The position numbers and the translations under genes are program-made. The notes under the pieces are model-generated. The model saw only the letters and a list, made by a program, of their open reading frames with translations. It made no database searches and was not told the origin of the DNA. Positions 1-64,000 of a DNA stretch of 64,000 nucleotides are shown piece by piece (within the stretch, counting starts at the first letter, position 1; every line of letters starts with the position of its first letter). Source of the stretch: Chloroflexota bacterium (lineage in GTDB: Bacteria; Chloroflexota; Limnocylindria; Limnocylindrales; CSP1-4); assembly GCA_021787395.1 (NCBI GenBank), contig JAJYLZ010000009.1, forward strand, positions 1 through 64,000, written 5' to 3'.

Positions 1-2
1 CC

Positions 3-875
3 CTCGCGGCTGCCGTCGTCGCCGCGGCGCTCGGGGCGGTCGCCGCCGACCGGCTGGTGCGGCCGCTGCGGCGCCTCGAGGCCGCGGCCGCCGCCGTGTC
101 CGACGGCGACCTCGAGCGGCGCTCGGGCCTCGCCGATCGGTCGGACGAGGTCGGCGACCTCGCGCGCGCCTTCGACCGGATGGCCGACACGCTGGCCACC
201 TCGGAGGCGACGCAGCGCCGGTTCCTCCAGGACGCGATCCACGAGCTGCGGACGCCGCTGACCGTCGTCGAGGCGACGACGTCGGCGATCATCGACGGCG
301 TCTACGAGCCCGAGCCCCGCCACCTCGCGACCATCCGCGGGCAGGCGCGCGTGCTCTCCCGGATCATCGACGAGCTGCGCACGATCAGCCTCGCCGAGGG
401 CCGGGGTCTCGACCTGCGCCCCGAGCCCGTCGAGGTCGCCTCCACCCTCCGCCGGGTCGCCGAGGGGTTCCGCGCCCGCGCGGGGGAGGCGCGGATCGCG
501 CTCGAGGTCGACGCGCCCGAGGCGCTGGTCGTGGTGGCCGACCCGGAGCGCCTGCGCCAGATGCTCGGCTCGCTCGTCGACAACGCGATGCGGCACACGC
601 CCGCCGGCGGCGCGATCACGCTCGCCGGGGCGGCGCAGTCGGGCGCCGTCCGCATGCACGTGCGCGACACCGGCACCGGTGTCGCGCCCGAGGACCAGCC
701 GCACGTGTTCGAGCGCTTCTACCAGGCGGACGCGTCGCGCGACCGCGCCCGCGGGGCCTCGGGGCTGGGGCTCGCGATCGTGAAGGCGATCACGGAGGCG
801 ATGGGCGGCCACGTTGGCGTGGCGAGCACGCCGTCCCGCGGCGCCGACTTCTGGATCGAGCTGCCGACGGCCTGA
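3..875 (+). CDS. Sensor histidine kinase, 5' end missing
   Basis: The reading frame is open to the left edge, so the N-terminus lies outside the window. What remains is the end of an Ala/Val-rich membrane helix, a HAMP linker with the usual RPLRRLE start, a HisKA dimerisation helix with the phospho-acceptor in IHELRTPL, and an HATPase_c domain with an N-box (LVDNAMRH), DTGTGV and a GLGLAIVKAI G-box. It should autophosphorylate on the H-box histidine and pass phosphate to a response regulator, probably encoded upstream. The order is canonical and no catalytic residue appears lost. The signal sensed cannot be told because the sensor domain is absent. Confidence 0.9.
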   Translation, partial: LAAAVVAAALGAVAADRLVRPLRRLEAAAAAVSDGDLERRSGLADRSDEVGDLARAFDRMADTLATSEATQRRFLQDAIHELRTPLTVVEATTSAIIDGVYEPEPRHLATIRGQARVLSRIIDELRTISLAEGRGLDLRPEPVEVASTLRRVAEGFRARAGEARIALEVDAPEALVVVADPERLRQMLGSLVDNAMRHTPAGGAITLAGAAQSGAVRMHVRDTGTGVAPEDQPHVFERFYQADASRDRARGASGLGLAIVKAITEAMGGHVGVASTPSRGADFWIELPTA

Positions 876-1227
876 CCCAGCGGGCGGTCCGGCGGTTCAC
901 AGGCGGGCAGCCCCCTCGACATCAAGCTGAGGCGAGAGTCTGGCGGCTGCCCGCTGCCGCCTCGGCAGCCAGGATGACCGGCGGCCCCGTGATGAGCGCC
1001 CCGTTCTCGGGCGGCGCCCCGGCGCGAGGGCCGCCGTCGCGCCCGGCCGCCCACCGTTGCCCGCCGCCGCGGGGCGCATGCCATGCAGGTCCCCAGGGAT
1101 CGGCACGGTCCCTTCGGCCGCCCCATTGGTGCCCCCTGGCACGTCACGGGGAGGCCGCGGGCCGCGGACATTGGCATCAAGTCGACTTGCTCGCACGAAG
1201 CAGGCCTCCTTGTCCGGAGCATCGGCC
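876..1227. other. Gene-free stretch before the NRAMP-like gene
   Basis: No convincing coding sequence was found here. The only structured element noted is a perfect 12-bp palindrome (CAAGTCGACTTG at 1179-1190) lying 38 bp before the transporter start, listed separately. No Mn or Mg riboswitch fold could be recognised by eye. Confidence 0.5.
1179..1190. promoter_or_regulatory. Perfect 12-bp palindrome, possible operator
   Basis: CAAGTCGACTTG is fully self-complementary and sits just upstream of the transporter's GTG start. Its position suits a dimeric repressor site, but no regulator gene lies next to it and no second copy was found, so this is only a candidate. Confidence 0.3.
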
Positions 1228-2493
1228 GTGACAGCGTCCCTCGCCGCCCCGCTCGCCGCCTCCACAGCGCGCCGAGCCGCCCACGTCCTACGGGTCCTCG
1301 GCCCGGCCTGGATCGTGATGATCGCGGACGTCGACGCGGCGTCGGTCATCACGGCGGCACAGGCCGGCAGCTCGTTCGGGTACGCCATGCTCCTGCCGCT
1401 CGCGGCCCTGGTCCCGGTGCTGTACCTGGTGCAGGAGCTGACCGCTCGCCTCGCGGTCGCAACCGGCCTCGGGCACGCAGAGCTCATCCGCGAGCGGTAC
1501 GGCATGCGCTGGGGTGCCGTCGCCGTGGCGTCGATGGTTGCCATCGACCTCGTCGCCTATGTCGCCGAGTTCGCGGGCATCGTCCTCGGCGCCAGCATCG
1601 TCGGCGTCCCTGCGCTCGCTGCCGTGCTCGGCGCCCTCGCCCTGCACTCACTGGTCGTCCTGACCGGAAGCTATGCACGGTTCGAGCGGCTCGTGCTCGT
1701 CCTCTCGCTCGGGCTCTTCGCCTTCGTCGCGCTGGCCGTGGGGGCGCACCCCGACCCGGCGGCCGTCCTCGCGGGCCTCTCACCCGCCGGCCAGGCCGGG
1801 CTGGGCGGCGGCTACATTGAGCTGGTGGTGGCCACCATCGGCGCCGTGGTCATGCCCTGGATGCTCTTTTACCAGCAGGCGGCGACCGTGGACAAGGGCC
1901 TCACGCGGCGCGACCTGCGGGCGGCCCGCTTCGAGACCCTGGTCGGCTCGATCGCCAGCCAGGTGCTGATGGCCGCCGTCGTGGTGGCCGCCGCGGCCGC
2001 CGTCGCGGGCGGCGCCACGTCGACGGTGTCCGCGGGCGGGCTCGTGCTGCCGGCGGGCCTGACCGGCCTTGCCGCGGGCGGCGGCGCGGGCCTGATCGCG
2101 GTGGGCATGGTCGGCGCCGGGCTGCTGGCCGCGATCGTCATCTCGCTTTCGTCGGCGTGGGCGTGGGCCGAGCTGTTCCGCTGGCCGCGGAGCCTCAACC
2201 TGCGGCCGCGCCGCGCGCCGCTGTTCTACGGGCTGTACCTGGTCGAGATCCTCCCGGCCGCCGCCGTCTCCCTGGTGGCGACCGACCTCGTCGCGGTCGT
2301 GGTGAACGCGATGGTCCTCAACGTCCTCGTCCTGGCCGTGCCGCTGACGTTCCTCATCCTGCTCTCGAGCGACAGGCGCGTCGTGGGCGACCTCGCGAAC
2401 TCGCGGCGCCGGAAGGCCGTCCTCTGGGCCATCGCGGCCTCGCTGCTCGCGCTGGGGTTGTCGAGCAGCGTCGCCATCCTCCTCCCGCGCTGA
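1228..2493 (+). CDS. NRAMP-family divalent metal transporter with atypical metal-site motifs
   Basis: A hydrophobic 421-residue protein with about 11 membrane helices and the NRAMP architecture: a GPAW start to helix 1 and a helix-6 motif beginning with MP. Canonical NRAMPs coordinate Mn/Fe with DPGN in helix 1 and MPH in helix 6. Here the aligned positions read DVDAAS (around residue 38) and MPWML (around residue 209). Such changes are known in NRAMP-related Mg transporters and other outgroups, so the substrate may not be Mn or Fe. The GTG start was chosen because GGAG lies about 9 bp upstream and helix 1 follows at once; the frame extends further upstream but without membrane character. A decayed second copy occurs at 16511-16712. 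Confidence 0.8.
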   Translation: MTASLAAPLAASTARRAAHVLRVLGPAWIVMIADVDAASVITAAQAGSSFGYAMLLPLAALVPVLYLVQELTARLAVATGLGHAELIRERYGMRWGAVAVASMVAIDLVAYVAEFAGIVLGASIVGVPALAAVLGALALHSLVVLTGSYARFERLVLVLSLGLFAFVALAVGAHPDPAAVLAGLSPAGQAGLGGGYIELVVATIGAVVMPWMLFYQQAATVDKGLTRRDLRAARFETLVGSIASQVLMAAVVVAAAAAVAGGATSTVSAGGLVLPAGLTGLAAGGGAGLIAVGMVGAGLLAAIVISLSSAWAWAELFRWPRSLNLRPRRAPLFYGLYLVEILPAAAVSLVATDLVAVVVNAMVLNVLVLAVPLTFLILLSSDRRVVGDLANSRRRKAVLWAIAASLLALGLSSSVAILLPR

Positions 2494-2759
2494 GGGCGCA
2501 GGGCAGCACCGTTGCTCCGCCGGGGAGGCGCGTGGGTCGGCTCGGGTCATCGCCGCCGTCGGGCCTCGCCCCAGAACGCGCGTTGTGGTCGGGGCGGGAG
2601 GAGGCGATGAGGGCGCTCCGAGCGGCTGGGGCCGCGCCGGTGGCGGCGGGCCGCGTGGCGCTCGCTCCGTCACGCCCGGCGGGCTGGCGCCACCGTAACG
2701 CGGCGCCGGGTCGGAGGTGCGACCGGCCCCGGCTCGGCTCCGAGCCTGGCCGGCCCGCG

Positions 2760-3077
2760 CTACGGGCGGGAGGCGCGGAGCGCCTCCTCGATCCACGCGC
2801 GAGGCGGCACGCCGCGCAGGCCGTCGGGGGTCCGGTAGAGGCGGCAGCGGGGCGTGTAGTCGCCCGGGTCCTGGTACCCGGGGTCGACGTCCACCCCGTC
2901 GACCCGGATCGTCGGCGAGCCCGGGAAGCGCCGCTCCCTCGCGACGGCCCCGTCCGAGGCGTCGACGTCCTCGATCGTCGCGCCCGGGTCGACCTCGGCG
3001 ACCACCTCCGCGAGGAGCGCGCGGGCGGGCACGTGGCTCGGGCAGCCGTCGAACCAGAGGAACTCGACCCTGGTCAT
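2760..3077 (-). CDS. Small thioredoxin-fold redox protein (DF-family-like)
   Basis: A 105-residue protein beginning MTRVEFLWFDGCPSH. The opening beta strand followed by an FDGCPS turn resembles small thioredoxin-like proteins (the DF family of (seleno)proteins, and the C-terminal fold of alkylmercury lyase). One cysteine sits at the usual N-terminal active-site position; the second is replaced, so this is a monothiol version. The later PTIRVDG strand with its Pro resembles the cis-Pro loop of the fold. It follows the SQR-like gene by 8 bp on the same strand and is probably cotranscribed, suggesting a role in sulfur or thiol transfer. The family is assigned from short motifs. Confidence 0.65.
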   Translation of the reverse strand: MTRVEFLWFDGCPSHVPARALLAEVVAEVDPGATIEDVDASDGAVARERRFPGSPTIRVDGVDVDPGYQDPGDYTPRCRLYRTPDGLRGVPPRAWIEEALRASRP

Positions 3078-3085
3078 GCTGGGGC

Positions 3086-4225
3086 TCAGCGACCGAACCA
3101 GGCCGCGAGACGGTCGGCCTCGAACGCGGCCTTCCCGGCCATCGCGCCCTCGGACGGCCCCTGGACGTCCGCCGCCGGCGGGTCGGCGTAGAAGCGGGCG
3201 TCGATCTGGACGGCCCGGCCGCCTCCGGTCTCGGCGAAGCAGGTGCCCGTGCCGTCGAAGGTCGCCGTCGGCTCCCGGCCCGCGAACTCCGCGGCGATCC
3301 GCTCGGCGACCGCGTGGCCCTCGGCCTCCGCGAACAGGCCGGCCTTCGGCAGCGGGAGGCCGTGGGCGAGCGTGATGGCCGTCGCGTCGCCGACCGCGTA
3401 CACGCCCGCGAACGGCGTCGCGAGCGTCCGCGGGTCGACCCCGACCCAGCCGCCCGCCGGGGCGAGGCCGGCGTCCACGAGCACCCGCGGAACGCGGTGC
3501 GGGGGCACCGCGAGCAGCAGGTCGAACGCGAGGTCCCGGCCGTCCGCGAGGTGGACGACCCCGGCCCCGACCGATGTCGCGGGCTGGCCGCGGTGGAACG
3601 GGATGCCGGCGGCGTCGAGCAGCGCCTCGACCTTGGCGCTCTCGGCCGGCCCGAGGACTGGCAGCGCGATCGGCATCGGCCCGAAGACCTCGACGGACAC
3701 CTGGGCGCCGCGGGCGGCCAGCGCGTCGCGCGCGAGCAGCGCGAGCTCGAACGGGCCGGGCGGGCACGCGTACGGCGTCCCGAAAACCCCCACGAGAAGG
3801 CGGCCGCGCTCGAGGGCGGCCAATGCGTCGCGGGCCCGACCGGCGTTCGCCCGGTCCCAGACGTTGACCCCGTGCTGGGCGAGGCCTGGGACAACCTGGG
3901 GGACGGTCTCGGCGCCCAGCGCGACGACGATCGCGTCGGCGTCGACCCACGCGCCGTCGAGGCGGACGCGCCGGGCGGCGGGCTCGATCGCCTCGACCGA
4001 CGCCTGCCGGACGTCGATGCCGCGGCCGCGGAGCGCCGCGAGGGGACGTCGGCCCTCCTCGAGCGGGTGCGCGCCGACGACCTCCCACGTCTTGTGGAGG
4101 CCCATGACGAAGTCGGTCGACCGATCGACGAGCACGACCTCGTCGGAGGGGTCGAGGAGCGAGCGGAGCCGGGTGGCGGCCGCGATGCCGCCGAAGCCGG
4201 CGCCGAGGACGAGGACGCGTGCCAT
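3086..4225 (-). CDS. FAD-dependent oxidoreductase, sulfide:quinone oxidoreductase-like
   Basis: A 379-residue flavoprotein. The N-terminal GAGFGG dinucleotide motif (residues 8-13), the internal ATG-like VALGAE strand and the C-terminal YAVGDAT motif (about residue 277) place it in the NAD(P)/FAD pyridine-nucleotide-disulfide family. YACPPGPFE near residue 152 matches the region holding an active-site cysteine in sulfide:quinone oxidoreductases and flavocytochrome c sulfide dehydrogenases. SQR normally uses a second redox cysteine, which was not clearly seen. DsrE just upstream and a thioredoxin-like gene just downstream support sulfide or persulfide oxidation. The ATG has an AGG-containing ribosome site (GGGAGGCCCC). 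A rubredoxin or other NADH-dependent reductase is the alternative. Confidence 0.75.
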   Translation of the reverse strand: MARVLVLGAGFGGIAAATRLRSLLDPSDEVVLVDRSTDFVMGLHKTWEVVGAHPLEEGRRPLAALRGRGIDVRQASVEAIEPAARRVRLDGAWVDADAIVVALGAETVPQVVPGLAQHGVNVWDRANAGRARDALAALERGRLLVGVFGTPYACPPGPFELALLARDALAARGAQVSVEVFGPMPIALPVLGPAESAKVEALLDAAGIPFHRGQPATSVGAGVVHLADGRDLAFDLLLAVPPHRVPRVLVDAGLAPAGGWVGVDPRTLATPFAGVYAVGDATAITLAHGLPLPKAGLFAEAEGHAVAERIAAEFAGREPTATFDGTGTCFAETGGGRAVQIDARFYADPPAADVQGPSEGAMAGKAAFEADRLAAWFGR

Positions 4226-4245
4226 GGGGCCTCCCTGTTGTGCCT

Positions 4246-4611
4246 CTAGAACGTGACCACTTTGTCCGCCCAGATCGTCCACTCCGTCAGCTCGGCGAGC
4301 GTGGAGCGCCGGGCGGGCTCGGCGAGCGGGTCGTCGGCCATGCCGCGGGCGTCGAGGCAGGTGCCGCAGCAGCCGACCGGCACGCCCCTGGGCTCGAGGC
4401 CGCGGAGCATCCGCTCGAGGTTGTAGTAGCCGTCCGCCGTCTTCTGCGGCGTCTTGGCACAGGTCACCGCGTCGCCCATCAGGAACACCCGGATCTCCTG
4501 GCCCTCGGCCTTGGCCAGCGAGAGGGCGAGCCGCAGGCCGTTGTACGAGCGCTCGTTGCCGTACGCCGGCTCGTTGAGGATGAACAGGGTCTTCACGGTT
4601 CGCGACTCCAT
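4246..4611 (-). CDS. DsrE/DsrF-like sulfur-carrier protein
   Basis: A 121-residue protein with the DsrE fold: an opening KTLFILNEPAYG strand-loop, an RVFLMGDAV core strand followed by Cys, and a GVPVGCCGTCLDARG segment rich in cysteines. DsrE-like proteins bind or transfer persulfide sulfur in the cytoplasm. The CCGTC cluster and the Cys after GDAV are the likely sulfur-carrying residues. It precedes the SQR-like gene by 20 bp on the same strand and is divergent from the ArsR-rhodanese regulator, so the dyad between them probably controls both directions. Start choice is the first ATG; the ribosome site is weak. Confidence 0.8.
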   Translation of the reverse strand: MESRTVKTLFILNEPAYGNERSYNGLRLALSLAKAEGQEIRVFLMGDAVTCAKTPQKTADGYYNLERMLRGLEPRGVPVGCCGTCLDARGMADDPLAEPARRSTLAELTEWTIWADKVVTF

Positions 4612-4645
4612 GCGGATCGCGGGCGGGACGGACCACGCGAGTCAA

Positions 4646-4664
4646 CTACTCAAACGAGGAGTAG
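4646..4664. promoter_or_regulatory. Inverted repeat, likely ArsR-rhodanese operator
   Basis: CTACTC-N7-GAGTAG lies 9 bp before the ArsR-rhodanese start and 34 bp before the divergent DsrE start. A dyad between a regulator and its divergent target is the standard place for an autoregulated ArsR operator. It is the only such dyad in this gap. Confidence 0.55.
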
Positions 4665-4673
4665 AGTAGCAGC

Positions 4674-5354
4674 ATGACAGAGGCCGCCGAGATCGGCACG
4701 CGGGCCGCCAAGAACGAGCTCCACGACGCCTTCGCCCAGGTCGGGAAGGCCCTCGCCAACGGCCACCGGATCGAGCTCCTCGACCTGCTCGCCCAGGGCG
4801 AGCGCTCGGTCGAGGCCCTGGCGTCGCGGGCCGAGATCTCGGTCGCCCTCGCCTCGGCCCACCTCCAGGCGCTCCGGCGCGCCGGGCTGGTGGCGGCGCG
4901 GCGCGACGGCAACCGCATCCTCCACCGGCTCGCCGACGACGACGTCTACGCGCTCCTCGCCTCGCTGCGGACGGTCGCGTCGCGCCTGGGCGAGGCGGAG
5001 CGCGCGGCGGCGCGGTTCCTCGGCGCCCCGCAGGAGGCGGTGAGCCGGGCGGAGCTCGTGGCCCGCGTCCGCGCGGGCGAGGCGGTCGTCGTCGACCTGC
5101 GCCCGGCCGACGAGTTCGACGCCGGCCACATCGCGGGCGCCCTGTCGATCCCCCTCCCGGAGCTCGAGGCGCGCCTCGCCGAGCTGCCGCCCGACGTCGA
5201 GGTCGTCGCCTACTGCCGCGGGCCGTACTGCGCGATGAGCCCCCAGGGGGTCGCGCTGCTCGAGCGCGCCGGCCGGCGGGCGCGCCGCCTCGAGGACGGC
5301 TACCCGGAGTGGCGCCTAGCGGGGCTGCCCGTCGAGAGCGGGGGCGCCCGGTGA
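4674..5354 (+). CDS. ArsR-family regulator fused to a rhodanese domain
   Basis: Residues about 15-100 form an ArsR winged helix (ALANGHRIELLDLL, then a recognition helix around SVALASAHLQALRRAGLV). Residues about 120-222 form a rhodanese domain (VVDLRPADEFDAGHIAGA, active loop CRGPYC with the catalytic Cys near residue 181, ending GYPEWRLAGLPVE). The fusion family is known; the rhodanese part can accept persulfide and may let the repressor sense sulfane sulfur. No metal-binding cysteines appear in the winged helix. The gene ends inside the start of the cysteine desulfurase, so the two are translationally coupled, and it is divergent from the DsrE/SQR genes it probably controls. Confidence 0.88.
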   Translation: MTEAAEIGTRAAKNELHDAFAQVGKALANGHRIELLDLLAQGERSVEALASRAEISVALASAHLQALRRAGLVAARRDGNRILHRLADDDVYALLASLRTVASRLGEAERAAARFLGAPQEAVSRAELVARVRAGEAVVVDLRPADEFDAGHIAGALSIPLPELEARLAELPPDVEVVAYCRGPYCAMSPQGVALLERAGRRARRLEDGYPEWRLAGLPVESGGAR

Positions 5355-6487
5355 CCGAGATCTACCTCGACTACAACGCGAGCACCCCGATCGACGCGCG
5401 CGTCGCGGACGTCGTGCGCGGGCTGCTCGACGGCCCATACGCCAACCCGCCAGCGCTCCACCGGGGCGGCCGCGGGGCCCGCGCCGTCGTCGACCGCGCC
5501 CGGACCCAGGTCGCGGGCCTGCTGGGGGCATCGCCCGACGAGGTTGTGTTCACGTCGGGCGGCAGCGAGGCCGACAACGCGGCGCTGCTGGGCGCGTGGT
5601 TCGCGCGGCGCGACGGGACCGACCACCTCGTGACGACCGCCGTCGAGCACCCGGCGATCATGGAGCCGGCCCGGTTCCTCGAGCGCCTCGGGGCGCGCGT
5701 GACCGTCGTCCCGGTCGACGGCACTGGCCTCGTCGACCCTGATGAGGTGCGACGCGCGATCACGCCACAGACGTTTCTCGTCTCGGTGATGCACGCGAAC
5801 AACGAGGTTGGCACGATCCAGCCGGTCGCCGAGATCGCGGCCGCCACCCGCGGGGCGGGCGTGCTGCTCCACACCGACGCCGCGCAGAGCGTGGGCAAGA
5901 TCCCGACCCGCGTCGACGAGCTCGGCGTCGACCTGCTCTCGGTCGCCGGGCACAAGCTGTACGCGCCCAAGGGGATCGGCGCGCTGTACATCCGCCGCGG
6001 CGTGCGGCTTGAGCCCCTCGTCCACGGTGCCGGCCACGAGTCGGGCCGCCGCGCCGGGACTGAGAGCGCCCTGCTCGACGCGGCGCTCGGCGAGGCGTGC
6101 GCGGTCGCCGCCGACCTCGGGCCGATGGACGAGACCCGCGCGCTGCGCGACCGGCTGTGGGACGGCCTCCGGTCGCTGTTCGGCGGCCGTGTTGTGCTCA
6201 ACGGGCACGCGACCGAGCGCCTGCCGAACACGCTCAGCGTGTCCTTCGTCGGCCGGCCGGGCGCCGACGTGCTCGCGGCCCTCGGCGACGTGGCGGCCTC
6301 AACTGGCTCCGCCTGCCACGCCGGCTCGGTCGAGCTCTCGCCCGTGCTCGCTGCGATGGGCGTCGAGCCCCGGGTCGGCATGGGGGCGGTGCGCCTGAGC
6401 CTCGGCCGCATGACGACCGCCGCGGATGTCGACGCCGCGCTCGAGCGGTTCGCCTCGCTCCAGCGAGGAGCCTTGCTCGCGATCTGA
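5351..6487 (+). CDS. Cysteine desulfurase (NifS/IscS type)
   Basis: A 378-residue class-V PLP enzyme that removes sulfur from cysteine to give alanine and a protein persulfide. Seen: TEIYLDYNAST start, SGGSEADN, HANNEVGTIQP, HTDAAQSVGKIP, the PLP lysine in VAGHKLYAPKG (about residue 200) and the catalytic cysteine in TGSACHAGS (about residue 321). The short active loop is NifS/IscS-like rather than SufS-like. The GTG start overlaps the previous stop as GTGA. Coupling to the ArsR-rhodanese gene suggests it feeds persulfide to this local sulfur cluster and not only to general FeS assembly. Confidence 0.92.
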   Translation: MTEIYLDYNASTPIDARVADVVRGLLDGPYANPPALHRGGRGARAVVDRARTQVAGLLGASPDEVVFTSGGSEADNAALLGAWFARRDGTDHLVTTAVEHPAIMEPARFLERLGARVTVVPVDGTGLVDPDEVRRAITPQTFLVSVMHANNEVGTIQPVAEIAAATRGAGVLLHTDAAQSVGKIPTRVDELGVDLLSVAGHKLYAPKGIGALYIRRGVRLEPLVHGAGHESGRRAGTESALLDAALGEACAVAADLGPMDETRALRDRLWDGLRSLFGGRVVLNGHATERLPNTLSVSFVGRPGADVLAALGDVAASTGSACHAGSVELSPVLAAMGVEPRVGMGAVRLSLGRMTTAADVDAALERFASLQRGALLAI

Positions 6488-6676
6488 CCGCGACGGATCG
6501 CGCGTCGTCGCCCGGCGACCAGGGGAGATGGTCATCACCGCCCAGACGACCGCGACGATGACGCAGAGCATCGCAACCGCCGAGCATCCAGAGCCCGCCG
6601 CCCCAGCTTTGCCCATCGATCGTTCCCCTGTCTCGGCAGTTCGTCGATCAAACAGGCGCGGGCAGCCAGTGGGACT

Positions 6677-6700
6677 ACACTTGAGTTATGGCTCAAGTGT
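6677..6700 (+). promoter_or_regulatory. Perfect operator dyad lying over the arsR start codon
   Basis: ACACTTGAG-N6-CTCAAGTGT is a perfect 9-bp inverted repeat whose 6-bp centre contains the ATG of the downstream ArsR gene. This fits an autorepressor of the SmtB/CadC family. If the start is right, the transcript would be leaderless or have an extremely short leader. Confidence 0.75.
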
Positions 6701-7074
6701 TCGCCTCTGAGATCGACGCCGACGCGTGCTCGACTGAGTGCCTCCACCCGGAGGCGATCGAGCCGCTCCTTGGGCGGTCGCTGGGCGCCGACGGGGCGCG
6801 GGCCGTGGGTGAGCTGTTCGCGACCCTCGCCCACCCGTCGCGGGCCAGGATCGTCCACCTGCTCGCGATCACTGGGCAGGACCTGTGCGTGTGCGACATC
6901 GCGCTGGTCCTCGGCATGAGCGTGTCGGCCCTGTCGCACCAGCTCCGATTCCTGCGTGAGCGCGGCGCGGTCGAGCGGCGCAAGGGCGGCCGGATGGCCT
7001 ACTACCGCCTGGTCGACGACCACCTGCGCGACCTCGTCCTCGGCGCCGCGACCCACGTCGCCGAGGGCGCCTGA
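6688..7074 (+). CDS. ArsR/SmtB-family metal-responsive repressor (CadC/CmtR-like)
   Basis: A 128-residue winged-helix repressor. LCVCDI in the recognition-helix region is the alpha-3 metal site (CVC) of CadC-type sensors of Cd/Pb/Zn, and the N-terminal DACSTECLHPE segment supplies the additional cysteines of an alpha-3N site. A C-terminal DDHLRDLVLGAATHV helix resembles an alpha-5 zinc site. The start is favoured because the Cys-rich N-terminus is encoded directly after it, although no ribosome site precedes it. The stop overlaps the start of the CDF transporter by one base, so the pair forms an efflux operon under its own operator. Confidence 0.88.
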   Translation: MAQVFASEIDADACSTECLHPEAIEPLLGRSLGADGARAVGELFATLAHPSRARIVHLLAITGQDLCVCDIALVLGMSVSALSHQLRFLRERGAVERRKGGRMAYYRLVDDHLRDLVLGAATHVAEGA

Positions 7075-7967
7075 TGCCGCACCCCCACGGCTCGGTTGCG
7101 GCTGCCAACCGGAACCGGCTGGTCGCGGTGCTCGCCCTCAGCCTCGTGATCCTCGTCGTCGAGGTCGCGGGCGCGCTCGCCTCCAACAGCCTCGCCCTGC
7201 TCGCGGACGCCGGGCACATGCTCACCGACGTGTCGGGCATCGGCCTCGCGCTGCTCGCGATCTGGTTCGCCGGCCGCGCCCCCACGAACGGCCACACGTT
7301 CGGCTACCTGCGGGTCGAGATCATCGCCGCGGTGACCAACGCGTTCCTGCTGTTCGGCGTGGCCGCGTTCATCCTCTACGAGGCCTGGCGGCGCCTGTCC
7401 GCGCCGCCCGAGGTCGCGTCGGGGCTGATGCTCGCCGTCGCGCTCGTGGGCCTGGCCGCCAACGGCGTGTCGCTCTACCTCCTGCGCCACGCCCAGCGAG
7501 AGAGCCTCAACATGCGGGGCGCCTACCTCGAGGTCATGGGAGACTTCGCGGGCTCGGCCGCCGTGATCGCGGCGGCCCTCGTCATCGCGGCGACCGGCTG
7601 GGCGCAGGCCGACACGGTCGCCTCGGTCGCCATCGCGCTCCTCATCCTGCCCCGGACGCTCGCCCTCCTCCGCGAGGCCACCGATGTCCTGCTCCAGGCG
7701 ACCCCCAAGGGCGTGGACATGGACCACGTGCGGGCGCACATCCTCGACGCCCCAGGGGTCGTCGACTGCCACGACCTGCACGCCTGGACGATCACGTCTG
7801 GCATGAACGTCGTCTCGGCCCACGTGGTCATCCGCGACGGGGCGGATCCGGCCCTGACCCTAGACGCGCTGTGCGAGTGCCTCTCGGACGACTTCGACAT
7901 CGAGCACTCGACCTTCCAGCTCGAGACCGCCGACCGGCGGCGGTTCGAGGAACGGAGCCACGCATGA
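7074..7967 (+). CDS. CDF-family zinc/cadmium efflux transporter (CzcD/ZitB-like)
   Basis: A 297-residue cation diffusion facilitator that would export Zn2+ (or Cd/Co) in exchange for protons. Six membrane helices are evident; helix 2 carries LLADAGHMLTDV, with the His/Asp metal ligands, and helix 5 carries EVMGDFAGS with the matching Asp. A short His-containing N-terminus (MPHPHG) and a cytoplasmic C-terminal domain with CHDLHAW follow the family pattern. It is translationally coupled to the CadC-like repressor and overlaps the next transporter gene by ATGA. Substrate is inferred from the regulator and family. Confidence 0.9.
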   Translation: MPHPHGSVAAANRNRLVAVLALSLVILVVEVAGALASNSLALLADAGHMLTDVSGIGLALLAIWFAGRAPTNGHTFGYLRVEIIAAVTNAFLLFGVAAFILYEAWRRLSAPPEVASGLMLAVALVGLAANGVSLYLLRHAQRESLNMRGAYLEVMGDFAGSAAVIAAALVIAATGWAQADTVASVAIALLILPRTLALLREATDVLLQATPKGVDMDHVRAHILDAPGVVDCHDLHAWTITSGMNVVSAHVVIRDGADPALTLDALCECLSDDFDIEHSTFQLETADRRRFEERSHA

Positions 7968-8597
7968 CCGTCCTCGCCGCCTCGCGCCCTTCCCTGCTCC
8001 GGCGGGCGATCCGCCTCGAGCAGCTCACGGTGGGCTGGAACCTCGTCGAGGGCGTCGTGGCGGTCGCCGCGGGCCTCGCCGCGAGGAGCGTCACGCTCGT
8101 CGGCTTCGGCGTGGACTCGGCGGTCGAGACGGTGTCCGGGGCGGTCCTGCTGTGGCGTCTGTCGTCCGAGGCCCGGGGCACGCTCGACGAGGAGGCGGTC
8201 GAGCGGGTCGAGCGCCGCGCCGAGCGGCTGGTGGGCGCCGCGTTCCTGCTGCTCGCGGCCTACGTCGCGGTCGACGCGGTGCTCACCCTCGTCCGCGGCG
8301 AGCACCCGGAGGCGAGCCCGGTCGGCATCGCGCTGACGGCGGTGTCGATCGTCGTGATGATCTGGCTCACCGGGCAGAAGCGCCGGGCCGGCGAGGCGCT
8401 CGAGAGCCGGGCGCTGGTGGCGGACTCCAAGCAGACCTACGCCTGCTGGTACCTCTCCGTGACGACCCTCGCCGGGCTCGCGCTCAACGCCCTGCTCGGC
8501 TGGTGGTGGGCCGACCCCGTGGCCGGCCTGGGTGATCGTCGCGTTCCTGCTGCGCGAGGCCGTCGAGGCGCTGCGCGGCGAGGCCGACGAGGACTGA
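7964..8597 (+). pseudogene. Second cation-diffusion-like membrane protein, frameshifted
   Basis: The encoded protein resembles CDF-related cation transporters: RLEQLTVGWNLVEG, a helix with GFGVDSAVETVSG, and SRALVADSKQTYACWYLS. The frame is lost in ADPVAGL at about 8528-8532, where GGG occurs. With one G removed the protein continues as VIVAFLLREAVEALRGE and stops normally at 8597. The break is a single-base insertion in a short G run, so either a recent null mutation or a sequencing error. It overlaps the zinc exporter by ATGA and was probably a second pump of that operon. The metal is unknown. Confidence 0.75.
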
Positions 8598-8617
8598 CGA
8601 CGACGCGAAGGAGCGAG

Positions 8618-8898
8618 ATGACGGACTACACGATCAGGTCGGATGAGGACGAGGTCGCCATCGAGATCACGGGGCCGGGGGCTCCCAGGCGGAGCTGCTC
8701 CAGGCCTTCGGCGAGTGCCAGCAAGGGCAGTGCTCGTGCCCGACCAACGAGTACGAGAAGGTCGACGCGATGGACGTCGAGCCTGCGGGAGACCGCATCG
8801 CCATCACGCTCCGGGCGAAGCCCGGCGCGAGGTTCGACGCAGACGAGATCGCGGCTTGTCTCGACTACACCGTGGGCAAGGGCGAGCGCAAGGGGTAG
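8618..8898 (+). pseudogene. Small conserved protein of unknown function, frameshifted in a G run
   Basis: A good ribosome site (GGAG) precedes the ATG. The frame starts MTDYTIRSDEDEVAIEITG and is lost at the five-G run 8677-8681. Adding one G restores a continuous frame with GGSQAELLQAFGECQQGQCSCPT and ending GKGERKG. The CxxxxCxC spacing suggests a metal- or thiol-binding role, but no family was recognised. It is the last gene of the ArsR-CDF operon. A single missing base in a homopolymer could be a sequencing error. Confidence 0.55.
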
Positions 8899-9668
8899 GC
8901 GCGCTCACGCGGCCGATGCGCGCCTGTCGCCCCGAGTGGGCCGGCCCCCTCGTCGAGACGGCCCGCCCCGGTGGCCCTGCTCCCCTTCCCGCCTAGCACC
9001 GCAGGCGAATAGACCGCGCCAGCCACCTTCCCGACGATTGGCGGGTCAAGCTATCCGCGGTCTGCGGTGGGGTCACCAAACACGCGGGAAGCCGCTGTAC
9101 GGCGCACGCCCGCCAGTCCAACCGCAGCCGCCATAACGCCCTCTGCAGCACGCGCGCCTGGCAGACGCTCAGCGCCCGAGTGCTGCGCTCCTGGCGGGGT
9201 GAGCACGTCAACTGGTGCCCTGGCTACGGCCGTCCCGCCCGCCGCAGTGCTGTGCCGCTCGTGCAACTCGACCAAGGGCGCGTCGGTCGGGATGTGGGGT
9301 TGCCCATAAGGGACCGGCGATCGCGTGCGCTTGTGTTCCAGCGGCCGGGTCTCGCGCGTTTCAGAGATCCACCCGCTCGGACGCCACGCCCGCCCAAGTG
9401 CCGCCGAAACCGCGCATGCTGCCTGAACACGTGTCGGCCGCTCTTCGGTCGATCTGGGGTCGAGCGGCGCGACTGGGGACTGGCCAAGGCGTTCAGGTCC
9501 GAGCCTCGTGGGGCTCACGGCCAGCGATCCACGTCCGCGACCTCAGACTTCGATGATCGGGCGCGATCGGGTACGGCAACATTCCGGAGCAGCCTGAAGT
9601 GGCCGAGCACCAGAACGGGCGAGTCGCACCGCCGGTCGCCTTCCAACGGCGCTTCGGGTGGGTCCGGG
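8899..9668. other. Long gap with no intact gene
   Basis: No intact coding sequence or RNA gene was recognised in this 770-bp stretch between convergent genes. Codon-position bias is weak in all frames. The only protein-like signal is a possible HNH-nuclease remnant near 9181-9295, listed separately. The stretch looks like decayed sequence. Confidence 0.5.
9181..9295 (+). pseudogene. Possible remnant of an HNH endonuclease C-terminus
   Basis: One frame encodes VLCRSCNSTKGAS, which strongly resembles the last motif of HNH endonucleases (LCRxCNxxKG). About 50 bp upstream another frame contains EHVN followed by a VP segment where the HNH domain would have its DH-VP core. The parts lie in different frames, so any original gene is broken. 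The evidence is a short motif only. Confidence 0.3.
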
Positions 9669-10379
9669 TCAGCCGCCCACGGTGACGAATGCGCCGTACA
9701 TTCCCTCGGCGGCGTGCCCGGGGACGGTGCAGAGATACGTGTAGCGCCCGGGTGCCGGCGCGGTGAACGTCGTGGCGGTCTCGGGCATGGCGCTGCCCGT
9801 CGCGGCCGGCAGCGTGTCGGTGGCGGCGCCCGCCGCGACCGGCCCGGACATCATGATCATGGCGCTGAACGGCGGCGTGGCGCTGGTGACGAGGAAGTCG
9901 TGCTCCATGCCGGCGTCGGCGTTGATGAGCTCGACGGACACCTTCGCGCCCGCGGGCACGACGATCGACGGGTTGACCAGGCCGGCGATGCGGAACGTCT
10001 CGTCGGGGCCGTCGCGCGGGGCCCCCAGGACCACGAGGCGGACCGGGCCGGCCGAGAACGTCACGGTGTTGCCCGCCGCGTCGACGGTCGCGCCAGTCGG
10101 GGCCGCCGAGCAGAGGCGGGCGGCGTCTGCGGGCGCCACCATCCCGGCCGCGGCCTCGCCGGTGCCCCCGCCCCCCGCGCCCTGGCCGTAGCCGCCGCCC
10201 ATCATGCCCGGGCCTGACCCGCCGCCCATCACGCCCGGGCCGTAGGCGCCTGCGGGTGCCGTGCTGGAGCAGGCGGCGACACCCGCCGCGAGGGCGAGCG
10301 CGAGGGCCGCGCCCGCCGGGCCGCGGGCCGACCGGCGGCGGAGTCCCCGAGCGGGCGGCGCGACGAGCCGCACGGTCAC
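9669..10379 (-). CDS. Cupredoxin lipoprotein (type-1 copper, sulfocyanin/rusticyanin-like)
   Basis: A 236-residue secreted blue-copper protein. The N-terminus has a basic stretch, a hydrophobic segment and a lipobox ending GVAAC, so it should be anchored as a lipoprotein outside the membrane. A Gly/Met-rich linker (MGGGSGPGMMGGG) follows, then a cupredoxin domain. The copper ligands are visible as H in GMEHDFLV and the C-terminal loop YLCTVPGHAAEGM (Cys, His, Met). It would carry electrons or bind periplasmic copper. The GTG start overlaps the stop of the YHS gene as GTGA, and both follow the CopB-type ATPase on the same strand. Confidence 0.88.
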   Translation of the reverse strand: MTVRLVAPPARGLRRRSARGPAGAALALALAAGVAACSSTAPAGAYGPGVMGGGSGPGMMGGGYGQGAGGGGTGEAAAGMVAPADAARLCSAAPTGATVDAAGNTVTFSAGPVRLVVLGAPRDGPDETFRIAGLVNPSIVVPAGAKVSVELINADAGMEHDFLVTSATPPFSAMIMMSGPVAAGAATDTLPAATGSAMPETATTFTAPAPGRYTYLCTVPGHAAEGMYGAFVTVGG

Positions 10380-10573
10380 ATCTCCATGCTCGGCATGTAC
10401 GCGGGGTCCAGGTACTTCGCCGGGTCGTCGGCGAACTCGAGCTTGCAGCCCTTGCCGCAGAAGTAGTACGGCTGGCCCCCGTGCTCCGCGACGAGGCCTG
10501 ACGCCTTGGCGTGCGCGACCTCGACGGTCATGCCGCACCCGGGGTCCGTCGCGGTGGTCGGCTGGTCGGTCAT
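10376..10573 (-). CDS. Small YHS-domain metal-binding protein
   Basis: A 65-residue protein consisting of one YHS/TRASH-like domain: DPGCGMTVEV, then YYFCGKGCKLEFADDPAKYL. The four cysteines (CGM... CGKGC) are the likely metal ligands. Free-standing YHS proteins often accompany copper and heavy-metal P-type ATPases and are thought to act as metal carriers in the cytoplasm. It sits between the CopB-type ATPase (33 bp upstream gap) and the cupredoxin (4-bp overlap). The first Cys motif reads DPGCGM rather than the usual DPVCGM. Confidence 0.85.
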   Translation of the reverse strand: MTDQPTTATDPGCGMTVEVAHAKASGLVAEHGGQPYYFCGKGCKLEFADDPAKYLDPAYMPSMEM

Positions 10574-10605
10574 GGTGGTCTCCTCCCTCCGTGGGTGGTG
10601 GATGG

Positions 10606-12754
10606 TCAGGCCGGCTGGGTCGCGGCCGTCATGTCGTGGCTGGGCGCCCGCTCGAGGCGCAGGCGGCGGAGGAGCTGGGCGTTGGCTGCGACGATGATGG
10701 TCGACGCGCTCATCACCACTGCCCCCACGGCCATCGGGAGGTCGAGGCCCCACGGCACGAGGACGCCGGCCGCGACCGGGATCGCCACGAGGTTGTAGGC
10801 CGTGGCCCAGGCCAGGTTCTGGACCATCTTACGGTAGGTCGCCCGGGACAGCTCGACGGCGCCGACCACGTCGCGGGGGTCGCTGCGCACGAGCACGATG
10901 CCGGCCGACTCGACCGCCACGTCCGTGCCGGCGCCGATCGCGATGCCCACGTCGGCCGTGGCGAGGGCCGGGGCGTCGTTCACGCCGTCCCCGACCATCG
11001 CGACCCTGCGGCCGCCGGCCTGGAAGCGCCGGACGGCGTCGGCCTTGTCGGCCGGCAGGACCTGGGCCGCGACCTCATCGACGCCGAGCCGGCGGGCCAC
11101 CGAGTCCGCGACCGCCTGCGCGTCCCCGGTGATCATGGCGACCTTGAGGCCCATGCGGTGGAGCCGCTCGACGGCCTCGGCCGACTCGGGGCGGACCTCG
11201 TCCTCGACCGCCACGGCACCGACAACGACGCCGTCGGCGACCACGTGCAGCACCGTCCGGCCCTCGCGCGCCCACGCGTCGGTCGCCGGGTCGGCGTCGA
11301 GGCCGAGCTCGGCGAGCATGCGGGGGCCCCCGACCGTGACCTCGCGGCCGTCGACGCGCGCCCTCGCGCCGCGCCCCGGCAGCGCCTCGAAGGCCTCGGC
11401 GCGCGAGGGCTCGACGCCCCGGGCGCGGGCGCCCTCGACGATGGAGCGGCCGAGCGGGTGCTCGGAGTCGGCCTCGACCGAGGCCGCCAGGCGCAGGACC
11501 TCGGCCTCGTCCGCGCCGCTGACGGCGGCCAGGGCGGGCGCGCCGCGCGTGAGGGTCCCTGTCTTGTCGAAGACGACCACGTCGAGCTCGCGCGCCCGCT
11601 CGAGGGCGACCCGGTCCTTGACCAGGAGGCCATGCCGCGCGCCGAGCGACGTGCTGATCGCGATCACGAGCGGGATCGCGAGGCCGAGGGCGTGGGGGCA
11701 GGCGATGACGAGCACCGTCGCCATCCGCGTGAGCGCGCCCGCCCGGTCGCCGTCGAGCCACCAGAAGGCGAACGTGACGGCCGCCGAGCCCAGGGCCACG
11801 TAGAAGAGGACGGCCGCGGCCCTGTCGGCCAGGGCCTGGGCCCGCGAGGCGGAGGCCTGCGCGGCGGCGACCATGCGCATGATCCCCGAGAGGGCGGTGC
11901 CCTCCCCTGTGGCCGTCACCCGGACGCGCAGGCTGCCGCCCGCGGCGACCGTGCCGGCCACCACCCTGTCACCCGGCTCCTTGGCGACCGCGCGCGACTC
12001 GCCGGTGATCATCGACTCGTCGACGTCGGCCGTCCCGTCGACCACGGTCCCGTCCACCGGGACCCGGCCGCCGGGCCGGACCAGGACGATGTCGTCGACG
12101 GCGAGCGCGTCGAGGGCCACGGTCTCGGTGCCCTCGCCGGCCACCCGCTCCGCCGTGTCGGGCAGCAGCTCGGCCAGCGCGGCCAGGGCGCCGCGGGCCT
12201 GCGCGATCGAGCGCATCTCGAGTCAGTGGCCGAGCAGCATGATCGTGATCAGCGAGCTGAGCTCCCACCAGATCTCGATCTCGAACAGCCCGAGCGTCCC
12301 AGACCAGCTCGTGACGAACGCGACCACGATCGCGAGGCTGATCAGGGTCATAATGCCGGGGCGCCGGTCGGCCAGCTCGCCCCGCGCGCCGCGCAGGAAG
12401 ACGAGCCCGCCGTACAGGAAGACGATCGTGCCCAGGACCGGCGGGACCCAGTCGGAGCCCGGGAACGCCGGCGCCGTGTAGCCGAGCCAGGCCTGGGGGG
12501 TCGGGGCTCCAGATGACGGCCGGGATGGTCAGGATCAGGCTCAGCCAGAACTTGTCGCGGAACATCGCGGCCGAGTGGCCGGCGTGGCGGTCGTGGCCGG
12601 ACCCGCCCGCGTGGTCGGCGTGCTGCATGTGGCCCGCGTGCGGGGCCCCGGACGCGGGGGCGTGCCGGTCGTGCTGCTCGTGAGGGGTGGCGCCCGTGTG
12701 CGTGACGTGCTGGCCGCCCGTCATGGCGTCATGGTCCGTCGGGGAGTGGTTCAT
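10606..12754 (-). pseudogene. copB: CopB-type (P1B-3) copper-translocating ATPase, interrupted by a frameshift and a TGA
   Basis: The protein begins with a His-rich region (repeated HAGH/HDRH) and lacks an HMA domain, then has the P-type ATPase core: TGES loop, CPH intramembrane motif (IACPHALG), phosphorylation site DKTGTLT, SEHPLG and [11 protein letters not shown] with a His-rich N-terminus marks P1B-3 (CopB, Cu/Ag). Two lesions split it. A six-G run at 12495-12500 shifts frame after AVIWSPDP; removing one base restores QAWLGY. TGA at 12223-12225 replaces a Trp codon in the conserved GHW-LEMRS stretch. TGA is used as a normal stop nearby, so it is nonsense. Both could be errors, but two in one gene make loss of function credible. 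Confidence 0.85.
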
Positions 12755-12963
12755 CGTTCCGGGGTCATCAGTTCGGGGTCCATCGGTGTCGAGCGGGCGC
12801 TCGCGTCATGCCTCGGCCCTCGGCGCGGACCTCAGCAGACATCAGGGGTTGAGCACACATCACGACGCCTCGTCTTGGACGACAGGCGGAGCGTCGGGAC
12901 CTTGACAGGTTCTCGCGAATGGCCGTCGCGGGGACCGCCCGACGACGCCGTCGACAGGACAGG

Positions 12964-12980
12964 ATACTCCCTGGGGGTAT
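12964..12980 (-). promoter_or_regulatory. CsoR-like copper operator (ATACTCCC/GGGGGTAT palindrome)
   Basis: ATACTCCCTGGGGGTAT is a near-perfect palindrome with the C-tract/G-tract arms flanked by ATAC/GTAT that typify CsoR-family operators. A close relative lies directly before the CopA gene at 25078. Here it is about 210 bp upstream of the CopB-type ATPase start. The CsoR protein itself was not found in intact canonical form in the window. Confidence 0.6.
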
Positions 12981-13178
12981 AAAGTCAAAGGGCTTCCGCC
13001 GTCCATCACAGGGACGGCAGCCGTGGGCAGCCGTATGGGTTCGCCTACCTCGGCGAGCCCATCTGGCCGGCAGGTGAGCCCGCGTGACGGCGGTCTGAGC
13101 ACCGGTCCGTGCTTCGACGGATGCTCACGCCGGCCCGCGACCACGGGAATGCGAGGCCGCTCGGCGGCCCGGCAGTTC

Positions 13179-13215
13179 TCACGCCGTCATCACCCCGCAC
13201 TCATCTCCGATTAAG
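13179..13215 (+). promoter_or_regulatory. Class I direct-repeat array (4 units, 11-bp phase)
   Basis: TCAC, TCAC, TCAT and TAAG begin at 13179, 13190, 13201 and 13212, exactly 11 bp apart on the coding strand. Direct repeats phased at about one helical turn are how OmpR/PhoB-family regulators bind. The array ends 63 bp before the cytochrome b6-like start. Confidence 0.75.
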
Positions 13216-13278
13216 GCTGCTCGACGACCGTCTGCACCGTCACCGGGCGGGCTGCAGCAGGAGGGAGATTGGAGTGCG

Positions 13279-13932
13279 ATGGACGGCAACATGACCGTGT
13301 CTGGGTCCGCGACGGACCAAGACAGCTACAAGGCCCGCGTGGCCGAGCACGGGCGCCTCCGCTCCCTGCTGGAATCGTTCGCCTACTCCGGGCCGTACCG
13401 GGCAATGTTCAAGCGCGCCGCCCCGTTCTACGCCGAGTCGTACTGGTACTGCATGGGCGGCATCACCTTCCTGATGTTCGTCTACCTGACGGTGAGCGGC
13501 ATCCTCCTGGCCTGGCTCGGGCCCTTCTGGTGGCTCACCGACCCGGTGGGGCAGTTCCTCAAGGCCACCCACTACTGGTCGGCACAGGCGTTCTTCTTCT
13601 TCCTCGTCCTCCACCTGGTTCGCGTCTGGGCGACGGGCTCGTACCGGGGGCGCCGCTGGGTCAACTGGCTGATCGGCGGCACGACCCTGCTGCTGGCCCT
13701 GGGCGAGAACCTGTTCGGCCTGCTGGCGCGCGGCGACTGGGAATCGCAGTTCGTCTCGATGCACTCGGACAACATGCTGTTCATCCAGCCGTTCTTCCTC
13801 AACCTATTCAAGCCCGGCGACTTCACGACGGACCTGGCGATCCACGTGGCGGTGATCCCGGTCGTGATGTTCGGGCTGATCCTGGCCCACCTGACCCTGG
13901 TCCGCCTCCAGGGGATCGCGCGGCCGCTCTAG
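13279..13932 (+). CDS. Cytochrome b6-type diheme membrane protein
   Basis: A 217-residue membrane protein resembling the N-terminal half of cytochrome b (petB-like). Four hydrophobic helices are visible. Helix 2 has the pair THYWSAQAFF and FLVLHLVRVW (His-x13-His) and helix 4 has LAIHVAVIP then LAHLTLV (His-x14-His, the b6 spacing), giving two b-heme sites. It would move electrons from quinol across the membrane. No Rieske protein or subunit IV gene follows; instead an unrecognised membrane protein does. The ATG has a GGAG-type ribosome site, and the gene heads an operon under a class I array. Confidence 0.85.
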   Translation: MDGNMTVSGSATDQDSYKARVAEHGRLRSLLESFAYSGPYRAMFKRAAPFYAESYWYCMGGITFLMFVYLTVSGILLAWLGPFWWLTDPVGQFLKATHYWSAQAFFFFLVLHLVRVWATGSYRGRRWVNWLIGGTTLLLALGENLFGLLARGDWESQFVSMHSDNMLFIQPFFLNLFKPGDFTTDLAIHVAVIPVVMFGLILAHLTLVRLQGIARPL

Positions 13933-13954
13933 GCCGCAACCCGGAGGTGCGAGC

Positions 13955-14911
13955 ATGACATCCCAACCTGCCATGGCATCCGAGCGCACGGGGGAGACGT
14001 CGGGCCCGCCCGAGACGCACGTGCGCCACGCGTTCTGGAAGTACCCGCTCATCGCGGCCGCGATCCTTGTCGTCATCGTCGTCGTCGCCCTCGTCGCGGG
14101 CTCGCCCAACTGGCCGCGGGACAGCATCGCCACCGTCGCCAAGCAGGACCCTGGCGGCTCCGTCCTCGCCTTCACCCAGGAGCTCGACGGCACGTCGTCG
14201 TCCTGGGGCAACACGGGGGAGGTCAACTCGCGGCCCGACCAGCTGTTCGTGCTCGGGCCGCTGACGGCCTACGAGCCCCTGCTCGGGGCCCCGGTGAGCG
14301 CCGCCGTGGCGATGTACGAGCAGGCGTCCGACGCTCAGCGGCAGGCGTGGGCGTCAGCCTACGACGACGCGCTCGGCACGATCACCCCGGAGGGCTCCGG
14401 CGGCGGCATGGAGGGCGCGGCCAGCCCCGACTACTCGAAGGTCGGCACGCTCACCGGCGACTTCGGCCCGGTCCCCGCGCTGACGGCCGCGTCGCTCCAG
14501 CTGGCGCAGGGCGGATACCTCCAGATGTACCTGACCGCGCTCCGCCCGGGCCACTCGCTCCACCTGACGACCATCTGGCTCTACGACGAGCCTGCGATGC
14601 TCAACACGGCCGTCGACCAGGGCCTCACGGACGACCAGTGGGGGATGATGAAGGAGCGCGGGTTCGCGGTCGGCCCGTGGTACCTGGCCCTGCCCGCGGT
14701 CATCCACGTGCTGCTCCCGGGCGGCGCGACCGGCATCGGGTTCACGCTCTGGAACCTCGGGTTCGCGCTCCTGTTCCTGTTCGCGGTGCCCCTCGTTCCG
14801 GGTCTGCGCGGGCTCCCGAAACGGCTCCGGCTGTACCGGCTGGTGTACCGCTACCCGCTCAGGGACGAACGGGTGACTCCGTATCCGGGCGCCGGCGAGG
14901 AGGCACGATGA
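13955..14911 (+). CDS. Unknown membrane protein, probable partner of the cytochrome b6-like subunit
   Basis: A 318-residue protein of unrecognised family. One membrane helix lies near residues 28-48 (YPLIAAAILVVIVVVALVAG), followed by about 190 mostly hydrophilic residues predicted outside, one or two helices near 245-285 (LALPAVIHVLLPGG, then GFALLFLFAVPLVPG) and a basic cytoplasmic tail. No CxxCH heme site or FeS motif is present. The clear ribosome site, 22-bp gap after the cytochrome b6-like gene and ATGA overlap with the next gene show it belongs to this operon. It may be a structural or quinone-site subunit replacing the usual subunit IV; that is inference. Confidence 0.75.
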   Translation: MTSQPAMASERTGETSGPPETHVRHAFWKYPLIAAAILVVIVVVALVAGSPNWPRDSIATVAKQDPGGSVLAFTQELDGTSSSWGNTGEVNSRPDQLFVLGPLTAYEPLLGAPVSAAVAMYEQASDAQRQAWASAYDDALGTITPEGSGGGMEGAASPDYSKVGTLTGDFGPVPALTAASLQLAQGGYLQMYLTALRPGHSLHLTTIWLYDEPAMLNTAVDQGLTDDQWGMMKERGFAVGPWYLALPAVIHVLLPGGATGIGFTLWNLGFALLFLFAVPLVPGLRGLPKRLRLYRLVYRYPLRDERVTPYPGAGEEAR

Positions 14912-15198
14912 ACGGAGGAGACGTCGCGATGCACTGGCGGCGCGGGCTCGCCGAGGCGGCCCTGTTCATCGCGGCGTCGACCGCCGGGATCTACGGGCTC
15001 GGCGAGGGCCTGAACGGCTTCTTCGGCGGTGCTGCCGACCCCTGGTGGCTCGCCGTGAGCGCCGTGGCCCTCGCCGTCCTCGCCAAGCAGATGGGCCGGG
15101 TGCAGGACCGCTGGCCGCGGCGGGCAGCCCCGGCCGGCGACGTCAGCGGAACGGCAATCAACTCCCCCGCCAGCGGCGGACGCGACCACCAGCACTGA
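14908..15198 (+). CDS. Small membrane protein of the cytochrome b6-like operon
   Basis: A 96-residue protein with two hydrophobic segments (LAEAALFIAASTAGIYGL and PWWLAVSAVALAVLA) and a polar tail ending DHQH. No family was recognised. It overlaps the previous gene by ATGA and so is translated with it. Its size and place suggest a small subunit of the same membrane complex. Confidence 0.65.
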   Translation: MNGGDVAMHWRRGLAEAALFIAASTAGIYGLGEGLNGFFGGAADPWWLAVSAVALAVLAKQMGRVQDRWPRRAAPAGDVSGTAINSPASGGRDHQH

Positions 15199-15207
15199 GG
15201 AACCACC

Positions 15208-15306
15208 ATGCGCGCTCACCTTGACGCCTATACCGCGGCCGCCTCGATCGTGCTCCTGGCTGCCCTCATCCTCGCGCTGCTCGCGGTGGTCAACCCGATC
15301 ACCTAG
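15208..15306 (+). CDS. 32-residue single-helix membrane peptide
   Basis: ATG to TAG encodes MRAHLDAYTAAAS followed by a hydrophobic helix (IVLLAALILALLAVVNPIT). GAGG lies 6 bp before the ATG and the gene sits 9 bp after the previous stop, in line with the operon. Tiny one-helix subunits are typical of b6f and oxidase complexes, which fits the neighbours. It is short enough to be missed by automatic gene calling. Confidence 0.6.
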   Translation: MRAHLDAYTAAASIVLLAALILALLAVVNPIT

Positions 15307-15348
15307 CCCCGCCGAACGGCCGAGCAGCCCGTCCCCCCCGGAGGATTC

Positions 15349-16062
15349 GTGAACAAGTCGCCCCAGGAGCGCCCGATGGCGGCTCCGACACCCGCAGGCC
15401 GAGCACCGTCAACCCGAGCGGCCCGGCGTCAGGCGGCCCGACGCGAGGGCAAGCTCGCGACCGGCGGGCGCGCCGGAGCCGCCAGCCACCGTCGCCGCCC
15501 GACGAGGCTGGCGACCGGCCTCGTCGCGGTGATCGCGGTCGGCATCCTCGCTGCCGGCGCCGCCTTCGCCGCGGGCGCGTTCGGCGGGGGAACCGGCGCG
15601 AGCCCCGTCCCGTCCGGCACCGCGGTCTTCGCGGAGTCGGACCACGCGCACGTCACGGGGACCGTCTCGTACGACCGCACCCCGCCGGCGGGCGGCGCCC
15701 ACAGCGCGGTCTGGCTCAACTGCGGCGTCTACCCCGATCCCGTGCCCGACGAGAACGCCGTGCACTCGCTCGAGCACGGCGCGGTCTGGATCACCTACCG
15801 CCCTGACCTGGCGACCGACGAGGTGGCCCAGCTCCGGCAGTTCGCCGAGAGCCACCGCGTGGGCACCCAGGGCTACATCATCCTGAGCCCGTATCCGGGG
15901 ATCCCCTCGCCGATCGTCGCCTCGGCCTGGGGTGCGCAGCTGGCCGTCCCAAGCCCGGGCGATCCGGACCTGGCCGCGTTCGTCCAGCACTACGCGGGCG
16001 GAGCCCAGGGCGGCGAGCCGGGCGGCGAGTGCACGGGCGGCGTAGGGTCGCCGGTCGGCTGA
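15349..16062 (+). CDS. DUF3105 family membrane-anchored protein
   Basis: A 237-residue protein. A basic N-terminus (about 55 residues) is followed by a membrane helix (LATGLVAVIAVGILAAGAAF) and an outer domain with the DUF3105 signature: HVTGTVSYDRTPPAGGAHS, then VWLNCGVYPDPVPDENAVH and LEHGAVWITYRP. Conserved His and Cys residues in these motifs suggest metal or redox binding, but function is not established. GTG start with GGAGG 5 bp upstream. It closes the cytochrome b6-like operon, 42 bp after the one-helix peptide. Confidence 0.85.
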   Translation: MNKSPQERPMAAPTPAGRAPSTRAARRQAARREGKLATGGRAGAASHRRRPTRLATGLVAVIAVGILAAGAAFAAGAFGGGTGASPVPSGTAVFAESDHAHVTGTVSYDRTPPAGGAHSAVWLNCGVYPDPVPDENAVHSLEHGAVWITYRPDLATDEVAQLRQFAESHRVGTQGYIILSPYPGIPSPIVASAWGAQLAVPSPGDPDLAAFVQHYAGGAQGGEPGGECTGGVGSPVG

Positions 16063-16153
16063 CCGATCTGGCGCGCCCGGGCCGCGGGGCGCCCTGTTCG
16101 AGCCGGTTGGGGCGGCCTCGTCCCAGGCGTGGCCGCGCCGCGAGTGCCGCGCG

Positions 16154-16184
16154 GTGAAACGGTTCGGGCACGGCGTGTCCCTAC
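16154..16184 (+). promoter_or_regulatory. ECF-type promoter A of the Met-rich sigma module
   Basis: A -35 element GTGAAACGGTTCGG (16154-16167) and a -10 region GTGTCCCTAC (16175-16184) match promoter B (19748-19779, opposite strand) at nearly every position, including the spacer length. TGAAAC with a downstream GTC-type -10 fits ECF sigma factors. Both promoters drive genes that start GTG about 42-44 bp downstream. The only ECF sigma gene in the window lies between them. Confidence 0.75.
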
Positions 16185-16227
16185 CGGTGCGGGACAACGA
16201 GGTCCCCCGTACCGAAGGATCGCAACC

Positions 16228-16488
16228 GTGCTTCACCTGACCGCCCTCCACGCCGTCGCCCGCCCGCTCGCCGCCGCAGCCCTCGCCGTCGCCGGGATCG
16301 CCGGCCCGGGCATCGTGGTGGCGCAGGCCGTCCCGGCCGCGCCCGCCGCGGTGCACGCCGCTGCGTGCGCGACCGCGCCCCGCGCTGCGGGCGCGTCGCG
16401 GGCATGGCTGCGCGTCGACATGCCCGGCTCCTGCGCTTCCAAGGCACGCGGTGTCGCGATGGGCATGACCGGCCGCGGCAGCCGCTAG
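16228..16488 (+). CDS. Small secreted protein, target of the ECF sigma factor
   Basis: An 86-residue protein with a signal-peptide-like N-terminus (VLHLTALHAVARPLAAAALA) and a short mature part with two Cys and several Met (ACATAP, MPGSCAS, GVAMGMTGRGSR). It is paralogous at the N-terminus to the product of 19255-19707 (VLHFTAFQTIAHVAARALLA), and both are driven by the twin ECF promoters. No known family. The GTG start is fixed by that paralogy. A role in binding copper or another soft metal outside the cell is inferred from Met/Cys content and context only. Confidence 0.65.
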   Translation: MLHLTALHAVARPLAAAALAVAGIAGPGIVVAQAVPAAPAAVHAAACATAPRAAGASRAWLRVDMPGSCASKARGVAMGMTGRGSR

Positions 16489-16510
16489 AGCTGGCGTCTG
16501 CTGGAGTCAT

Positions 16511-16712
16511 CGGGGCCTCGCCCGAGCCGGCCAGACAGGGCTGGGCGGCGGCTGCGTCGAGCTGATGGCCACCGTCGGCGCGGCGGTCATGCATGGATGC
16601 TCCGTCCGGTATGCAGCCGCGACCGTGGAGAAGTGGCATGACCCGCCGGGAGGCCCGGGCGGCGCGCTTCGAGTCGGCCGGGATCGTCGTCTCGCTCTCG
16701 TCCGCGTGGGCT
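16511..16712 (+). pseudogene. Decayed fragment of the NRAMP-like gene
   Basis: The DNA aligns with 1771-1935 of the intact NRAMP-like gene: shared blocks include GGGCTGGGCGGCGGCT, GGCCACC-TCGGCG, GGTCATGC, GGCGACCGTGGA reshaped as CGCGACCGTGGA, and CGCTTCGAG. A further block matches about 2113-2160 (ATCGTC-TCTCGCT-TCGTC-GCGTGGG), so the intervening part is deleted. Frameshifts and a lost MPW motif show it is dead. It records a former second copy beside the ECF module. Confidence 0.8.
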
Positions 16713-16741
16713 CGCGGTCGTCGGCTTGCGGCTAGGATGCT

Positions 16742-17450
16742 CTGATAACCCTGCACGACCGCCCGCCGCGCGTCCTCGTCGTCGACGACGAGCCGGCGAT
16801 CCGCGCGGTCGTGCGCGGCTTCCTCGAGCGCGACGGGCTGGACGTGTCGGAGGCGGGCGACGGTCCGTCGGCGGTCGACGCGGCCGTCGGGCTCGAGCCC
16901 GACGTGATCGTCCTCGACGTCATGCTTCCCGGGTTCGACGGCCTCGAAGTCCTCCGCCAGGTGCGCGCCTTCTCCGACCCCATGGTGGTGCTCCTGACCG
17001 CCCGGACCGAGGAGGTGGACCGGATCGTCGGGCTGCGGGTCGGCGCGGACGACTACGTGACGAAGCCGTTCTCGGCAGCCGAGCTGGCTGCGCGCGTCGA
17101 AGCGCTCCTGCGCCGGCGCCGCGCAGCGCCCGCCTCGGCCAGCGGCACCCCGGAGGGATTGGTGCTCGACACCGCCCGCCGGCTCGTCTCGGTCGACGAC
17201 GAGCGCGTCGAGCTCACGATGGATGCTCGAGTTCGACCTCCTCGCGGCCATCGCCCGCGACCCCGGCGTCGTGCTCACGCGCCAGCAGCTGCTCGACGCG
17301 GCGTGGGGCGAGGACTGGATAGGCGACGAGCACGTCCTCGACGTCCACGTCGCCAACCTGCGCCGCAAGCTCGGCGACGAGCCGTCGCGGCCGCGGTTCG
17401 TCGAGACCGTGCGCGGCGTCGGCTACCGGCTCCGGACAGACGCGCAGTGA
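16742..17450 (+). pseudogene. OmpR-family response regulator, disrupted by a 4-bp insertion
   Basis: The receiver domain is clear: RVLVVDDEPAIR, the phospho-acceptor in VIVLDVMLPG, the conserved Thr in LLTART and Lys in [10 protein letters not shown]. The winged helix follows ([42 protein letters not shown]). Between ELT and LEF at 17218-17222 the frame is broken by ATGG that looks like a small tandem duplication (ATGGATG); deleting it restores the family's spacing. No ATG, GTG or TTG precedes the receiver in frame, so the start is also damaged or is CTG. No kinase gene is adjacent. Confidence 0.8.
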
Positions 17451-17738
17451 ACCGGGCAGGCAGTGCCGAGCGCTTCGGAGCGCGCAAGTAGGCCCGCGAC
17501 GCCGTGCGGTGCGGGTTGACGCGCCGACCTGGGTGGGCCTCACGGGCGCCATCGTCGCGCCGCGAGCCCTCCACCGGGCGGGTCGGTCCCGCTCGCTGAA
17601 CGCCGCCGAGCGGCCCCTGGTTCGCGTCAAGCAGTCGCTGGTCGAGGCGATCGTCGGCACCCCCTCCGTGGCAGGCAGTGGCGGGGGCTCGTCGCGACCT
17701 TCACCCCGCGGCAGCCGCTCGCCCGACGCGGCGCCAAC

Positions 17739-18416
17739 TCAGCCGCCCGGCTGATGGCTGGACCCGGGCTGGCGGCCCGGCTTCGACATCGACGTGGGCG
17801 CGACGGTCCTCGTCGGCATCGGCATCGCGGTGGGCATCGCGCTCCGTGTCGGCATGGGGGAGGGCATCGCCGTGGGCATGGAGGTGGGCATCCCAGTGGG
17901 CATCGCGGTCCGTTTCGGCAACGGTGACGTCATCGGCATCGCCGTCGGCATGCTGGTGGACGGTGACATCGGACGGGGCGACATCGGCATCGCGGAACCC
18001 ATCGGGCGGGATGGCGACGGCAGGGGCGACACGACCGGCGACGGGGTGGGCGAGGGATGCGTGGCCACCCACGCCGCGGCCACCACCCCGCCGCCGGCGC
18101 CGCCCAGGGCGACGACCACCGCCAGGATGACGAGCGCCGACGATGCCCGGACGGCGACCGGCCTGCCGGCGCCCAGGGCGACCCGCCATGCGTCGCGTAT
18201 GGCCGCCAGGACGCCCGACGGCCTCCGCGAGCGCGCGGCGGCTGCCATCGCGGAGACCGGGGCGGGCATCGGCTCCTCGGCGAGCGCGGCCATGATGTCG
18301 CGGGCGAGCTCCGGCCGCGGGGCCGGCCCCTCGTCGCGGGCTGTGCGCTCGAGTGCGGCGGCCGCCGAGCTGATCCGCGCCGCCTCGTCCGGGGTGAACC
18401 CGTCGCGCTCGGTCAT
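17739..18416 (-). CDS. Anti-sigma factor with Met/Pro-rich extracytoplasmic tail
   Basis: A 225-residue protein. Residues 1-90 are cytoplasmic and would bind the sigma factor (FTPDEAARISSAAAALERT). One membrane helix follows (ALVILAVVVALGG, AAAWV). The outer part, about 100 residues, is a low-complexity tail of repeated MPT/MPM units with roughly 16 methionines and almost no charge. No zinc anti-sigma motif (HxxxCxxC) and no cysteine occur. Met-rich outer segments bind Cu(I) in several copper proteins, so this may be a copper-sensing anti-sigma factor; that is inference. It overlaps the sigma gene stop by ATGA. Confidence 0.75.
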   Translation of the reverse strand: MTERDGFTPDEAARISSAAAALERTARDEGPAPRPELARDIMAALAEEPMPAPVSAMAAAARSRRPSGVLAAIRDAWRVALGAGRPVAVRASSALVILAVVVALGGAGGGVVAAAWVATHPSPTPSPVVSPLPSPSRPMGSAMPMSPRPMSPSTSMPTAMPMTSPLPKRTAMPTGMPTSMPTAMPSPMPTRSAMPTAMPMPTRTVAPTSMSKPGRQPGSSHQPGG

Positions 18417-19012
18417 CGGGCTGCCTCCAGCGTGTCGAGCCGCTCCCGCAGCCGCAGGAGGCCGCGGTGCAGGTGGGTCTTGACGGTGCCCTGCGGCCGG
18501 CCGCAGGCCTCGGCGATCTCCGGGACGGTCAGCCCCGCGAAGTAGCGCAGTGCCACCGTCTCGCGGTAGGGCTCCTCGAGGGAACGGAGCGCGTCGCGGA
18601 CGACCGCAGCCTCCTCGCCCGCGAGCGCAAGGCGGCCGGGGTCGGTGGCATCCGCCGCGTCGGCTGCCGCGCCCGCGAAGTGGCGCGCGACGCGTCGTCC
18701 GCCGGGGTCGAGCATCTCGTCCTGGCCGTCGAGCGACGCTGCGTCGATCCAGTCCACGGGGCGCCGCTGGTGGGCCCGGCGGATGGAGATGCGCACCGCG
18801 ATCCGCGAGATCCAGGCGATGAACGGCCCGTCCCCCCGCCAGTCGGGAAGCGAGCGGTAGGCGGCCACGAATGCCTCCTGTGCCGCGTCCTCGGCGTCGG
18901 CCGCGTTCCCAAGGACCCGATAGCAGACCCGGGTCACGGCCGGCAGGTCCCGCTCGACGAGCACGGCGAACGCGTCGCGGTTCCCGTCGAGGACGGCGCG
19001 GACGGCACGCAC
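18413..19012 (-). CDS. ECF-family RNA polymerase sigma factor
   Basis: Sigma region 2 is visible (DRDLPAVTRVCYRVLGN-like start, then DAEDAAQEAFVAAYRSL and FIAWISRIAVRISI) and region 4 (SLEEPYRETVALRYFAGLTVPEIAE, then GRPQGTVKTHLHRGLLRLR). About 199 residues, typical of the family. Upstream the frame stays open into the preceding gene, but the only in-frame common start close to region 2 is GTG at 19012; a CTG near 19173 is possible. Gene order secreted protein, sigma, anti-sigma on one strand makes a self-activating operon from promoter B. Confidence 0.88.
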   Translation of the reverse strand: MRAVRAVLDGNRDAFAVLVERDLPAVTRVCYRVLGNAADAEDAAQEAFVAAYRSLPDWRGDGPFIAWISRIAVRISIRRAHQRRPVDWIDAASLDGQDEMLDPGGRRVARHFAGAAADAADATDPGRLALAGEEAAVVRDALRSLEEPYRETVALRYFAGLTVPEIAEACGRPQGTVKTHLHRGLLRLRERLDTLEAAR

Positions 19013-19254
19013 CGCCGTATCGTCGCGCTCGACAGCGGCAGGCTGATCGGCGGTGGCGTCAGGCTGGGGTTCGATGGCGCGAGGCCTCTCGCTGGGGCAC
19101 CGCTCGGGTGCTGGCGACGCAGGGACGGTGTCAGCATCGTCGGGTGCCCCGCTGGGAGTGGTCAGGGTCCGTCCGGCTCGTCTCGCCTGACGACGGACCC
19201 CAAGACGGCCCGTCGTCAGGCACGCGTTCGGTGGCCCGTCGGTTCGCGGCCTCG

Positions 19255-19707
19255 TCAGTGGCCCATGCCGGAGCCCATCCCGGAGCCCATCCCCGAGCCC
19301 ATCCCGCGGTAGCCCGCAGCATCGCAACCGATGAGGCAGGGCGCCGTGGTTTGGCGGGGCGCCGAGGTCGCGCCGGGCGCCTGCTGCGTCGTGGTGGTCA
19401 TCCACTGCTGGCGGTCGGTCGCCATGGTCGTCCACTGCTGCTGATTGGCGGCCCGGGTGGTGGCCTGCACCTTCGCCGAGGCGGCGGGCGCGACGGACAT
19501 CATCGGCCCGAGGGGCGAGGCGGGTGCCACCGACGCCATCGGCGCGAGGGACGCTGCCGCGGGCGCGTGTGAGGCGGCAGCTGCCTCACCCGGCGTCCGC
19601 GACGTGACGGCGTTGACCCCCAGGGCACCGGATGCGACGAGCGCCCCGGCGAGCAGCGCGCGGGCGGCGACGTGTGCGATGGTCTGGAACGCGGTGAAGT
19701 GCAGCAC
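19255..19707 (-). CDS. Secreted Met/Gln-rich protein heading the sigma operon
   Basis: A 150-residue exported protein. A signal-peptide-like start (VLHFTAFQTIAHVAARALLA) resembles that of the product at 16228. The mature part is low complexity (APMASVAPASPLGPMMSV), then two QQQW/RQQW units, a PCLIGC pair and a C-terminus of GMGS repeats ending GMGH. Met, Cys and His clustering suggests soft-metal binding outside the cell. No family recognised. It is the first gene after promoter B and is followed by sigma and anti-sigma, so it is both target and leader of the operon. Confidence 0.7.
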   Translation of the reverse strand: MLHFTAFQTIAHVAARALLAGALVASGALGVNAVTSRTPGEAAAASHAPAAASLAPMASVAPASPLGPMMSVAPAASAKVQATTRAANQQQWTTMATDRQQWMTTTTQQAPGATSAPRQTTAPCLIGCDAAGYRGMGSGMGSGMGSGMGH

Positions 19708-19747
19708 GATTGGTCCTCGGTGACGTGGAGTCTTGATGCTCCATGCC

Positions 19748-19779
19748 GGTAGGGGCACGTCGCGCCCGAACCGTTTCAC
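19748..19779 (-). promoter_or_regulatory. ECF-type promoter B of the Met-rich sigma module
   Basis: Read on the minus strand this is GTGAAACGGTTCGGG, a short spacer, then CGTGCCCCTACC. It differs from promoter A at only about three positions over more than 30 bp, although the flanks are unrelated. Conservation of both elements and spacer indicates selection by one sigma factor. It lies 41 bp before the GTG of the Met-rich secreted protein. Confidence 0.75.
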
Positions 19780-20218
19780 GTGTCGCACTCCGGCGCTGTC
19801 CGGCCGGCGTGCAGCGCGAGGAGTGCCCGCCTCAGCGTCGATCTCGGTGGGTGGGTCGTAGCTCCACCGCCCGCAGGCTGAGCGGCGGGCGAGGCCTGGG
19901 CGGTCGGGCAGCCGCGGCCCGAACGCTCGGGACGGGGACGCGTGCTGCCACGACCTTGACCTGATCTTAACTGAGCGCGGGGGCACGTCGCTGTAGACTT
20001 GCGGAATGGCGATTCGGCTCGAGTTGGGGTGTACGTGTCCGCGGCGGCTGCGCTGTGCAGAGGCCACGACCTCGGACTCCCGACGAGCTGATCGTCCCGG
20101 CCGGCCCGACTTCGGCTGACCTGAGGTCTCGACCGAGGCCTCCTTTCCTGAGCAGCGCACGCCGCGACTTGTCTCGCCACGCGCCCCTCAGCCCTCGTGC
20201 CCAGGAATGGAAGCCCCC
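19780..20218. other. Gene-free stretch upstream of the methyltransferase
   Basis: No coding sequence was recognised. A weak TTGACC (19956-19961) lacks a well-spaced -10 partner. Short GC-rich inverted segments near 20085-20145 could form hairpins, but no riboswitch class was identified. Confidence 0.45.
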
Positions 20219-20989
20219 ATGACCCTCGCGACACTCGACGCTCCCCGTCCTACCCTGCCCCCTGCCTTCGCTCCGTGCTGCGCGACCCACCAGCACGACG
20301 CGCGCCAGCTCGCCCGCGTCGCCGCGGCGGTCATGCCCCCCGGCACCGCCCTCGACATCGGGTCGGGAACCGGGGCCGTATCCGTGCGGCTGCTCCGCCT
20401 GCGGCATGACCTTCGCATCGTCGGTGTCGAAGTGTCGTCGGCGGCTGCGCGCGAGTCGGTCCGGCGCGCGACGGCGATGGGCCTCGGCGACCGCTTCCGC
20501 GTCATCCGCGGCGACGCCCTCGCGACCCGCCTGCCGGATGCGCCGTCGGTCGTGGTCAACCCGCCCCTGCTGCCGACCGAGGGGTGGTTCGCGCCCCCAG
20601 CGGCGTCGTCCCCGCGGGAGGGCTTCGCGGCCGCCCTCGTCCGCCGCCTCGGCGAGCGGCAGGCCACGTCCGACATCTGGATCCACCTGTTCGACTTCCA
20701 CGGCATCGACCGGTCGTTCGGCTGGGGGACGCCGATCGCGCAGGTGGCGGCCGACCTCGGGTTCGAGCTCGGGCTCCCGCACCGAGGCTGGCGCGCTGTC
20801 GGGCCGACCAGCCGCATCCGAGACGCGCTTCCCCTGCTGGCCCTCCTCTTCCCCGATGCCAGGGCCATCGTCGACGGCGCGCCGGCCCGCCTGCAGGAGC
20901 TTCGGACGATCGAGACGCGCCCGCTGCTGATCCCCCACTCGGTCGTCCGGCTCCACCGGACGCAGAGCCCGAACGGAGCCGCCCGATGA
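20219..20989 (+). CDS. SAM-dependent methyltransferase
   Basis: A 256-residue class I methyltransferase. ALDIGSGTGAVSVRL is the SAM-binding motif I, GVEVSS ends motif II, and VVVNPPLLPTEG is an NPP motif IV of the type used by enzymes that methylate amino or amide nitrogens (release-factor or N6-adenine type). Its true substrate is unknown. A second ATG at 20219 is preferred over the one at 20207 because GGAAG lies about 5 bp before it. It overlaps the cysteine synthase-like gene by ATGA, so the two act together; a link to sulfur amino acids is possible. Confidence 0.75.
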   Translation: MTLATLDAPRPTLPPAFAPCCATHQHDARQLARVAAAVMPPGTALDIGSGTGAVSVRLLRLRHDLRIVGVEVSSAAARESVRRATAMGLGDRFRVIRGDALATRLPDAPSVVVNPPLLPTEGWFAPPAASSPREGFAAALVRRLGERQATSDIWIHLFDFHGIDRSFGWGTPIAQVAADLGFELGLPHRGWRAVGPTSRIRDALPLLALLFPDARAIVDGAPARLQELRTIETRPLLIPHSVVRLHRTQSPNGAAR

Positions 20990-22038
20990 CCGCCACCGCC
21001 GGCGCGGCTGCCTCGCCGCGTGCCATGCGTTACGCCGATTCCGTGCTCGACCTCGTCGGCCACACCCCACTCGTCCGCCTGTCCCGCGTCACGCGGGGCC
21101 TGGGCGCGGCGGATGCCCAGCCCGTGCTCCTCGCCAAACTCGAGATGCTCAACCCGGGGGGGTCGGTGAAGGACAGGATCGGGCTGCCGATGATCGAGGC
21201 GGCCGAGCGGGCGGGGCTGCTGCGGCCGGGCGGGGTCATCGTGGAGCCCACCTCGGGCAACACGGGCCACGGCCTCGCGATCGCGGCGGCCCTCAGGGGC
21301 TACCGCTGCATCTTCGTGGTGGCCGACAAGCAGTCCGAGGAGAAGCGGTCGCTCCTCCGCGCCTACGGCGCCGAGGTCGTCGTCTGCCCCACCGGCGTTC
21401 CCCCGGAGTCGCCCGACAGCTACTACAGCGTTGCCCGGCGCCTTGTCGAGCAGACGCCCGGGGCCTTCAGCCCCGGCCAGTACTGGAACCGCGAGAACCC
21501 GGCGGCCCACGAGCGGAGCACTGGCCCGGAGATCTGGGAGCAGACCGCCGGGCGGATCACCCATCTGGTCGCCTCGGCCGGAACCGGAGGGACGATCAGC
21601 GGCACGGGCCGCTACCTGAAGGACCGCAACCCGGCCATCGAGGTGGTCGGCGCCGACCCGGAGGGCTCTGTGCTCTCGGGCGACGCGGCGAGGAGCTACC
21701 TGACGGAGGGCGTGGGGGAGGACTTCCTCCCGGGCACCTTCGACCCGGCCGTCGTCGACCGCTGGGTCCGTGTGCCCGACAGCGTCGCCTTCCACACCGC
21801 CCGGCGGATGGCACGCGAGGAGGGCATCCTCGCGGGCGGCTCCTCGGGCACCGCCGTCGCGGCCGCGAGGCTGGTCGTGCAGGAGCTGGTCGAGCGGGGC
21901 GGAGGACCCGAGAGCGTGGTGGTCGTCGTCCTACCGGACACGGGGCGGAACTACTTGACCAAGTTCCTCGACGACGGCTGGCTGCGCGACCGGGGGATCC
22001 CGGCCGACGGCGTGGAGCACGCCCGCTTCGTCGAGTAG
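20986..22038 (+). CDS. Cysteine synthase / cystathionine beta-synthase-type PLP enzyme
   Basis: A 350-residue fold-type II PLP enzyme. Motifs: VGHTPLVRLSRV, the PLP lysine in LNPGGSVKDRIG, the substrate loop TSGNTGHGLA, and the phosphate-binding loop AGTGGTISGTG. It lacks the C-terminal CBS domains of full cystathionine beta-synthase, but the insertion around QYWNRENPAAHERSTG is CBS-like. It would add sulfide or homocysteine to (acetyl)serine. Together with the cystathionine gamma-synthase at 41761 it could form a transsulfuration route. Translationally coupled to the upstream methyltransferase. Confidence 0.85.
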   Translation: MTATAGAAASPRAMRYADSVLDLVGHTPLVRLSRVTRGLGAADAQPVLLAKLEMLNPGGSVKDRIGLPMIEAAERAGLLRPGGVIVEPTSGNTGHGLAIAAALRGYRCIFVVADKQSEEKRSLLRAYGAEVVVCPTGVPPESPDSYYSVARRLVEQTPGAFSPGQYWNRENPAAHERSTGPEIWEQTAGRITHLVASAGTGGTISGTGRYLKDRNPAIEVVGADPEGSVLSGDAARSYLTEGVGEDFLPGTFDPAVVDRWVRVPDSVAFHTARRMAREEGILAGGSSGTAVAAARLVVQELVERGGGPESVVVVVLPDTGRNYLTKFLDDGWLRDRGIPADGVEHARFVE

Positions 22039-22089
22039 GAGCGGGCGGGCGGGCCGCCTCGGACCGAGGGGCACCGCCCGCCCGGGCTG

Positions 22090-22287
22090 CTACATCTCGG
22101 CCACGTAGCCCTCGGTGAGGAACGTCTCGGGGTCCTCGCCGAACTCGAGGAGGCAGCCCTTGCCGCAGAAGACGTACTCGCGGCCAGCGTGGTCGCGCGC
22201 GAGGCCCTTCTTGCGGGCCTCGGCGACATCGACCTTCATCCCGCAGACGGGGTCTTCGTCCGGCGCGACGGCGCGGTGCTCGGCCAT
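22090..22287 (-). CDS. Small YHS-domain protein at the end of the copper operon
   Basis: A 65-residue YHS protein: EDPVCGMKVDVAEAR, then REYVFCGKGCLLEFGEDPETFL. The CGM and CGKGC cysteines are intact. It is nearly the same length as the YHS protein at 10376 and shares its ending pattern (ending AEM/MEM), so the two are close paralogues, each placed downstream of a copper ATPase. Probably a cytoplasmic metal carrier. Confidence 0.85.
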   Translation of the reverse strand: MAEHRAVAPDEDPVCGMKVDVAEARKKGLARDHAGREYVFCGKGCLLEFGEDPETFLTEGYVAEM

Positions 22288-22300
22288 GTCGGAACTCCTC

Positions 22301-22648
22301 TCAGTGGTGGTGCGCGGCCCCGAGGGCGGCCTGCTCGGCGTCAAGGGCGGCCTTGACGTCCGGGTACGCCTCGGACAGGCAGCACGAGCAGCTCTCGTAC
22401 CAGCGGCGCATGCCGGCGTCGATCACGACGGGGCCCGCGGGCGCGATCGAGGGATCCGCCGCGGCCGCCTCGGCCGTCGCGATGTACTCGGGCGGGTCGT
22501 CCACGAACGACCGGCGGCAGCCTCGGCCGCAGAAGGCCCATGTCCTGCCGTCGTGCTCGAGGAGCAGGCCAACCGCCTCGGCCTTCGCGACGTCGACGGA
22601 CATGCCGCACACGGGGTCGATCAGGGTCTCCGGTCGGGGTTCCTGCAA
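22301..22648 (-). CDS. YHS-domain protein with Cys-rich C-terminal extension
   Basis: A 115-residue protein. Residues about 10-55 are a YHS domain (IDPVCGMSVDVAKAE, WAFCGRGCRRSFVDDPPEYI). The rest is a helical extension with YESCSCCLSEAYPDVKAAL and a terminal HHH. The SCSCC cluster and His tail add a second possible metal site. It lies between CopA (57 bp) and the smaller YHS gene (13 bp) on the same strand, so it is part of the copper export operon. Confidence 0.85.
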   Translation of the reverse strand: MQEPRPETLIDPVCGMSVDVAKAEAVGLLLEHDGRTWAFCGRGCRRSFVDDPPEYIATAEAAAADPSIAPAGPVVIDAGMRRWYESCSCCLSEAYPDVKAALDAEQAALGAAHHH

Positions 22649-22705
22649 CGCGAGGCTCCTTCTGGTGGGTCGCCCCGCCGGGCGGCCTGAACCAGTCTAC
22701 GGCGG

Positions 22706-25063
22706 TCAGGACGCGGCGCGGGCGGCGGCCCGGGCCGACGACGGGGACGTGACGGCGGGGCGAACCCGGAAGCGCCGGAGCCGCAGGGCGTTGGAGACGA
22801 CGGTGACCGACGAGGCAGCCATCGCGGCAGCGGCGAAGATCGGGTCGAGCAGCATCCCGTTGACCGGGTAGAGGACGCCCATCGCGATCGGGATGAGGAT
22901 GACGTTGTAGCCGAAGGCCCAGACCAGGTTCTGGCGGATGTTCCGCATGGTCGCATTGGACAGCGAGATGGCCGTGACGAGGCCCCGCAGGTCGCCCGAC
23001 ATGAGCGTCACGCCAGCCGATTCCATCGCGACGTCGGTCCCGGTGCCCATGGCCACGCCGACGTCGGCGGACGCGAGCGCGGGGGCGTCGTTCACGCCGT
23101 CGCCGACCATGGCCACGACCATGCCCTCGGCCTGGAGCGCCTTGACCGCGGCGGCCTTGCCGTCGGGCCGGACGTCCGCGACGACCCGGTCGATGCCGGC
23201 CGTGCGGGCGATCGCCTCGGCGGTCCGCCGGTTGTCGCCGGTGAGCATCGTCACCAGGATCCCGAGGCGGTGCAACTCGGCGACCGCCTCGACCGAACCC
23301 GCCTTGAGCGTGTCGGCGATCGCGATGACCGCGGCCCCACGCCCGTCGACCGCGGCGAAGACCGGCGTCTTGCCGTCGGCGGCGAGGGCGTCGGCGGCGC
23401 CCGTCAGCCCGGAGACGTCCACACCGACCGACTGGAGGAAGCCCGGTCGCCCGACGACGACCTGCCGGCCGCCCACTGCGGCGGTGACCCCCCCGCCGGC
23501 GACCGCGAGGAAGTCGGCCGCCTCGGCGAGCGTGAGGCCCCGGGCCCCGGTCGCCTCGCGGACGATCGCATCGGCGAGCGGGTGCTCCGAGCCGCGCTCG
23601 GCGGCCGCGACGAGGGCGAGGATCTCGTCCTCGCGCAGGGCGCCTTGCGCGACGACCACGTCAGTCACGCGCGGCTTGCCCTCGGTGAGGGTGCCGGTCT
23701 TGTCGAGGACCACCGCCCTCACCGAGCCGAGCCGCTCGAGCGCCTCCGCGCTGCGGAACAGGACCCCGTTCTCGGCGCCCTTGCCGGTGCCGACCATGAT
23801 CGAGGTCGGGGTGGCCAGGCCCAGGGCGCAGGGGCAGGCGATGATCAGGACCGCGACCGTGTTGAGCAGCGCCATGTTGAACGCGGGCTGCGGCCCGAGG
23901 GCGAACCACACGACGAAGGTCAGCACGGCAAGGAGGAGCACCGCCGGCACGAAGTACCCGGTCACGACGTCGGCGAGGCGCTGGATCGGGGCGCGGCTGC
24001 CCTGCGCCTCGGACACGAGGCGGATGATCTTGGCGAGCACCGTGTCGGCGCCGACGCGCGTCGCCCGGAACGTGAGGGTGCCCGTTGTGTTGAGCGTGCC
24101 GCCGACGACGAGGTCGTCGGCGCGCTTGGCGACCGGCAGGCTCTCGCCGGTGATCATCGACTCGTCCACGCCCGAGGCGCCCTCGGTGACCACGCCGTCG
24201 ACCGCGACCGTCTCGCCGGGGCGGACGCGCACGAGGTCGCCGACGCGGACCTGCGCGATCTCGACGTCGGTCTCCGCGCCGTCGCGGATGACGCGCGCGG
24301 TGCGTGGCGCGAGGTTGATGAGCTTGCGGATGGCGTCGGAGGTGTGGCTGCGGGCGCGCGCCTCGAGGAACCGGCCCAGCAGGATGAGCGCGATGATCGC
24401 CGCGCTCGTGTCGAAGTACATCGGCAGCGCCCCGCCGTCCATGCCCAGGCCCGCGGCGCGGAAGAAGCCGGGGAACGCGATCGTCGCGACGCTGTAGAGG
24501 TACGCCGCGGACGTGCCGACGGCGATGAGCGTGTTCATGTCGGCGCTCTTGTGCCGCAGGGCCTTCCAGGCGCCGGCGTAGAAGACCGAGCCCGCCCAGA
24601 ACTGGACCGGCGTGGCGAGCGCGAGCTGGAACCACGGGTTGGTGAAGACGGCGGGGATCCCGGGCAGCACGGCCATTCGCGCGAGGCCCACGATGAGCGG
24701 CAGCGTCAGCAGGGCGGCGACCGCGAGTCGCCGGCGCAGATTGGCTGCGTGCCTGGCGGCTGCCTCGTCGCGCTCGGCCTTCGCGGCGGCGGCCTCGGTG
24801 ACGTCCGCCGCGTGGTCCGCTGTCGCCGCCTGCTCGAGGCGCGCCACGTAGCCCGCGGCGTCGACGGCCGCGACGAGCTCGGCAACGTCCACGCGAGTCG
24901 GGTCGTAGCGAACGGTCGCGGACTCGGACGCGAGGTTGACGCTCGCCTCGTCGACACCGTCCACCTTGTTCAGGAACCGCGTGATGCGGTTGACGCACGA
25001 GGCGCAGGTCATACCCTCGACGGGGAACGACACGATCTCGATCGGGGCGGAAGGGGTGGTCAT
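22706..25063 (-). CDS. copA: Cu(+)-exporting P1B-1 ATPase (CopA-type)
   Basis: A 785-residue ATPase that pumps Cu(I) out of the cytoplasm. In order: one HMA domain (GMTCASC, residues 17-23), membrane helices, TGES actuator loop (about 304), CPC ion site (IACPCALG, about 408), phosphorylation site DKTGTLT (about 453), SEHPLA nucleotide loop (about 492), GDGVNDAP (about 651) and the C-terminal helices with YNVILIP and [15 protein letters not shown]. All catalytic motifs are intact. A CsoR-like palindrome lies 14 bp before the ATG, giving copper-responsive control. YHS carriers follow and the HMA-TauE fusion precedes it. Confidence 0.95.
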
Positions 25064-25077
25064 CTGCAGGCTCCAAT

Positions 25078-25094
25078 ATACTCCTGGGGAGTAT
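25078..25094 (-). promoter_or_regulatory. CsoR-like operator in front of copA
   Basis: ATACTCC-N3-GGAGTAT is a perfect 7-bp dyad with C/G tracts, immediately upstream of the copA ATG, and closely resembles the site at 12964-12980. TACAAT and TTGACG-like elements on the minus strand around it make it likely to overlap the promoter. CsoR-family repressors bind such sites and release on Cu(I). Confidence 0.65.
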
Positions 25095-25119
25095 TGTACA
25101 CGCGCGTCAAGCGCAGCCG

Positions 25120-26943
25120 TCAGGTGTGTCGCGGCGGTCGGGTGGCTGCGTCGCCGGACTCGTCGAGGTATGGGGCGGAGCCCCCTGACTTCGCGGCAGC
25201 CGGGGCGGGCGCGTGCGCCGACTGGTCGGCCAGCAGCGTCCGCGCCGCAAGCTGCGACGACGCGGCTCCCGCTGTGGGCACCGACCTCGCCCCCGCAGGG
25301 GCAGCGGCGGACGGAGGGGCATCCGCGGGCTTCGGGACAACGGTGATCTGGGCGGCGTACATCCCCATCGCGCAGGTGTAGCGCAGCACCCCGGCGGGCA
25401 GCGGGGGCAGGGCGAACGTGTTCGGGCCCTTGTGGAGGCTGGACCGGATGTCCACGCCCGGAGCGAAGATGGACGCCGCGCAGGTGCTGGTGTTCGACGA
25501 GACCACGGTCCACTCGACCGGATATCCCGCGTAGATCGTCACGTTCGACGGGCTGTAGCCGCCGGCGTCCTGGCGGGTGGTTATCCGCTCCACGCCGTCG
25601 GCGCCCACGACCGACGGGTCGACGGCGGCAGCCCGTGCCGCGCCCACGACCGAGGGAAGCGCGAACCCGGACAGCCGGAGCCCGGCGCCGCCGTTGAGCG
25701 CCGCGAAGCCGATCACGACGATGCCGACGAGGCGCAGCAGCGTGGGCTTGGCCCGCGACGGGACGACCAGCGGGAGCCCCGCCAGCGCGAGCAGCCCGGG
25801 CGCGGTTCCCAGCGCGAAGACGCCGAGCAGGACGGCGGCGTAGGCGGGCGACCCGGTCGAGAGAGCGAAGATCTGGATCGCCTGCGTGAAACCGCAGGGC
25901 AGGAAGAACGAGAGCGCGCCGAGGGTCGCCGCGCGGCGGTCGGAGTAGGCGCCGGTTCCGCCTTCGCCCGACAGTCCGAGCAGGTGGCCGAGACTCGTCG
26001 GGAGGGTCGGCGACCAGCCCGCCAGGCGCGGCGACAGGCCGGTGAGGCGCGCGCCGAGGAGCAGCATCACGACCGCGACGCCCAACATCAGCGCCGCCGT
26101 CAGCTGCGGCGGCATCGAGACCGACGCGCCGAGGACGCCGAGCAGGGCGCCGAGGGCCGTGTAGCCGACGATCCGGCCGCCGACAAGGACGAGCGCCGGG
26201 CGCATCTGCGCGGCCCGGCCCGTGCCCGCGGGCCTGCCGGCCTGGTAGGAGGCGGAGAGCCCGAGGACGAGGCCGCCGACGAGGGCCATGCACGTGGACA
26301 CGCCTGCGGCGAGCCCGAGGAGCATGGCGACCAGCACGCCGCCCCTGCTGATGTCGCCCGCCGAGTTCGCGAGGTCGCCGATGCCGCTGAGCTGCGCGGC
26401 GATCGCGAGGCCGAGGACCACCACGACGCCGAAGCCCGCCGTGCCCCAGACGACCGGGTCCGTCGCGAGCCAGGAGTCGCGGCCGACCTCGTAGCCGGCG
26501 CTGCCGATCGCCGACATGATGGACGCCGCCGAGACGGGGGACAGGCACTCGACGACGACCTCGCCCTTGGCCGCGGAGGCGCTGACGTGCGCGACGCCGG
26601 GGAGTCGGCCCACGAACCTGCCGATGCGCGCCTCGCAGGAGCGGCAGGTCATGCCCTTCATGGGAAACGCCATCGAGGTCGTGCCGGCAGCGGTCACAGA
26701 CCGCCTCGGGGCGACGGGCCGCTGGCGCAGGCCCATGCGGATCTCGCGCATCTCGACCGCGCGGCGGTGGAGCTCCCCCGCCTCGTCGAGGGGCTCGACG
26801 GCGACCGCGGCCCCCGGCTGCAAGGCGTCCGCCCGGAGGCGGCGGTCTCGGCGCGCCTCGGCGCCGGATCGGCTCTCGCGAGCAGACGCCGGTGCCGCGC
26901 TCGGGACGCGGGCTCGGGCGGAGCTTGGGCCGCGGGACATCAC
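25120..26943 (-). CDS. HMA - TauE/SafE-like - cupredoxin fusion membrane protein
   Basis: Up to 607 residues. After a basic N-terminal stretch comes an HMA domain ([13 protein letters not shown], about residues 90-155). Then about six helices of the sulfite exporter TauE/SafE (DsbD-like) type with two buried-looking cysteines ([10 protein letters not shown] and [12 protein letters not shown]). After about residue 440 a cupredoxin-like outer domain follows ([39 protein letters not shown]), and a Pro/Ala tail. HMA plus TauE proteins occur in copper delivery; the cupredoxin tail would receive metal outside. The start is uncertain: GTG/ATG at 26943/26940 or ATG near 26736. It sits between HMA and copA genes. 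Confidence 0.75.
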
Positions 26944-26995
26944 GACGCCGGCTCGTCGCCGTCGACGGGGCGGACGGCGATCACAACGAGAAGGA

Positions 26996-27289
26996 TCACC
27001 GGCGGCCCAGAAGCCGCTCGAGCAGGCCGCGGTCAGAACCCTCCGGCAGCTCCTCGGCCGAGTCGAGGTCCGCCTCGTAGCCGGCGGCGGCGACCGCCGC
27101 CGCGAGCGCCCCGTCGGGGGCGCGGGAGGGCTCGCGGCGGACGGTCGCGGTCTCTCGGCGGAGGTCGACGGACACCTTCGCGACCCCGGGGACTCTCGAG
27201 ACCGAGCGGACGATGCGGCTGACGCAGGAGCCGCAGGTCATGTCCCGCACCGGGAAGCGCACGACCTGGAGCTCGGCCGGGGCGCTCAC
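26996..27289 (-). CDS. Heavy-metal-associated (HMA) domain copper chaperone
   Basis: A 97-residue protein with one HMA domain: VRFPVRDMTCGSCVSRIV (CxxC metal site), VDLRRETATV and AAAVAAAGYEAD, then a charged C-terminal tail (GLLERLLGRR). It should carry Cu(I) in the cytoplasm to the ATPase or to the fusion protein next to it. The GTG start overlaps the CcdA-like stop as GTGA, so expression is coupled. Confidence 0.85.
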   Translation of the reverse strand: MSAPAELQVVRFPVRDMTCGSCVSRIVRSVSRVPGVAKVSVDLRRETATVRREPSRAPDGALAAAVAAAGYEADLDSAEELPEGSDRGLLERLLGRR

Positions 27290-28140
27290 ATCGACACCAT
27301 CAGGCCGAAGCTCATCGCGATGATCGCGAGCGCGATCCCGGCCTTGACCCACGGCGAGTTGGCGCGGTTCCAGCGGCCAACCTGGCCGAGCACCCGACGG
27401 TTGCTCACCGCGAGCAGCATCGCGACGAGCGGGACGATGAACGCGATGTTGTACAGCGCGAGGAGGGCGAGCCCGGTGGGCCCGCCGCCCGAGGCGTGCA
27501 GGACCGCCGTGATCTGGAGGTACATCGCGCCGGAGCAGGGCACCGTGCAGATGCCGACGAGGACGCCGGCGAGCAACATGCCGCCCAGCCCGCCCCGCTC
27601 CATGGCCTTGCGCATGCGGCCGTGCGTGCCCGAGGGCGCCATCATCGACGGCCCGACGCCCGGCAGGAGCACGTCCTTGAGCATCCAGAGGGCCATGACG
27701 AGCGCGACGACCGAGGCCACGCGGGCGACGAGGTGGTCGCGCCCCATCCAGCCCAGGAAGCTGAGCAGGCCTACCCCGATCACGAAGTAGGTGACGAACA
27801 CGGCGCCCACGTACAGCGAGCCTGCGCCGAGCAGGCGCCGCCGGGCCTCGGCCGTCGGCGAGCCGTTCGCGGTCACGGCGTTCACGAGCGTCAGCGTGAA
27901 CGTGGCGAACAGGACCAGCAGGGCGAAGGCGCACGGGTTGAAGCCGTCGAGGAACCCTGCGGCGAGGACCGCGGGGATCGTGAGGCCACCGAACGCGGCG
28001 GACTCGAACGGCACCGCGAGCACGTACAGGGAGGCCGTCGCCCCGACGACGGCGAGCATCGCGGCGAGGAGGAGGGCGGGCAGGGGCCAGCCGGCGATCG
28101 TGCGGTGGGAGGGCAGCGGGCCCGCGGCCGGGGCGGTCAC
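27286..28140 (-). CDS. CcdA/DsbD-like thiol transporter
   Basis: A 284-residue membrane protein with about seven helices. Two conserved cysteine motifs lie in helices: FNPCAFALLVLFA and TVPCSGAMYLQ. These are the redox pair of CcdA-type proteins, which carry reducing power across the membrane for cytochrome c or copper-site maturation. It overlaps the CuA-like cupredoxin upstream and the HMA chaperone downstream by 4 bp each. A homologue with the same motifs occurs at 48432 in a similar setting, so a role in reducing the CxxxC copper site of its neighbour is likely. Confidence 0.85.
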   Translation of the reverse strand: MTAPAAGPLPSHRTIAGWPLPALLLAAMLAVVGATASLYVLAVPFESAAFGGLTIPAVLAAGFLDGFNPCAFALLVLFATFTLTLVNAVTANGSPTAEARRRLLGAGSLYVGAVFVTYFVIGVGLLSFLGWMGRDHLVARVASVVALVMALWMLKDVLLPGVGPSMMAPSGTHGRMRKAMERGGLGGMLLAGVLVGICTVPCSGAMYLQITAVLHASGGGPTGLALLALYNIAFIVPLVAMLLAVSNRRVLGQVGRWNRANSPWVKAGIALAIIAMSFGLMVSM

Positions 28141-28709
28141 CCGACGGTCCCCGGCACGGCGGCCGGCGCCGCCTTCACGACGATCTTGCCGTGCATCTGG
28201 GGGGCGTCCTTGCCGCCGCAGCACGAGTCGCAGTACACGTCGTACGTGCCCGGCTTGTCCGGCACCGTCCACGTGAGCAGGCGCGTGCTCTCGGCGGGCA
28301 GCTCCTCGTGGAGGCCGAGGTCGGGCGAGACCATCGTGTGGACGCCGTTCGTCAGGTGCGGTGCCGCGTCCTGCGTCCACCACTTGAGGGTGACGGTCTG
28401 TCCGGCCGTGACGTCGATCTCGGACGGCGTGAAGCCCGCCATCGAGCTCTGGACGTCGATGATCCCGCTCGACGCCGCGTCCGCGGGCCGCCGCAGGAAG
28501 TCCCCGAAGGCGAGATAGCCGCCCACAGCGAGCACGGCCACGACGATCCCTCCGAAGGCCAGCTTGCGGAGCTTGTCCAGGCGGGCGGCGCGCTCGCGCT
28601 GGGCGCGGCGGGCGTCACGCCGGGCGACCACGACCTGGTGGAGGGCCTCGCGCTCCTGCCCCCTGCGCTCGCGGCGCGAGGCGGGCGGCTGCGGTTCGTG
28701 GTCAGTCAT
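28137..28709 (-). CDS. Membrane-anchored CuA-like cupredoxin
   Basis: A 190-residue protein: a basic, Arg-rich cytoplasmic N-terminus, one membrane helix (LAFGGIVVAVLAVGGYLAF) and an outer cupredoxin domain. The metal loop reads VYCDSCCGGKDAPQMHG, with Cys-x3-Cys and a following Met/His like the binuclear CuA loop of cytochrome oxidase subunit II, although an extra Cys sits inside. SMAGFTPSEIDVTAGQTV is the typical second strand pair. It may donate or accept copper in oxidase assembly. Coupled to the CcdA-like gene, with a paralogue at 49277. Confidence 0.82.
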   Translation of the reverse strand: MTDHEPQPPASRRERRGQEREALHQVVVARRDARRAQRERAARLDKLRKLAFGGIVVAVLAVGGYLAFGDFLRRPADAASSGIIDVQSSMAGFTPSEIDVTAGQTVTLKWWTQDAAPHLTNGVHTMVSPDLGLHEELPAESTRLLTWTVPDKPGTYDVYCDSCCGGKDAPQMHGKIVVKAAPAAVPGTVG

Positions 28710-28971
28710 GGTGGGCCTCCTGGCGGCGGGCGGCGCGGCGGCGCGCCGATGCGTGATGGGGCGGCGGGTCCTCGTCGAGGGCGGCGACGGCGCGCCGGTA
28801 CTCCTCCTCGCTGATCTCGCCCCGGGCGAAGCGGTCGCGGAGGATCCCTGCGGGGTCGGGGTGGCGGGCGCGCCGGGGCTCGCGGACGAGGAGCCAGACG
28901 ACCAAGGCCATGACGAGCACCCACGCGCCGATCCAGACCCAGGCGTCCATCCCCATCTGCCAGCCCGTCAT
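28702..28971 (-). CDS. SHOCT-domain small membrane protein, first gene of the copper operon
   Basis: An 89-residue protein with one membrane helix (DAWVWIGAWVLVMALVVWLLV) and a C-terminal SHOCT motif (ILRDRFARGEISEEEYRRAVAAL), ending in a His-rich tail (PPPHHASA). SHOCT proteins are common next to cupredoxins, but their job is unclear. Overlaps the next gene by 8 bp. It begins the unit that continues to copA, and a class II repeat array lies about 86 bp upstream. Confidence 0.8.
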   Translation of the reverse strand: MTGWQMGMDAWVWIGAWVLVMALVVWLLVREPRRARHPDPAGILRDRFARGEISEEEYRRAVAALDEDPPPHHASARRRAARRQEAHHD

Positions 28972-29056
28972 GCCGAGCCTCCCTGTCGCCGGCCGGCAGA
29001 CCGCCGGTCCTGGACGAGGATCCGGCGCCGCGACTGGGAGGGCCATGGAGGGACGG

Positions 29057-29083
29057 GCAAGCGTTGGTCAAGAGTCGATCAAC
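29057..29083 (-). promoter_or_regulatory. Class II direct-repeat array (GCAAG/TCAAG, 11-bp phase)
   Basis: GCAAG, TCAAG and TCAAC begin at 29057, 29068 and 29079, 11 bp apart. The array shares GCAAGCG, GTCAAG and ATCAA blocks with the one at 45126-45152, upstream of the OmpR-type two-component operon. It faces the SHOCT-to-copA operon. Confidence 0.6.
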
Positions 29084-29110
29084 GCAAGACCCTGCGCCCG
29101 GCCGACACTC

Positions 29111-29136
29111 TCACCTCCCACTCACCTCCTGCTCAG
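29111..29136 (+). promoter_or_regulatory. Class I direct-repeat array (3 units)
   Basis: TCAC, TCAC and TCAG begin at 29111, 29122 and 29133, each preceded by C. On the plus strand, it faces the CopD-like gene 86 bp downstream. Confidence 0.65.
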
Positions 29137-29222
29137 GAGTCGGCTCGACGATGCGGAGGCATCAGCGCGTGCCAACAGCGTGCGGCATAGGCCATCGCGC
29201 ACGCTCCCGCGAGGAGGGCCCG

Positions 29223-29698
29223 ATGTCACCGGCGTCTTGGCTGCTCTGGGGGCACTTGCTGGCGACCGTCGTCTTCGTCGGCTACTACGTCCTTCTGGCC
29301 GTCGTCGTGATCCCGGCCGTCGCCCGTGTCCTGGGCGACGGCGCTGCCGACCGCATGCCGGCGGGCCCGCTGCTGGCGGCCATCGAGCGGCGCGCGCTGC
29401 CGCTGCTTCTGGCCTCGCTCGGCATCTTCCTCGCCACCGGCGTCGCCCTCCAGACCGCGGACCCGCGGTACCTGGGGCTGGGACAGGTCCGGGGCGCGGG
29501 GCGGGCCTGCTGCTCGTGAGGCACCTTGTGGTGGTGGCGATGCTCGCGGTCGGCTCGCTGCTCGACGGCTTGCTGGTCCGGGCGGGGCGAGACGACCAGT
29601 CGCCGGTGCCGGAGGCACCTCTCGTCTGGACGGCACGCGCCCAGGCCGCGCTCGGGACGGTGGTCCTCCTCATCACGGCGGCGGCCCAGGGAGCCTAA
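29223..29698 (+). pseudogene. CopD-like membrane protein, frameshifted
   Basis: The ATG follows a GAGGAGGG ribosome site. Four hydrophobic helices appear: LLWGHLLATVVFVGYYV, PLLLASLGIFLATGVAL, then after a frame change LLLVRHLVVVAMLAVGSLL and GTVVLLITAAAQGA. The pattern resembles CopD/DUF2269-like copper-associated membrane proteins. The frame breaks in a GC tract at about 29485-29505; moving one base gives a continuous protein of about 158 residues. A true mutation or an error in a G/C-rich run are both possible. Confidence 0.6.
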
Positions 29699-29795
29699 CG
29701 GAGATCCGAGGTCCTCTGGTCCTCGACCGAACGGACGAGCGCCATGCTCGGAGTGGCCACCACCTCCGCTCTCGCGGCCGCGCAGCGCGAGTCGC

Positions 29796-30932
29796 CTACT
29801 GTTCCCGGGGCCCCACATCGTCGGTTGAACGACGCTCGCGGATGGCCTGCCACACGCGGACCTGCCGCCCGAGGTCCTCGGCCTCGACATAGCCGAGGCC
29901 ATCAGTCCCGCGAACGAGCGCGAAGCCATGGCGGGCAAGCTCCTGGAGGACGTCGACCGCCCCGGCAGTCGGCCCGAGGATCCTGAGCGAGCCCAGCGGC
30001 ACCATCAGCGCCGCGCACCGGTCGTCCAGCCGGGCGCCAGCGACGCCCGCGAGCTGGCGGGGCCCGACCGCGCCGGCGATGCCGGCGCCGCCCTCGATCA
30101 GCGCGACGGAGGCATCCGTCCGGAGGCGGGCGAGCAGGCTGGCGACCGGCTCGTCAGGCCCGGCGTTGGTCGTGATGGGCCGGGCGAGGTCGCCCGCCAC
30201 GTGGCCCGCGAGGAACCTCGCCGTCGCGTCCTGCCGGGCAGCGAGCTGCCCACCGGTCCACGTCAGGAAGGCGAGCGCAACGCCCAGCGCCAACAGCATG
30301 GGGTCGCCGAGGAGCACGGCGCCGAGGACCACCCCGAGCAGGATCGGCACGCCGACGGCGCGGGCCAGACGAGCGGCGCGCGGCTGGCGCTGATCCGGAG
30401 AGGCGCCAGTCGCATCAGCCAGCGCGAGCGCGAGCGCCCAACCCGGCAAGCCAGGCACCATGACGAGCGCCCCGGCGGCCACGGCGACGTTGACGCCGAG
30501 AACAAGGGTGGAGATGGCGTGGGCGGGCGTTGCCGGGTCCATCGCAACAGCCGCAGACCCCGCAAGGACGCCGAGTGCAGCCGGCCCGACGGCACCAGCC
30601 GCGACCGCGGCCAGCCGCCACCGCGCTCCGACGTCTGGCGACGTGAGCGGATCCGGGCCGGTGCCGAGCAGAACGATCGGCTCCCTGCTCCCGCCGAGTC
30701 GAAGGATCACCCCTCGCAGCACGCGCACAGCCGCGATCGAGAGTCCCACGGCGTAGAGCATGGCGGCGGTGGTCACCAAGACGCTGAACGGCCCCGCGGT
30801 CGGGTCATGCGCCGGCACGTAGAGCAGACCGAGGGCGAGGCCGGCGAAGACTGCCGACCCAAGCCAGCCTTGGCCGAGCGACAGCCAGCCTGAGGATCCC
30901 TCGCGGCGTCCAGAGACGTGGCCCAAGTTCAT
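29796..30932 (-). CDS. Site-2-protease-like membrane protein lacking the HExxH motif, with CBS-like domain
   Basis: A 378-residue protein. About six helices occupy residues 20-220. LGVNVAVAAGALVMVPGLPGW aligns with the NLLPGLPLDGGR motif of site-2 proteases, but Asp-Gly-Gly is replaced and no HExxH occurs, so it cannot be an active zinc protease. The C-terminal about 140 residues resemble CBS domains (VALIEGGAGIAGAVGPRQL). A paralogue with the same features lies at 50139. Role may be membrane scaffolding or nucleotide/metal-dependent sensing. A class I array begins 24 bp before the ATG. Confidence 0.6.
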   Translation of the reverse strand: MNLGHVSGRREGSSGWLSLGQGWLGSAVFAGLALGLLYVPAHDPTAGPFSVLVTTAAMLYAVGLSIAAVRVLRGVILRLGGSREPIVLLGTGPDPLTSPDVGARWRLAAVAAGAVGPAALGVLAGSAAVAMDPATPAHAISTLVLGVNVAVAAGALVMVPGLPGWALALALADATGASPDQRQPRAARLARAVGVPILLGVVLGAVLLGDPMLLALGVALAFLTWTGGQLAARQDATARFLAGHVAGDLARPITTNAGPDEPVASLLARLRTDASVALIEGGAGIAGAVGPRQLAGVAGARLDDRCAALMVPLGSLRILGPTAGAVDVLQELARHGFALVRGTDGLGYVEAEDLGRQVRVWQAIRERRSTDDVGPREQ

Positions 30933-30955
30933 GGCGGGAGCATCGCTCGCGTTGC

Positions 30956-30992
30956 TGAGCGCCGGGTGAGAACGCGGCGAGGGGTCGGTGAG
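30956..30992 (-). promoter_or_regulatory. Class I direct-repeat array (4 units)
   Basis: TGAG, TGAG, CGAG and TGAG (CTCA on the coding strand) start at 30956, 30967, 30978 and 30989. It lies 23 bp before the S2P-like start, close enough to overlap its promoter. Confidence 0.72.
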
Positions 30993-31462
30993 ATCGGCCG
31001 GTCAGCCGCGAGTCCCCAGAGACGGCATCGTCAACGAGCACTTCCGGCGGGCTGCTGGCGGCCGTCGCGGCCTTCACATCGGCGGTACAGGGTGGTCGGC
31101 GTTGATGCGATCACCGAGAGCATCGGGGTCGTTCGCAGGACGCCGGCCCTTGGATCTGTGCTCCGCTGACCGCAATCCTCGACGGGGACCGCATCCCCGG
31201 TCGCCTCCAACTGCGCGACCGGCGGTCTCGCCACCTCGCCTGACCAGGGAAGCGCTCTGACGCGGGCGAGCAACGACACGCGGGCGACACGCGGGCGAGC
31301 ACGAGGTGCGTCGAGCCATAGAATCGCGACGCGGGCGGCTGGAGCGACTAGAGCACCCGGACCTTGCACGGGCGCTGCATGCGCGCAGGGTCACCCTCGA
31401 GGGAGCACCGTCGACGCGCCATGCAACGGACCTGATCGACGAACGAGCTGACGGAATCACCG
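30993..31462. other. Gene-free stretch
   Basis: No gene, repeat or convincing promoter was recognised between the divergent S2P-like and methyltransferase genes, apart from short tandem CACGCGGGCGA units near 31270-31300. Confidence 0.45.
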
Positions 31463-32227
31463 ATGCGCCTGCTTGGCGCGGGCCTCCTCGCCGACGGCGT
31501 CCGCCGGATCGCCCGACGCTCGGCGACCCGCCGCGCACTCGGCGCATCAATCGTGCTGGGCGTCATCGAGTTCGGAGCCGGGCTCAACATGCTCGAGCGG
31601 GCCCCGATCAGCCCCCGAACGCTGTACCGGGTCGTCGCCCCGGTGTACGACCCGATCATGCCGCTGTGGCGCGACTGGCTGCATCGCGACGCCACCCGGG
31701 CCTTCGACGATGCGTTGCGGACCTGGTGCCGGCCCGGGAGCCACGTGCTTGACCTCGCGTGCGGGACCGGGGCGGTGCTCGAGTGCTTGCTCGCGATCGG
31801 CGCGCCGTTGGCGTCGTACACGGGCGTCGACCAGTCGGCCCCGATGCTGGACCGGGCGCGGGCGAAGTTCGGCGCCATGCCCAACGCAGCATTCGAGCCG
31901 CTCGACCTGCGCTCGGGTTCCCTGCCCGCGGGACCCTACGACCTCATCGCGTCGGCCTGGGCGCTGGAGCACCTGCCCGATCCCGGGCAGGTGATCGCCT
32001 CGGCCGCCGAGCGGCTGCGCCCAGGCGGCGTTCTCGTGCTGCTGTTCGAGGCCGACGGGAACAGCTGGCGGGAGCGGAGCCTGAGGCGTGTGTGGCGCTT
32101 CCTCGCTGTTCGGCTCATCCCTGCGCGAGAGTACGCGGCCTGGCCCGGCGCGACCTCGATCCAGCGATTCGGTGCGGCGGGTCCCAGCGCCGTCGTGCTG
32201 ATCGCAGCCCCAACCACAAGCACCTGA
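31463..32227 (+). CDS. Class I SAM-dependent methyltransferase
   Basis: A 254-residue protein. The N-terminal 50 residues contain a weakly hydrophobic stretch (GASIVLGVIEFGAGLNML), followed by a UbiE/COQ5-like fold: VAPVYDPIMPLWRDW, motif I VLDLACGTGAVLE, TGVDQSAPMLDRAR, and the post-motif ALEHLPDPGQVI. The substrate is probably a lipid or quinone precursor at the membrane, inferred from the UbiE-like pattern. No partner genes adjacent. Confidence 0.8.
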   Translation: MRLLGAGLLADGVRRIARRSATRRALGASIVLGVIEFGAGLNMLERAPISPRTLYRVVAPVYDPIMPLWRDWLHRDATRAFDDALRTWCRPGSHVLDLACGTGAVLECLLAIGAPLASYTGVDQSAPMLDRARAKFGAMPNAAFEPLDLRSGSLPAGPYDLIASAWALEHLPDPGQVIASAAERLRPGGVLVLLFEADGNSWRERSLRRVWRFLAVRLIPAREYAAWPGATSIQRFGAAGPSAVVLIAAPTTST

Positions 32228-32249
32228 GCGCGAGCCCTGGTTGGGCAGG

Positions 32250-32412
32250 TCAGCGGGTCAGGTCGCGGCGTCGCACGCCCCACGCGCCGGCGGCCAGGCC
32301 ACCGACTGCAAGCAGGATCGCGACGCCCATGCCGGCGAGGTCCGACTCGCGAGCATCGGTTCGGAGATGACGTGGCTGGACAGGAAGGCCGTCCGGCCCT
32401 CGGCCGTGCGTA
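32250..32412 (-). pseudogene. Remnant of an ABC transporter (ATPase H-loop joined to permease tail)
   Basis: Read on the minus strand, one frame gives AEGRTAFLSSHVISE, the H-loop region of ABC ATPases. A few bases later another frame gives DLAGMGVAILLAVGGLAAG and ends GVRRRDLTR, the usual last helix and RRRDL end of ABC-2 permeases. The C-terminal part of the ATPase and most of the permease are missing, so a deletion joined the two. Confidence 0.55.
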
Positions 32413-32418
32413 TGAAAC

Positions 32419-32448
32419 GGCGGGGCCGGCACTAGGGCCGGCCCCGCC
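32419..32448. terminator. Strong GC hairpin, probable bidirectional terminator
   Basis: A perfect 12-bp stem (GGCGGGGCCGGC and complement) with a 6-nt loop. No U tract follows, so the mode of termination is uncertain. It lies in the decayed region downstream of the methyltransferase. Confidence 0.5.
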
Positions 32449-32730
32449 GCTACGAACCCGGCGGGGGGAGAGCCGGGCGCGGAGGGAGGATGGCGACGGG
32501 ACGCCCGAGGGGCGCCCGGTCGTTCTGATTGACGGGCGAAGGCGGGCCCGAGGTGGCTCGGTCGCCGGCGTCCGGTGTGATCTCGTTGCCTGTCACGGCG
32601 GATCATGTTGCGTCCGGCTGAGAGGAACGTGCGCGGCGGCTAAGAAGTGCAGCGACCGGGATCGCCGGCGATCTCCGCCTCCCACGGCGGTGGAGGTCGG
32701 GCGCCGGGCGGCGCTGACACGCGAACGTTC
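32449..32730. other. Gene-free stretch
   Basis: No coding sequence recognised; flanked by the GC hairpin and the class I array at 32731. Together with the leader up to 32935 it forms about 490 bp without a gene. Confidence 0.45.
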
Positions 32731-32767
32731 TCAGCGAGGCATCAGGTCGCGTTCAGGGAGGGTTCAC
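32731..32767 (+). promoter_or_regulatory. Class I direct-repeat array (4 units)
   Basis: TCAG, TCAG, TCAG and TCAC start at 32731, 32742, 32753 and 32764. This is one of the cleanest arrays; it faces the OB-fold membrane protein 168 bp downstream. Confidence 0.75.
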
Positions 32768-32935
32768 GCTGGCCCACCATCCTGTAGCCAATGGCCGGCG
32801 GGCTGGAGCGGGTTCGCCCCTCGCCCCGGGACGCGGCCAGGCTCCAACGGCGCGCTGTCCAGTCGGGACGACAACCTGGCGCGGACGGCGTCCGCATTCG
32901 GAGGGCGACTCAGGGACTGGGCGAGGAGACACGAA

Positions 32936-33553
32936 ATGAACGCAACACAGCACCCGGCGACGAGCGGGCCGGCATCTTGGACCCATCCGGCACCCGCGGG
33001 AGTCCCGTGGCGCCGCTGGGCCGCTGGCGCCCTGGCGGTCGCCGGCCTGGTGGCAGCGATCCTGCTGCTGGCCGCGCTTGCCAACCGGCCACCTGTGCCG
33101 GGCGCGACTGCGCAGGGCATCCTCAGCGACCCAGGGGCATACATGGGCGAGCGCGTCGCGGCCAGCGGGCGCGTCGAGGAGCTGCTCACGCATCGCGCCC
33201 TGACACTCGCGGGCGGACCAACGCAGGACCCGCTGCTCGTTCTGGTCGAGGAGCCGGCCGTGGTCAACGCCTACGCCGAGGACGGCGGGGGGACGCTGAC
33301 CGGCTATGTCCCGGACGCGCACGGGCCACTGTATCGCCCGCAGACGCTCGTCCGGCTCACCGGGACGGTCGAGCGGTTCGATCGCGCGACGCTGGCGAGC
33401 CAGCTCGACATCGTCCTCGACGCGCGGCTGTTCGGGTCGTATGAGGGCAAGCCGGTCCTCGTCGTCGACCAGCTCGACGCCAGCAGCCTCGTGGGCGTGC
33501 AGCCGGCAGGCGCGGTGCCGTCGACGGAGCCGACCGCCCCGACGGCCCGGTAG
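32936..33553 (+). CDS. Membrane-anchored OB-fold-like protein
   Basis: A 205-residue protein with a short N-terminus, one membrane helix (AAGALAVAGLVAAILLLAALA) and an outer domain with two strand-rich repeats: MGERVAASGRVEELLTHRALTL and TLVRLTGTVERFDRATL. This is the pattern of OB-fold proteins that resemble the heme chaperone CcmE or tRNA_anti-like domains, but no heme-binding His motif was seen. GAGGAG precedes the ATG. Stand-alone gene under a class I array. Confidence 0.65.
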   Translation: MNATQHPATSGPASWTHPAPAGVPWRRWAAGALAVAGLVAAILLLAALANRPPVPGATAQGILSDPGAYMGERVAASGRVEELLTHRALTLAGGPTQDPLLVLVEEPAVVNAYAEDGGGTLTGYVPDAHGPLYRPQTLVRLTGTVERFDRATLASQLDIVLDARLFGSYEGKPVLVVDQLDASSLVGVQPAGAVPSTEPTAPTAR

Positions 33554-33652
33554 CACGACTGGCGCGGTCAACCGCGGCGCGACTGCCTCATCAGTTGACC
33601 ACGCTGGGCCAGCGCGTCGCACACCATTCGCTCGTGGCTCCAGACTCGCTCC

Positions 33653-33991
33653 TCAGCGCTGTCCGCCGGGATGGCGCTTGGCCGGGTTCCGAGGTCGACG
33701 ATGGGGCGTCGCCCCGTTCGCGATGGCGCGCCACGCGGCGAGCGCCCCAGCACTGATGGTGGCGCGGTTCGCCTCGTCGCACTCGTCGAGGCCGCAGGGG
33801 TCCGTCTGCCCCGAGAGGTAGCGGTCCGGGTCGGCCTCGAAGCGAGCCAGGCAGCCGAGACAGCGAAAGCGCAGCGCGCGCCCCCGCCATGCGACCGCGA
33901 CGCCCTCGTCGTCCTTCAGCTCGTTGCCGCAGACCGGACAGCGGTCCGCGGGCTGGGGCTGGCCAGGGCTGTTGCCTCGCTGCCCGCTCAT
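33653..33991 (-). CDS. YHS-like metal-binding protein, divergent
   Basis: About 113 residues. ADRCPVCGNELKDDEG, then GRALRFRCLGCLARFEADPDRYL gives a Cys4 site in a YHS/TRASH-like arrangement. The tail contains one more CxxxxC. It resembles the product at 51792 (CATCGTLV ... LRFRCGECYSRF), so the two form a subfamily with LRFRC in place of the usual YYFCS. Start is ATG at 33991 or GTG 6 bp earlier. A class I array lies further upstream. Confidence 0.65.
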   Translation of the reverse strand: MSGQRGNSPGQPQPADRCPVCGNELKDDEGVAVAWRGRALRFRCLGCLARFEADPDRYLSGQTDPCGLDECDEANRATISAGALAAWRAIANGATPHRRPRNPAKRHPGGQR

Positions 33992-34452
33992 GTCCACCCG
34001 CTCGCCCGCACGGGGGCACGCCTTCCGGCGCAGCAGCTGCTGCTGTGACCGGCGAGGAACTGGACGGGGTCTGCCATGAGGCGCGGCGGGCAGCCGGCGT
34101 CCCGGGGCCGTGGGGCCGGGCCGCGGCGTCGTGCCGTCGGGCGCGGCGCCTCGCGGAGGGCGCCTCCGCCTGCGACATGCTCCCCCGCATGGGGACTGAG
34201 CGAGTCGAGGAGCACAGGCTCGGATGCCATGATCATCTAGCTGCCTCCGAGGAGGGCGGTCCTAGGCGGGCCCGCTCCGCGCCGCGGCACGGGGCCTCGC
34301 GGGGCGCACCGCGGAGTCTGTCCTCGCCAGCTGAGCGCCCGATGAGCTGCATCTGAGACTCGGATGGATCGGGTGGCCGTGGGCCTCCTGCTCCTGCCCG
34401 CACCCCGCCGGTCGGCGCGTCCTCCGACGGGCGCGATGCCGCCGGAGGACTC
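33992..34452. other. Gap without an intact gene
   Basis: No intact gene seen. A class I array occupies 34332-34357. The remaining sequence has no clear coding bias. Confidence 0.45.
34332..34357 (-). promoter_or_regulatory. Class I direct-repeat array (3 units)
   Basis: TGAG starts at 34332, 34343 and 34354, all identical. The nearest gene in the matching orientation is the YHS-like gene, whose start is about 340 bp away, an unusually long leader; a small gene or damaged start in between is possible. Confidence 0.6.
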
Positions 34453-35013
34453 TCAGCGCAGCTGGACCGTCGGCGTCGCGGCCGCCGCGGGCTCGGCCGC
34501 GAAGTACTCGCGGCGAGTGAACCCCATCATGCCCGCCATCAGGACCATCGGGATCGACTGGATGGCAGTGTTGAACGCGCGGACGGCCGCGTTGTAGGCG
34601 TCGCGCGCGCCCCTGATCATGTCCTCCGAGGTCGCAAGCTGGTCCTGGAGCGAGAGGACGTTCTGGCCCGCCTTGAGGTCCGGGTACCGCTCGACGACGG
34701 CGAACAGCGAACGCAGCGTCGCCGACAGCGCGTTCTCGGCCGCGGCCTGCTGGCCCGGGCCGGCCGCGCCCGCCGCGACCGCCGCGGCGCGCGCCTCGGT
34801 GACGTCGGTCAGCACCTGCTGCTCGAAGCCCATGTAGCCCTTCACCGCGGCCACCAGGTTCGGGACCAGGTCGTGGCGGCGCTTCAGCTGGACGTCGATC
34901 TGGGACCAGGCCTGGTCGACCTGGTTGCGCATGCGGACGACGCCGTTGTACATCCGCACGATCAAGAGCAGCCCCACCACGAAGACGATGACGACGACCA
35001 GGACCGCGACCAT
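34453..35013 (-). CDS. LemA family protein
   Basis: A 186-residue protein with an N-terminal membrane helix (VLVVVIVFVVGLLLIV) and the LemA core: YNGVVRMRNQVDQAWSQIDVQ, LKRRHDLVPNLVAAVKGYMG, and AVRAFNTAIQSIP followed by FTRREYFAAEP. LemA proteins are helical, membrane-anchored and of unclear function. All conserved segments are present and the length is normal. It lies 30 bp after the MMPL gene on the same strand. Confidence 0.93.
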   Translation of the reverse strand: MVAVLVVVIVFVVGLLLIVRMYNGVVRMRNQVDQAWSQIDVQLKRRHDLVPNLVAAVKGYMGFEQQVLTDVTEARAAAVAAGAAGPGQQAAAENALSATLRSLFAVVERYPDLKAGQNVLSLQDQLATSEDMIRGARDAYNAAVRAFNTAIQSIPMVLMAGMMGFTRREYFAAEPAAAATPTVQLR

Positions 35014-35043
35014 GACGCACCCTCCGCTGCTCAGAGGTCCAGT

Positions 35044-37404
35044 CTACGCACCCACCTGTCTGGCGCCATCTGGGTCGCCGGCAACATCGAGCTCGAGGGC
35101 AACCTCCGGCAGGATCCGATCGAGCCAGGCGGGGAGCCACCAGTTCCAGTCGCCGAGGAGGCGCATCGTTGCCGGGACCAGGACGATCCGGACGACCGTC
35201 GCGTCGACGAGCACCGCGGCGGCGAGGCCGAAGCCGACCTCCTTGACGGCCAGGATCGACGACAGCGTGAACGCCGAGAAGACGACGACCATGATCGCCG
35301 CGGCGCCGGTGATCACGCCGCCGGTCCGCTCGAGCCCGGTCGCCACGGCGTCGACGTTGCCATGGCCGCGGTCATGGAGCTCGCGGATCCGGCTCAGCAG
35401 GAACACCTCGTAGTCCATCGACAGCCCGAACAGCACACCGAACAGCAGCACCGGGGTGATCCAGTTGACCGCGCCCATCGAGGTGAAGTCGAGCACGCCG
35501 GCCGCGTAGCCGCGCTGGAAGGCGAGCACCAGCAGCCCGTAGGCGGCGCCCACCGAGAGCAGGTTCATGACGACCGCCTTGAGCGGGATGAGGATCGAGC
35601 GGAACAGCACGAGCAGCAGCACGAACGTGGCGGCGAGGATGATCCCCACGACGAGCGGGAGGCGAGCGTAGAGCGCGTCGACGGCGTCCATCTCGATGGC
35701 GGTCGTGCCGCCCACGAGGACGGCGTCGCCGCGCAGGCCTGAAATGGCCGGCACGATCTCGCCGCGGAGAGTGCGGACGGCGTCCCGCGCCGATGCCGAG
35801 CCGGGGTCGTCGCGGAGGTAGGCCAGCACGACGGTCACGTTGCTGCCGCGGTCGAGGTTGACGACCTGGCCGACTGCCGGCCGGAGCGTCGCGGGCACCG
35901 CCGCGAAGCCGTCCGCGTACATGGCCTGGTACGCCGCGAGGCCGAGGCTCGGGTCGAGATTGGTGAGACTCGTCGCCCCGCTGAAGTGGGGATCGGCCTC
36001 GATCGCCCGGGTCAGGGCATCCAGGGCGGTCAGGGTGGCCGGCTGGCCGACCCCGCCCGGGGCGTCGATGACGACCTGGACCGGCGCGATGACGCCCGGT
36101 CCGAAGTCGCGCGCCATGACCTCGTAGCCCTGCCGGCTCTGGGCGTTGCTGCCCAGCAGCTTGACCCCGAGCGACCCGGTCTGGAGCGAGAAGACTGGCC
36201 ACGCGAGCAGGGCGATCACGGCCAGGCCCGCCGCCAGGAACCGCACCGGCCGGCGCATGACCGCGTGCGCCCAGCTCGCCCAGAAGCCGCCACGGTGCGT
36301 GCGCCCCACGAGCCGCGCCAAGCCTGCCGGCCACTCGATCCGGTCGCCCAGCAGCGTCAGCAGCGCCGGCAGGAGGGTCAGGGCGGCGGCCACGGCCACC
36401 AGCGCGACGAGCACCCCACCGATGGCCATCGACATGACCGTCGGCTCGCCGGCGGCGAGCAGCGCCAGCAGACCGATGGTCACCGCGAACGCTGAGAAGG
36501 CGACCGCCTTGCCGGCGTGGCGCACGGTCTCGACGACTGCCACCTCAACCGGCCGTCCCGCCCGTCGCTCGACTCGGAAGCGGCTGAGCAGGAACAGCGA
36601 GTAGTCGATCCCGAGACCGAGGCCGAGCATCGTGGTGAAGTTCTCGAGGAAGACCGAGAGGTCCATGAGCTGGCCGACCGCGAAGGCCAGTGCCAGGGCA
36701 ACGACGATCGCGATCAGGCCGATGACGAGGGGAAGACTCGCCGCCACGAGGGCCCCGAACACGAGGACGAGAACCACGGCGGCAACGGGAAGGCCCACCG
36801 CTTCGGCCTCGGCGAGGCTCTTCTGGCTGGCGGACGTGATGTCGGCGTGGATCGCCTCAGTGCCGGTGACATACACATGGAGCCAGGCGGGGGTCTGTGT
36901 GGCGGACACCACGTCGATGAGCCGGCCGGACGCGTTCATGCCGTCCGAGTGCGTCGTGGAGCGCAGGTTGAGGAGCATGTAGGTGGTGTGGCCGTCGGCG
37001 CTGACGAGCCGACGGTCGCCAGAGGCGTAATAGCCGTCGGCGCTGACGAGCCGACGGTCGCCAGAGGCGTAATAGCCGTCCACGCTGGTCACGAGCCCTG
37101 TCGCCTGGACGGTGCGCATCACTGATTGCGCCGCTTCGCGGTAGGCAGGGTCATCCACGGTCCGCTTGTCGCTGGTGATGACGAGCTGCTCCTCGAACGG
37201 ACTGCGACTGGTGAACTCGGATGCCACCAGGTCCGCAGCGGCCTGCGAGTCGCCAGTGTTGCCCGTGACGAACTGCCGGGCGAAAACCTCCTGGAGGCGC
37301 GGGGCGAAGACGCCGCCGAGGGCGAGGATCCCGACCCATGTCCCCACGACAAGCCACCGCCGGGCGACGGCCAGGCGGCCGAGGGCGGTGAAGAAGCGGT
37401 CCAT
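35044..37404 (-). CDS. MMPL/RND-family transporter
   Basis: A 786-residue export protein with two repeats of the MMPL fold: a helix at residues 17-38, a first outer domain, five helices (ending with GLGIDYSLFLLSRF), a second outer domain and five further helices (GLSMDYEVFLLSRI, DATVVRIVLVPA). The GxxxDY motifs carry the proton-relay Asp. It should export lipids or hydrophobic compounds using the proton gradient. The first outer domain contains a 14-residue perfect duplication. The ATG is 3 bp from the end of the TetR gene, which probably controls it. Confidence 0.92.
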   Translation of the reverse strand: MDRFFTALGRLAVARRWLVVGTWVGILALGGVFAPRLQEVFARQFVTGNTGDSQAAADLVASEFTSRSPFEEQLVITSDKRTVDDPAYREAAQSVMRTVQATGLVTSVDGYYASGDRRLVSADGYYASGDRRLVSADGHTTYMLLNLRSTTHSDGMNASGRLIDVVSATQTPAWLHVYVTGTEAIHADITSASQKSLAEAEAVGLPVAAVVLVLVFGALVAASLPLVIGLIAIVVALALAFAVGQLMDLSVFLENFTTMLGLGLGIDYSLFLLSRFRVERRAGRPVEVAVVETVRHAGKAVAFSAFAVTIGLLALLAAGEPTVMSMAIGGVLVALVAVAAALTLLPALLTLLGDRIEWPAGLARLVGRTHRGGFWASWAHAVMRRPVRFLAAGLAVIALLAWPVFSLQTGSLGVKLLGSNAQSRQGYEVMARDFGPGVIAPVQVVIDAPGGVGQPATLTALDALTRAIEADPHFSGATSLTNLDPSLGLAAYQAMYADGFAAVPATLRPAVGQVVNLDRGSNVTVVLAYLRDDPGSASARDAVRTLRGEIVPAISGLRGDAVLVGGTTAIEMDAVDALYARLPLVVGIILAATFVLLLVLFRSILIPLKAVVMNLLSVGAAYGLLVLAFQRGYAAGVLDFTSMGAVNWITPVLLFGVLFGLSMDYEVFLLSRIRELHDRGHGNVDAVATGLERTGGVITGAAAIMVVVFSAFTLSSILAVKEVGFGLAAAVLVDATVVRIVLVPATMRLLGDWNWWLPAWLDRILPEVALELDVAGDPDGARQVGA
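36992..37075. repeat. 42-bp perfect tandem duplication inside the MMPL gene
   Basis: Two identical 42-bp units, the second followed by five matching bases of a third, encode DGYYASGDRRLVSA twice in frame. No substitutions separate the copies, so the duplication is recent or an assembly artefact. It lies in an outer loop and preserves the frame. Confidence 0.9.
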
Positions 37405-37406
37405 GG

Positions 37407-38081
37407 TCACACCTCGGGAGAGTGCAATGCGGTGGCGGCCGGCGCCTCGCCGGCCGCGGCGGACGGGGCGTCGCCCGGCGGCAGCTGGCTGGGTGCGACC
37501 AGGCCGTACAGCTCGAAGTCGAGCAGCTCCTCGGCCAGCCGGCACAGGTCGGACGTCCGCCCTTCGGTCACGATCGTCCAGGTCGCGGTATGGACCAGGA
37601 GGCCGACGATGGCCCGGGCGATGGGGGCGGCGGACAGCGGGCGGAGAAGCCCGCTCGCAGCCCCCGCCTCGAGGTAGGCCGTCGAGATCCGCTCGGTGTC
37701 GCGGATCAGCCGCGCGCGGATCTCGCTGCTGCGCCCGACAGGCGGCCCGCCGAGCACCAGCCCCGCGACGCCGCGGTTCCGCGCGCACAGCTCGAAGGTC
37801 GCGGTGTAGAGGTCCGCGAACCTGTCACGCAGGTCGACGGTGGACCGGATGTCATCCCAGCGGATTCTCGCGGCGACGCCTCGCACTGCCTCGGCAAACC
37901 GCTCCAGGACCGCCTCGTAGAGCCGCTCCTTGCTCTCGAAGTAGAGATAGACGGTTCCCTGGGCGACACCGGCCGCGCGGGCGATCTCGCTCACGCGAGC
38001 GTCGTGGTAGCCGCGCGCGCCGAACACCTCGGCGGCGGCATCGAGCAGGCGGTCGGCCGTGATGTGGGGTGCCATCGGCAT
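37407..38081 (-). CDS. TetR-family repressor
   Basis: A 224-residue regulator. Residues 8-55 are the TetR helix-turn-helix (ADRLLDAAAEVFGARGYHD, VSEIARAAGVAQGTVYLYF). The rest is an all-helical ligand domain. The stop is 2 bp before the MMPL ATG, and a perfect dyad sits 8 bp before its own start, so the protein should repress itself and the exporter until a ligand, probably an exported compound, binds. Confidence 0.92.
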   Translation of the reverse strand: MPMAPHITADRLLDAAAEVFGARGYHDARVSEIARAAGVAQGTVYLYFESKERLYEAVLERFAEAVRGVAARIRWDDIRSTVDLRDRFADLYTATFELCARNRGVAGLVLGGPPVGRSSEIRARLIRDTERISTAYLEAGAASGLLRPLSAAPIARAIVGLLVHTATWTIVTEGRTSDLCRLAEELLDFELYGLVAPSQLPPGDAPSAAAGEAPAATALHSPEV

Positions 38082-38089
38082 GTCCTAGC

Positions 38090-38107
38090 TGACTGATTGG
38101 TCAGTCA
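38090..38107 (-). promoter_or_regulatory. TetR operator
   Basis: TGACTGA-N4-TCAGTCA is a perfect 7-bp inverted repeat just upstream of the tetR start. TGACTGACTNNTCAGTCA-like dyads are common for this family. Confidence 0.75.
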
Positions 38108-38363
38108 TCAGCCTGCAGGCGACGCGTGAGCTGGCCGTTAAACACGCCTGAAACGTCGATGAGGAAGCCCGTCGAGCGCCGAGCGCTGGAGCGCGCCCCG
38201 GCGAGGCCAACCGCGCCGTGTCGCGCACATCGCGCGAGGCAGGGGTCGGACTCGCCGATCGGGCCAGTCCTCTCGCCCAGCGACTACCGATGTGGCGCTT
38301 CAAGCGCCCGATCGAGCGCGTGGCCCCACGCGTCCCTGCGTCGATTGCGCCGCCGGACAGCGT

Positions 38364-38834
38364 CTACCGGGGCCGGTTCCACCGCCTCGTGCTCGGCCAG
38401 CTCGAGATCCAGGGGGCGACCCACTCGGCGTCCTCGTACGCGAAGGGCGGGTACGGGTCGAGGAAGGACCGCGCGTCGCCGTCGACAGGGCCAGGGTCCT
38501 TGCTGGCCGGCTCGACGACCCGCTCGAGGGTCGGTCTGATGAAGACGTCGTCCTTCGTGATCCGCTCGATCGCCTCGACCGGCACGAACGACCTGGCTTC
38601 GCCGAGGTGGAGCCATCCCCCGGACGCGATCTCGAGGAACCGAACTCTCCCCACGGCATCGTCGACGAGGAGGTGCTCGATGCGGCCGACCTTCTGGCCG
38701 GTCGGGTCCCTGACGACCCGCCCGCGAAGGTCCTCCTGGTCGCGGGAGACGGTCCTTCCCGCGTTTCGCAGGCGGCTCAGGGTCGGAGGCGGCAGCCGCC
38801 GATCGGTCGTGGTGATGTGGTTGTCGGGATTCAT
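38364..38834 (-). CDS. PRC-barrel domain protein
   Basis: A 156-residue protein. RGRVVRDPTGQKVGRIEHLLVDD followed by VRFLEIASGG and VPVEAIERITKDDVFI matches a PRC-barrel. Such domains occur in RNA processing and in photosynthetic reaction-centre H subunits and stress proteins. The acidic, proline-rich C-terminus (DPYPPFAYEDAEWV) is not diagnostic. Stand-alone gene under a four-unit class I array 60 bp upstream. Confidence 0.82.
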   Translation of the reverse strand: MNPDNHITTTDRRLPPPTLSRLRNAGRTVSRDQEDLRGRVVRDPTGQKVGRIEHLLVDDAVGRVRFLEIASGGWLHLGEARSFVPVEAIERITKDDVFIRPTLERVVEPASKDPGPVDGDARSFLDPYPPFAYEDAEWVAPWISSWPSTRRWNRPR

Positions 38835-38894
38835 GGCGCGGCCTCCGCCTCGTGTTGTCCGATTCGTCCTCGACACGATCCTGCCCCTTCGGGG

Positions 38895-38931
38895 TGAGCC
38901 CCCCGTGATCCTGGGCTGAGCGGCAGGTGAG
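38895..38931 (-). promoter_or_regulatory. Class I direct-repeat array (4 units)
   Basis: TGAG, TGAT, TGAG and TGAG begin at 38895, 38906, 38917 and 38928. Faces the PRC-barrel gene. Confidence 0.75.
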
Positions 38932-39099
38932 GAGATCCGCCATGCCGGCCCGCGTTGCATGGGGACGTTGGTCCGGAGGCCGTCAGCAGGTGCGAGCCCG
39001 AAGCCGTGCCCGCCGGCTGCATCGGCTGACGAATGTGCAGACGGCCCGTGTCGCACACCCCCTCATGAGGACCCGAGCGATGGGCGTCATGGGGTTCGG

Positions 39100-39165
39100 C
39101 TGGTCCCGGTCTGCGGGATAGAGATTCGCCGCGAGGATGCGGCCGCGACCACCGGCCGCGAGTAG
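39100..39165 (+). pseudogene. Truncated YHS-domain remnant
   Basis: The frame reads LVPVCGIEIRREDAAATTGRE then stops. It matches the first half of a YHS domain (DPVCGMEV..EDAAAT) with the second Cys pair missing. The intact YHS gene at 39423 shares the CTGGxCCxGTCTGCGGGAT DNA block, so this is probably a decayed tandem copy. Confidence 0.6.
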
Positions 39166-39341
39166 GCTGACCCGCTGCTTCTCCTGACCGCTACTTCTGC
39201 AGCCAGGCCTGCCACGACACGGTGATCAGGGATCCCAATCCCCACGGCATCCCGCCGCGGGCCACGCCGACACGGCAGGCCCGGCCACTGGTCGGCACCG
39301 GGGGCGCGGAGGCTCAGCCGGACCGCCTGGCCGTGCACGTC

Positions 39342-39367
39342 TCAGCGCCGCTTCACCTCGGGCTAAG
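39342..39367 (+). promoter_or_regulatory. Class I direct-repeat array (3 units)
   Basis: TCAG, TCAC and TAAG begin at 39342, 39353 and 39364. It ends 55 bp before the YHS gene start. Confidence 0.65.
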
Positions 39368-39422
39368 CCTCCGGAGCAACGATCCCGGCGACCCAAGGCG
39401 GAGCCATGGAGGTGCACTCTAC

Positions 39423-39659
39423 ATGGGGGACCTGCTGCTGGACCCAGTCTGCGGGATGGAGATCGAGTCCGGCGGGGCGGTCGCGAGTGCCGTGGCCGAG
39501 GGGCGGCGCTTCCACTTCTGCTGCCCACGCTGCTACGCCGCCTTCCTCGACACGCCGCATCGCTACGTCGGCTGGCCGGGTGAGCCGGTGCGGCCGGTCC
39601 CCGTGGCGGTCGCCCCGCCCACGAGCTCGCGCCTCGGGCGCTGTCCGTTCGCTTCCTGA
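39423..39659 (+). CDS. YHS-domain protein
   Basis: A 78-residue protein: LLDPVCGMEIESGGAV, then RRFHFCCPRCYAAFLDTPHRYVG. The Cys pattern is intact, with CCPRC in the second motif, and a further Cys lies near the end. A likely cytoplasmic metal carrier. Single gene driven by its own class I array, unlike the YHS genes inside the copA and copB units. Confidence 0.8.
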   Translation: MGDLLLDPVCGMEIESGGAVASAVAEGRRFHFCCPRCYAAFLDTPHRYVGWPGEPVRPVPVAVAPPTSSRLGRCPFAS

Positions 39660-39770
39660 GGATGCCCGGCGCCGTGCGGTCCGGCCTCAAGGACCGCGGC
39701 GGGTCACGCCAGGCGTGAGCGCCCCGAAAAGCCCGTACCGCCGATCGGCGACTTGCCTGCGGGCGCCGTG

Positions 39771-40073
39771 TCAGTGGCAGCCGCCGCTGTGCTTCGGCGG
39801 AGCGTCGACCTCGCTCACGGGCGCCTGGCCAGGGTCGGCCGACGCATTCTCGCCCGCGTGCCCCGCATGCCCTCCGTGGCCGCCATGCGCTCCGTGGCCG
39901 AAGAGGTGCATGCCGATCATGCCCCCGAACAGCCCGATCGTCAGCAGGGACTCCGGCGTCAGGACGCCGAGGTAGAGGAGCGCCGCAGCGACGGCGGCCG
40001 CCGCGATCGCCGGGAGCAGCCACCGCGGCCGGCTCCCGGACCGATGGGCCGTGTCGTCGGCGTTGGTGATCAT
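39771..40073 (-). CDS. Small membrane protein with His/Gly-rich tail
   Basis: A 100-residue protein with two hydrophobic segments (WLLPAIAAAAVAAALLYLGVL and LLTIGLFGGMIGMHLF) followed by a GHGAHGGHGGHAGHAG stretch and a terminal GGCH. The layout resembles the small DUF2933-type membrane proteins near copper genes. The His/Cys tail could bind metal. It overlaps the stop of the Lgt-like gene by ATGA, so is the last gene of that operon. Confidence 0.7.
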   Translation of the reverse strand: MITNADDTAHRSGSRPRWLLPAIAAAAVAAALLYLGVLTPESLLTIGLFGGMIGMHLFGHGAHGGHGGHAGHAGENASADPGQAPVSEVDAPPKHSGGCH

Positions 40074-40885
40074 GCGGTTGCCTCCAAGCGCGCTGAGGGG
40101 GAGTTGACGAGACGGGCGCGACGCCTCGCCAAGACGGCGAGGCCGATCCCGGCGATGCCGATCGCGATCCCGATCAGCTGCGCCGTCTTGAGGCCGAGCA
40201 GGACGCTCGGCTCGTCGCGCAGGAAGAACAGCACGAAGCGGATGGACGCCAGCCCGACGAGGTAGGCGGCGGCCAAGGCGCCCGGCACCATGAACGGTTG
40301 GCGGCGGAGGGTCCAGAGCACGACGAACAGGCCGAGCAGCGCGATTGCCTCGTAGGCCTGGGTCGGGTGGAGGGGCGTGCCCAGCGGCGCCATCGCCGCC
40401 GGGTTTCGGTAGATCACGGCCCACGGGACCGTCGTCGGGATGCCGGCGGAGTCGCCGCCGATGAGGCACCCGACGTGGCCGATCGCCTGGCCGACGGCTG
40501 CGGCCGGCGCCGCCACGTCAAGGGCGCTCATCCAGCCGACGCCTCGCCGACGCGCGAAGACGACCAGAGCCGACGCCCCGGCGACCAGGCCCCCGTAGAA
40601 CGACAGCCCGCCGGTCCACACCATGAGGAGGTGGACGGGGTGCGCGGCGAGGTCGGGAAGGCCGTTCTGCAGGGCGTAGAGCAGCCGCCCGCCGGCGAGG
40701 GACGCCACGGCAACCCAGAGCACGGCGTCGGCGACGACCCCCCCCGGCAGCCTCCGGCGGCGGGCCTCGTGGTCGGCGACCGCAGAGGCGACGAGCATCG
40801 CGAGGACCAGCGTCAGGCCGTACCAGCGGATGTCCACACCAGCGACCCGGAACGCGACCGGGTCGATGTCGATGACGAAGGGCAC
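40070..40885 (-). CDS. Prolipoprotein diacylglyceryl transferase homologue with altered signature
   Basis: A 271-residue membrane protein with the Lgt layout: VDIRWYGLTLVLAML, a GGLSFYGGLVAG segment, LHPTQAYEAIALL and FVLFFLRDEPS. Lgt transfers diacylglyceryl to lipoprotein cysteines. Its signature GRIGNFINGE here reads GHVGCLIGGD, so the normally conserved Arg, Asn and Glu are changed. It may therefore have another substrate or be a variant form. Neighbouring cupredoxins and lipoproteins fit a membrane-attachment role. Confidence 0.75.
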   Translation of the reverse strand: MPFVIDIDPVAFRVAGVDIRWYGLTLVLAMLVASAVADHEARRRRLPGGVVADAVLWVAVASLAGGRLLYALQNGLPDLAAHPVHLLMVWTGGLSFYGGLVAGASALVVFARRRGVGWMSALDVAAPAAAVGQAIGHVGCLIGGDSAGIPTTVPWAVIYRNPAAMAPLGTPLHPTQAYEAIALLGLFVVLWTLRRQPFMVPGALAAAYLVGLASIRFVLFFLRDEPSVLLGLKTAQLIGIAIGIAGIGLAVLARRRARLVNSPSARLEATA

Positions 40886-40894
40886 CGGTTGGCC

Positions 40895-41407
40895 TCAGCG
40901 GCGTTCGGCGGCGCGGCGCGGCGCCGCAGCAGTCCGGAGGACGGTCAGCGCCGTCACCAGGCTCGCGAGGGCCGCGGCGAGCCAGGTCGCGAGGACCGGT
41001 GCGCCGGCGAGGACCGACGCGCCCAGCAGGAGGACGAGTGCCGAGAGGAGGATCGCCCAGGGCCAGGGACCGCGGCCGCCACCGCCCCTGTGGTGGCCGG
41101 AACCCGCGCGGCGGACGATGCGCCCGCGGTAGCGGCCCATGCCGCACGTGAACCGGACCTCCCCCGGCCCCGCCGCGGGGAGGTCGACCACGGTGGTCGC
41201 GCCCGGCGCCAGGTGCCTGACGAGGCGCGGCTCCGAGAACACGACGCGGTCCGAGCACTCGTGGGCGTCCACCCTGTGGAACACGAGCCTGATCGGGGTG
41301 TCGGCCGCCACCTCGACCAGGCTGGGGTGGTACCCATTGGCGACCAGGATCTCGACCGTCTGCGCGTCCTCAACCGACACCTTGCCGCGACCGCCGATCA
41401 CCGCCAT
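40895..41407 (-). CDS. Cupredoxin-like protein with C-terminal membrane anchor
   Basis: A 170-residue protein. The first about 100 residues form a cupredoxin-like beta domain (VEILVANGYHPSLVEVAADTP, LVFHRVDAHECSD, VRFTCGMGRYRG). The Cys-x-Met-x loop resembles the end domain of the fusion at 25120. Then a basic linker and two helices (PWAILLSALVLLLGASVLA). No signal peptide is seen, so the beta domain would lie on the same side as the N-terminus unless insertion is unusual. Overlaps the previous small gene by 10 bp; Lgt-like follows after 9 bp. Confidence 0.72.
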   Translation of the reverse strand: MAVIGGRGKVSVEDAQTVEILVANGYHPSLVEVAADTPIRLVFHRVDAHECSDRVVFSEPRLVRHLAPGATTVVDLPAAGPGEVRFTCGMGRYRGRIVRRAGSGHHRGGGGRGPWPWAILLSALVLLLGASVLAGAPVLATWLAAALASLVTALTVLRTAAAPRRAAERR

Positions 41408-41601
41408 GCGACGGCTCCGAACCCCGCGAGGAGGATCACCGCGAGCAGCACGACCACCAACCAGGTCGCCGGGTGCGTCATGACGCCCGCGGCTGCCCCC
41501 GCGCACGACCTGGTCGCCGCGCCGCCCCCCACGACCAGGTCGAGGAGGACGAGCGCGCCGACGGCGATGAGCAGGTAGCCGAGGATGTCCACGGCCGTCA
41601 C
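41398..41601 (-). CDS. Small two-helix membrane protein
   Basis: A 67-residue protein with helices ILGYLLIAVGALVLLDLVV and TWLVVVLLAVILLAGFGAVA separated by a short loop containing one Cys. Start GTG chosen because a class I array ends 15 bp upstream and the hydrophobic part begins directly. First gene of the cupredoxin-Lgt operon. No family recognised. Confidence 0.6.
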   Translation of the reverse strand: MTAVDILGYLLIAVGALVLLDLVVGGGAATRSCAGAAAGVMTHPATWLVVVLLAVILLAGFGAVAWR

Positions 41602-41616
41602 GTTCGTCTGGCCAGA

Positions 41617-41653
41617 TGAACGCGGGATGAGGCGCTGGTAATGCACGGCTGAG
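41617..41653 (-). promoter_or_regulatory. Class I direct-repeat array (4 units)
   Basis: TGAA, TGAG, TAAT and TGAG start at 41617, 41628, 41639 and 41650. Faces the small membrane protein-cupredoxin-Lgt operon and lies 15 bp from its first start codon. Confidence 0.68.
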
Positions 41654-41760
41654 AATGCCGGCGTCCCAGCCCAGTTCAAGGCTTGCCTCGGGCCTCGCGG
41701 CTGAGAACCCTGCTGGGTGCCGCTGAGTCCGGCGAGAGCGGATCCGGGGGCCCGTTCGGC

Positions 41761-43002
41761 TCAGGCGCGATCCAGGGCGCTGGCGATGTCCCGGAGCAGG
41801 TCGTTGGGCGACTCGACCCCCACCGACAGCCGCACCAGCGCCGGGTCGATCGCCAGCGACGAGGCGGCCACCGACATGTGGGTCATCGCGGCCGGGAGCT
41901 CGACCAGGGACTCGACCCCCCCGAGCGACTCGGCGAGCGTGAACAGGCGGGTCCCCTCGCAGAAAGCAGTCGCCCGTTCGGGCGCAGACTTGCCCGCACG
42001 ACCGCCGGAGGCGGGGATGAACGAGATCATCCCCCCGAAGGCCGGCTCGCCGGTCTCCGCGTGGCGCATCTGGCGCGCCGCGATGGCGGCGCCCGGGTGC
42101 GCGTGCCGCCCGTCGCGCAGGCCCGGGTAGCTGACCCACGCCACGTCCGCGCGTCGCGCCAACAGCTCCGCCACCAGGTTGGCGTTCGCGGAATGCCGGG
42201 CCATCCGGAGCGGCAAGGTGCGGAGGCCGCGCAGGACGAGGAAGCAGTCAAGCGGCCCAGGCACGGCGCCCATGGCGTTCTGGATGAACCGGAGGCGATC
42301 AGCGAGGCCGTCGTCGCTCACCACGACGACCCCCAGGACGGTGTCGGAGTGGCCCCCGAGGTACTTCGTGGCCGAGTGGAGGACGATGTCCGCGCCGAGC
42401 TCCAGGGGGCGCTGGAGCGCCGGCGATGCGAACGTGTTGTCGACGACAAGAAGCGGTCGGTCTTCTCGCGAGCCCGAGTCGCGGACGAGCGAGGAAACCG
42501 CGGAGATGTCGACCACCTTGAGCAGCGGGTTGGACGGCGTCTCGACCCACACGAGCCGCGTCCGGCCGTGCCTCGCTCCCAGGACGGCCTCAACGGCGCC
42601 GCCCGCCAGGTCGACATATCGCGTCGTCGCGGCACCGCCGGCCTTGTGCACGCGCTCGAGGTACCGGAACGTGCCGCCGTAGACGTCATCGCCCACGAGG
42701 ATCTCGCTGCCGGGGCCCGCGAGCTGGGCGATGGCCGCGGTGGCCGCGGAGCCGGACGCGAACGCGATCCCGTGGCGCCCGCCCTCGAGGTCCGCGACGG
42801 CGCGCTCGAGGCGTTCGCGCGTGGGGTTCTGGGACCTCGCGTACTCGTATCCCCGCCGCGGGCGGCCGACGCCGTCCTGGGCGTAGGTCGAGGTCTGGTA
42901 GATCGGCGGGGAGACGGCCCCCGTGACCTCATCCGGCTCTGCTCCGGCGCGCACGGCGCGCGTTGCGAAGGCATGCCCGTTTCCGCGGCGTTGCGTCTCC
43001 AT
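41761..43002 (-). CDS. Cystathionine gamma-synthase / gamma-lyase-type PLP enzyme
   Basis: A 413-residue Cys/Met-metabolism PLP enzyme. Motifs: VSPPIYQTSTYAQ, YEYARSQNPTRERLE, FASGSAATAAI, VWVETPSNPLLKVVDI, VVDNTFASPALQRP, and the PLP lysine in VLHSATKYLGGHSD. It makes or cleaves cystathionine. With the CBS-type enzyme at 20986 it could complete transsulfuration. The frame stays open upstream, but the ATG at 43002 has AGGGAA just before it and starts the conserved region. The opposite strand over the kinase genes is not coding. Confidence 0.9.
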   Translation of the reverse strand: METQRRGNGHAFATRAVRAGAEPDEVTGAVSPPIYQTSTYAQDGVGRPRRGYEYARSQNPTRERLERAVADLEGGRHGIAFASGSAATAAIAQLAGPGSEILVGDDVYGGTFRYLERVHKAGGAATTRYVDLAGGAVEAVLGARHGRTRLVWVETPSNPLLKVVDISAVSSLVRDSGSREDRPLLVVDNTFASPALQRPLELGADIVLHSATKYLGGHSDTVLGVVVVSDDGLADRLRFIQNAMGAVPGPLDCFLVLRGLRTLPLRMARHSANANLVAELLARRADVAWVSYPGLRDGRHAHPGAAIAARQMRHAETGEPAFGGMISFIPASGGRAGKSAPERATAFCEGTRLFTLAESLGGVESLVELPAAMTHMSVAASSLAIDPALVRLSVGVESPNDLLRDIASALDRA

Positions 43003-43177
43003 GCGTTCCCTGCCCATCTGGTCTGGTGATCGGTCGTGAGACGACGGACGCCCTCGAGGCCACTCAGCGGGAGGGGCCGATCTCGACGCTCCGGATGATG
43101 CCCTCGCTAATGAGCAAGATTCGGGCCTGGCCGAGACTCGGTCAAGCGAGCGGGGGCTGCGTCCGCCGAGCGTGCAA

Positions 43178-44266
43178 TCAGGGCGCAGGGAGCTCCACAA
43201 GGAACGTGGCCCCCATGCCGAGGCCGGCGCTCTCGGCCCACGCTCGGCCCCCCATCGCGTTGGCCAGGGCGCGGACGATCGCAAGGCCGATGCCAGCGCC
43301 ACCGGCGGATCGCGTGCGGGCCGGATCGACCCGGTAGAAGCGCTCGAAGACGGCCTCGAGCTGGTCCGCGGCGAGCCCTTGGCCCTGGTCGGTGACCCGG
43401 AGCCTGCCGGCCCCGGAGGCCACCTCCGCCGCGACCTCGATCGACGAGTTGTCCGGCGCGTACCGGAGCGCGTTCGAGAGGTAGTTCGAGACGATCTGGG
43501 CGACGCGGTCGCGGTCGGCCATGACTGGCAGGCGGCCGGCGGGAGCGGCCAGCCCGATCCCTCGCGCGTCGGCCTGCGGCGCGAACCGGGCAATGACCTC
43601 CCGAGCCACCTCGGCCGCGTCGATCTCCTCGGTGCGCAGCGGCAGCTGGTGCGCCTCGGCCCGCCACAGCTCGGCGAGCTCGTTGACCATCCTCGTCAGC
43701 CGCGAGGTCTCGGCGCGGAGCAGGTGCCACGTCTGGGGGCTCGACTGGATCACGCCGTCCTCGAGTCCCTCGAGGTAGCCGTCCAGCGTCGCCAGCGGCG
43801 TGCGCAGCTCGTGCGCCACGTCGCCGACCAGCTGGAGCCGCCTCCGCTCGGTGGCCTCGAGGGACGCCGCCATGTCGTTGAACGACGCCGCGAGGTCGGC
43901 GATCTCCCCGGGCTCGTCGGTCTCCACCCGCTCGGCGTAGTGGCCGGCGGCGATCCGCCGCGACGCGTCGGCGAGGCGGGTGACGGGCCGAGCGATCCGT
44001 GCGGCGACGGCAACGCTGACGACGGCTGCCGTGATCACCGCGATGACCGTGGCCGCGAGGAGCGCCCGGCGCATCGCGTCGATGAACGCCATCTGGGTGG
44101 CCATTGCCATGGCCTCGCCCATCGGGTCGCCCGGGACGTGGCCCATCGCCTCCGAGAAGTAGCTGGGGCCCACGAGCAGGACCGCCGCGCCGACGGTGCC
44201 CAGCGCCGCGGCCGCGACGGCCACGAACGCCGCCAGCAGCCGAGCACGCAGCGACCGGGGGATCAC
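43178..44266 (-). CDS. Sensor histidine kinase with Met-rich outer loop
   Basis: A 362-residue kinase. Helix 1 (LLAAFVAVAAAALGTVGAAVLLV), a short outer segment containing SEAMGHVPGDPMGEAMAMATQ (about six Met within 35 residues), helix 2, HAMP (ARIARPVTRLADASRRI), H-box VAHELRTPLA, and HATPase domain (NYLSNALRYA, DQGQGL, GIGLAIVRALANAMGG). The Met-rich loop could bind Cu(I) or Ag(I). GTG start overlaps the stop of the response regulator, forming a two-gene operon. Confidence 0.92.
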   Translation of the reverse strand: MIPRSLRARLLAAFVAVAAAALGTVGAAVLLVGPSYFSEAMGHVPGDPMGEAMAMATQMAFIDAMRRALLAATVIAVITAAVVSVAVAARIARPVTRLADASRRIAAGHYAERVETDEPGEIADLAASFNDMAASLEATERRRLQLVGDVAHELRTPLATLDGYLEGLEDGVIQSSPQTWHLLRAETSRLTRMVNELAELWRAEAHQLPLRTEEIDAAEVAREVIARFAPQADARGIGLAAPAGRLPVMADRDRVAQIVSNYLSNALRYAPDNSSIEVAAEVASGAGRLRVTDQGQGLAADQLEAVFERFYRVDPARTRSAGGAGIGLAIVRALANAMGGRAWAESAGLGMGATFLVELPAP

Positions 44267-45027
44267 GGCCGCGCCTCGCGCAGCCGGTAGCCCACGCCCC
44301 GGACCGTGTCGATGAAGCGCGGATCCGCGGCATTGTCACCCAGCTTGCGTCGGATGTTGCCGATGTGGACGTCGACCAGGTGGTCGTCGGCGAAGTTGAC
44401 GCCGCCCCACACCTCCCGGAACAAGCGCGCCCTCGACAGGACGATGCCCGGCTGGCGAGTGAGCGCGGCGAGGACGGCGAACTCGATGGCGGTGAGCTCT
44501 ACATCCCTTCCGTCAACCCTGACGGACCGGCGGTCCTCGTCGACGGCAAGGCCGGGCGGCCCGGTCGAACGGAGGTGGGCAGTCGATGAGCGCGGTCGCC
44601 GGAGGAGCGCCTTGATCCGCGCGACGAGCTCGCGCGGCGAGAAGGGCTTCGCCAGGTAGTCGTCCGCGCCCACCGTCAAGCCGGCGACGCGGTCGACCTC
44701 CTCGCTGCGGGCGGTCAGCATCAGGACGTAGGCGTCCGAGAACCCGCGGAGTTGCCGGCAGACCTCGATCCCGTCGAGGCCGGGGAGCATGAGGTCGAGG
44801 ACCACCACGTCCGGCTCGAAGTCGCGGACAGCCGAGACGGCAGCGATGCCGTCAGCGACCACGCGTGCCTCCCAGCCCTCTCGCGAGACGTACCCGGCGA
44901 CCAGATCCGCGATCGGGGGCTCGTCGTCGACCACCAGGATGCGCGGGGCGCGTGCAGGCGGATGCGTGCCGGTGTCGTCCGGCTGGTTGTGGTGGATGGT
45001 GGACGCCAGATCTGTGTCCTCGCGCAT
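44263..45027 (-). CDS. OmpR-family response regulator
   Basis: A 254-residue regulator. The receiver (RILVVDDEPPIADL, phospho-Asp in VVVLDLMLPGLDG, LTARSEEV, DDYLAKPFSP) and the winged helix ([57 protein letters not shown]) are complete. Residues 1-28 are an extra acidic/His-containing N-terminus. A class II array (GCAAG/TCAAG) lies 99 bp upstream, so this protein is the best candidate for binding class II sites, and it would also control the copA operon. Confidence 0.92.
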   Translation of the reverse strand: MREDTDLASTIHHNQPDDTGTHPPARAPRILVVDDEPPIADLVAGYVSREGWEARVVADGIAAVSAVRDFEPDVVVLDLMLPGLDGIEVCRQLRGFSDAYVLMLTARSEEVDRVAGLTVGADDYLAKPFSPRELVARIKALLRRPRSSTAHLRSTGPPGLAVDEDRRSVRVDGRDVELTAIEFAVLAALTRQPGIVLSRARLFREVWGGVNFADDHLVDVHIGNIRRKLGDNAADPRFIDTVRGVGYRLREARP

Positions 45028-45355
45028 GTCGTCTCTGCAGCACTTGGCTTCTAGAAGCGCTCGCAACCGTGGCGCCTCGAGGACATTGTCCGCGGTCGCT
45101 GCGCTGAACACCACACAGGGGGTGGGCAAGCGCGCGTCAAGGAACCATCAAGACGCCGATCCCGCGCCGCAGCGCCCGGCGAATGCGATCGTGGGCGGCG
45201 ACCGCAGACAACGTGCGTGGATCGGGACGACGTCAACTCGGGCCGGGCAAGCGGAGCCGAAGCGCGCCCGGAGCGTGGCCGGGCAGCTGCTTGATCGTCA
45301 CGCTCCAGGGCGAGGGCGGTGCGGACAGGCGGTTGGTGGCACCGCCGTGCTTCGT
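45028..45355. other. Gap between response regulator and Cys-rich peptide genes
   Basis: No gene recognised. It contains the class II array at 45126-45152. Confidence 0.5.
45126..45152 (-). promoter_or_regulatory. Class II direct-repeat array (GCAAG/TCAAG, 11-bp phase)
   Basis: GCAAG, TCAAG and TCAAG start at 45126, 45137 and 45148. Blocks GCAAGCG, GTCAAG and ATCAA are shared with 29057-29083. Upstream of the response regulator-kinase operon, as expected for autoregulation. Confidence 0.65.
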
Positions 45356-45436
45356 CTACGTCCTGTGCGCCGAGCAGTCGCACGGGCAGCCGCAGTGCCT
45401 GCAGCCGCAGCACTGGCCGCAGGGGCAGTCACACAT
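45356..45436 (-). CDS. 26-residue metallothionein-like Cys-rich peptide
   Basis: ATG to TAG encodes a 26-residue peptide with ten cysteines, starting MCDCPCGQCCGC and continuing RHCGCPCDCSAHRT. Six CxC pairs and one CC give the density of a metallothionein, which would bind several Cu(I) or Zn ions in the cytoplasm. A strong AAGGAGG ribosome site lies 6 bp upstream, inside the end of the MerR gene, whose stop it overlaps by 8 bp. The regulator and peptide form a two-gene unit. It is unlike the longer mycobacterial MymT. Confidence 0.75.
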   Translation of the reverse strand: MCDCPCGQCCGCRHCGCPCDCSAHRT

Positions 45437-45829
45437 CGCCGACCTCCTTCCTGCCGACTTGAATGAGCGGCCGCGGTTGAGCGCCCGCTGCCAGGGCGGC
45501 GTCGAGCCGGGCGAGCTCGGCGTCGAGCCCGGCCAGCTCGCGGGTGCGCCGGGCGATCTCGTTCCGCCGGGTGGCGATCGCCGCCCGGACGCCCTCGGCG
45601 ACGCGGTCACACTGGCCGTCGGCGCACAGGCCGGCCAGCTCCGCCGCCTCGCCGAGCGGCACGTCGAGCCGCCGGAGGCCCACCAGCACGCGCAGCCGCT
45701 GGACGTCGTCGGCCCCGTAGTCGCGGTACCCGTTCGTCGCCCGGGCCGGCCGAGGCAGCCGCGCTCCTCGTAGAAGCGCACCGCCTTGGCCGTCACGCCC
45801 AGCTCGCGGGCGAGGTCGCCGATCTGCAT
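45429..45829 (-). pseudogene. MerR-family metal regulator, frameshifted
   Basis: The protein starts MQIGDLARELGVTAKAVRFYEERG (MerR helix-turn-helix) and, after a frame change near 45755, continues ATNGYRDYGADDVQRLRVLV, LDVPLGEAAELAGLCADGQC, and a long coiled helix ending VGRKEVGDV. One missing C in CTCGGCCGG accounts for the break (restoring LRPARATNGY). The CADGQC loop before the dimer helix end resembles the Cys metal site of CueR/ZntR-type members. Intact coupling to the Cys-rich peptide suggests the break may be a read error. Confidence 0.8.
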
Positions 45830-45945
45830 GGCCAGACGGTAGACCTTCCAGAGGCGGGAATGTCAAGGAGCCAACCAGGGAACGCAGGCCCGACCCATCC
45901 ACGCCTTCCCCAGCCACCGCGATCGGCGCCGCCGGGAAGCGTTCT

Positions 45946-45982
45946 TGAGGAGTTCTTGAGGCACCTTTGTGAGCAGCCTGAG
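45946..45982 (-). promoter_or_regulatory. Class I direct-repeat array (4 units)
   Basis: TGAG, TGAG, TGTG and TGAG begin at 45946, 45957, 45968 and 45979. Orientation assigns it to the MerR-Cys-rich-peptide unit (start 116 bp away), although the SHOCT-cupredoxin gene lies 80 bp to the right. Confidence 0.65.
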
Positions 45983-46061
45983 GAAGGCCCCGCAGTATGT
46001 CTCTTGCATCGCCCCGCTGGGGGCAACGACACAACGACGGATTTCAGGAAGGGAAAGCAGA

Positions 46062-46325
46062 ATGATGTTCGGGTACGGATCCGGCCTCGGATGGGGCCTC
46101 GGCGGCTGGTTGGGGATGCTGGGCATGCTCGCCGTGATCGTCGGGATCGTGGTCCTTGTCGTCTGGCTCGTGAGCCGCGCGACACAGAGCGCTCAGCCGC
46201 AGGGCCCCGGCGCGCCGGGCCAGCAGCCTGATGCGATGGAGTTGCTCCGCCTGCGGTTCGCGCGCGGCGAGATCACCGCCGATGAGTACCAGGCAGCCAA
46301 GAACGTCCTGGAGGCGGGTAGATGA
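46062..46325 (+). CDS. SHOCT-domain small membrane protein
   Basis: An 87-residue protein: Gly/Met-rich start (MMFGYGSGLGWGLGG), one membrane helix (MLGMLAVIVGIVVLVVWLV) and SHOCT motif (LLRLRFARGEITADEYQAAKNVL). A paralogue at 28702 also precedes a cupredoxin. Ribosome site GGAAGGG upstream; ATGA overlap with the cupredoxin. Confidence 0.85.
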   Translation: MMFGYGSGLGWGLGGWLGMLGMLAVIVGIVVLVVWLVSRATQSAQPQGPGAPGQQPDAMELLRLRFARGEITADEYQAAKNVLEAGR

Positions 46326-46945
46326 GCGGGCGGCTGGGGATCGCCGGGGCGGGGCTGGTCCTCGCCGGCGCGGTGATGATCGGCGTGGGGGCCGTCGTCG
46401 GGGGAGGGTTCGGCGGGTTCGGGCCGGCCGCGATGATGGGCTACGCCCTGGACGGCTCCGCCGGGGCGAACGGAACGAATGGGACGACGACCACGCCCTA
46501 TGGTTACGGGATGATGGGCGGGTACGGCGGCTACGGGATGATGGGCGGGTACGGCGGCTGGGCCGGCAACGGCGTCGCCGGCGCCTCCGCTCCGGCCCCG
46601 GGCGAGGCCGGCTTCGTCGCCGGCACGCAGGCGAGCCCACGCGTGGTCCAGGTCATCGCCGGCCCCGGCTACACCTTCACGCCGTCGGTGATCACCGTCC
46701 AGAAGGGCGAGACCGTCACCTTCGAGGTGACGACCATGGGACCGCTCGTCCACGAGTTCATGGTCGGCCCGGCCGACGCGGTCGCCGCCGACCAGGAGGG
46801 CACGCCCGAGGTCGCCGACATCGGGATGATGCAGACCAAGTCGGTGACGTACACGTTCGACGGCTCGGGCCCGTACGCCTTCGCCTGCCACGCCCCCGGC
46901 CACTACGAGGCCGGCATGAAGGGGACGATCACCGTCGTCGGCTGA
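46322..46945 (+). CDS. Membrane-anchored cupredoxin with GYGMMGG repeats
   Basis: A 207-residue protein. An N-terminal signal/anchor helix (LGIAGAGLVLAGAVMIGVGAVV) is followed by a Gly/Tyr/Met-rich linker with two GYGMMGGYGG units, then a cupredoxin domain: GYTFTPSVITVQKGETVTF, His in LVHEFMVG, and the loop FACHAPGHYEAGM with Cys, His and Met ligands of a type-1 site. The GMMGG units resemble those in the cupredoxin at 9669 and the kinase at 47064, pointing to a shared Cu(I)-binding theme. Coupled to SHOCT and followed by the kinase. Confidence 0.88.
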   Translation: MSGRLGIAGAGLVLAGAVMIGVGAVVGGGFGGFGPAAMMGYALDGSAGANGTNGTTTTPYGYGMMGGYGGYGMMGGYGGWAGNGVAGASAPAPGEAGFVAGTQASPRVVQVIAGPGYTFTPSVITVQKGETVTFEVTTMGPLVHEFMVGPADAVAADQEGTPEVADIGMMQTKSVTYTFDGSGPYAFACHAPGHYEAGMKGTITVVG

Positions 46946-47003
46946 CCCGACGACCGGCGCGCGGGCTCGACCCTGGGGCGGCCGCGTAGACCGGCACGAC
47001 CGC

Positions 47004-47035
47004 GCCCCCGCCCCACGCGCGGAAGGGGCGGGGGC
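47004..47035 (+). terminator. GC-rich hairpin between cupredoxin and kinase genes
   Basis: An 11-bp perfect stem (GCCCCCGCCCC / GGGGCGGGGGC) with a 10-nt loop, 28 bp before the kinase start. It may attenuate transcription or act as a processing site; no U tract follows. Confidence 0.5.
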
Positions 47036-47063
47036 CGGACCCGCCCTACAGGAAGGGTGTCAA

Positions 47064-48302
47064 ATGGTCCGTCGTGAGCTGAGCCGCCTCCGGTGGCGGC
47101 TGCTGGCGGCCAATCTCGCCGTGGCGGCCGCCGGCGTGGTTGCGGCCACGTTCGGCGTGTGGCTGGCGGCGCCCGGCGCCTTCAGCGACGCCATGGTCCG
47201 CGCCGGCATGATGGGTGCGGGCCAGGGCGGCATGATGGGCGGCTCCGGGCCAAGCGGGGTGATGGACCCGCTGCTCAGCGCCGCCTTCGGCGACGCCGTC
47301 GGGACCGCGATCTGGCTCGGCCTCGCGGCGGCGGTCGTCGTTGCCGTCGCGGCGTCAGTGCTCCTCGCGACGCGCCTGTCGCGGCCGATCGACGCGCTCG
47401 CGGCCGCCAGCCGCCGCGTGGCCTCCGGCGACTACTCGCGCCCCGTGGCGCAGGGGGCCGGCGAGCTGGGCGAACTCGCCGCGTCGTTCAACGCCATGGC
47501 GTCCCGCCTCGCCGCCGAGGAGCAGCGCCGCCGCGACATCATCGGCGACGTCGCGCACGAGCTGCGGACGCCCATCGCCTCGGTCCGCGGATACGCCGAG
47601 GGGCTGGAGGCGGGTGTGTTCGCGCCCGGGCCCGACGCCTGGAGAGTGCTGTGCGAGCAGACCGAGCGCCTCGGGCGGCTGGTGGACGACCTGGCCACGC
47701 TGTGGCGGGCCGAATCCAGCGACGTGCGGCTGGAGATCGGTCCCGTGGACGCGGGGACCGCCGTCGCAGACGCCCGGGAGCGCCACCTCGCGGCCGCCGC
47801 TGCCCGCTCCACCACCCTCTCGCTCGACGTCGAGCCAGTGTGGGTCGCGGCAGACGCGGTGCGGCTGGCCCAAGTTCTCGACAACCTCGTCTCCAACGCC
47901 ATCCGCTACGGCCACGACGGCGGCGCCGTGACGCTGTGCCTGCGGGCGGAGGGTCGCGCCGGCGTGATCTCGGTGCGCGACGACGGGCCCGGGCTCGAGC
48001 CCGCGGAGGCGGCGCGCGTCTTCGACCGCTTCTACCGCGTCGACACGTCGCGCTCGCGGGCGGGGGGCGGCAGCGGCCTCGGCCTGGCAATCACCAAGTC
48101 GCTCACCGAGGCGATGGGCGGCGCGGTGGCGGCGTCGAGCCCTGGGGCAGGAATGGGGGCCACCTTCACAGTCCGGCTCCCGCTCGCCCGAGCGGCAGAC
48201 ACCCGTCACCCGCCCAAGGGGCTCAGCCAGAGTGACGGGTCGGGTGGGAATGGGCGACCGCAGCGTGGCAGCGATCGCCCGACGGCGTCCCCCCACTTGT
48301 GA
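47064..48302 (+). CDS. Orphan sensor histidine kinase with Met-rich outer loop
   Basis: A 412-residue kinase. Helix 1 (LLAANLAVAAAGVVAATFGVWL), an outer loop with GMMGAGQGGMMGGSG and VMDP, helix 2, HAMP (RLSRPIDALAAASRRVASGDY), H-box VAHELRTPIAS, N-box NLVSNAIRYG, DDGPGLEPA and GLGLAITKSLTEAMGG. A hydrophilic C-terminal extension of about 40 residues follows. No response-regulator gene is adjacent; the broken regulator at 16742 or either intact OmpR-type protein could be its partner. The Met-rich loop and cupredoxin neighbour suggest copper or silver sensing. Confidence 0.9.
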   Translation: MVRRELSRLRWRLLAANLAVAAAGVVAATFGVWLAAPGAFSDAMVRAGMMGAGQGGMMGGSGPSGVMDPLLSAAFGDAVGTAIWLGLAAAVVVAVAASVLLATRLSRPIDALAAASRRVASGDYSRPVAQGAGELGELAASFNAMASRLAAEEQRRRDIIGDVAHELRTPIASVRGYAEGLEAGVFAPGPDAWRVLCEQTERLGRLVDDLATLWRAESSDVRLEIGPVDAGTAVADARERHLAAAAARSTTLSLDVEPVWVAADAVRLAQVLDNLVSNAIRYGHDGGAVTLCLRAEGRAGVISVRDDGPGLEPAEAARVFDRFYRVDTSRSRAGGGSGLGLAITKSLTEAMGGAVAASSPGAGMGATFTVRLPLARAADTRHPPKGLSQSDGSGGNGRPQRGSDRPTASPHL

Positions 48303-48431
48303 CGGCAGCCATCGCGGCGACCATCAGGCCTGAGCCCAACGCCCTGGTGTCGCGCTGTGCCGGCGACCCGCCTCTCACTGGTCTGACACGGCCCCCACCG
48401 ACGGCCGCAGGCGGGCGATCGCGGCGGACGG

Positions 48432-49280
48432 TCAGACCGTGAGCAGGATCGCGAACCCCATCACCAACACCACGAGCGCCATCAGCAGCTTGGTCCCGCT
48501 GGCGTGCTTGAGGTGCCACCGGTTGAGCGTCCTGATGACGCCGGGTCGGCTCGCGAGCACGAGGAGCAGGACCAGCGGCGTGATGTACGCCAGGTTGTAG
48601 AGGGCCAGTCCCCCAAGCCCGGCCGCCACGCTGCCGCCTGCGCCCAGCAGGGCCACGACGCCGAGGTACACGGCGCCGCTGCACGGCACCGTGCACAACC
48701 CGATCAGCACCCCGCCGCCGAGCAGGGCGAACGGCGAGCTGGTACGGGCCCATGCGCGCATCCGCCCGTGCAGGGCACCCGGTGCGGCGAGCTGCAGCGG
48801 CGCATCCGGCAGGAGCGCGTCGCGGAGCATCCAGATGCCGAACGCGATGGCGACCAGGGCCGCCACGCGACTCGGCAGATGGTTGGAGCCGAAGTCGGTG
48901 GCCGAGGCGATCGCCGTCAGGAGGCCGAGGCCGAGGAGGAAGTACGTCGCGAGGACCCCTGCCACGAAGAGCGACCCCAGGCCGAGCACGCGCCGCGAGG
49001 CCGCTGCGGCGGCGGGCCCCCCCGTGGCCACCGATTCCCTCGCCGCCAAGCCGAGGGCGAAGGTGGCGAACAGGATGAGCACGCCGAAGGCGCAGGGGTT
49101 GAACCCGTCGAGGAACCCGGCGCCGAGGATGATCGGGACGGTGAGCGGCTCGAGCGCCCCATGGGCTCCTGCCGGGGCATGCGGCTGGGCGAAGGCGACG
49201 GCAGCGGCGGCCACGCCGAGGACCGCCCCCACCGCAGCGATCGCGGTGGTGCGCCTCGGCATCGCGAGAGCGCCCGTCAT
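48432..49280 (-). CDS. CcdA/DsbD-like thiol transporter, second copy
   Basis: A 282-residue membrane protein with the same two motifs as the copy at 27286: DGFNPCAFGVLILFATF and LCTVPCSGAVYLGVV. About seven helices, one an N-terminal signal-like helix. Likely to carry reducing equivalents to the CuA-like cupredoxin encoded immediately upstream, whose stop overlaps this start as ATGA. Order and overlap mirror the 27286-28709 pair. Confidence 0.85.
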   Translation of the reverse strand: MTGALAMPRRTTAIAAVGAVLGVAAAAVAFAQPHAPAGAHGALEPLTVPIILGAGFLDGFNPCAFGVLILFATFALGLAARESVATGGPAAAAASRRVLGLGSLFVAGVLATYFLLGLGLLTAIASATDFGSNHLPSRVAALVAIAFGIWMLRDALLPDAPLQLAAPGALHGRMRAWARTSSPFALLGGGVLIGLCTVPCSGAVYLGVVALLGAGGSVAAGLGGLALYNLAYITPLVLLLVLASRPGVIRTLNRWHLKHASGTKLLMALVVLVMGFAILLTV

Positions 49281-49762
49281 GCGGTCACCGTCAGCGTGCC
49301 CTGCATCGTCGGGTTGGCTCGGCCGCCGCAGCAGATGCCGCAGTACCAGGTGTACGTCCCCGGTGTTGCCGGCGCGGTGAACTCGAAGACCTTGCTGCTC
49401 TCCGGTCCCACCTTCCAGTCGATGCCCAGCTGGTCGATCGCCATCTCGTGCCAGCCGCCGCCGTCGCTGTGGAACTGGGTGTCCAGGGATGTCAGCTCGA
49501 TGCTGACGGTCGAGCCCGCCTTGACGCTGAACGAGTCCGGCGAGAATCCGCCCATGCTTGCCTTGACCTGGATGGCATCCGCGGAGATGGGGCTCGACGG
49601 CAGGAGGCGGGCCGCGACCAGACCGAGCGCGGCGAGGGCGATCGCAGCAGCGAGTATGCCGAAGCCGAGCGACCGCAGCCGCCGCCCCCTCGCAGCCGGG
49701 CGGGGCTTGGGCTGCCCGGGCCGGGAGGCGGCGCCGCGGTTCGATGGCGAGTGCTTGTTCAT
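49277..49762 (-). CDS. Membrane-anchored CuA-like cupredoxin, second copy
   Basis: A 161-residue protein with a basic N-terminus, one helix (LGFGILAAAIALAALGLVAA) and a cupredoxin domain with MGGFSPDSFSVKAGSTVS and the metal loop WYCGICCGGRANPTM. The Cys-x3-Cys pair and following Met resemble CuA loops, like the copy at 28137 (VYCDSCCGG). A His in HSDGGGWHEM may be a further ligand. Coupled to CsoR-like and CcdA-like genes. Confidence 0.82.
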   Translation of the reverse strand: MNKHSPSNRGAASRPGQPKPRPAARGRRLRSLGFGILAAAIALAALGLVAARLLPSSPISADAIQVKASMGGFSPDSFSVKAGSTVSIELTSLDTQFHSDGGGWHEMAIDQLGIDWKVGPESSKVFEFTAPATPGTYTWYCGICCGGRANPTMQGTLTVTA

Positions 49763-50142
49763 GGGCGGGCTTCCTCTGGGTGTTCTGTGGGTTGGTGCGG
49801 GGACGCGATGGGGTCGAGGGGGGCCCGGCCCGGGCTGCGCCCGCGGCGGAGGATCGGCCGGAGCAGCAGCCGCACGTCCGGGCGGGCGTCCTCCGACGCA
49901 ACCGCCTGCCGATCGACCTCCTGCTGGACCAGCCGCAGGAGGAGGGCGTCGAGTGATCCCTGCGTCGCGAGCAGCTGCTGGACGACGGCGCAGTGCGGCT
50001 GGCCGCTCCGAATCATCTCGGCGACGGCGGCGGCCTGACCCGCGGCGCGGTTGGCGCGGGCGAGTGCCTCTGCGCGCTCCGTGACGGATGCCGCCGTCTG
50101 GGGGCGCCGGCCACGTCCCGACGCCGAGCCGAGACGGCTCAC
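49759..50142 (-). CDS. CsoR/FrmR-superfamily protein with altered metal ligands
   Basis: A 127-residue helical protein. ALARANRAAGQAAAVAEMI, then GQPHCAVVQQLLATQGSLDAL and LVQQEVDRQAV match the three-helix DUF156 fold of CsoR, RcnR and FrmR. CsoR uses Cys-His-Cys for Cu(I). Here the first site is His-Cys (PHC), but the second-helix His and Cys positions are Glu and Gln. It also has a long Arg/Pro-rich C-terminus. So it may sense something other than Cu(I), or bind DNA constitutively. Start GTG overlaps the S2P-like stop. Confidence 0.65.
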   Translation of the reverse strand: MSRLGSASGRGRRPQTAASVTERAEALARANRAAGQAAAVAEMIRSGQPHCAVVQQLLATQGSLDALLLRLVQQEVDRQAVASEDARPDVRLLLRPILRRGRSPGRAPLDPIASPHQPTEHPEEARP

Positions 50143-51242
50143 GGGCGCCACCCGTGGGTCGCACGCATGTCCTGGGCGTCGGAGGCGGCCCACGCCCGCA
50201 TCTGGGCGGCCGCATCATCGGCGTCGACCGCCCCGTAGCGGCCGCCGCGCACGAGCAGGACGCCGACCGTCGCCAGATCGCCGGCGATGTCCGCGGCAGG
50301 GGCGTCCTCCCGCGCGACGCGGAGCGAGGCGGCGGGCACCATCACGTCGCCGCATCGCGCGGCGGGGCGGGCCAGCGCCACGCGGAACTGGCGCGGCCCG
50401 ACGACGCCGACGAACGCGCCACTGCCATCGAGCACGAGCGAGACGCAGTCGCGCGTGCCCGGCGCCAGATCCGCGATCCTGTCGTCGGCACGGCATACCG
50501 ACGTGACGGGATGCGCGAGGTCCGAAGCCGAATGGCTTCTGAGGAATCGGCTCGTCGTGTCGAGGTCCTTGCGGGACCCCGCCGCGACCCAGACGGCCAC
50601 GGCCGGAAGGCCGCCGAGAGCGGCGATCACGGGGTTGCGCAGGAGGACTGCGCCTACCGCGAGCAGCGCAGCGAGCAGGGCAGCGGCCGTCCTGGCCATC
50701 CGCGCCGCGTGGGCCACCCGGTGGTCGGGGTCTGCGCAACGGAGGTCTGCGACCGCCTGGGCGGCCCCCCAGCCAGGGAGTCCTGGAATCGGGACGACGA
50801 GGGCCAGGAGTAGCCCGAGGTTCGCGACCCCGGCGAGCATGCCGATGGCGTGCTGGTCGGTTCCGGGGATTGCACCCGCGGTCGCGACCCCTGCCGCAAT
50901 CGCGAGCGCGCTTGACAGAAGTGCGCCGGCGGAGAACGCGGCGAGGCGTCTTGCCGGCGAGGCATGCAGCACGGTGGAGCTCGAGCGTCGGCGTGGCGCG
51001 GCGGCTCTCCGCCCATCGAGCATGACGAGACGCGCCGCGCGCGGGAGGAGGACGGCCATGCCGACCAGGTAGGTGCCAGCAGCGGTCGTCAGGGCCACCT
51101 GCACCGGCCAAGCGTTGGGGTGCATCGGCATGTAGAGGGTGGCGACGAGGACAACCGCGATGGCAGCCGGGACGAGCAGCCGGCCGGGCCCTTCCGCGGC
51201 CAGGCCTCGAGCTGGCAGGCCAGGGGCGAGTCGCGCCCTCAC
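50139..51242 (-). CDS. Site-2-protease-like membrane protein lacking HExxH, second copy
   Basis: A 367-residue protein paralogous to the one at 29796. Helices in residues about 15-210; NLGLLLALVVPIPGLPGW corresponds to the NPDG region of site-2 proteases, with Asp-Gly lost, and no HExxH is present. The C-terminus is CBS-like (DCVSLVLDGSGAFVGVVGPRQF). The GTG start is chosen because it overlaps the upstream stop as GTGA, matching the pattern of this operon; an ATG at 51287 is the alternative. Downstream come the CsoR-like, cupredoxin and CcdA genes. Confidence 0.62.
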   Translation of the reverse strand: MRARLAPGLPARGLAAEGPGRLLVPAAIAVVLVATLYMPMHPNAWPVQVALTTAAGTYLVGMAVLLPRAARLVMLDGRRAAAPRRRSSSTVLHASPARRLAAFSAGALLSSALAIAAGVATAGAIPGTDQHAIGMLAGVANLGLLLALVVPIPGLPGWGAAQAVADLRCADPDHRVAHAARMARTAAALLAALLAVGAVLLRNPVIAALGGLPAVAVWVAAGSRKDLDTTSRFLRSHSASDLAHPVTSVCRADDRIADLAPGTRDCVSLVLDGSGAFVGVVGPRQFRVALARPAARCGDVMVPAASLRVAREDAPAADIAGDLATVGVLLVRGGRYGAVDADDAAAQMRAWAASDAQDMRATHGWRP

Positions 51243-51496
51243 CAGCGGGGCCCCGGCGCTGCGCGATCGAGGTGCTCGCCCTTCCATGCCACGTATGCCG
51301 CCGCCATGAGGATGCTCCCGCCGACAAGCGCGATCGGGATGTCCTCCCGTGCGGGGGCAGTCTGGCCCGGCGCTGCCTCGTCGCCAGTGGGCGACGCACC
51401 CCCCGCCCCAGTCACCTCGAGTGGCGTCAAGGCCTCACCGGCTAGAGGGAACGCAAGGGCGATGAACGCAGCCAGGATCAAGAGAGCTCGGCGCAT
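51239..51496 (-). CDS. Small secreted/membrane protein, first gene of the second cupredoxin operon
   Basis: An 85-residue protein with an N-terminal signal-like helix (ALLILAAFIALAFPLAG), a polar central part and a second helix (IALVGGSILMAAAYVAW). No cysteine or His cluster; no family recognised. A four-unit class I array begins 71 bp before its start, and its stop overlaps the next start. Confidence 0.6.
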   Translation of the reverse strand: MRRALLILAAFIALAFPLAGEALTPLEVTGAGGASPTGDEAAPGQTAPAREDIPIALVGGSILMAAAYVAWKGEHLDRAAPGPRW

Positions 51497-51567
51497 CGCG
51501 AACCCTCCGTTCTCCTCTCCTACATCGGCGGCCCAAGCGGGGCCACGCAGACTCCACACCTCGCCGC

Positions 51568-51604
51568 TGAGTTGGGGATGAGGGCCGTCTTAGCAGGCGC
51601 TTAG
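51568..51604 (-). promoter_or_regulatory. Class I direct-repeat array (4 units)
   Basis: TGAG, TGAG, TTAG and TTAG start at 51568, 51579, 51590 and 51601. By orientation it controls the second cupredoxin operon; the YHS-like gene at 51792 lies on the other side. Confidence 0.72.
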
Positions 51605-51791
51605 GAATCGCCTCGGACACCGGGCACCGATCTGGGGACGACGTCGGGACCGTGCGGCGGCAGGAAATGCATCGCTCAGGGCGGCCTCATCGTGCGCTCA
51701 GGCTGGCGAGCGACGCTGTCCGCCCGGGACGAGCTCGAGAGGAGTATTCCCGAGCACCGTCCGACCGGTACAGCGAAGTTGGAGTCCCAAT

Positions 51792-52064
51792 ATGCGGCTC
51801 ACCGAACTGGCGGTGATCGACTCGGGCCAGCAACCCGCGGCCCCCTGCGCCACCTGCGGCACGCTCGTGCCGGCCGGATCCGGCGTGACTGCGCTATTCC
51901 ACGGCCGCACGCTGCGCTTCCGGTGCGGCGAGTGCTACTCGCGGTTCGTCCTCGATGCCGACCACGCGCCCGAGGCCATCCTTCCTTCCTGCTGCAGTGG
52001 CGAAGCGTCGCATGAGCCCGAGCCCGATCCGGCGACGACGCCCTACAGCGAGTGGTGCATCTGA
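51792..52064 (+). CDS. YHS-like metal-binding protein, divergent
   Basis: A 90-residue protein with PCATCGTLVPAGSG, GRTLRFRCGECYSRFVLDAD, and a tail containing PSCCSG and a terminal EWCI. It shares the LRFRC-x2-C core with the product at 33653, forming a divergent YHS/TRASH-like pair. Extra cysteines in the tail may add a site. Stand-alone gene, convergent with the kinase gene. Confidence 0.65.
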   Translation: MRLTELAVIDSGQQPAAPCATCGTLVPAGSGVTALFHGRTLRFRCGECYSRFVLDADHAPEAILPSCCSGEASHEPEPDPATTPYSEWCI

Positions 52065-52160
52065 CGCCGGGGCCTCCTGGGGCGACGCCTCGCCCGCGGG
52101 CCCAGCGCGAGGTGCGGCGCGGTCGGTGCGACCGATCGCCGACGATCGCCCGCGGCTCCC

Positions 52161-53573
52161 TCAGCGCGGGCGTGCCGGGATCGAGATCTCGACGCGGGTG
52201 CCCGCCCCGGGCAAGGGGGCGAGCGACATCGTGGCGCCGTGGGCGTCGGCGATCCAGCGCGCGATCGCGAGGCCGAGGCCCGTCCCCGATGGCCGGAACC
52301 CCCGGGCGCGGCGCCCTCGGTAGAGGCGCTCGAACACGCGCTCCACGTCCTCCGCGTCGATCCCGATGCCGGTGTCGTCGACGGTCACCACCGCGCTGGC
52401 GCCGAGGGACTTCAGACGCACGGTCACCGTGCCGCCCGGAGGCGTGTAGCGCGCTGCGTTGTCGAGCACGATGCCGAACAGCTCCCGGAGGCGGTATGCG
52501 TCTCCCTCGACGGTCACGGGCTCGACGGCGGCGACGGTCATGCGCACGTGCGGCGCGGCCTGCCGCCCCCGGCGGACGGACTCGACCAGGAGCGCGTCGA
52601 GCTCGACCGGCTCGAACTCCAGGCGCGCCCCGGACTCGGCGCGGGCCAGCGACAGCAGGTCGCCGACGAGGCGGCCCATCCGCTCGGCCTCGTCGCGGGC
52701 GTCGGTGAGGATGGCCTCGCGCTCGGCCGGGGGCAGGTCGGGGCGTGCGGCGAGGTCCAGGTTCGCCCGGACCGTCGTCAGGGGCGTCCGGAGCTGGTGC
52801 GACGCGTCGGCGAGGAACCGCTGGAGCGTCTGGTGGTTCTGCTCCAGCGCCTCGAGCATCTCGTTGAACGCCACGGCGAGGTCGCCGATCTCGTCGCCCG
52901 GCCGGCCGACGTCGACGCGCGCCGCGAAGTCGCCGGAGAGCGCGATGGCCCGGGCGGTCTCGGTCACCTCGACAACCGGCGCCAGGGCGCGGCGGGCCAG
53001 GAGGAAGCCGCCGACCACGGCCGCGCCGGACACGAGGGCGCCGCCCGCGACGAGCGCGGCCGCCACCGTGCGGAGGAGGTCGTCGAGGGGCAGCGTCGAG
53101 TTGGCCCACGCGACGTAGCCGACGACGCCCCACGTCTGGTTGGTGATCGTGTGGACCGTGTAGCGGCGGGAGTCGCCCGTCGCGGTCACGAACGGCCGTA
53201 CTAAGTACGCGTGGGCGTCCGCGGCCGCGAAGTCGGCGGCGTCGATGGGCGGCGGGGCGGCGCCGGCGGGCGCCGAGTCGGCGATGACCGCGTGGCTGGG
53301 GTCGTAGACGACCACACGGCCGCCGGTCGACGCCAGCTGGTCCACCAGGCGTCCGCTCGGACGGAGCCGGCCCGCGGCGTCCACGTCCTGGGCGAACGCG
53401 CCCGCAGCATGCTCGGCGTTCGCGAGGAGGGCCGAGTCGAACGCCCCGACGAGCTGGCCGCGGAGCAGGACGAAGGTACCACCGCCGAACGCCAGCAGCG
53501 CCACGGCCAGCAGCCCGTTGTAGATGAGCGCCAGGCGGACCCGGAACGAGGGCCGCGGCCGACGCGTTCTCAC
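52161..53573 (-). CDS. Sensor histidine kinase
   Basis: A 470-residue kinase. Helix 1 ([24 protein letters not shown]), an outer domain of about 130 residues, helix 2 ([23 protein letters not shown]), HAMP ([17 protein letters not shown]), H-box [12 protein letters not shown]-box [19 protein letters not shown] and [15 protein letters not shown]. The outer domain is not Met-rich, unlike the other two kinases; the signal is unknown. The GTG start overlaps the regulator stop, giving a complete two-component operon. Confidence 0.93.
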
Positions 53574-54250
53574 TCCTTGAGCACGTAGCCCGCGCCGCGG
53601 ACGGTGTGGATCAGCCTCGACTCTCCGGCGGCCTCGAGCTTCCCGCGCAGGTACCGGACGTAGACCTCGAGGATGTTGGACTCGCCCTCGAAGTCGTAGG
53701 CCCACACGTGGTCCATGATCACCTCCCGGGTGAGGACCTTGCGCGGGTGGCGCATGAACAGCAGCAGCAGGTTGTACTCGGTCGTCGTGAGTTCGATCGG
53801 GCGGTCGCCCCGACGGCCCTCCCGGGCGTCCACGTCGAGCTCGAGGTCGGCGAAGCGGAGCACCTCGCCAGCTGGCGCGGTCCGGCGGCGCAGCAGCGCG
53901 TGCACCCGGGCGAGCAGCTCCTCGAAGCTGAACGGCTTGACCAGGTAGTCGTCCGCGCCGGTCTCCAGCCCCGCGACGCGGTCCGCGACCTCGTCCCGGG
54001 CCGTCAGCATCAGGATCGCGACCTCGTCGCCCGCGGCACGCAGTCGGCGCGTGACCTCGAGGCCATCGAGACCCGGCATCATGACGTCGAGGACGACGAG
54101 CTGGGGCAGGTGCTCTCGCGCCTTCTCGAGGCCCTCCTCGCCCGACGCGGCCTCGACCACCCGGTACCCCTCGTACGCCAGCCCGCGGCGGACGACGGTG
54201 CGGATCTTTGGGTCGTCGTCGACGACGAGGACGCGGACGGGGTCAGCCAT
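53570..54250 (-). CDS. OmpR-family response regulator, candidate class I array binder
   Basis: A 226-residue regulator: receiver ([12 protein letters not shown], phospho-Asp in [33 protein letters not shown]) and winged helix ([55 protein letters not shown]), like MprA-type regulators. A three-unit class I array lies 100 bp upstream, as expected for autoregulation, so it is the best candidate to bind the class I arrays before other operons. Confidence 0.93.
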
Positions 54251-54590
54251 GGCGGCGGGCGGCCTCCAAATCTTCGTGCGCCGCGAGACCGGCGGCTTCT
54301 CGCCGGGTACCAGCATCCTACGACGTCAGCCGGACGGTGACCTCTACGCCTGAGAGCCACCTGAGTGCCTGCTGAGACATCAGGCCTACAGGCGGGGCGA
54401 CCGGTGCTCGCGCGGGACAAGGATGCTCCCGGGCTGCAGCACGCGGGTTCGGCGCCCGCTCGGGCTTGGTGCCTGCGCTGCCATCGACGCCAGCCCCGTG
54501 GCCTTTGCGCAACCCGAGCGTACGATGAGGGGCACGAGCTGATCACTGTCGGCCCGGAGGGTGGCCACTGGATGCGGCGCCGGCTCGTCA
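54251..54590. other. Gap with class I array
   Basis: No gene recognised; holds the class I array at 54351-54376. The remainder up to the M56 gene end is featureless. Confidence 0.45.
54351..54376 (-). promoter_or_regulatory. Class I direct-repeat array (3 units)
   Basis: TGAG starts at 54351, 54362 and 54373, all identical and preceded by C on the plus strand. Faces the response regulator-kinase operon. Confidence 0.72.
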
Positions 54591-55337
54591 TCACGCCAGC
54601 GGGCCGACTCCGATGTGGCAGGCAGCAAGGAGGGCGACATACGCCGCGATCGGCAGCCACTCGAACGGCAGGGCTCGCCGGCGGTCGCTCCGGCCCGCCG
54701 ACGCGGCGCCCACCAACCACTCGATACGCCTGACTGGATCCGCCGCGAACGACGTACCGCCAGTGTCCAGCCAGTCCGTCTTGAGGAGCGCGCGCGCCAC
54801 GGTGGCCCGGCTCGACCCGGCATCGATGGCCGCGCGGTCCGCCTCGATCTCGAGGTCCGAGAGGCGGCGGGCGGCGGCGTCTCGCACTGGACGAAACGGC
54901 CGGAGCAGGGTCGCCCACGCCTCGAGCGCCGCCGCATGCATCGGAGCCCGCGTCTTGCGGTGATGCTCCTCGTGGCGCAGCACCGCGAGAAGCTCGTCGG
55001 CCTGGAGGTCCGCGAGCAGTCCGGCGCCAATGTAGACGTTGGGGCGCAGCCAGCCGAGCACGAAGGCGTGTCGCCCGCCGCCATCGACGAGCAGGAATCG
55101 GACCCCCGCGACCTCCATCGTGCTCGCATGGGAGTCGAGCGCCCTGCGGAGGCGCTCGTCGCGAACGACGATCCGCAGACCAAGCACCGCCCAAGTGGCG
55201 ACCGCGAGGGCGCCACCCACCTCAGGCGCGCGCAACGGATCGCCGGAGGCGTGCGTCAGGGCGTCGGCGCACCACGCGCCGATCGCCACCGCCAGCCCGA
55301 ACGCGGCCAGGAGCGCGACGGCCAGTCGCCGGTTCAC
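54591..55337 (-). CDS. M56-family membrane zinc protease (BlaR1-like, without sensor domain)
   Basis: A 248-residue protein with helices near the start (LAVALLAAFGLAVAIGAW) and end (LPIAAYVALLAACHIGVG), and the zinc site VLRHEEHHRKTRAP (HExxH form) followed by DLEIEADRAA with the third ligand. In BlaR1/MecR1 the protease inactivates the BlaI/MecI repressor when a sensor domain binds its ligand. Here no penicillin-binding domain follows, so another signal must start the process. The GTG start overlaps the BlaI stop. Confidence 0.85.
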   Translation of the reverse strand: MNRRLAVALLAAFGLAVAIGAWCADALTHASGDPLRAPEVGGALAVATWAVLGLRIVVRDERLRRALDSHASTMEVAGVRFLLVDGGGRHAFVLGWLRPNVYIGAGLLADLQADELLAVLRHEEHHRKTRAPMHAAALEAWATLLRPFRPVRDAAARRLSDLEIEADRAAIDAGSSRATVARALLKTDWLDTGGTSFAADPVRRIEWLVGAASAGRSDRRRALPFEWLPIAAYVALLAACHIGVGPLA

Positions 55338-55747
55338 GGGGGCCCGCCGCCGGCGAGGCGGACGAGCTCCGCCCGGAGCTCCGGGTCGAGTTCGCCGAGC
55401 CTCTCGCCGAACTGGCGGACGGCGGCCGAGCCGTAGCGGGCGAGGACGGCGTCGACGGCCTGTCCCGCGAGCGCATCGACCGAGGCCGGCTCGTCGCCGG
55501 CGGGGCGGTACACGTAGCCGCGCCCGACCTTCGTCCGCTCCACCAGTCCGCGGTCGTGGAGGCGGACGAGGATGGTCATGACGGTGGTGTACGCCAGCTG
55601 GCGCGGCTGCTCGCGGTTGATGTGCGCCACGACGTCGGCGACGCTCGAAGGCCCGCGGTCCCACAGGACGCGCATGACCGCCGACGCGAGCGGGCCGAGC
55701 ATCGATGCCACGCCGGGCTCCCCTAGGCGTTGCTCCTCCGGCTCCAT
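55334..55747 (-). CDS. BlaI/MecI-family repressor
   Basis: A 137-residue winged-helix repressor: LASAVMRVLWDRGPSSVADVV, then LAYTTVMTILVRLHDRGLVERTK and a C-terminal dimer helix (VDAVLARYGSAAVRQFGERL). It would bind TAC-ACA/TGT-GTA dyads; four such sites with a fixed 7-4-7 layout occur in the window. Coupled to the M56 protease. Its own promoter shares an operator with the divergent CcmA-like gene. Confidence 0.9.
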   Translation of the reverse strand: MEPEEQRLGEPGVASMLGPLASAVMRVLWDRGPSSVADVVAHINREQPRQLAYTTVMTILVRLHDRGLVERTKVGRGYVYRPAGDEPASVDALAGQAVDAVLARYGSAAVRQFGERLGELDPELRAELVRLAGGGPP

Positions 55748-55819
55748 CGGCCGACCATACCACGGCGCACCTCGGATGGCGGCGGCGCGGGCCAGGTGCA
55801 GGTCAGGCGAAGGCCGATA

Positions 55820-55837
55820 TACTACGGCCCTGTCGTA
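55820..55837. promoter_or_regulatory. BlaI box 1
   Basis: TACTACG-GCCC-TGTCGTA, a 7-4-7 dyad, lies between the BlaI gene and the divergent CcmA-like gene; its last base is the A of that gene's ATG. Confidence 0.7.
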
Positions 55838-56366
55838 TGTCGGTGCTGAGTCCTACTGTCCCCTCGCCCGATCCCATCCCCTCCTCGCGTTCCGGAGTGC
55901 CCCTCGTCGAGCTCTCCCAGGCGACCAAGGTGTGCGGCGCCACGGTCGCCATATGGCGCGTCGACCTCCAGCTGCATGCCGGCGAGGGCGTTGGGATCGT
56001 CGGGGCAACGGCTCCGGGAAGACCACCCTGCTCCGAGCGGTCGCGGGGGTGCTGGAGCTCGACGCCGGCGCCCGTGATGCCGCACCCTCGTTGAAGGCCC
56101 ACCCTGTTGGGGCACCGGTTAGGGCTGTTCGACGACCTCACCGTCCTCGAGAGCCTCCGCCTCTTCGACCACACGCGCAGCGGCGGCCCAGGGCGAGCGA
56201 GCCATCTCCTTTCGAGGCTGAGGCTGGACGACGTCGCGCACGCCCGGGTCTCGTCCCTGTCCGCAGACACGCGCCGCCGTGCCGGACTCGCACGGGCACT
56301 GGCCACCAACCCCGAACTGCTCGTGCTGGACGAGCCGTTCGCGTCGGTGGACGCCGAACACGCGTC
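55837..56366 (+). pseudogene. CcmA-like ABC ATPase, frameshifted and truncated
   Basis: Frame pieces read VPLVELSQATKVCGATVAI, then GNGSGKTT-type Walker A at 56010 split by one missing base, LLRAVAGVLELDAGA, a second shift near 56100, then LGHRLGLFDDLTVLESLRLF and LSADTRRRAGLARALATNPE, LLVLDEPFASVDAEH (Walker B). GHR-LGLFDDLTVLE resembles heme exporter CcmA. The gene ends abruptly at about 56366, where an OsmC-like gene in the other direction begins to be missing its end. Its start overlaps BlaI box 1. Confidence 0.7.
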
Positions 56367-56606
56367 GACCTGGCAGGCGGCGAGCGCGAGCAGCGCGTAC
56401 TCGACCGGGTTGGGGGCGGTGTCCGCGCCGCCGAGCGAGGGCGGCTCGTCCACCCCGAGCTCGAACGAGCGGATCCGCGCGTCGCTGCGCAGGGCGGCCG
56501 TCTGGCGGCTGGTCACGCGCAAGGTGTGGACGCTGGCGCCCTCGGGCGCGGCGGCGAGGGCCTCGCGGGTGGCGGCCACGAGCGGGGCGAAGGCGAACTC
56601 GGTCAT
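56364..56606 (-). pseudogene. OsmC-like peroxide reductase, C-terminal truncation
   Basis: The protein starts MTEFAFAPLVAATREAL and has the OsmC pattern LGGADTAPNPVEYALLALAACQV. The conserved core continues past this point in OsmC/Ohr proteins, including the second cysteine, but here the sequence changes to the antisense of the CcmA-like gene. It is a truncated gene ended by the same junction. Confidence 0.7.
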
Positions 56607-57101
56607 GGGGTCTGATCTCCCAGGGGTGCGTCGTTGAAGGCGTACGGGTGGGAGGTCCCGGCCGGGTGCAGTGGTTCCGGCGGCAGGCCGTCGCATTCGT
56701 CCTGAGGAGCGATGGGCCGCAGCCTTGGCTGCGTTCTCGGGACCTCGGCCCGAGGCCAGGCGCGGTCAGCGACCGGCCGCGCGCCCTCGGGCCCCGTCCT
56801 CAGCGCGGCGGGGCCGCCGGCGCATACACATCATCCCCGCGGAGCGGCCGGGCGAGCTCGTGGGCGGACGGTACGAGCCTGACGGGTTGCGGTCAAGGAG
56901 CCGTTCGGTGCCGAGTTGGGTTCGGTCGCCAGGCTCTCCAGATGGGGTGCTCTACCCGGTTCCGGGTGTCGGCCGCGCCACGCAATCTTGACCGGCGAAC
57001 GGCCTGCGCCGATCGAGCTCGCCAGGGCCGCGATCGTCACGTCGGGGGCGCCGGCGGCCTGCTCGGCCCCCCGCGGCGCCCGCACCCCATGTGGCGGCCG
57101 A
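56607..57101. other. Gene-free stretch
   Basis: No gene or regulatory dyad recognised between the truncated OsmC-like gene and the Fur-family gene. Confidence 0.45.
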
Positions 57102-57605
57102 CTACGTCTCGGCGTCGGCCAGGTCGAGTTCCGCGGCGGCGACGACCCGCGAGCATGGGCTGCATCGCCCCACGACCGTCAGGTGGGAGAGGTTGACCAC
57201 GAACCCCCGCGCTGCCGTCAGCGCTTCGGTCAGCGCCGCGGCTTCGGCTCCGCTGATATCCCAGGTCCCGCCGCACGCCTCGCAGCGCAGGTGGCCGTGC
57301 ACGGACTCGGGCAGCACGTGGTATTCCTCGACTCCGTCGTGGCCGTGGGAATGGCGCACCAGCCCGAGCTCCTCGAGGGCGTCGAGGCTCCGGTAGACGG
57401 TTGAGGGCGTCGTGTCGGGGTCGACCGCCCGGCAGCGCTCGACGAGCTCGGAGCCGGTCACGTGGCCCTGCGCGGAGAGGAGCACTTCGACGAGCACCCG
57501 CCGCTGCGGCGTCCAGCGCATGCCGCTCGCCCGCAGGCGCGCCCTCGCCCTCTCGACCGCACTCTCTTCTCGGTGGCTGGCTGGCTGGCTCATCGCACCC
57601 GGCAT
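57102..57605 (-). CDS. Fur-family metalloregulator (possibly Ni- or Zn-responsive)
   Basis: A 167-residue Fur-family protein. Winged helix: GMRWTPQRRVLVEVLLSAQGHV, TTPSTVYRSLDALEELGLV. Metal regions: HSHGHDGVEEYHVLPESVHGHLRC (His-rich site) and structural zinc cysteines CEACG and CSPC. The nickel transporter is divergent from it, so it may be a Nur-like nickel sensor; Zur is the alternative. Start with GGAGAG 7 bp upstream preferred over a second ATG 12 bp later. Confidence 0.85.
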   Translation of the reverse strand: MPGAMSQPASHREESAVERARARLRASGMRWTPQRRVLVEVLLSAQGHVTGSELVERCRAVDPDTTPSTVYRSLDALEELGLVRHSHGHDGVEEYHVLPESVHGHLRCEACGGTWDISGAEAAALTEALTAARGFVVNLSHLTVVGRCSPCSRVVAAAELDLADAET

Positions 57606-57684
57606 CCTACGGCTCTCCTAACCGGCAGCTTACCGCGGCGCAGATGCCACGGAGGACAGATGCAACACGGCGCGTTAGGATGCC
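57601..57684. promoter_or_regulatory. Spaced inverted repeat between fur-family and nickel transporter genes
   Basis: GGCATCCTA (57601-57609) and TAGGATGCC (57676-57684) are exact complements flanking the divergent promoter region. Each could be half of a Fur-type operator, but a standard contiguous Fur box was not seen. Confidence 0.4.
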
Positions 57685-57721
57685 CCCTGACCCCACCGAC
57701 CCTCGTCCCAGGGAGCCGTTC

Positions 57722-58798
57722 ATGCTGTCGCACCTCCGCCGTCTGCTCGACGCGTCCCCCAGCCTGCGGCGACGGGTCGTCGTGGTGTACGTCTTCCTGC
57801 TGTGCTTCAACGTCGCCGCGTGGGGCCTGGCCCTCGCGGCGTCCGCGGCCTACCCGATCCTGCTGCCGACAGCGTTCCTCGCCTACACGTTCGGCCTACG
57901 GCACGCCGTGGACGCGGACCACATCGCGGCGATCGACAACTCGACCCGCAAGCTGATGCAGGACGGGCAGCGCCCCGTCGCGGTCGGGACGTTCTTCTCG
58001 CTCGGCCACTCGACCGTCGTCGTCGCCCTGTCGGTGCTCGTCGCCGTCTTCGCCGGCGCGGTGAGCGGGATCCCGGCGGCGCAGCGGATCGGCGGCCTGA
58101 TCGGGACCGGGGTCTCCGCGACGTTCCTCCTCGTGATCGGCGTCATCAACCTGGTCGTGCTGCTCGACATCTGGCGGATGTTCCGGGAGGTCCGCGAGGG
58201 CGGCGAGTACAGCGAGGAGAGCCTCGAGGACTTCCTCGACAGCCGCGGCCTCCTGGCGCGGCTCCTGCGGCCCGCGCTGCGGCTGATCCGGCGGAGCTGG
58301 CACATGTACCCGCTCGGCTTCCTGTTCGGCCTCGGGTTCGACACCGCGTCCGAGGTGGCGCTCCTCGGACTGGCGGCCACCTCCGGGGCCGGCGGCGTCC
58401 CGGTCGGCTACATCCTGATCCTGCCCGCGCTCTTCGCGGCGGGCATGTGCACCGTCGACTCCACCGACGGGATCCTGATGCTCGGTGCCTACGGCTGGGC
58501 CTATGTCAAGCCCATCCGCAAGCTGTATTACAACCTCAACATCACCTTTGTGTCGGTGGTGATCGCCTTCATCATCGGCGGCATCGAGGTCCTGAGCATC
58601 ATCGCGAACCAGTTCGGGCTGACCGGCGGGATCTGGGACGTCGTCACAGGACTCGACTTCGGGCTGATCGGCCTCGGGATCATCGTGGTGTTCGCGGCGA
58701 GCTGGATCCTGTCAACGCTCGTGTACCGCTGGAAGGGCTACGACGACCTGCTCGCCGCGGCGCATCCGGCCATGGGGACGGGCGGCGACGCCTCCTGA
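57722..58798 (+). CDS. High-affinity nickel/cobalt permease (NiCoT, HoxN/NixA type)
   Basis: A 358-residue, eight-helix permease for Ni2+ or Co2+. The signature motifs are clear: RHAVDADHIAAIDNSTRKLM in helix 2, FFSLGHSTVVVAL in helix 3, LGFDTASEVALL in helix 5 and AAGMCTVDSTDGILML in helix 6. Nickel would serve hydrogenase, urease or other enzymes not in the window. GGGAG lies about 7 bp before the ATG; an ATG at 57680 is possible but has no better site. Confidence 0.93.
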   Translation: MLSHLRRLLDASPSLRRRVVVVYVFLLCFNVAAWGLALAASAAYPILLPTAFLAYTFGLRHAVDADHIAAIDNSTRKLMQDGQRPVAVGTFFSLGHSTVVVALSVLVAVFAGAVSGIPAAQRIGGLIGTGVSATFLLVIGVINLVVLLDIWRMFREVREGGEYSEESLEDFLDSRGLLARLLRPALRLIRRSWHMYPLGFLFGLGFDTASEVALLGLAATSGAGGVPVGYILILPALFAAGMCTVDSTDGILMLGAYGWAYVKPIRKLYYNLNITFVSVVIAFIIGGIEVLSIIANQFGLTGGIWDVVTGLDFGLIGLGIIVVFAASWILSTLVYRWKGYDDLLAAAHPAMGTGGDAS

Positions 58799-58944
58799 CG
58801 CCCAGCCCCCGCTGCCACTCGCGCCGGCGGCGCACAAGGCGGGCGTTCCCGGATTCCCGGATCGTGACCACCAATCCGCGTGCCGGCAATCCACAGGCCT
58901 GTCTCAGCCTGCGCTCATGTGCGCGTCGATCATCGGCCCTAGCG

Positions 58945-59415
58945 ATGGTCGGGACGGCAGGAGTTCACGCAGTGCTTGAGCAGACATTCGGGCCGATGGG
59001 CCGCTGGGCCGAGGATCCCCGGGCGATCACGGTCGCCGTCGAGTCGATCCCGCTCGTCCGGGCCGCCTTCGAGTCTCTCGTGGCGACGGTCCCAGGGATC
59101 CGTCTGGCCTCCGCTGGCCCCGACCACCGGGCGACCACGCCGATGGTCGTGCTCGAGGTGGATGTGGGCCAGGGACGGTCCTCGGATGATGGGACGCGTG
59201 CTCCCGCCCCGCGGGCCAACGTGCTCCGGCTCGCGCCCCAATGGGAACCGCGGGACGCGCTGCGGGCTGTTCAGGACGGGGCGGTCGGCTGCCTGACGAC
59301 CGGCGCCTCGGTCGCCGACCTCGCGACTGCGATCCGCCGAGTGGCGCGGGGCGAGGTGACGCTGCCGCCAGGCGTTGACGGCGCCGCGCAGTGGGGCCAG
59401 CCCATCGGCCGCTGA
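58945..59415 (+). CDS. Degenerate receiver-domain-like protein without output domain
   Basis: A 156-residue protein resembling a NarL-type receiver: AITVAVESIPLVRAAFESLV, VPGIRLASAGPD, VVLEVDVG and DALRAVQDGAVGCLTTGASVADLATAIRRVARGE. The acidic pair (DD) and the phospho-Asp are not at their usual places and the HTH domain is missing. It may be a pseudo-receiver or a truncated relic. Start is the first ATG in frame. Confidence 0.5.
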   Translation: MVGTAGVHAVLEQTFGPMGRWAEDPRAITVAVESIPLVRAAFESLVATVPGIRLASAGPDHRATTPMVVLEVDVGQGRSSDDGTRAPAPRANVLRLAPQWEPRDALRAVQDGAVGCLTTGASVADLATAIRRVARGEVTLPPGVDGAAQWGQPIGR

Positions 59416-59462
59416 CCATCCCCGCTGCGGCCGGCTTCGCCCGGGCCCTCCCCGAACGCTTG

Positions 59463-59480
59463 TACGACAGCGCTGTAGTA
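59463..59480 (+). promoter_or_regulatory. BlaI box 2
   Basis: TACGACA-GCGC-TGTAGTA, a nearly perfect 7-4-7 dyad, 141 bp before the Lgt-like fusion gene. Confidence 0.72.
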
Positions 59481-59549
59481 GCATCGCGCCAGCGAGCTCG
59501 ACTCGCCCGCCTCCGCGCCAAGCGGCGCGACCAGCTCGCCCGCCACGAA

Positions 59550-59567
59550 TACGACATATGTGTAGCA
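59550..59567 (+). promoter_or_regulatory. BlaI box 3
   Basis: TACGACA-TATG-TGTAGCA has the same 7-4-7 layout with one mismatch. With box 2 it makes a double operator before the Lgt-like fusion gene. Confidence 0.65.
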
Positions 59568-59621
59568 GGTTGGCGGCGGCGGCCCGTTCAACCGCAGCAC
59601 GCTAGAGCTAGAGAGAAGCAG

Positions 59622-60809
59622 ATGTCCTCCCGGAGCAACCGAGCGTCAGGGCGCGCACGGCGCCCCAAGACCGCGGGCGAACGGCGGTCCTCGCCTCCGG
59701 CCGTGCCTTCCGGTGTCGCAGCCGCGGGCGCGGGGATCGTAGCCGATCCCCCTGGCGCCACGGCCGACCAGCCGAGAGTGGAGCCGGCTGCCCTCGTCGT
59801 CTCCCACTGGTTCGAGTCGGGCCCCGCAGGCGGACCCCGGTACGACGCCACCATCCGGGTCGTGGGCCGGCGGCGCGGCGTGGACGCGGGGAGGGCCGGC
59901 CCGGGCGACTCGTTCTCGGTGTCCGAGGCCGTCCAGGGGGTCGTGCCGGGCTCCGGTCCCGTCGCGGCGACCAGCTGGGTCTACGGGGTGACCGCCGGGG
60001 ACTGGGACGTGAGCGCCGAGCTCGTTGGGCCCGAGCGCGCCCGCCAGGCGAACGGCGGCGGCCGGGTTCACCGCGCCGGCTGGTCGTGGCGGCGCTGGAC
60101 GGTCGAGTCGGCGCCCGACGCCCCGGTCTCCACCCGCTGGGCGCCGATCGCCCCGCTCGCGGCGAGCCCGGTGGTGGCCCCGGGGAGCTTCACCGTCCTC
60201 GCCGCCGTTGCGCTGGCCGCCGCCATCGGGCTCGAGCCGGCGTTCCTCGCCCACCACCGCCTCGATGTCGGCAGCGCCCTCGTCGCGTCCGTCCTCGGCG
60301 CGGCGCTGGGCCTGGCCGGGGCGAAGGCTTGGTACATGGCCCTCAAGGGCTTCTCGCGCGCGACCCTCCGCGAGGGTTGGTCGGTAGACGGCTTCCTGAT
60401 CGCGGCGCCCGTCGCGGCCTCGATCGTGGCTGTCGTCCTCGGGGAGCCCCTCGGCGCGTTCCTCGACGCGGTCACCCCGGGCCTGTTCGTCGCCGTCGCG
60501 ATCGGGCGGATCGGCTGCTTCTTCACCGGCTGCTGCGCCGGGCGAACGACGGCCGGCTGGGGGATCTGGTCCTCCGACAGACGCGTCGCTGCCCGCCGGG
60601 TCCCCACACAGCTGCTCGAGTCGCTGACCGGGGCCGCCCTCGCCGCGGTCTCGACCGCCGTGGTGCTCGGCCGCGTCGCATACGGGTCGGGTCTGGTGTT
60701 CGCGGCGACGATCGTGGCCTACGTGGTGGCGCGGCAGGGGCTGCTACGCCTCCGCGCGGAGTCGCGGCCGTTCTCGTGGCGGCGCGCCGCGCCCGCACGG
60801 ACCGGGTAG
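59622..60809 (+). CDS. Lgt-like membrane protein with N-terminal soluble domain
   Basis: A 395-residue protein. A disordered basic start, then a soluble beta-rich part (residues about 55-175: VVSHWFESGPAGGPRYDATI, AVQGVVPGSGPVAATSWVYG, TAGDWDVSAELVGP), then about seven helices with VDGFLIAAPVAASIVAVVLG and AVAIGRIGCFFTGCCAGR, which resembles the GRIG-x3-GCC form of Lgt-type enzymes. It may transfer lipid to a substrate, with the N-terminal domain as a partner-binding part. Two BlaI boxes precede it. Confidence 0.7.
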   Translation: MSSRSNRASGRARRPKTAGERRSSPPAVPSGVAAAGAGIVADPPGATADQPRVEPAALVVSHWFESGPAGGPRYDATIRVVGRRRGVDAGRAGPGDSFSVSEAVQGVVPGSGPVAATSWVYGVTAGDWDVSAELVGPERARQANGGGRVHRAGWSWRRWTVESAPDAPVSTRWAPIAPLAASPVVAPGSFTVLAAVALAAAIGLEPAFLAHHRLDVGSALVASVLGAALGLAGAKAWYMALKGFSRATLREGWSVDGFLIAAPVAASIVAVVLGEPLGAFLDAVTPGLFVAVAIGRIGCFFTGCCAGRTTAGWGIWSSDRRVAARRVPTQLLESLTGAALAAVSTAVVLGRVAYGSGLVFAATIVAYVVARQGLLRLRAESRPFSWRRAAPARTG

Positions 60810-60864
60810 CCGCGCCGGGGCTGGAAACGCCGCAGGCGGGACGAGGGGGCGACGCAGCGGCTGT

Positions 60865-61554
60865 TCAGGTCCCGTCAGGCACCGTGGGCCCGATCGCCCG
60901 CTCGGGCCAGTGGCCGCGCCGCTCCTTGACCAGCTGGCCGAGCTTCATCATCCCGTAGGTCAGGCCCTCCGGCCGGGGCGGGCAGCCAGGGACGTAGACG
61001 TCGACCGGCAGGAGCCGGTCGATGCCCTGGATCGTGGAGTAGGAGCGCTTGTAGCGGCCGCCCGAGCAGGTGCAGTCGCCCATGGCCACGCACCACTTCG
61101 GCTCGGGCATCTGCTCCCACAGGCGGACGAGCGGGCCGGCCATCTTGGTCGTCAGGGTGCCGGCCACGATCAGGACGTCGGCCTGTCGCGGGCTGGCGCG
61201 GAACGGGAACATGCCCCAGCGGTCCATATCGTTGCAGCTGCAGGCCGCCGACATCATCTCGATCGCGCAGCAGGCGAGGCCCGACAGCAGCGGCCAGAGG
61301 CTGTTCATGCGGATCAGGTCGATCAGGATGTCGGCCTTGGTCGGGATCACGTCCAGCTGGCCCCAGCGTGCCGTGTCCGCCAGCACGAGGTCCGAGCCCT
61401 CGAGCTCGCGGAGGTGCGTGGAGGCGGGCGCGGTGCCCTGGTAGGCGCCCGGCCGGACCGTGGACCACAGCGTGTTGGGGACGACGATCGGCTCGGCTCG
61501 GGCGTCGCGCCCGGAGTCTGCCGTGGCGATCAACCGGCGGGGCGGCTCGTCCAT
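60865..61554 (-). CDS. NuoB-like [NiFe]-hydrogenase/complex I 20-kDa subunit homologue
   Basis: A 229-residue protein with the complex I subunit B pattern: LACCAIEMMSAAC, FPFRASPRQADVLIVAGTLT, QMPEPKWCVAMGDCTCSGG, GIDRLLPVDVYVPGCPPRPEGL. The CC, GDC and PGCPP cysteines that bind cluster N2 are present. It could join quinone or hydrogenase-type electron transfer. No other nuo or hydrogenase gene is in the window, so it is an orphan copy here. BlaI box 4 lies 85 bp upstream. Confidence 0.88.
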   Translation of the reverse strand: MDEPPRRLIATADSGRDARAEPIVVPNTLWSTVRPGAYQGTAPASTHLRELEGSDLVLADTARWGQLDVIPTKADILIDLIRMNSLWPLLSGLACCAIEMMSAACSCNDMDRWGMFPFRASPRQADVLIVAGTLTTKMAGPLVRLWEQMPEPKWCVAMGDCTCSGGRYKRSYSTIQGIDRLLPVDVYVPGCPPRPEGLTYGMMKLGQLVKERRGHWPERAIGPTVPDGT

Positions 61555-61639
61555 GCGGCGTGGTCCTCCTGAGCCACAAGCCCCGCGCGCTGCGGTCCGG
61601 GCTCCTATCACCGTGTGGTGCGCGAGGGTTCCCCGATGT

Positions 61640-61657
61640 TACGACAGGCGTGTAGTT
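61640..61657 (-). promoter_or_regulatory. BlaI box 4
   Basis: TACGACA-GGCG-TGTAGTT, same 7-4-7 layout, upstream of the NuoB-like gene. Confidence 0.6.
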
Positions 61658-61695
61658 GTTGTCCGGGCCATACCCGATCGCGATCGCCCATGGGG

Positions 61696-61938
61696 TCAGC
61701 CGTCACCGGGCGCGACCGGGACTCCGCCGAGCCTGACGATCGCGGCGAGGTCGGCGACCCCGACCACGAGCGGGTCGTAGTCGATGATGAGCAGGCGCCC
61801 CTCTCTGGCGGTCACCGCCCGGTAGATGCCCGGGTGGGCCTCGAGCAGGCGCTCGTACCGGCGGTCACTCGTCCGCGCGTCGGTGCTGACCGGGACGTGG
61901 GCGCGGAACCCCCGGACCGGTCGGCGCTGCCGCGTCAT
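61696..61938 (-). CDS. Small protein of unknown function
   Basis: An 80-residue protein: RGFRAHVPVSTDARTS, RYERLLEAHPGIYRAV, EGRLLIIDYDPLVVGVADLAAIVRLGGV. The beta-alpha pattern and the DYDP turn recall an HMA-like ferredoxin fold, but no metal-binding cysteine is present. It lies upstream of the NuoB-like gene on the same strand and may be cotranscribed. Moderately plausible gene. Confidence 0.5.
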   Translation of the reverse strand: MTRQRRPVRGFRAHVPVSTDARTSDRRYERLLEAHPGIYRAVTAREGRLLIIDYDPLVVGVADLAAIVRLGGVPVAPGDG

Positions 61939-62279
61939 GAGCCTCCTCCCCTGGCGGTGCTCGAGCGCGTGGGGTCGCCCGATCCGGTCCCACCCGTCGC
62001 CCCGGTTGCTGCACGGGGCGTCATCCCGCCCGCACCCAGGCCGACGAGGCGCTTGCGCTCATGGCGGCGCGAATCGAGCCCATCGGTTTCAGCGTCCACC
62101 AGCGATGCTGATCATGAACCGAGGCTGGCCGCGGCTGATGAATCCAGAGTGAGCCGCGGATGAGACTTCCGGTCCCATTCGGCACCGCCCGCCTGCTTCC
62201 GTCCGGCGCGGGACCTCCGCGTCGGCTCGGATCAGCTGGCCGACACGGTCGGGAGCTGGTCCGGCGCGCCGCCGAGGCG
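61939..62279. other. Gene-free stretch
   Basis: No gene or clear regulatory element recognised. Confidence 0.4.
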
Positions 62280-63485
62280 TCAGGCCGCGCACGCCGCCAG
62301 GCACCATGCGCAGCGATCGCAGCCCGCCGGCTCGACGAACAGCGCCCGCGGCGCGAGCTCGGCGGCATGCAGCCCGCAGGCGCAGGCGAGCTCGCACCGG
62401 CCGTCGATCGCGAACGGCGCCGACCGCCCGGCGATGGCGTCGATCGCCCGCTCGCGCACCGTGTGGCTCAGGCGTACGCCGAGCAGCGCAACGCTGATCG
62501 ACCCCTCGGCCACGAGCGCGATCGCGCCCAGGCGGTCGAGCGCAGGGCCGAGCACGCCGCGCAGGCGGCGGTCGTGGTCCTGTAGCGAGCCGATGGCGCC
62601 GTCGGCCCAGTCGCCGATGACCTGGGCGGCGGCGACGCCGGACAGGAGCGCGTACGAGATGCCCTCGCCGAACAGGGCATCGGCCGTCGCGGCCGCGTCG
62701 CCCGCCAGGACGACCCGGTCCGAGGCGAGCGGCCCTGTGCGGAGCCCCTGGGGGATCCAGTGCCCGCGCACGTGCCCCGCGCTCGGGTCGAGGCCGAGAT
62801 CGCGGGCGAAGCGCGCCAGATCGCCTCGCAGCCGGCGGTGCTCGGAGGCGCGGTACGAGCCTACGCCGACGTTGGCGTGGTCGCCCTTCGGGAAGTACCA
62901 GCCGTAGCCGCCCCGCAGGCCGAAGGCCAGCACGGCCGTCTCGGGCGCGACCACCGAGGAGAACGGCAGGTCGACCTCGAGCGCCAGGGCCAGGCGGTGC
63001 GGCGTGCCACCGAGGCCCAGCCGGCGGGACAGGGCGCTCGGTTCGCCGTCGGCCACGACCGCGACATCCGCCGCGAACCGCCCGCCCGCGGTGCGGATCG
63101 CCACGCCGGTCTCGTCTTCGACGATGTCGAGGACCGGGGTCGCGTCGCGGACCTCGGCCCCCGCGCGCGCCGCGGCCTCGACCAGGGTGAGGTCGAACCG
63201 TGTCCGTTCGACCATCGCGATCGTCGCGGCGGGCGCCTCGATGCGGAACGAGCCGAGGTGTGGCGCCCGGAGCTCCACCCGCTCGACGCGGCGCTCGACC
63301 ACCTCGAGCGCCTCTCGCGGGACGAGCCGCTGGGCCTTCGGGGTCAGGCCGCCGCCGCACAGCTTGGGGCGCGGCAGGCGGCGGGCCTCGAAGAGGGTCA
63401 CGTCGGCGCCGCGCTCGGCGAGGAGCCGGGCGGCGGTGCTGCCGGCCGGTCCGGCTCCGATGACGGCGACCCTGGGCTGCGACAT
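62280..63485 (-). CDS. Geranylgeranyl-reductase-family flavoprotein
   Basis: A 401-residue FAD enzyme: VAVIGAGPAGSTAARLL (FAD site), LPRPKLCGGGLTPKAQ, GRFAADVAVVADGEPSALSR, GGYGWYFPKGDHANVGVG, VVLAGDAAATADALFGEGI. This is the pattern of geranylgeranyl/digeranylgeranyl reductases, which saturate isoprenoid chains of quinones or lipids. A C-terminal extension rich in cysteines (CELACACGLHA, CDRCAWCLAACAA) could hold an FeS or metal site. It is followed upstream on the same strand by a DUF5676-like gene. Confidence 0.85.
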   Translation of the reverse strand: MSQPRVAVIGAGPAGSTAARLLAERGADVTLFEARRLPRPKLCGGGLTPKAQRLVPREALEVVERRVERVELRAPHLGSFRIEAPAATIAMVERTRFDLTLVEAAARAGAEVRDATPVLDIVEDETGVAIRTAGGRFAADVAVVADGEPSALSRRLGLGGTPHRLALALEVDLPFSSVVAPETAVLAFGLRGGYGWYFPKGDHANVGVGSYRASEHRRLRGDLARFARDLGLDPSAGHVRGHWIPQGLRTGPLASDRVVLAGDAAATADALFGEGISYALLSGVAAAQVIGDWADGAIGSLQDHDRRLRGVLGPALDRLGAIALVAEGSISVALLGVRLSHTVRERAIDAIAGRSAPFAIDGRCELACACGLHAAELAPRALFVEPAGCDRCAWCLAACAA

Positions 63486-63490
63486 GGGCG

Positions 63491-63760
63491 TCAGGCGGCC
63501 CTAGCCGAGCGGTCGACGACGAAGTTCCAGGCGGCGGCCGCGGCCGCGGCCGCGGCGAGGCCGTACAGGGCCATCTCGACGAGGCCCAGCACGAAGCTGA
63601 CCGGATCGAGCCAGGTGAAGCCCGGGAAGAGCGTCGGGAAGGACCGCCACATGCCGAACACGTCGGGCCAGATGGCCCCGGCCGCGAGGCAGACGAGGTA
63701 GGCGACCTCGCCGACGGCGACGAGTGCCGCCGCGAGTGGCGCGAACGGCAGGCGGTTCAT
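63491..63760 (-). CDS. DUF5676-like small membrane protein
   Basis: An 89-residue protein with two helices (FAPLAAALVAVGEVAYLVCLAAG and SFVLGLVEMALYGLAAAAAAA) and a WRSFPTLFPGFTWL linker. It resembles the DUF5676 family of small two-helix proteins found near metal and redox genes. First gene of the flavoprotein unit; a class I array ends 86 bp upstream. Confidence 0.7.
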   Translation of the reverse strand: MNRLPFAPLAAALVAVGEVAYLVCLAAGAIWPDVFGMWRSFPTLFPGFTWLDPVSFVLGLVEMALYGLAAAAAAAAAWNFVVDRSARAA

Positions 63761-63846
63761 GTGTGCTGCCTCCTGCGGTGCTGTCGTTGATGACGACCGG
63801 ACAGCCGCCCGGGGTCATCCACGGTTGAGAGCGTCGCTCGTTCGAG

Positions 63847-63883
63847 TTAGCCGGCGGTGAACCCGCGCTGAGGTCCTGCTGAG
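63847..63883 (-). promoter_or_regulatory. Class I direct-repeat array (4 units)
   Basis: TTAG, TGAA, TGAG and TGAG start at 63847, 63858, 63869 and 63880. Faces the DUF5676-flavoprotein operon. Confidence 0.68.
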
Positions 63884-63919
63884 AACGGGGGAGCCATGGC
63901 CGTGCGCAACCCCGGCCTC

Positions 63920-63945
63920 TCAGGCGTAGCTCACCTGTCCCTCAG
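63920..63945 (+). promoter_or_regulatory. Class I direct-repeat array (3 units)
   Basis: TCAG, TCAC and TCAG start at 63920, 63931 and 63942, all preceded by C. Faces right, 22 bp before a possible start codon at 63968. Confidence 0.65.
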
Positions 63946-63967
63946 GCCACGGACCGATGCTGCACGC

Positions 63968-64000
63968 GTGAAGGGCCGATACGTGCGCCTGGGCTCCACG
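63968..64000 (+). CDS. Possible start of a gene continuing past the window
   Basis: GTG opens a frame VKGRYVR LGST that runs to the window edge. A class I array ends 22 bp upstream, matching the array-to-start distance seen before other genes. Too short for any product call. Confidence 0.25.
   Translation, partial: MKGRYVRLGST

Follow-up and report, generated by a model that had tools for sequence, protein, structure and literature searches.

The minus strand of a Chloroflexota contig carries, between positions 45356 and 45829 of the 64,000-nucleotide stretch analysed here (the window), a very short Cys-rich reading frame at the end of a merR-like gene. This raises the question of whether the short frame is a gene at all and, if so, whether its product could handle metal under the control of the regulator encoded upstream.

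The Cys-rich micro-ORF and the merR gene of the window

The peptide ORF, recognised from its reading frame, homologues and codon pattern, occupies positions 45356 to 45436 (minus strand), from an ATG at 45436 to its end at 45356. Its 26 codons specify MCDCPCGQCCGCRHCGCPCDCSAHRT, hereafter a type A peptide, in which 10 of the 26 residues are Cys arranged in CxC and CC motifs, a composition that agrees with the small, Cys-rich character of metallothioneins. An AAGGAGG-type Shine-Dalgarno sequence, GGAAGGAGG, lies 6 bases upstream of this ATG at 45443 to 45451 (minus strand), within the 3' end of merR from where it would drive translation of the peptide, and the ATG overlaps the TGA of the MerR frame as ATGTGTGA. 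Both the 26-codon ORF with its Cys spacing and the strong ribosome site in the end of merR, as given in a preliminary description of the locus, were borne out.

That description had also treated 45356 to 45829 as one gene, which it is not: the interval joins two frames and consists of an N-terminal MerR frame, an out-of-frame stretch and the peptide. The N-terminal frame (45752 to 45829, minus strand; assigned by translation and alignment) starts with the ATG at 45829, begins with a helix-turn-helix, MQIGDLARELGVTAKAVRFYEERG, and is lost after about 24-26 codons. The remaining MerR (LPRPARATNGYRDYG...LCADGQC...GDV) was found by translation in another frame, at 45429 to 45761 (minus strand), ending in GDV-TGA with the TGA at 45429. 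The Cys-x4-Cys attributed to this MerR is present as LCADGQC, but sits in a reading frame other than that of the claimed ORF. Because four bases common to all 11 aligned relatives are missing from the window, at an exact place that is ambiguous within 45750 to 45760 (minus strand), we regard its merR as frameshifted. It is either a pseudogene or an assembly error, and this copy may be decaying; intact merR copies are present in relatives.

When read through the frameshift, the protein is a clear MerR that matched Pfam PF13411 (MerR_1) at 64 bits (E = 1e-17), with both the helix-turn-helix and the dimerisation helix, which are intact in the relatives. CueR was its best match in both NCBIfam and the PDB, short of the curated CueR cut-off (63.9 bits versus 147), and the protein fell far below the cut-offs of the nearest equivalogs, CueR, MerR and CadR.

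A chance scan for Shine-Dalgarno-led ORFs between 12 and 50 codons long, in which Cys numbered 5 or more and made up at least 20% of the residues, covered 553 kb comprising the window and related MerR and peptide loci. It returned 32 matches, repeats from overlapping loci included, a number that is not to be read as a frequency since the loci had been picked for MerR or peptide matches. Exactly one match fell in the window, and almost all stood behind a regulator, the exceptions being one orphan ORF and one linked to arsM. Ten order-3 Markov simulations of the same loci yielded no Cys micro-ORF, a zero background that is informative despite the choice of loci. An Rfam search of the window found no RNA family, and no intrinsic terminator was found within 44900-46200.

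Relatives of the peptide and of its regulator

Scanning of 177 draft genomes of the same class with the pattern CxCxCGxCCGCxxC retrieved type A peptides from 10 places in 9 genomes, representing 7 of 46 genera, and found none in about 345 genomes from other classes of the phylum. The full spacing CxCxCGxCCGCxxCxCxCxC is common to all 10 loci, and the core Cys codons encode Cys in 100 of 100 instances with TGT and TGC alternating; the last residues of the peptides compared are not conserved. Pairwise differences numbered 159, 164 and 402 on codon positions 1, 2 and 3, respectively, and this bias, together with the fixed Cys, indicates that the sequence is translated and under selection.

Six of the type A loci consist of a separate ORF overlapping the merR stop (the window, G009, G069, G176 and twice in G106). 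Two others form the in-frame C-terminal tail of a complete MerR (G021 and G096), where the peptide part is still preceded by a Shine-Dalgarno and an ATG. Of the last two, that of G006 continues the frame of a MerR remnant and that of G056 follows merR-merA. In G006, which belongs to the same genus, the peptide has been retained at L170:7500-8070 (+) and most of merR lost, the remnant being short. The Shine-Dalgarno is conserved within merR as GGAAAGGAGGA, to the point that many peptide-linked MerRs have as their C terminus the GKE(E) that it specifies.

The conserved homologues on which the preliminary description had staked its proposal were found, in that the pair of MerR and Cys peptide recurs in many genera, supported by invariant Cys, synonymous codon drift, a conserved Shine-Dalgarno and in-frame fusions. 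The frameshift of the window merR might suggest a spurious ORF within a decaying gene. This we consider extremely improbable, as no such ORF arose in the simulations and the Cys are invariant, with synonymous drift, in other genera having an intact merR; the chance reading was rejected, and for the peptide family it is already contradicted by these comparisons. On the same grounds, we regard the window peptide as a real gene, above chance.

Two further types of peptide were recognised. Type B peptides (18-21 residues; CxxCCC(D/E)xHCC, for example MTRCEDCCCDKHCCGCGT) occur at 12 places, spread over 11 genomes and 9 genera of the class; a draw of 380 genomes from the phylum, about 330 of which belonged to other classes, yielded none. 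Ten of the 12 lie behind MerR with their start overlapping the merR stop, one lies behind an ArsR regulator (PF01022) and one is without a recognised partner. Type C, MTNCECGPDCPCGPCC, a peptide of 16 residues, is encoded inside the 3' portion of merR and was seen in two genomes. Related peptides behind MerR measure 16-29 residues and occur in many genera of one class. On one small contig, a Shine-Dalgarno-led Cys micro-ORF, MTWNCDCGPECGPECRPDCC (L185:2943-3005, plus strand), follows just after an arsM-like arsenite methyltransferase gene at 2066-2911, and the other strand carries a type B peptide behind MerR.

Neither the window peptide nor any of four relatives matched a profile of Pfam or NCBIfam, including those of the known bacterial metallothionein families (SmtA/BmtA, MymT), although the shortness of such queries limits sensitivity. 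A tblastn search of plasmids with the peptide, a query that low-complexity filtering may mask, returned nothing; in viral contigs the type A pattern gave five matches, all low-complexity Cys runs, and type B none. The fetched flanks of the best MerR homologues reached via other lineages (30 loci, 43 genomes) held no Shine-Dalgarno-led Cys micro-ORF, and in these plasmid, viral-contig and 30-locus searches sampling outside the phylum was thin. One contig-wide genome scan was discarded as uninformative, its pattern being without glycine codons and matching TGC repeats and poly-Cys readings.

Types A and B are intermixed on a MerR tree (38 sequences), hence the peptides have probably been swapped among closely related regulators. 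The regulators themselves differ from the familiar metal sensors CueR, MerR and CadR, which hold their metal ligands in a C-terminal loop. Loop Cys are absent from nearly all MerRs of the peptide-linked group, where the only Cys outside the helix-turn-helix are Cys 70 and Cys 75, so that even the metal response of the regulator is something we infer. The missing loop Cys, the in-frame fusions in G021 and G096 and a sister MerR group with its own Cys-rich tail would all agree with the peptide being a detached metal-binding tail. MerR would then have given up its C-terminal Cys pair, and the micro-peptide, sometimes re-fused, would set the metal occupancy of the regulator as store and feedback. 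By delivering, competing for or removing the regulator's metal, it would act as a co-sensor or feedback switch rather than in bulk cell protection. We consider this a possible, though unlikely, role, for types A and B swap between close MerRs, and one close MerR paralogue (G106, contig 105) is without a peptide; the occurrence of type B after ArsR and of type A after merA speaks further against a strict subunit.

The sister group, marked by a CHSGHC motif (L178, L187, L190-L201, L204 and L205), forms one branch on the MerR tree, and its C-terminal tail reads PCCxAA...GGCxCC. Other MerRs, at L173:273-842 (minus strand) and L206 near 5750-6337 (minus strand), have a long tail with CDCGC...CxCGCxCC and ACxCGCCG, and one of them adjoins an HMA-containing P-type ATPase.

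Promoter, operator and neighbouring genes

A 'class I array' reported before MerR could not be identified; a MerR-type promoter/operator was found instead at 45836-45866 (minus strand). It comprises a -35 TTGACA and a 19-bp spacer with the operator dyad GACATTCC-N7-GGAAGGTC (45842 to 45866), and a -10-like box, TACCGT (45836 to 45841), 6 bases before the merR ATG. The arrangement TTGAC[ACT]-N19-TA[CG]NNT precedes the peptide-linked merR genes for which the upstream region is available, with 6-9 bases separating the end of the -10 box from the start codon. Across 25 sequences, the dyad arms are complementary at 201 of 275 positions, versus 179 +/- 4 after shuffling, in keeping with the operator dyads that MerR-family regulators have in 19-bp spacer promoters. 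A scan of 44900-46200 for sigma-70 promoters with 16-18-bp spacers, which did not cover 19-bp spacers, found none.

Apart from its own other-strand reading, the operator is a single site in the window, where 0.02 further sites are expected, and the whole genome holds one further site, which immediately precedes another MerR gene (contig 86). Given the MerR-type dyad and a -10 box ending 6-9 bases before the merR ATG, the merR mRNA is probably leaderless and its gene self-activated. MerR would mainly activate its own promoter, and the strong internal Shine-Dalgarno would make the peptide a major product. An in-frame fusion of MerR with a low-molecular-weight phosphatase/ArsC-like domain (277 aa) was observed at L202:1038-1871 (minus strand) and L203, and the same fusion type occurs in G000 on contig 86 near 42726-43085; these fusions are preceded by the same type of 19-bp spacer operator.

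Divergent from merR are genes for a small SHOCT-domain protein (46062 to 46325, plus strand; Pfam PF09851) and a cupredoxin-domain protein (46322 to 46945, plus strand; Pfam PF00127); within about 7 kb there are also a YHS protein, a CsoR-like repressor and further cupredoxins. Among the other genomes, G009 (same genus) has, next to merR-peptide, a CopI-like cupredoxin together with a SHOCT-like protein. The locus of G056 has a MerA that scores above its curated cut-off and carries a CC pair at its C terminus, that of G106 has a YHS protein as well as MerA-like FAD enzymes, and DF (seleno)proteins occur in G006, G069 and G106. These neighbourhoods point to soft metals (Cu, Hg), with no single one fixed. 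The wider region, 38364-55747, is a metal/redox island with the YHS protein, several cupredoxins, the CsoR-like repressor, three histidine kinases and a BlaI-type repressor.

Downstream of the window peptide, a response regulator gene starts after about 330 bases on the same strand, an arrangement in which a very short, intergenic, Cys-rich upstream ORF could serve as a leader or attenuator peptide, its translation controlling the following genes. However, the genes after the peptide vary by locus, the next being convergent or unrelated in several, and conservation extends to the Cys spacing, beyond mere Cys codons; the leader reading was rejected as very unlikely. The differing downstream genes also mean that the metal is not fixed. 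A methanobactin-like precursor of a modified copper-binding peptide would fit in length and Cys content, yet PF05114 (MbnB family) had no match in the whole genome, control genomes having matched, and no modifying enzyme was recognised among the annotated neighbours. Nor is the end of the peptide conserved, unlike what a leader/core layout needs, and this RiPP reading was likewise rejected, its probability being minimal.

A candidate micro-metallothionein operon

The reading that we prefer, and consider fairly probable, is a metal-inducible operon for a micro-metallothionein, that is, a peptide expected to bind metal. We favour it because the 10-Cys spacing is invariant in the 10 type A loci amid TGT/TGC drift, because all ten are linked to MerR (upstream, fused, as a remnant or as merR-merA) and because type B has the same architecture, behind MerR in 10 of 12 cases. 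It is further argued for by the Shine-Dalgarno conserved within merR, with no such ORFs in simulations, by the dyad-bearing 19-bp spacer promoter before merR, its operator near-exclusive in the genome, and by neighbours with links to metals (cupredoxins, the CsoR-like repressor, a MerA bearing CC at its C terminus, DF (seleno)proteins and YHS proteins). Exchange of the peptides among MerR lineages and their use behind ArsR are as expected of an effector. Counting against it are the frameshifted merR in this genome and the patchy spread, with type A in 9 of 177 class genomes. The varying downstream genes and the loop Cys missing from these MerRs also weigh against it.

In such an operon, the promoter of merR would be occupied by the MerR-type activator itself, at the dyad within the 19-bp spacer. 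Capture of a soft metal ion, be it Cu(I), Hg(II), Cd(II) or Zn(II), would lead the activator to open this promoter, with the two conserved Cys as the probable ligands. The leaderless transcript would begin at or next to the merR ATG, and the strong Shine-Dalgarno at the merR end would drive translation of the peptide. Its 10 thiolates would enclose the metal in a cluster and keep it buffered until reductase, cupredoxin or efflux systems encoded nearby take over.

The peptide had been called shorter than known bacterial metallothioneins, and its length is unusual against those cited, such as SmtA with about 56 residues, but not against those of fungi. The Neurospora crassa metallothionein, once considered the shortest, has 26 residues (PMC4755600), that of Magnaporthe has 22, and the size range quoted for metallothioneins starts at 22 residues (PMC12508003); types B (18-21 residues) and C (16 residues) lie below this minimum. 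Fungal copper thioneins resemble the window peptide in length, extreme Cys density and being gene-encoded, whereas the latter is bacterial, has another Cys spacing and lies in an operon with its own regulator. A weak resemblance in Cys pattern to wheat Ec-1 metallothionein (PDB 2kak; E = 3) is not significant, and no kinship is claimed.

The nearest precedents for a metal regulator with a small thiol protein are SmtA/SmtB and CadR-Zrd, and the present system would work like these, though not necessarily as a member of any of their families. In the cyanobacterial SmtA/SmtB (Pfam Metallothio_Pro type; PMC7387436), a metallothionein gene has a dedicated adjacent metal regulator, as here; SmtB is, however, a divergent ArsR-type repressor, whereas here a MerR activator shares the operon with the peptide, which has no Pfam match. 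In CadR-Zrd of Pseudomonas aeruginosa (PMC12301328), a MerR-family activator controls a small Cys metal-binding protein, as proposed here, but Zrd is proposed to have two mononuclear Cys4 sites and is not a merR-overlapping cistron, in contrast to the 10-Cys micro-peptide. With CueR, MerR and CadR the window system has in common the helix-turn-helix, the dimerisation helix and the operator dyad in a 19-bp spacer; it differs in a MerR below their cut-offs, in Cys 70/75 in place of loop Cys and in an operator nearly confined to the front of the regulator's own gene.

Bacterial metallothionein-like peptides that are gene-encoded and only 16-29 residues long would stand at or below the cited size limits, and below routine gene calling. 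Their layout would be self-contained, combining an autoinduced, probably leaderless regulator, a strong internal ribosome site and an interchangeable peptide, a layout from which unannotated Cys peptides may be predicted at the ends of annotated metal-resistance operons in other lineages, too. Types A, B and C would provide a natural series on the fewest residues with which a working metal cluster can be made.
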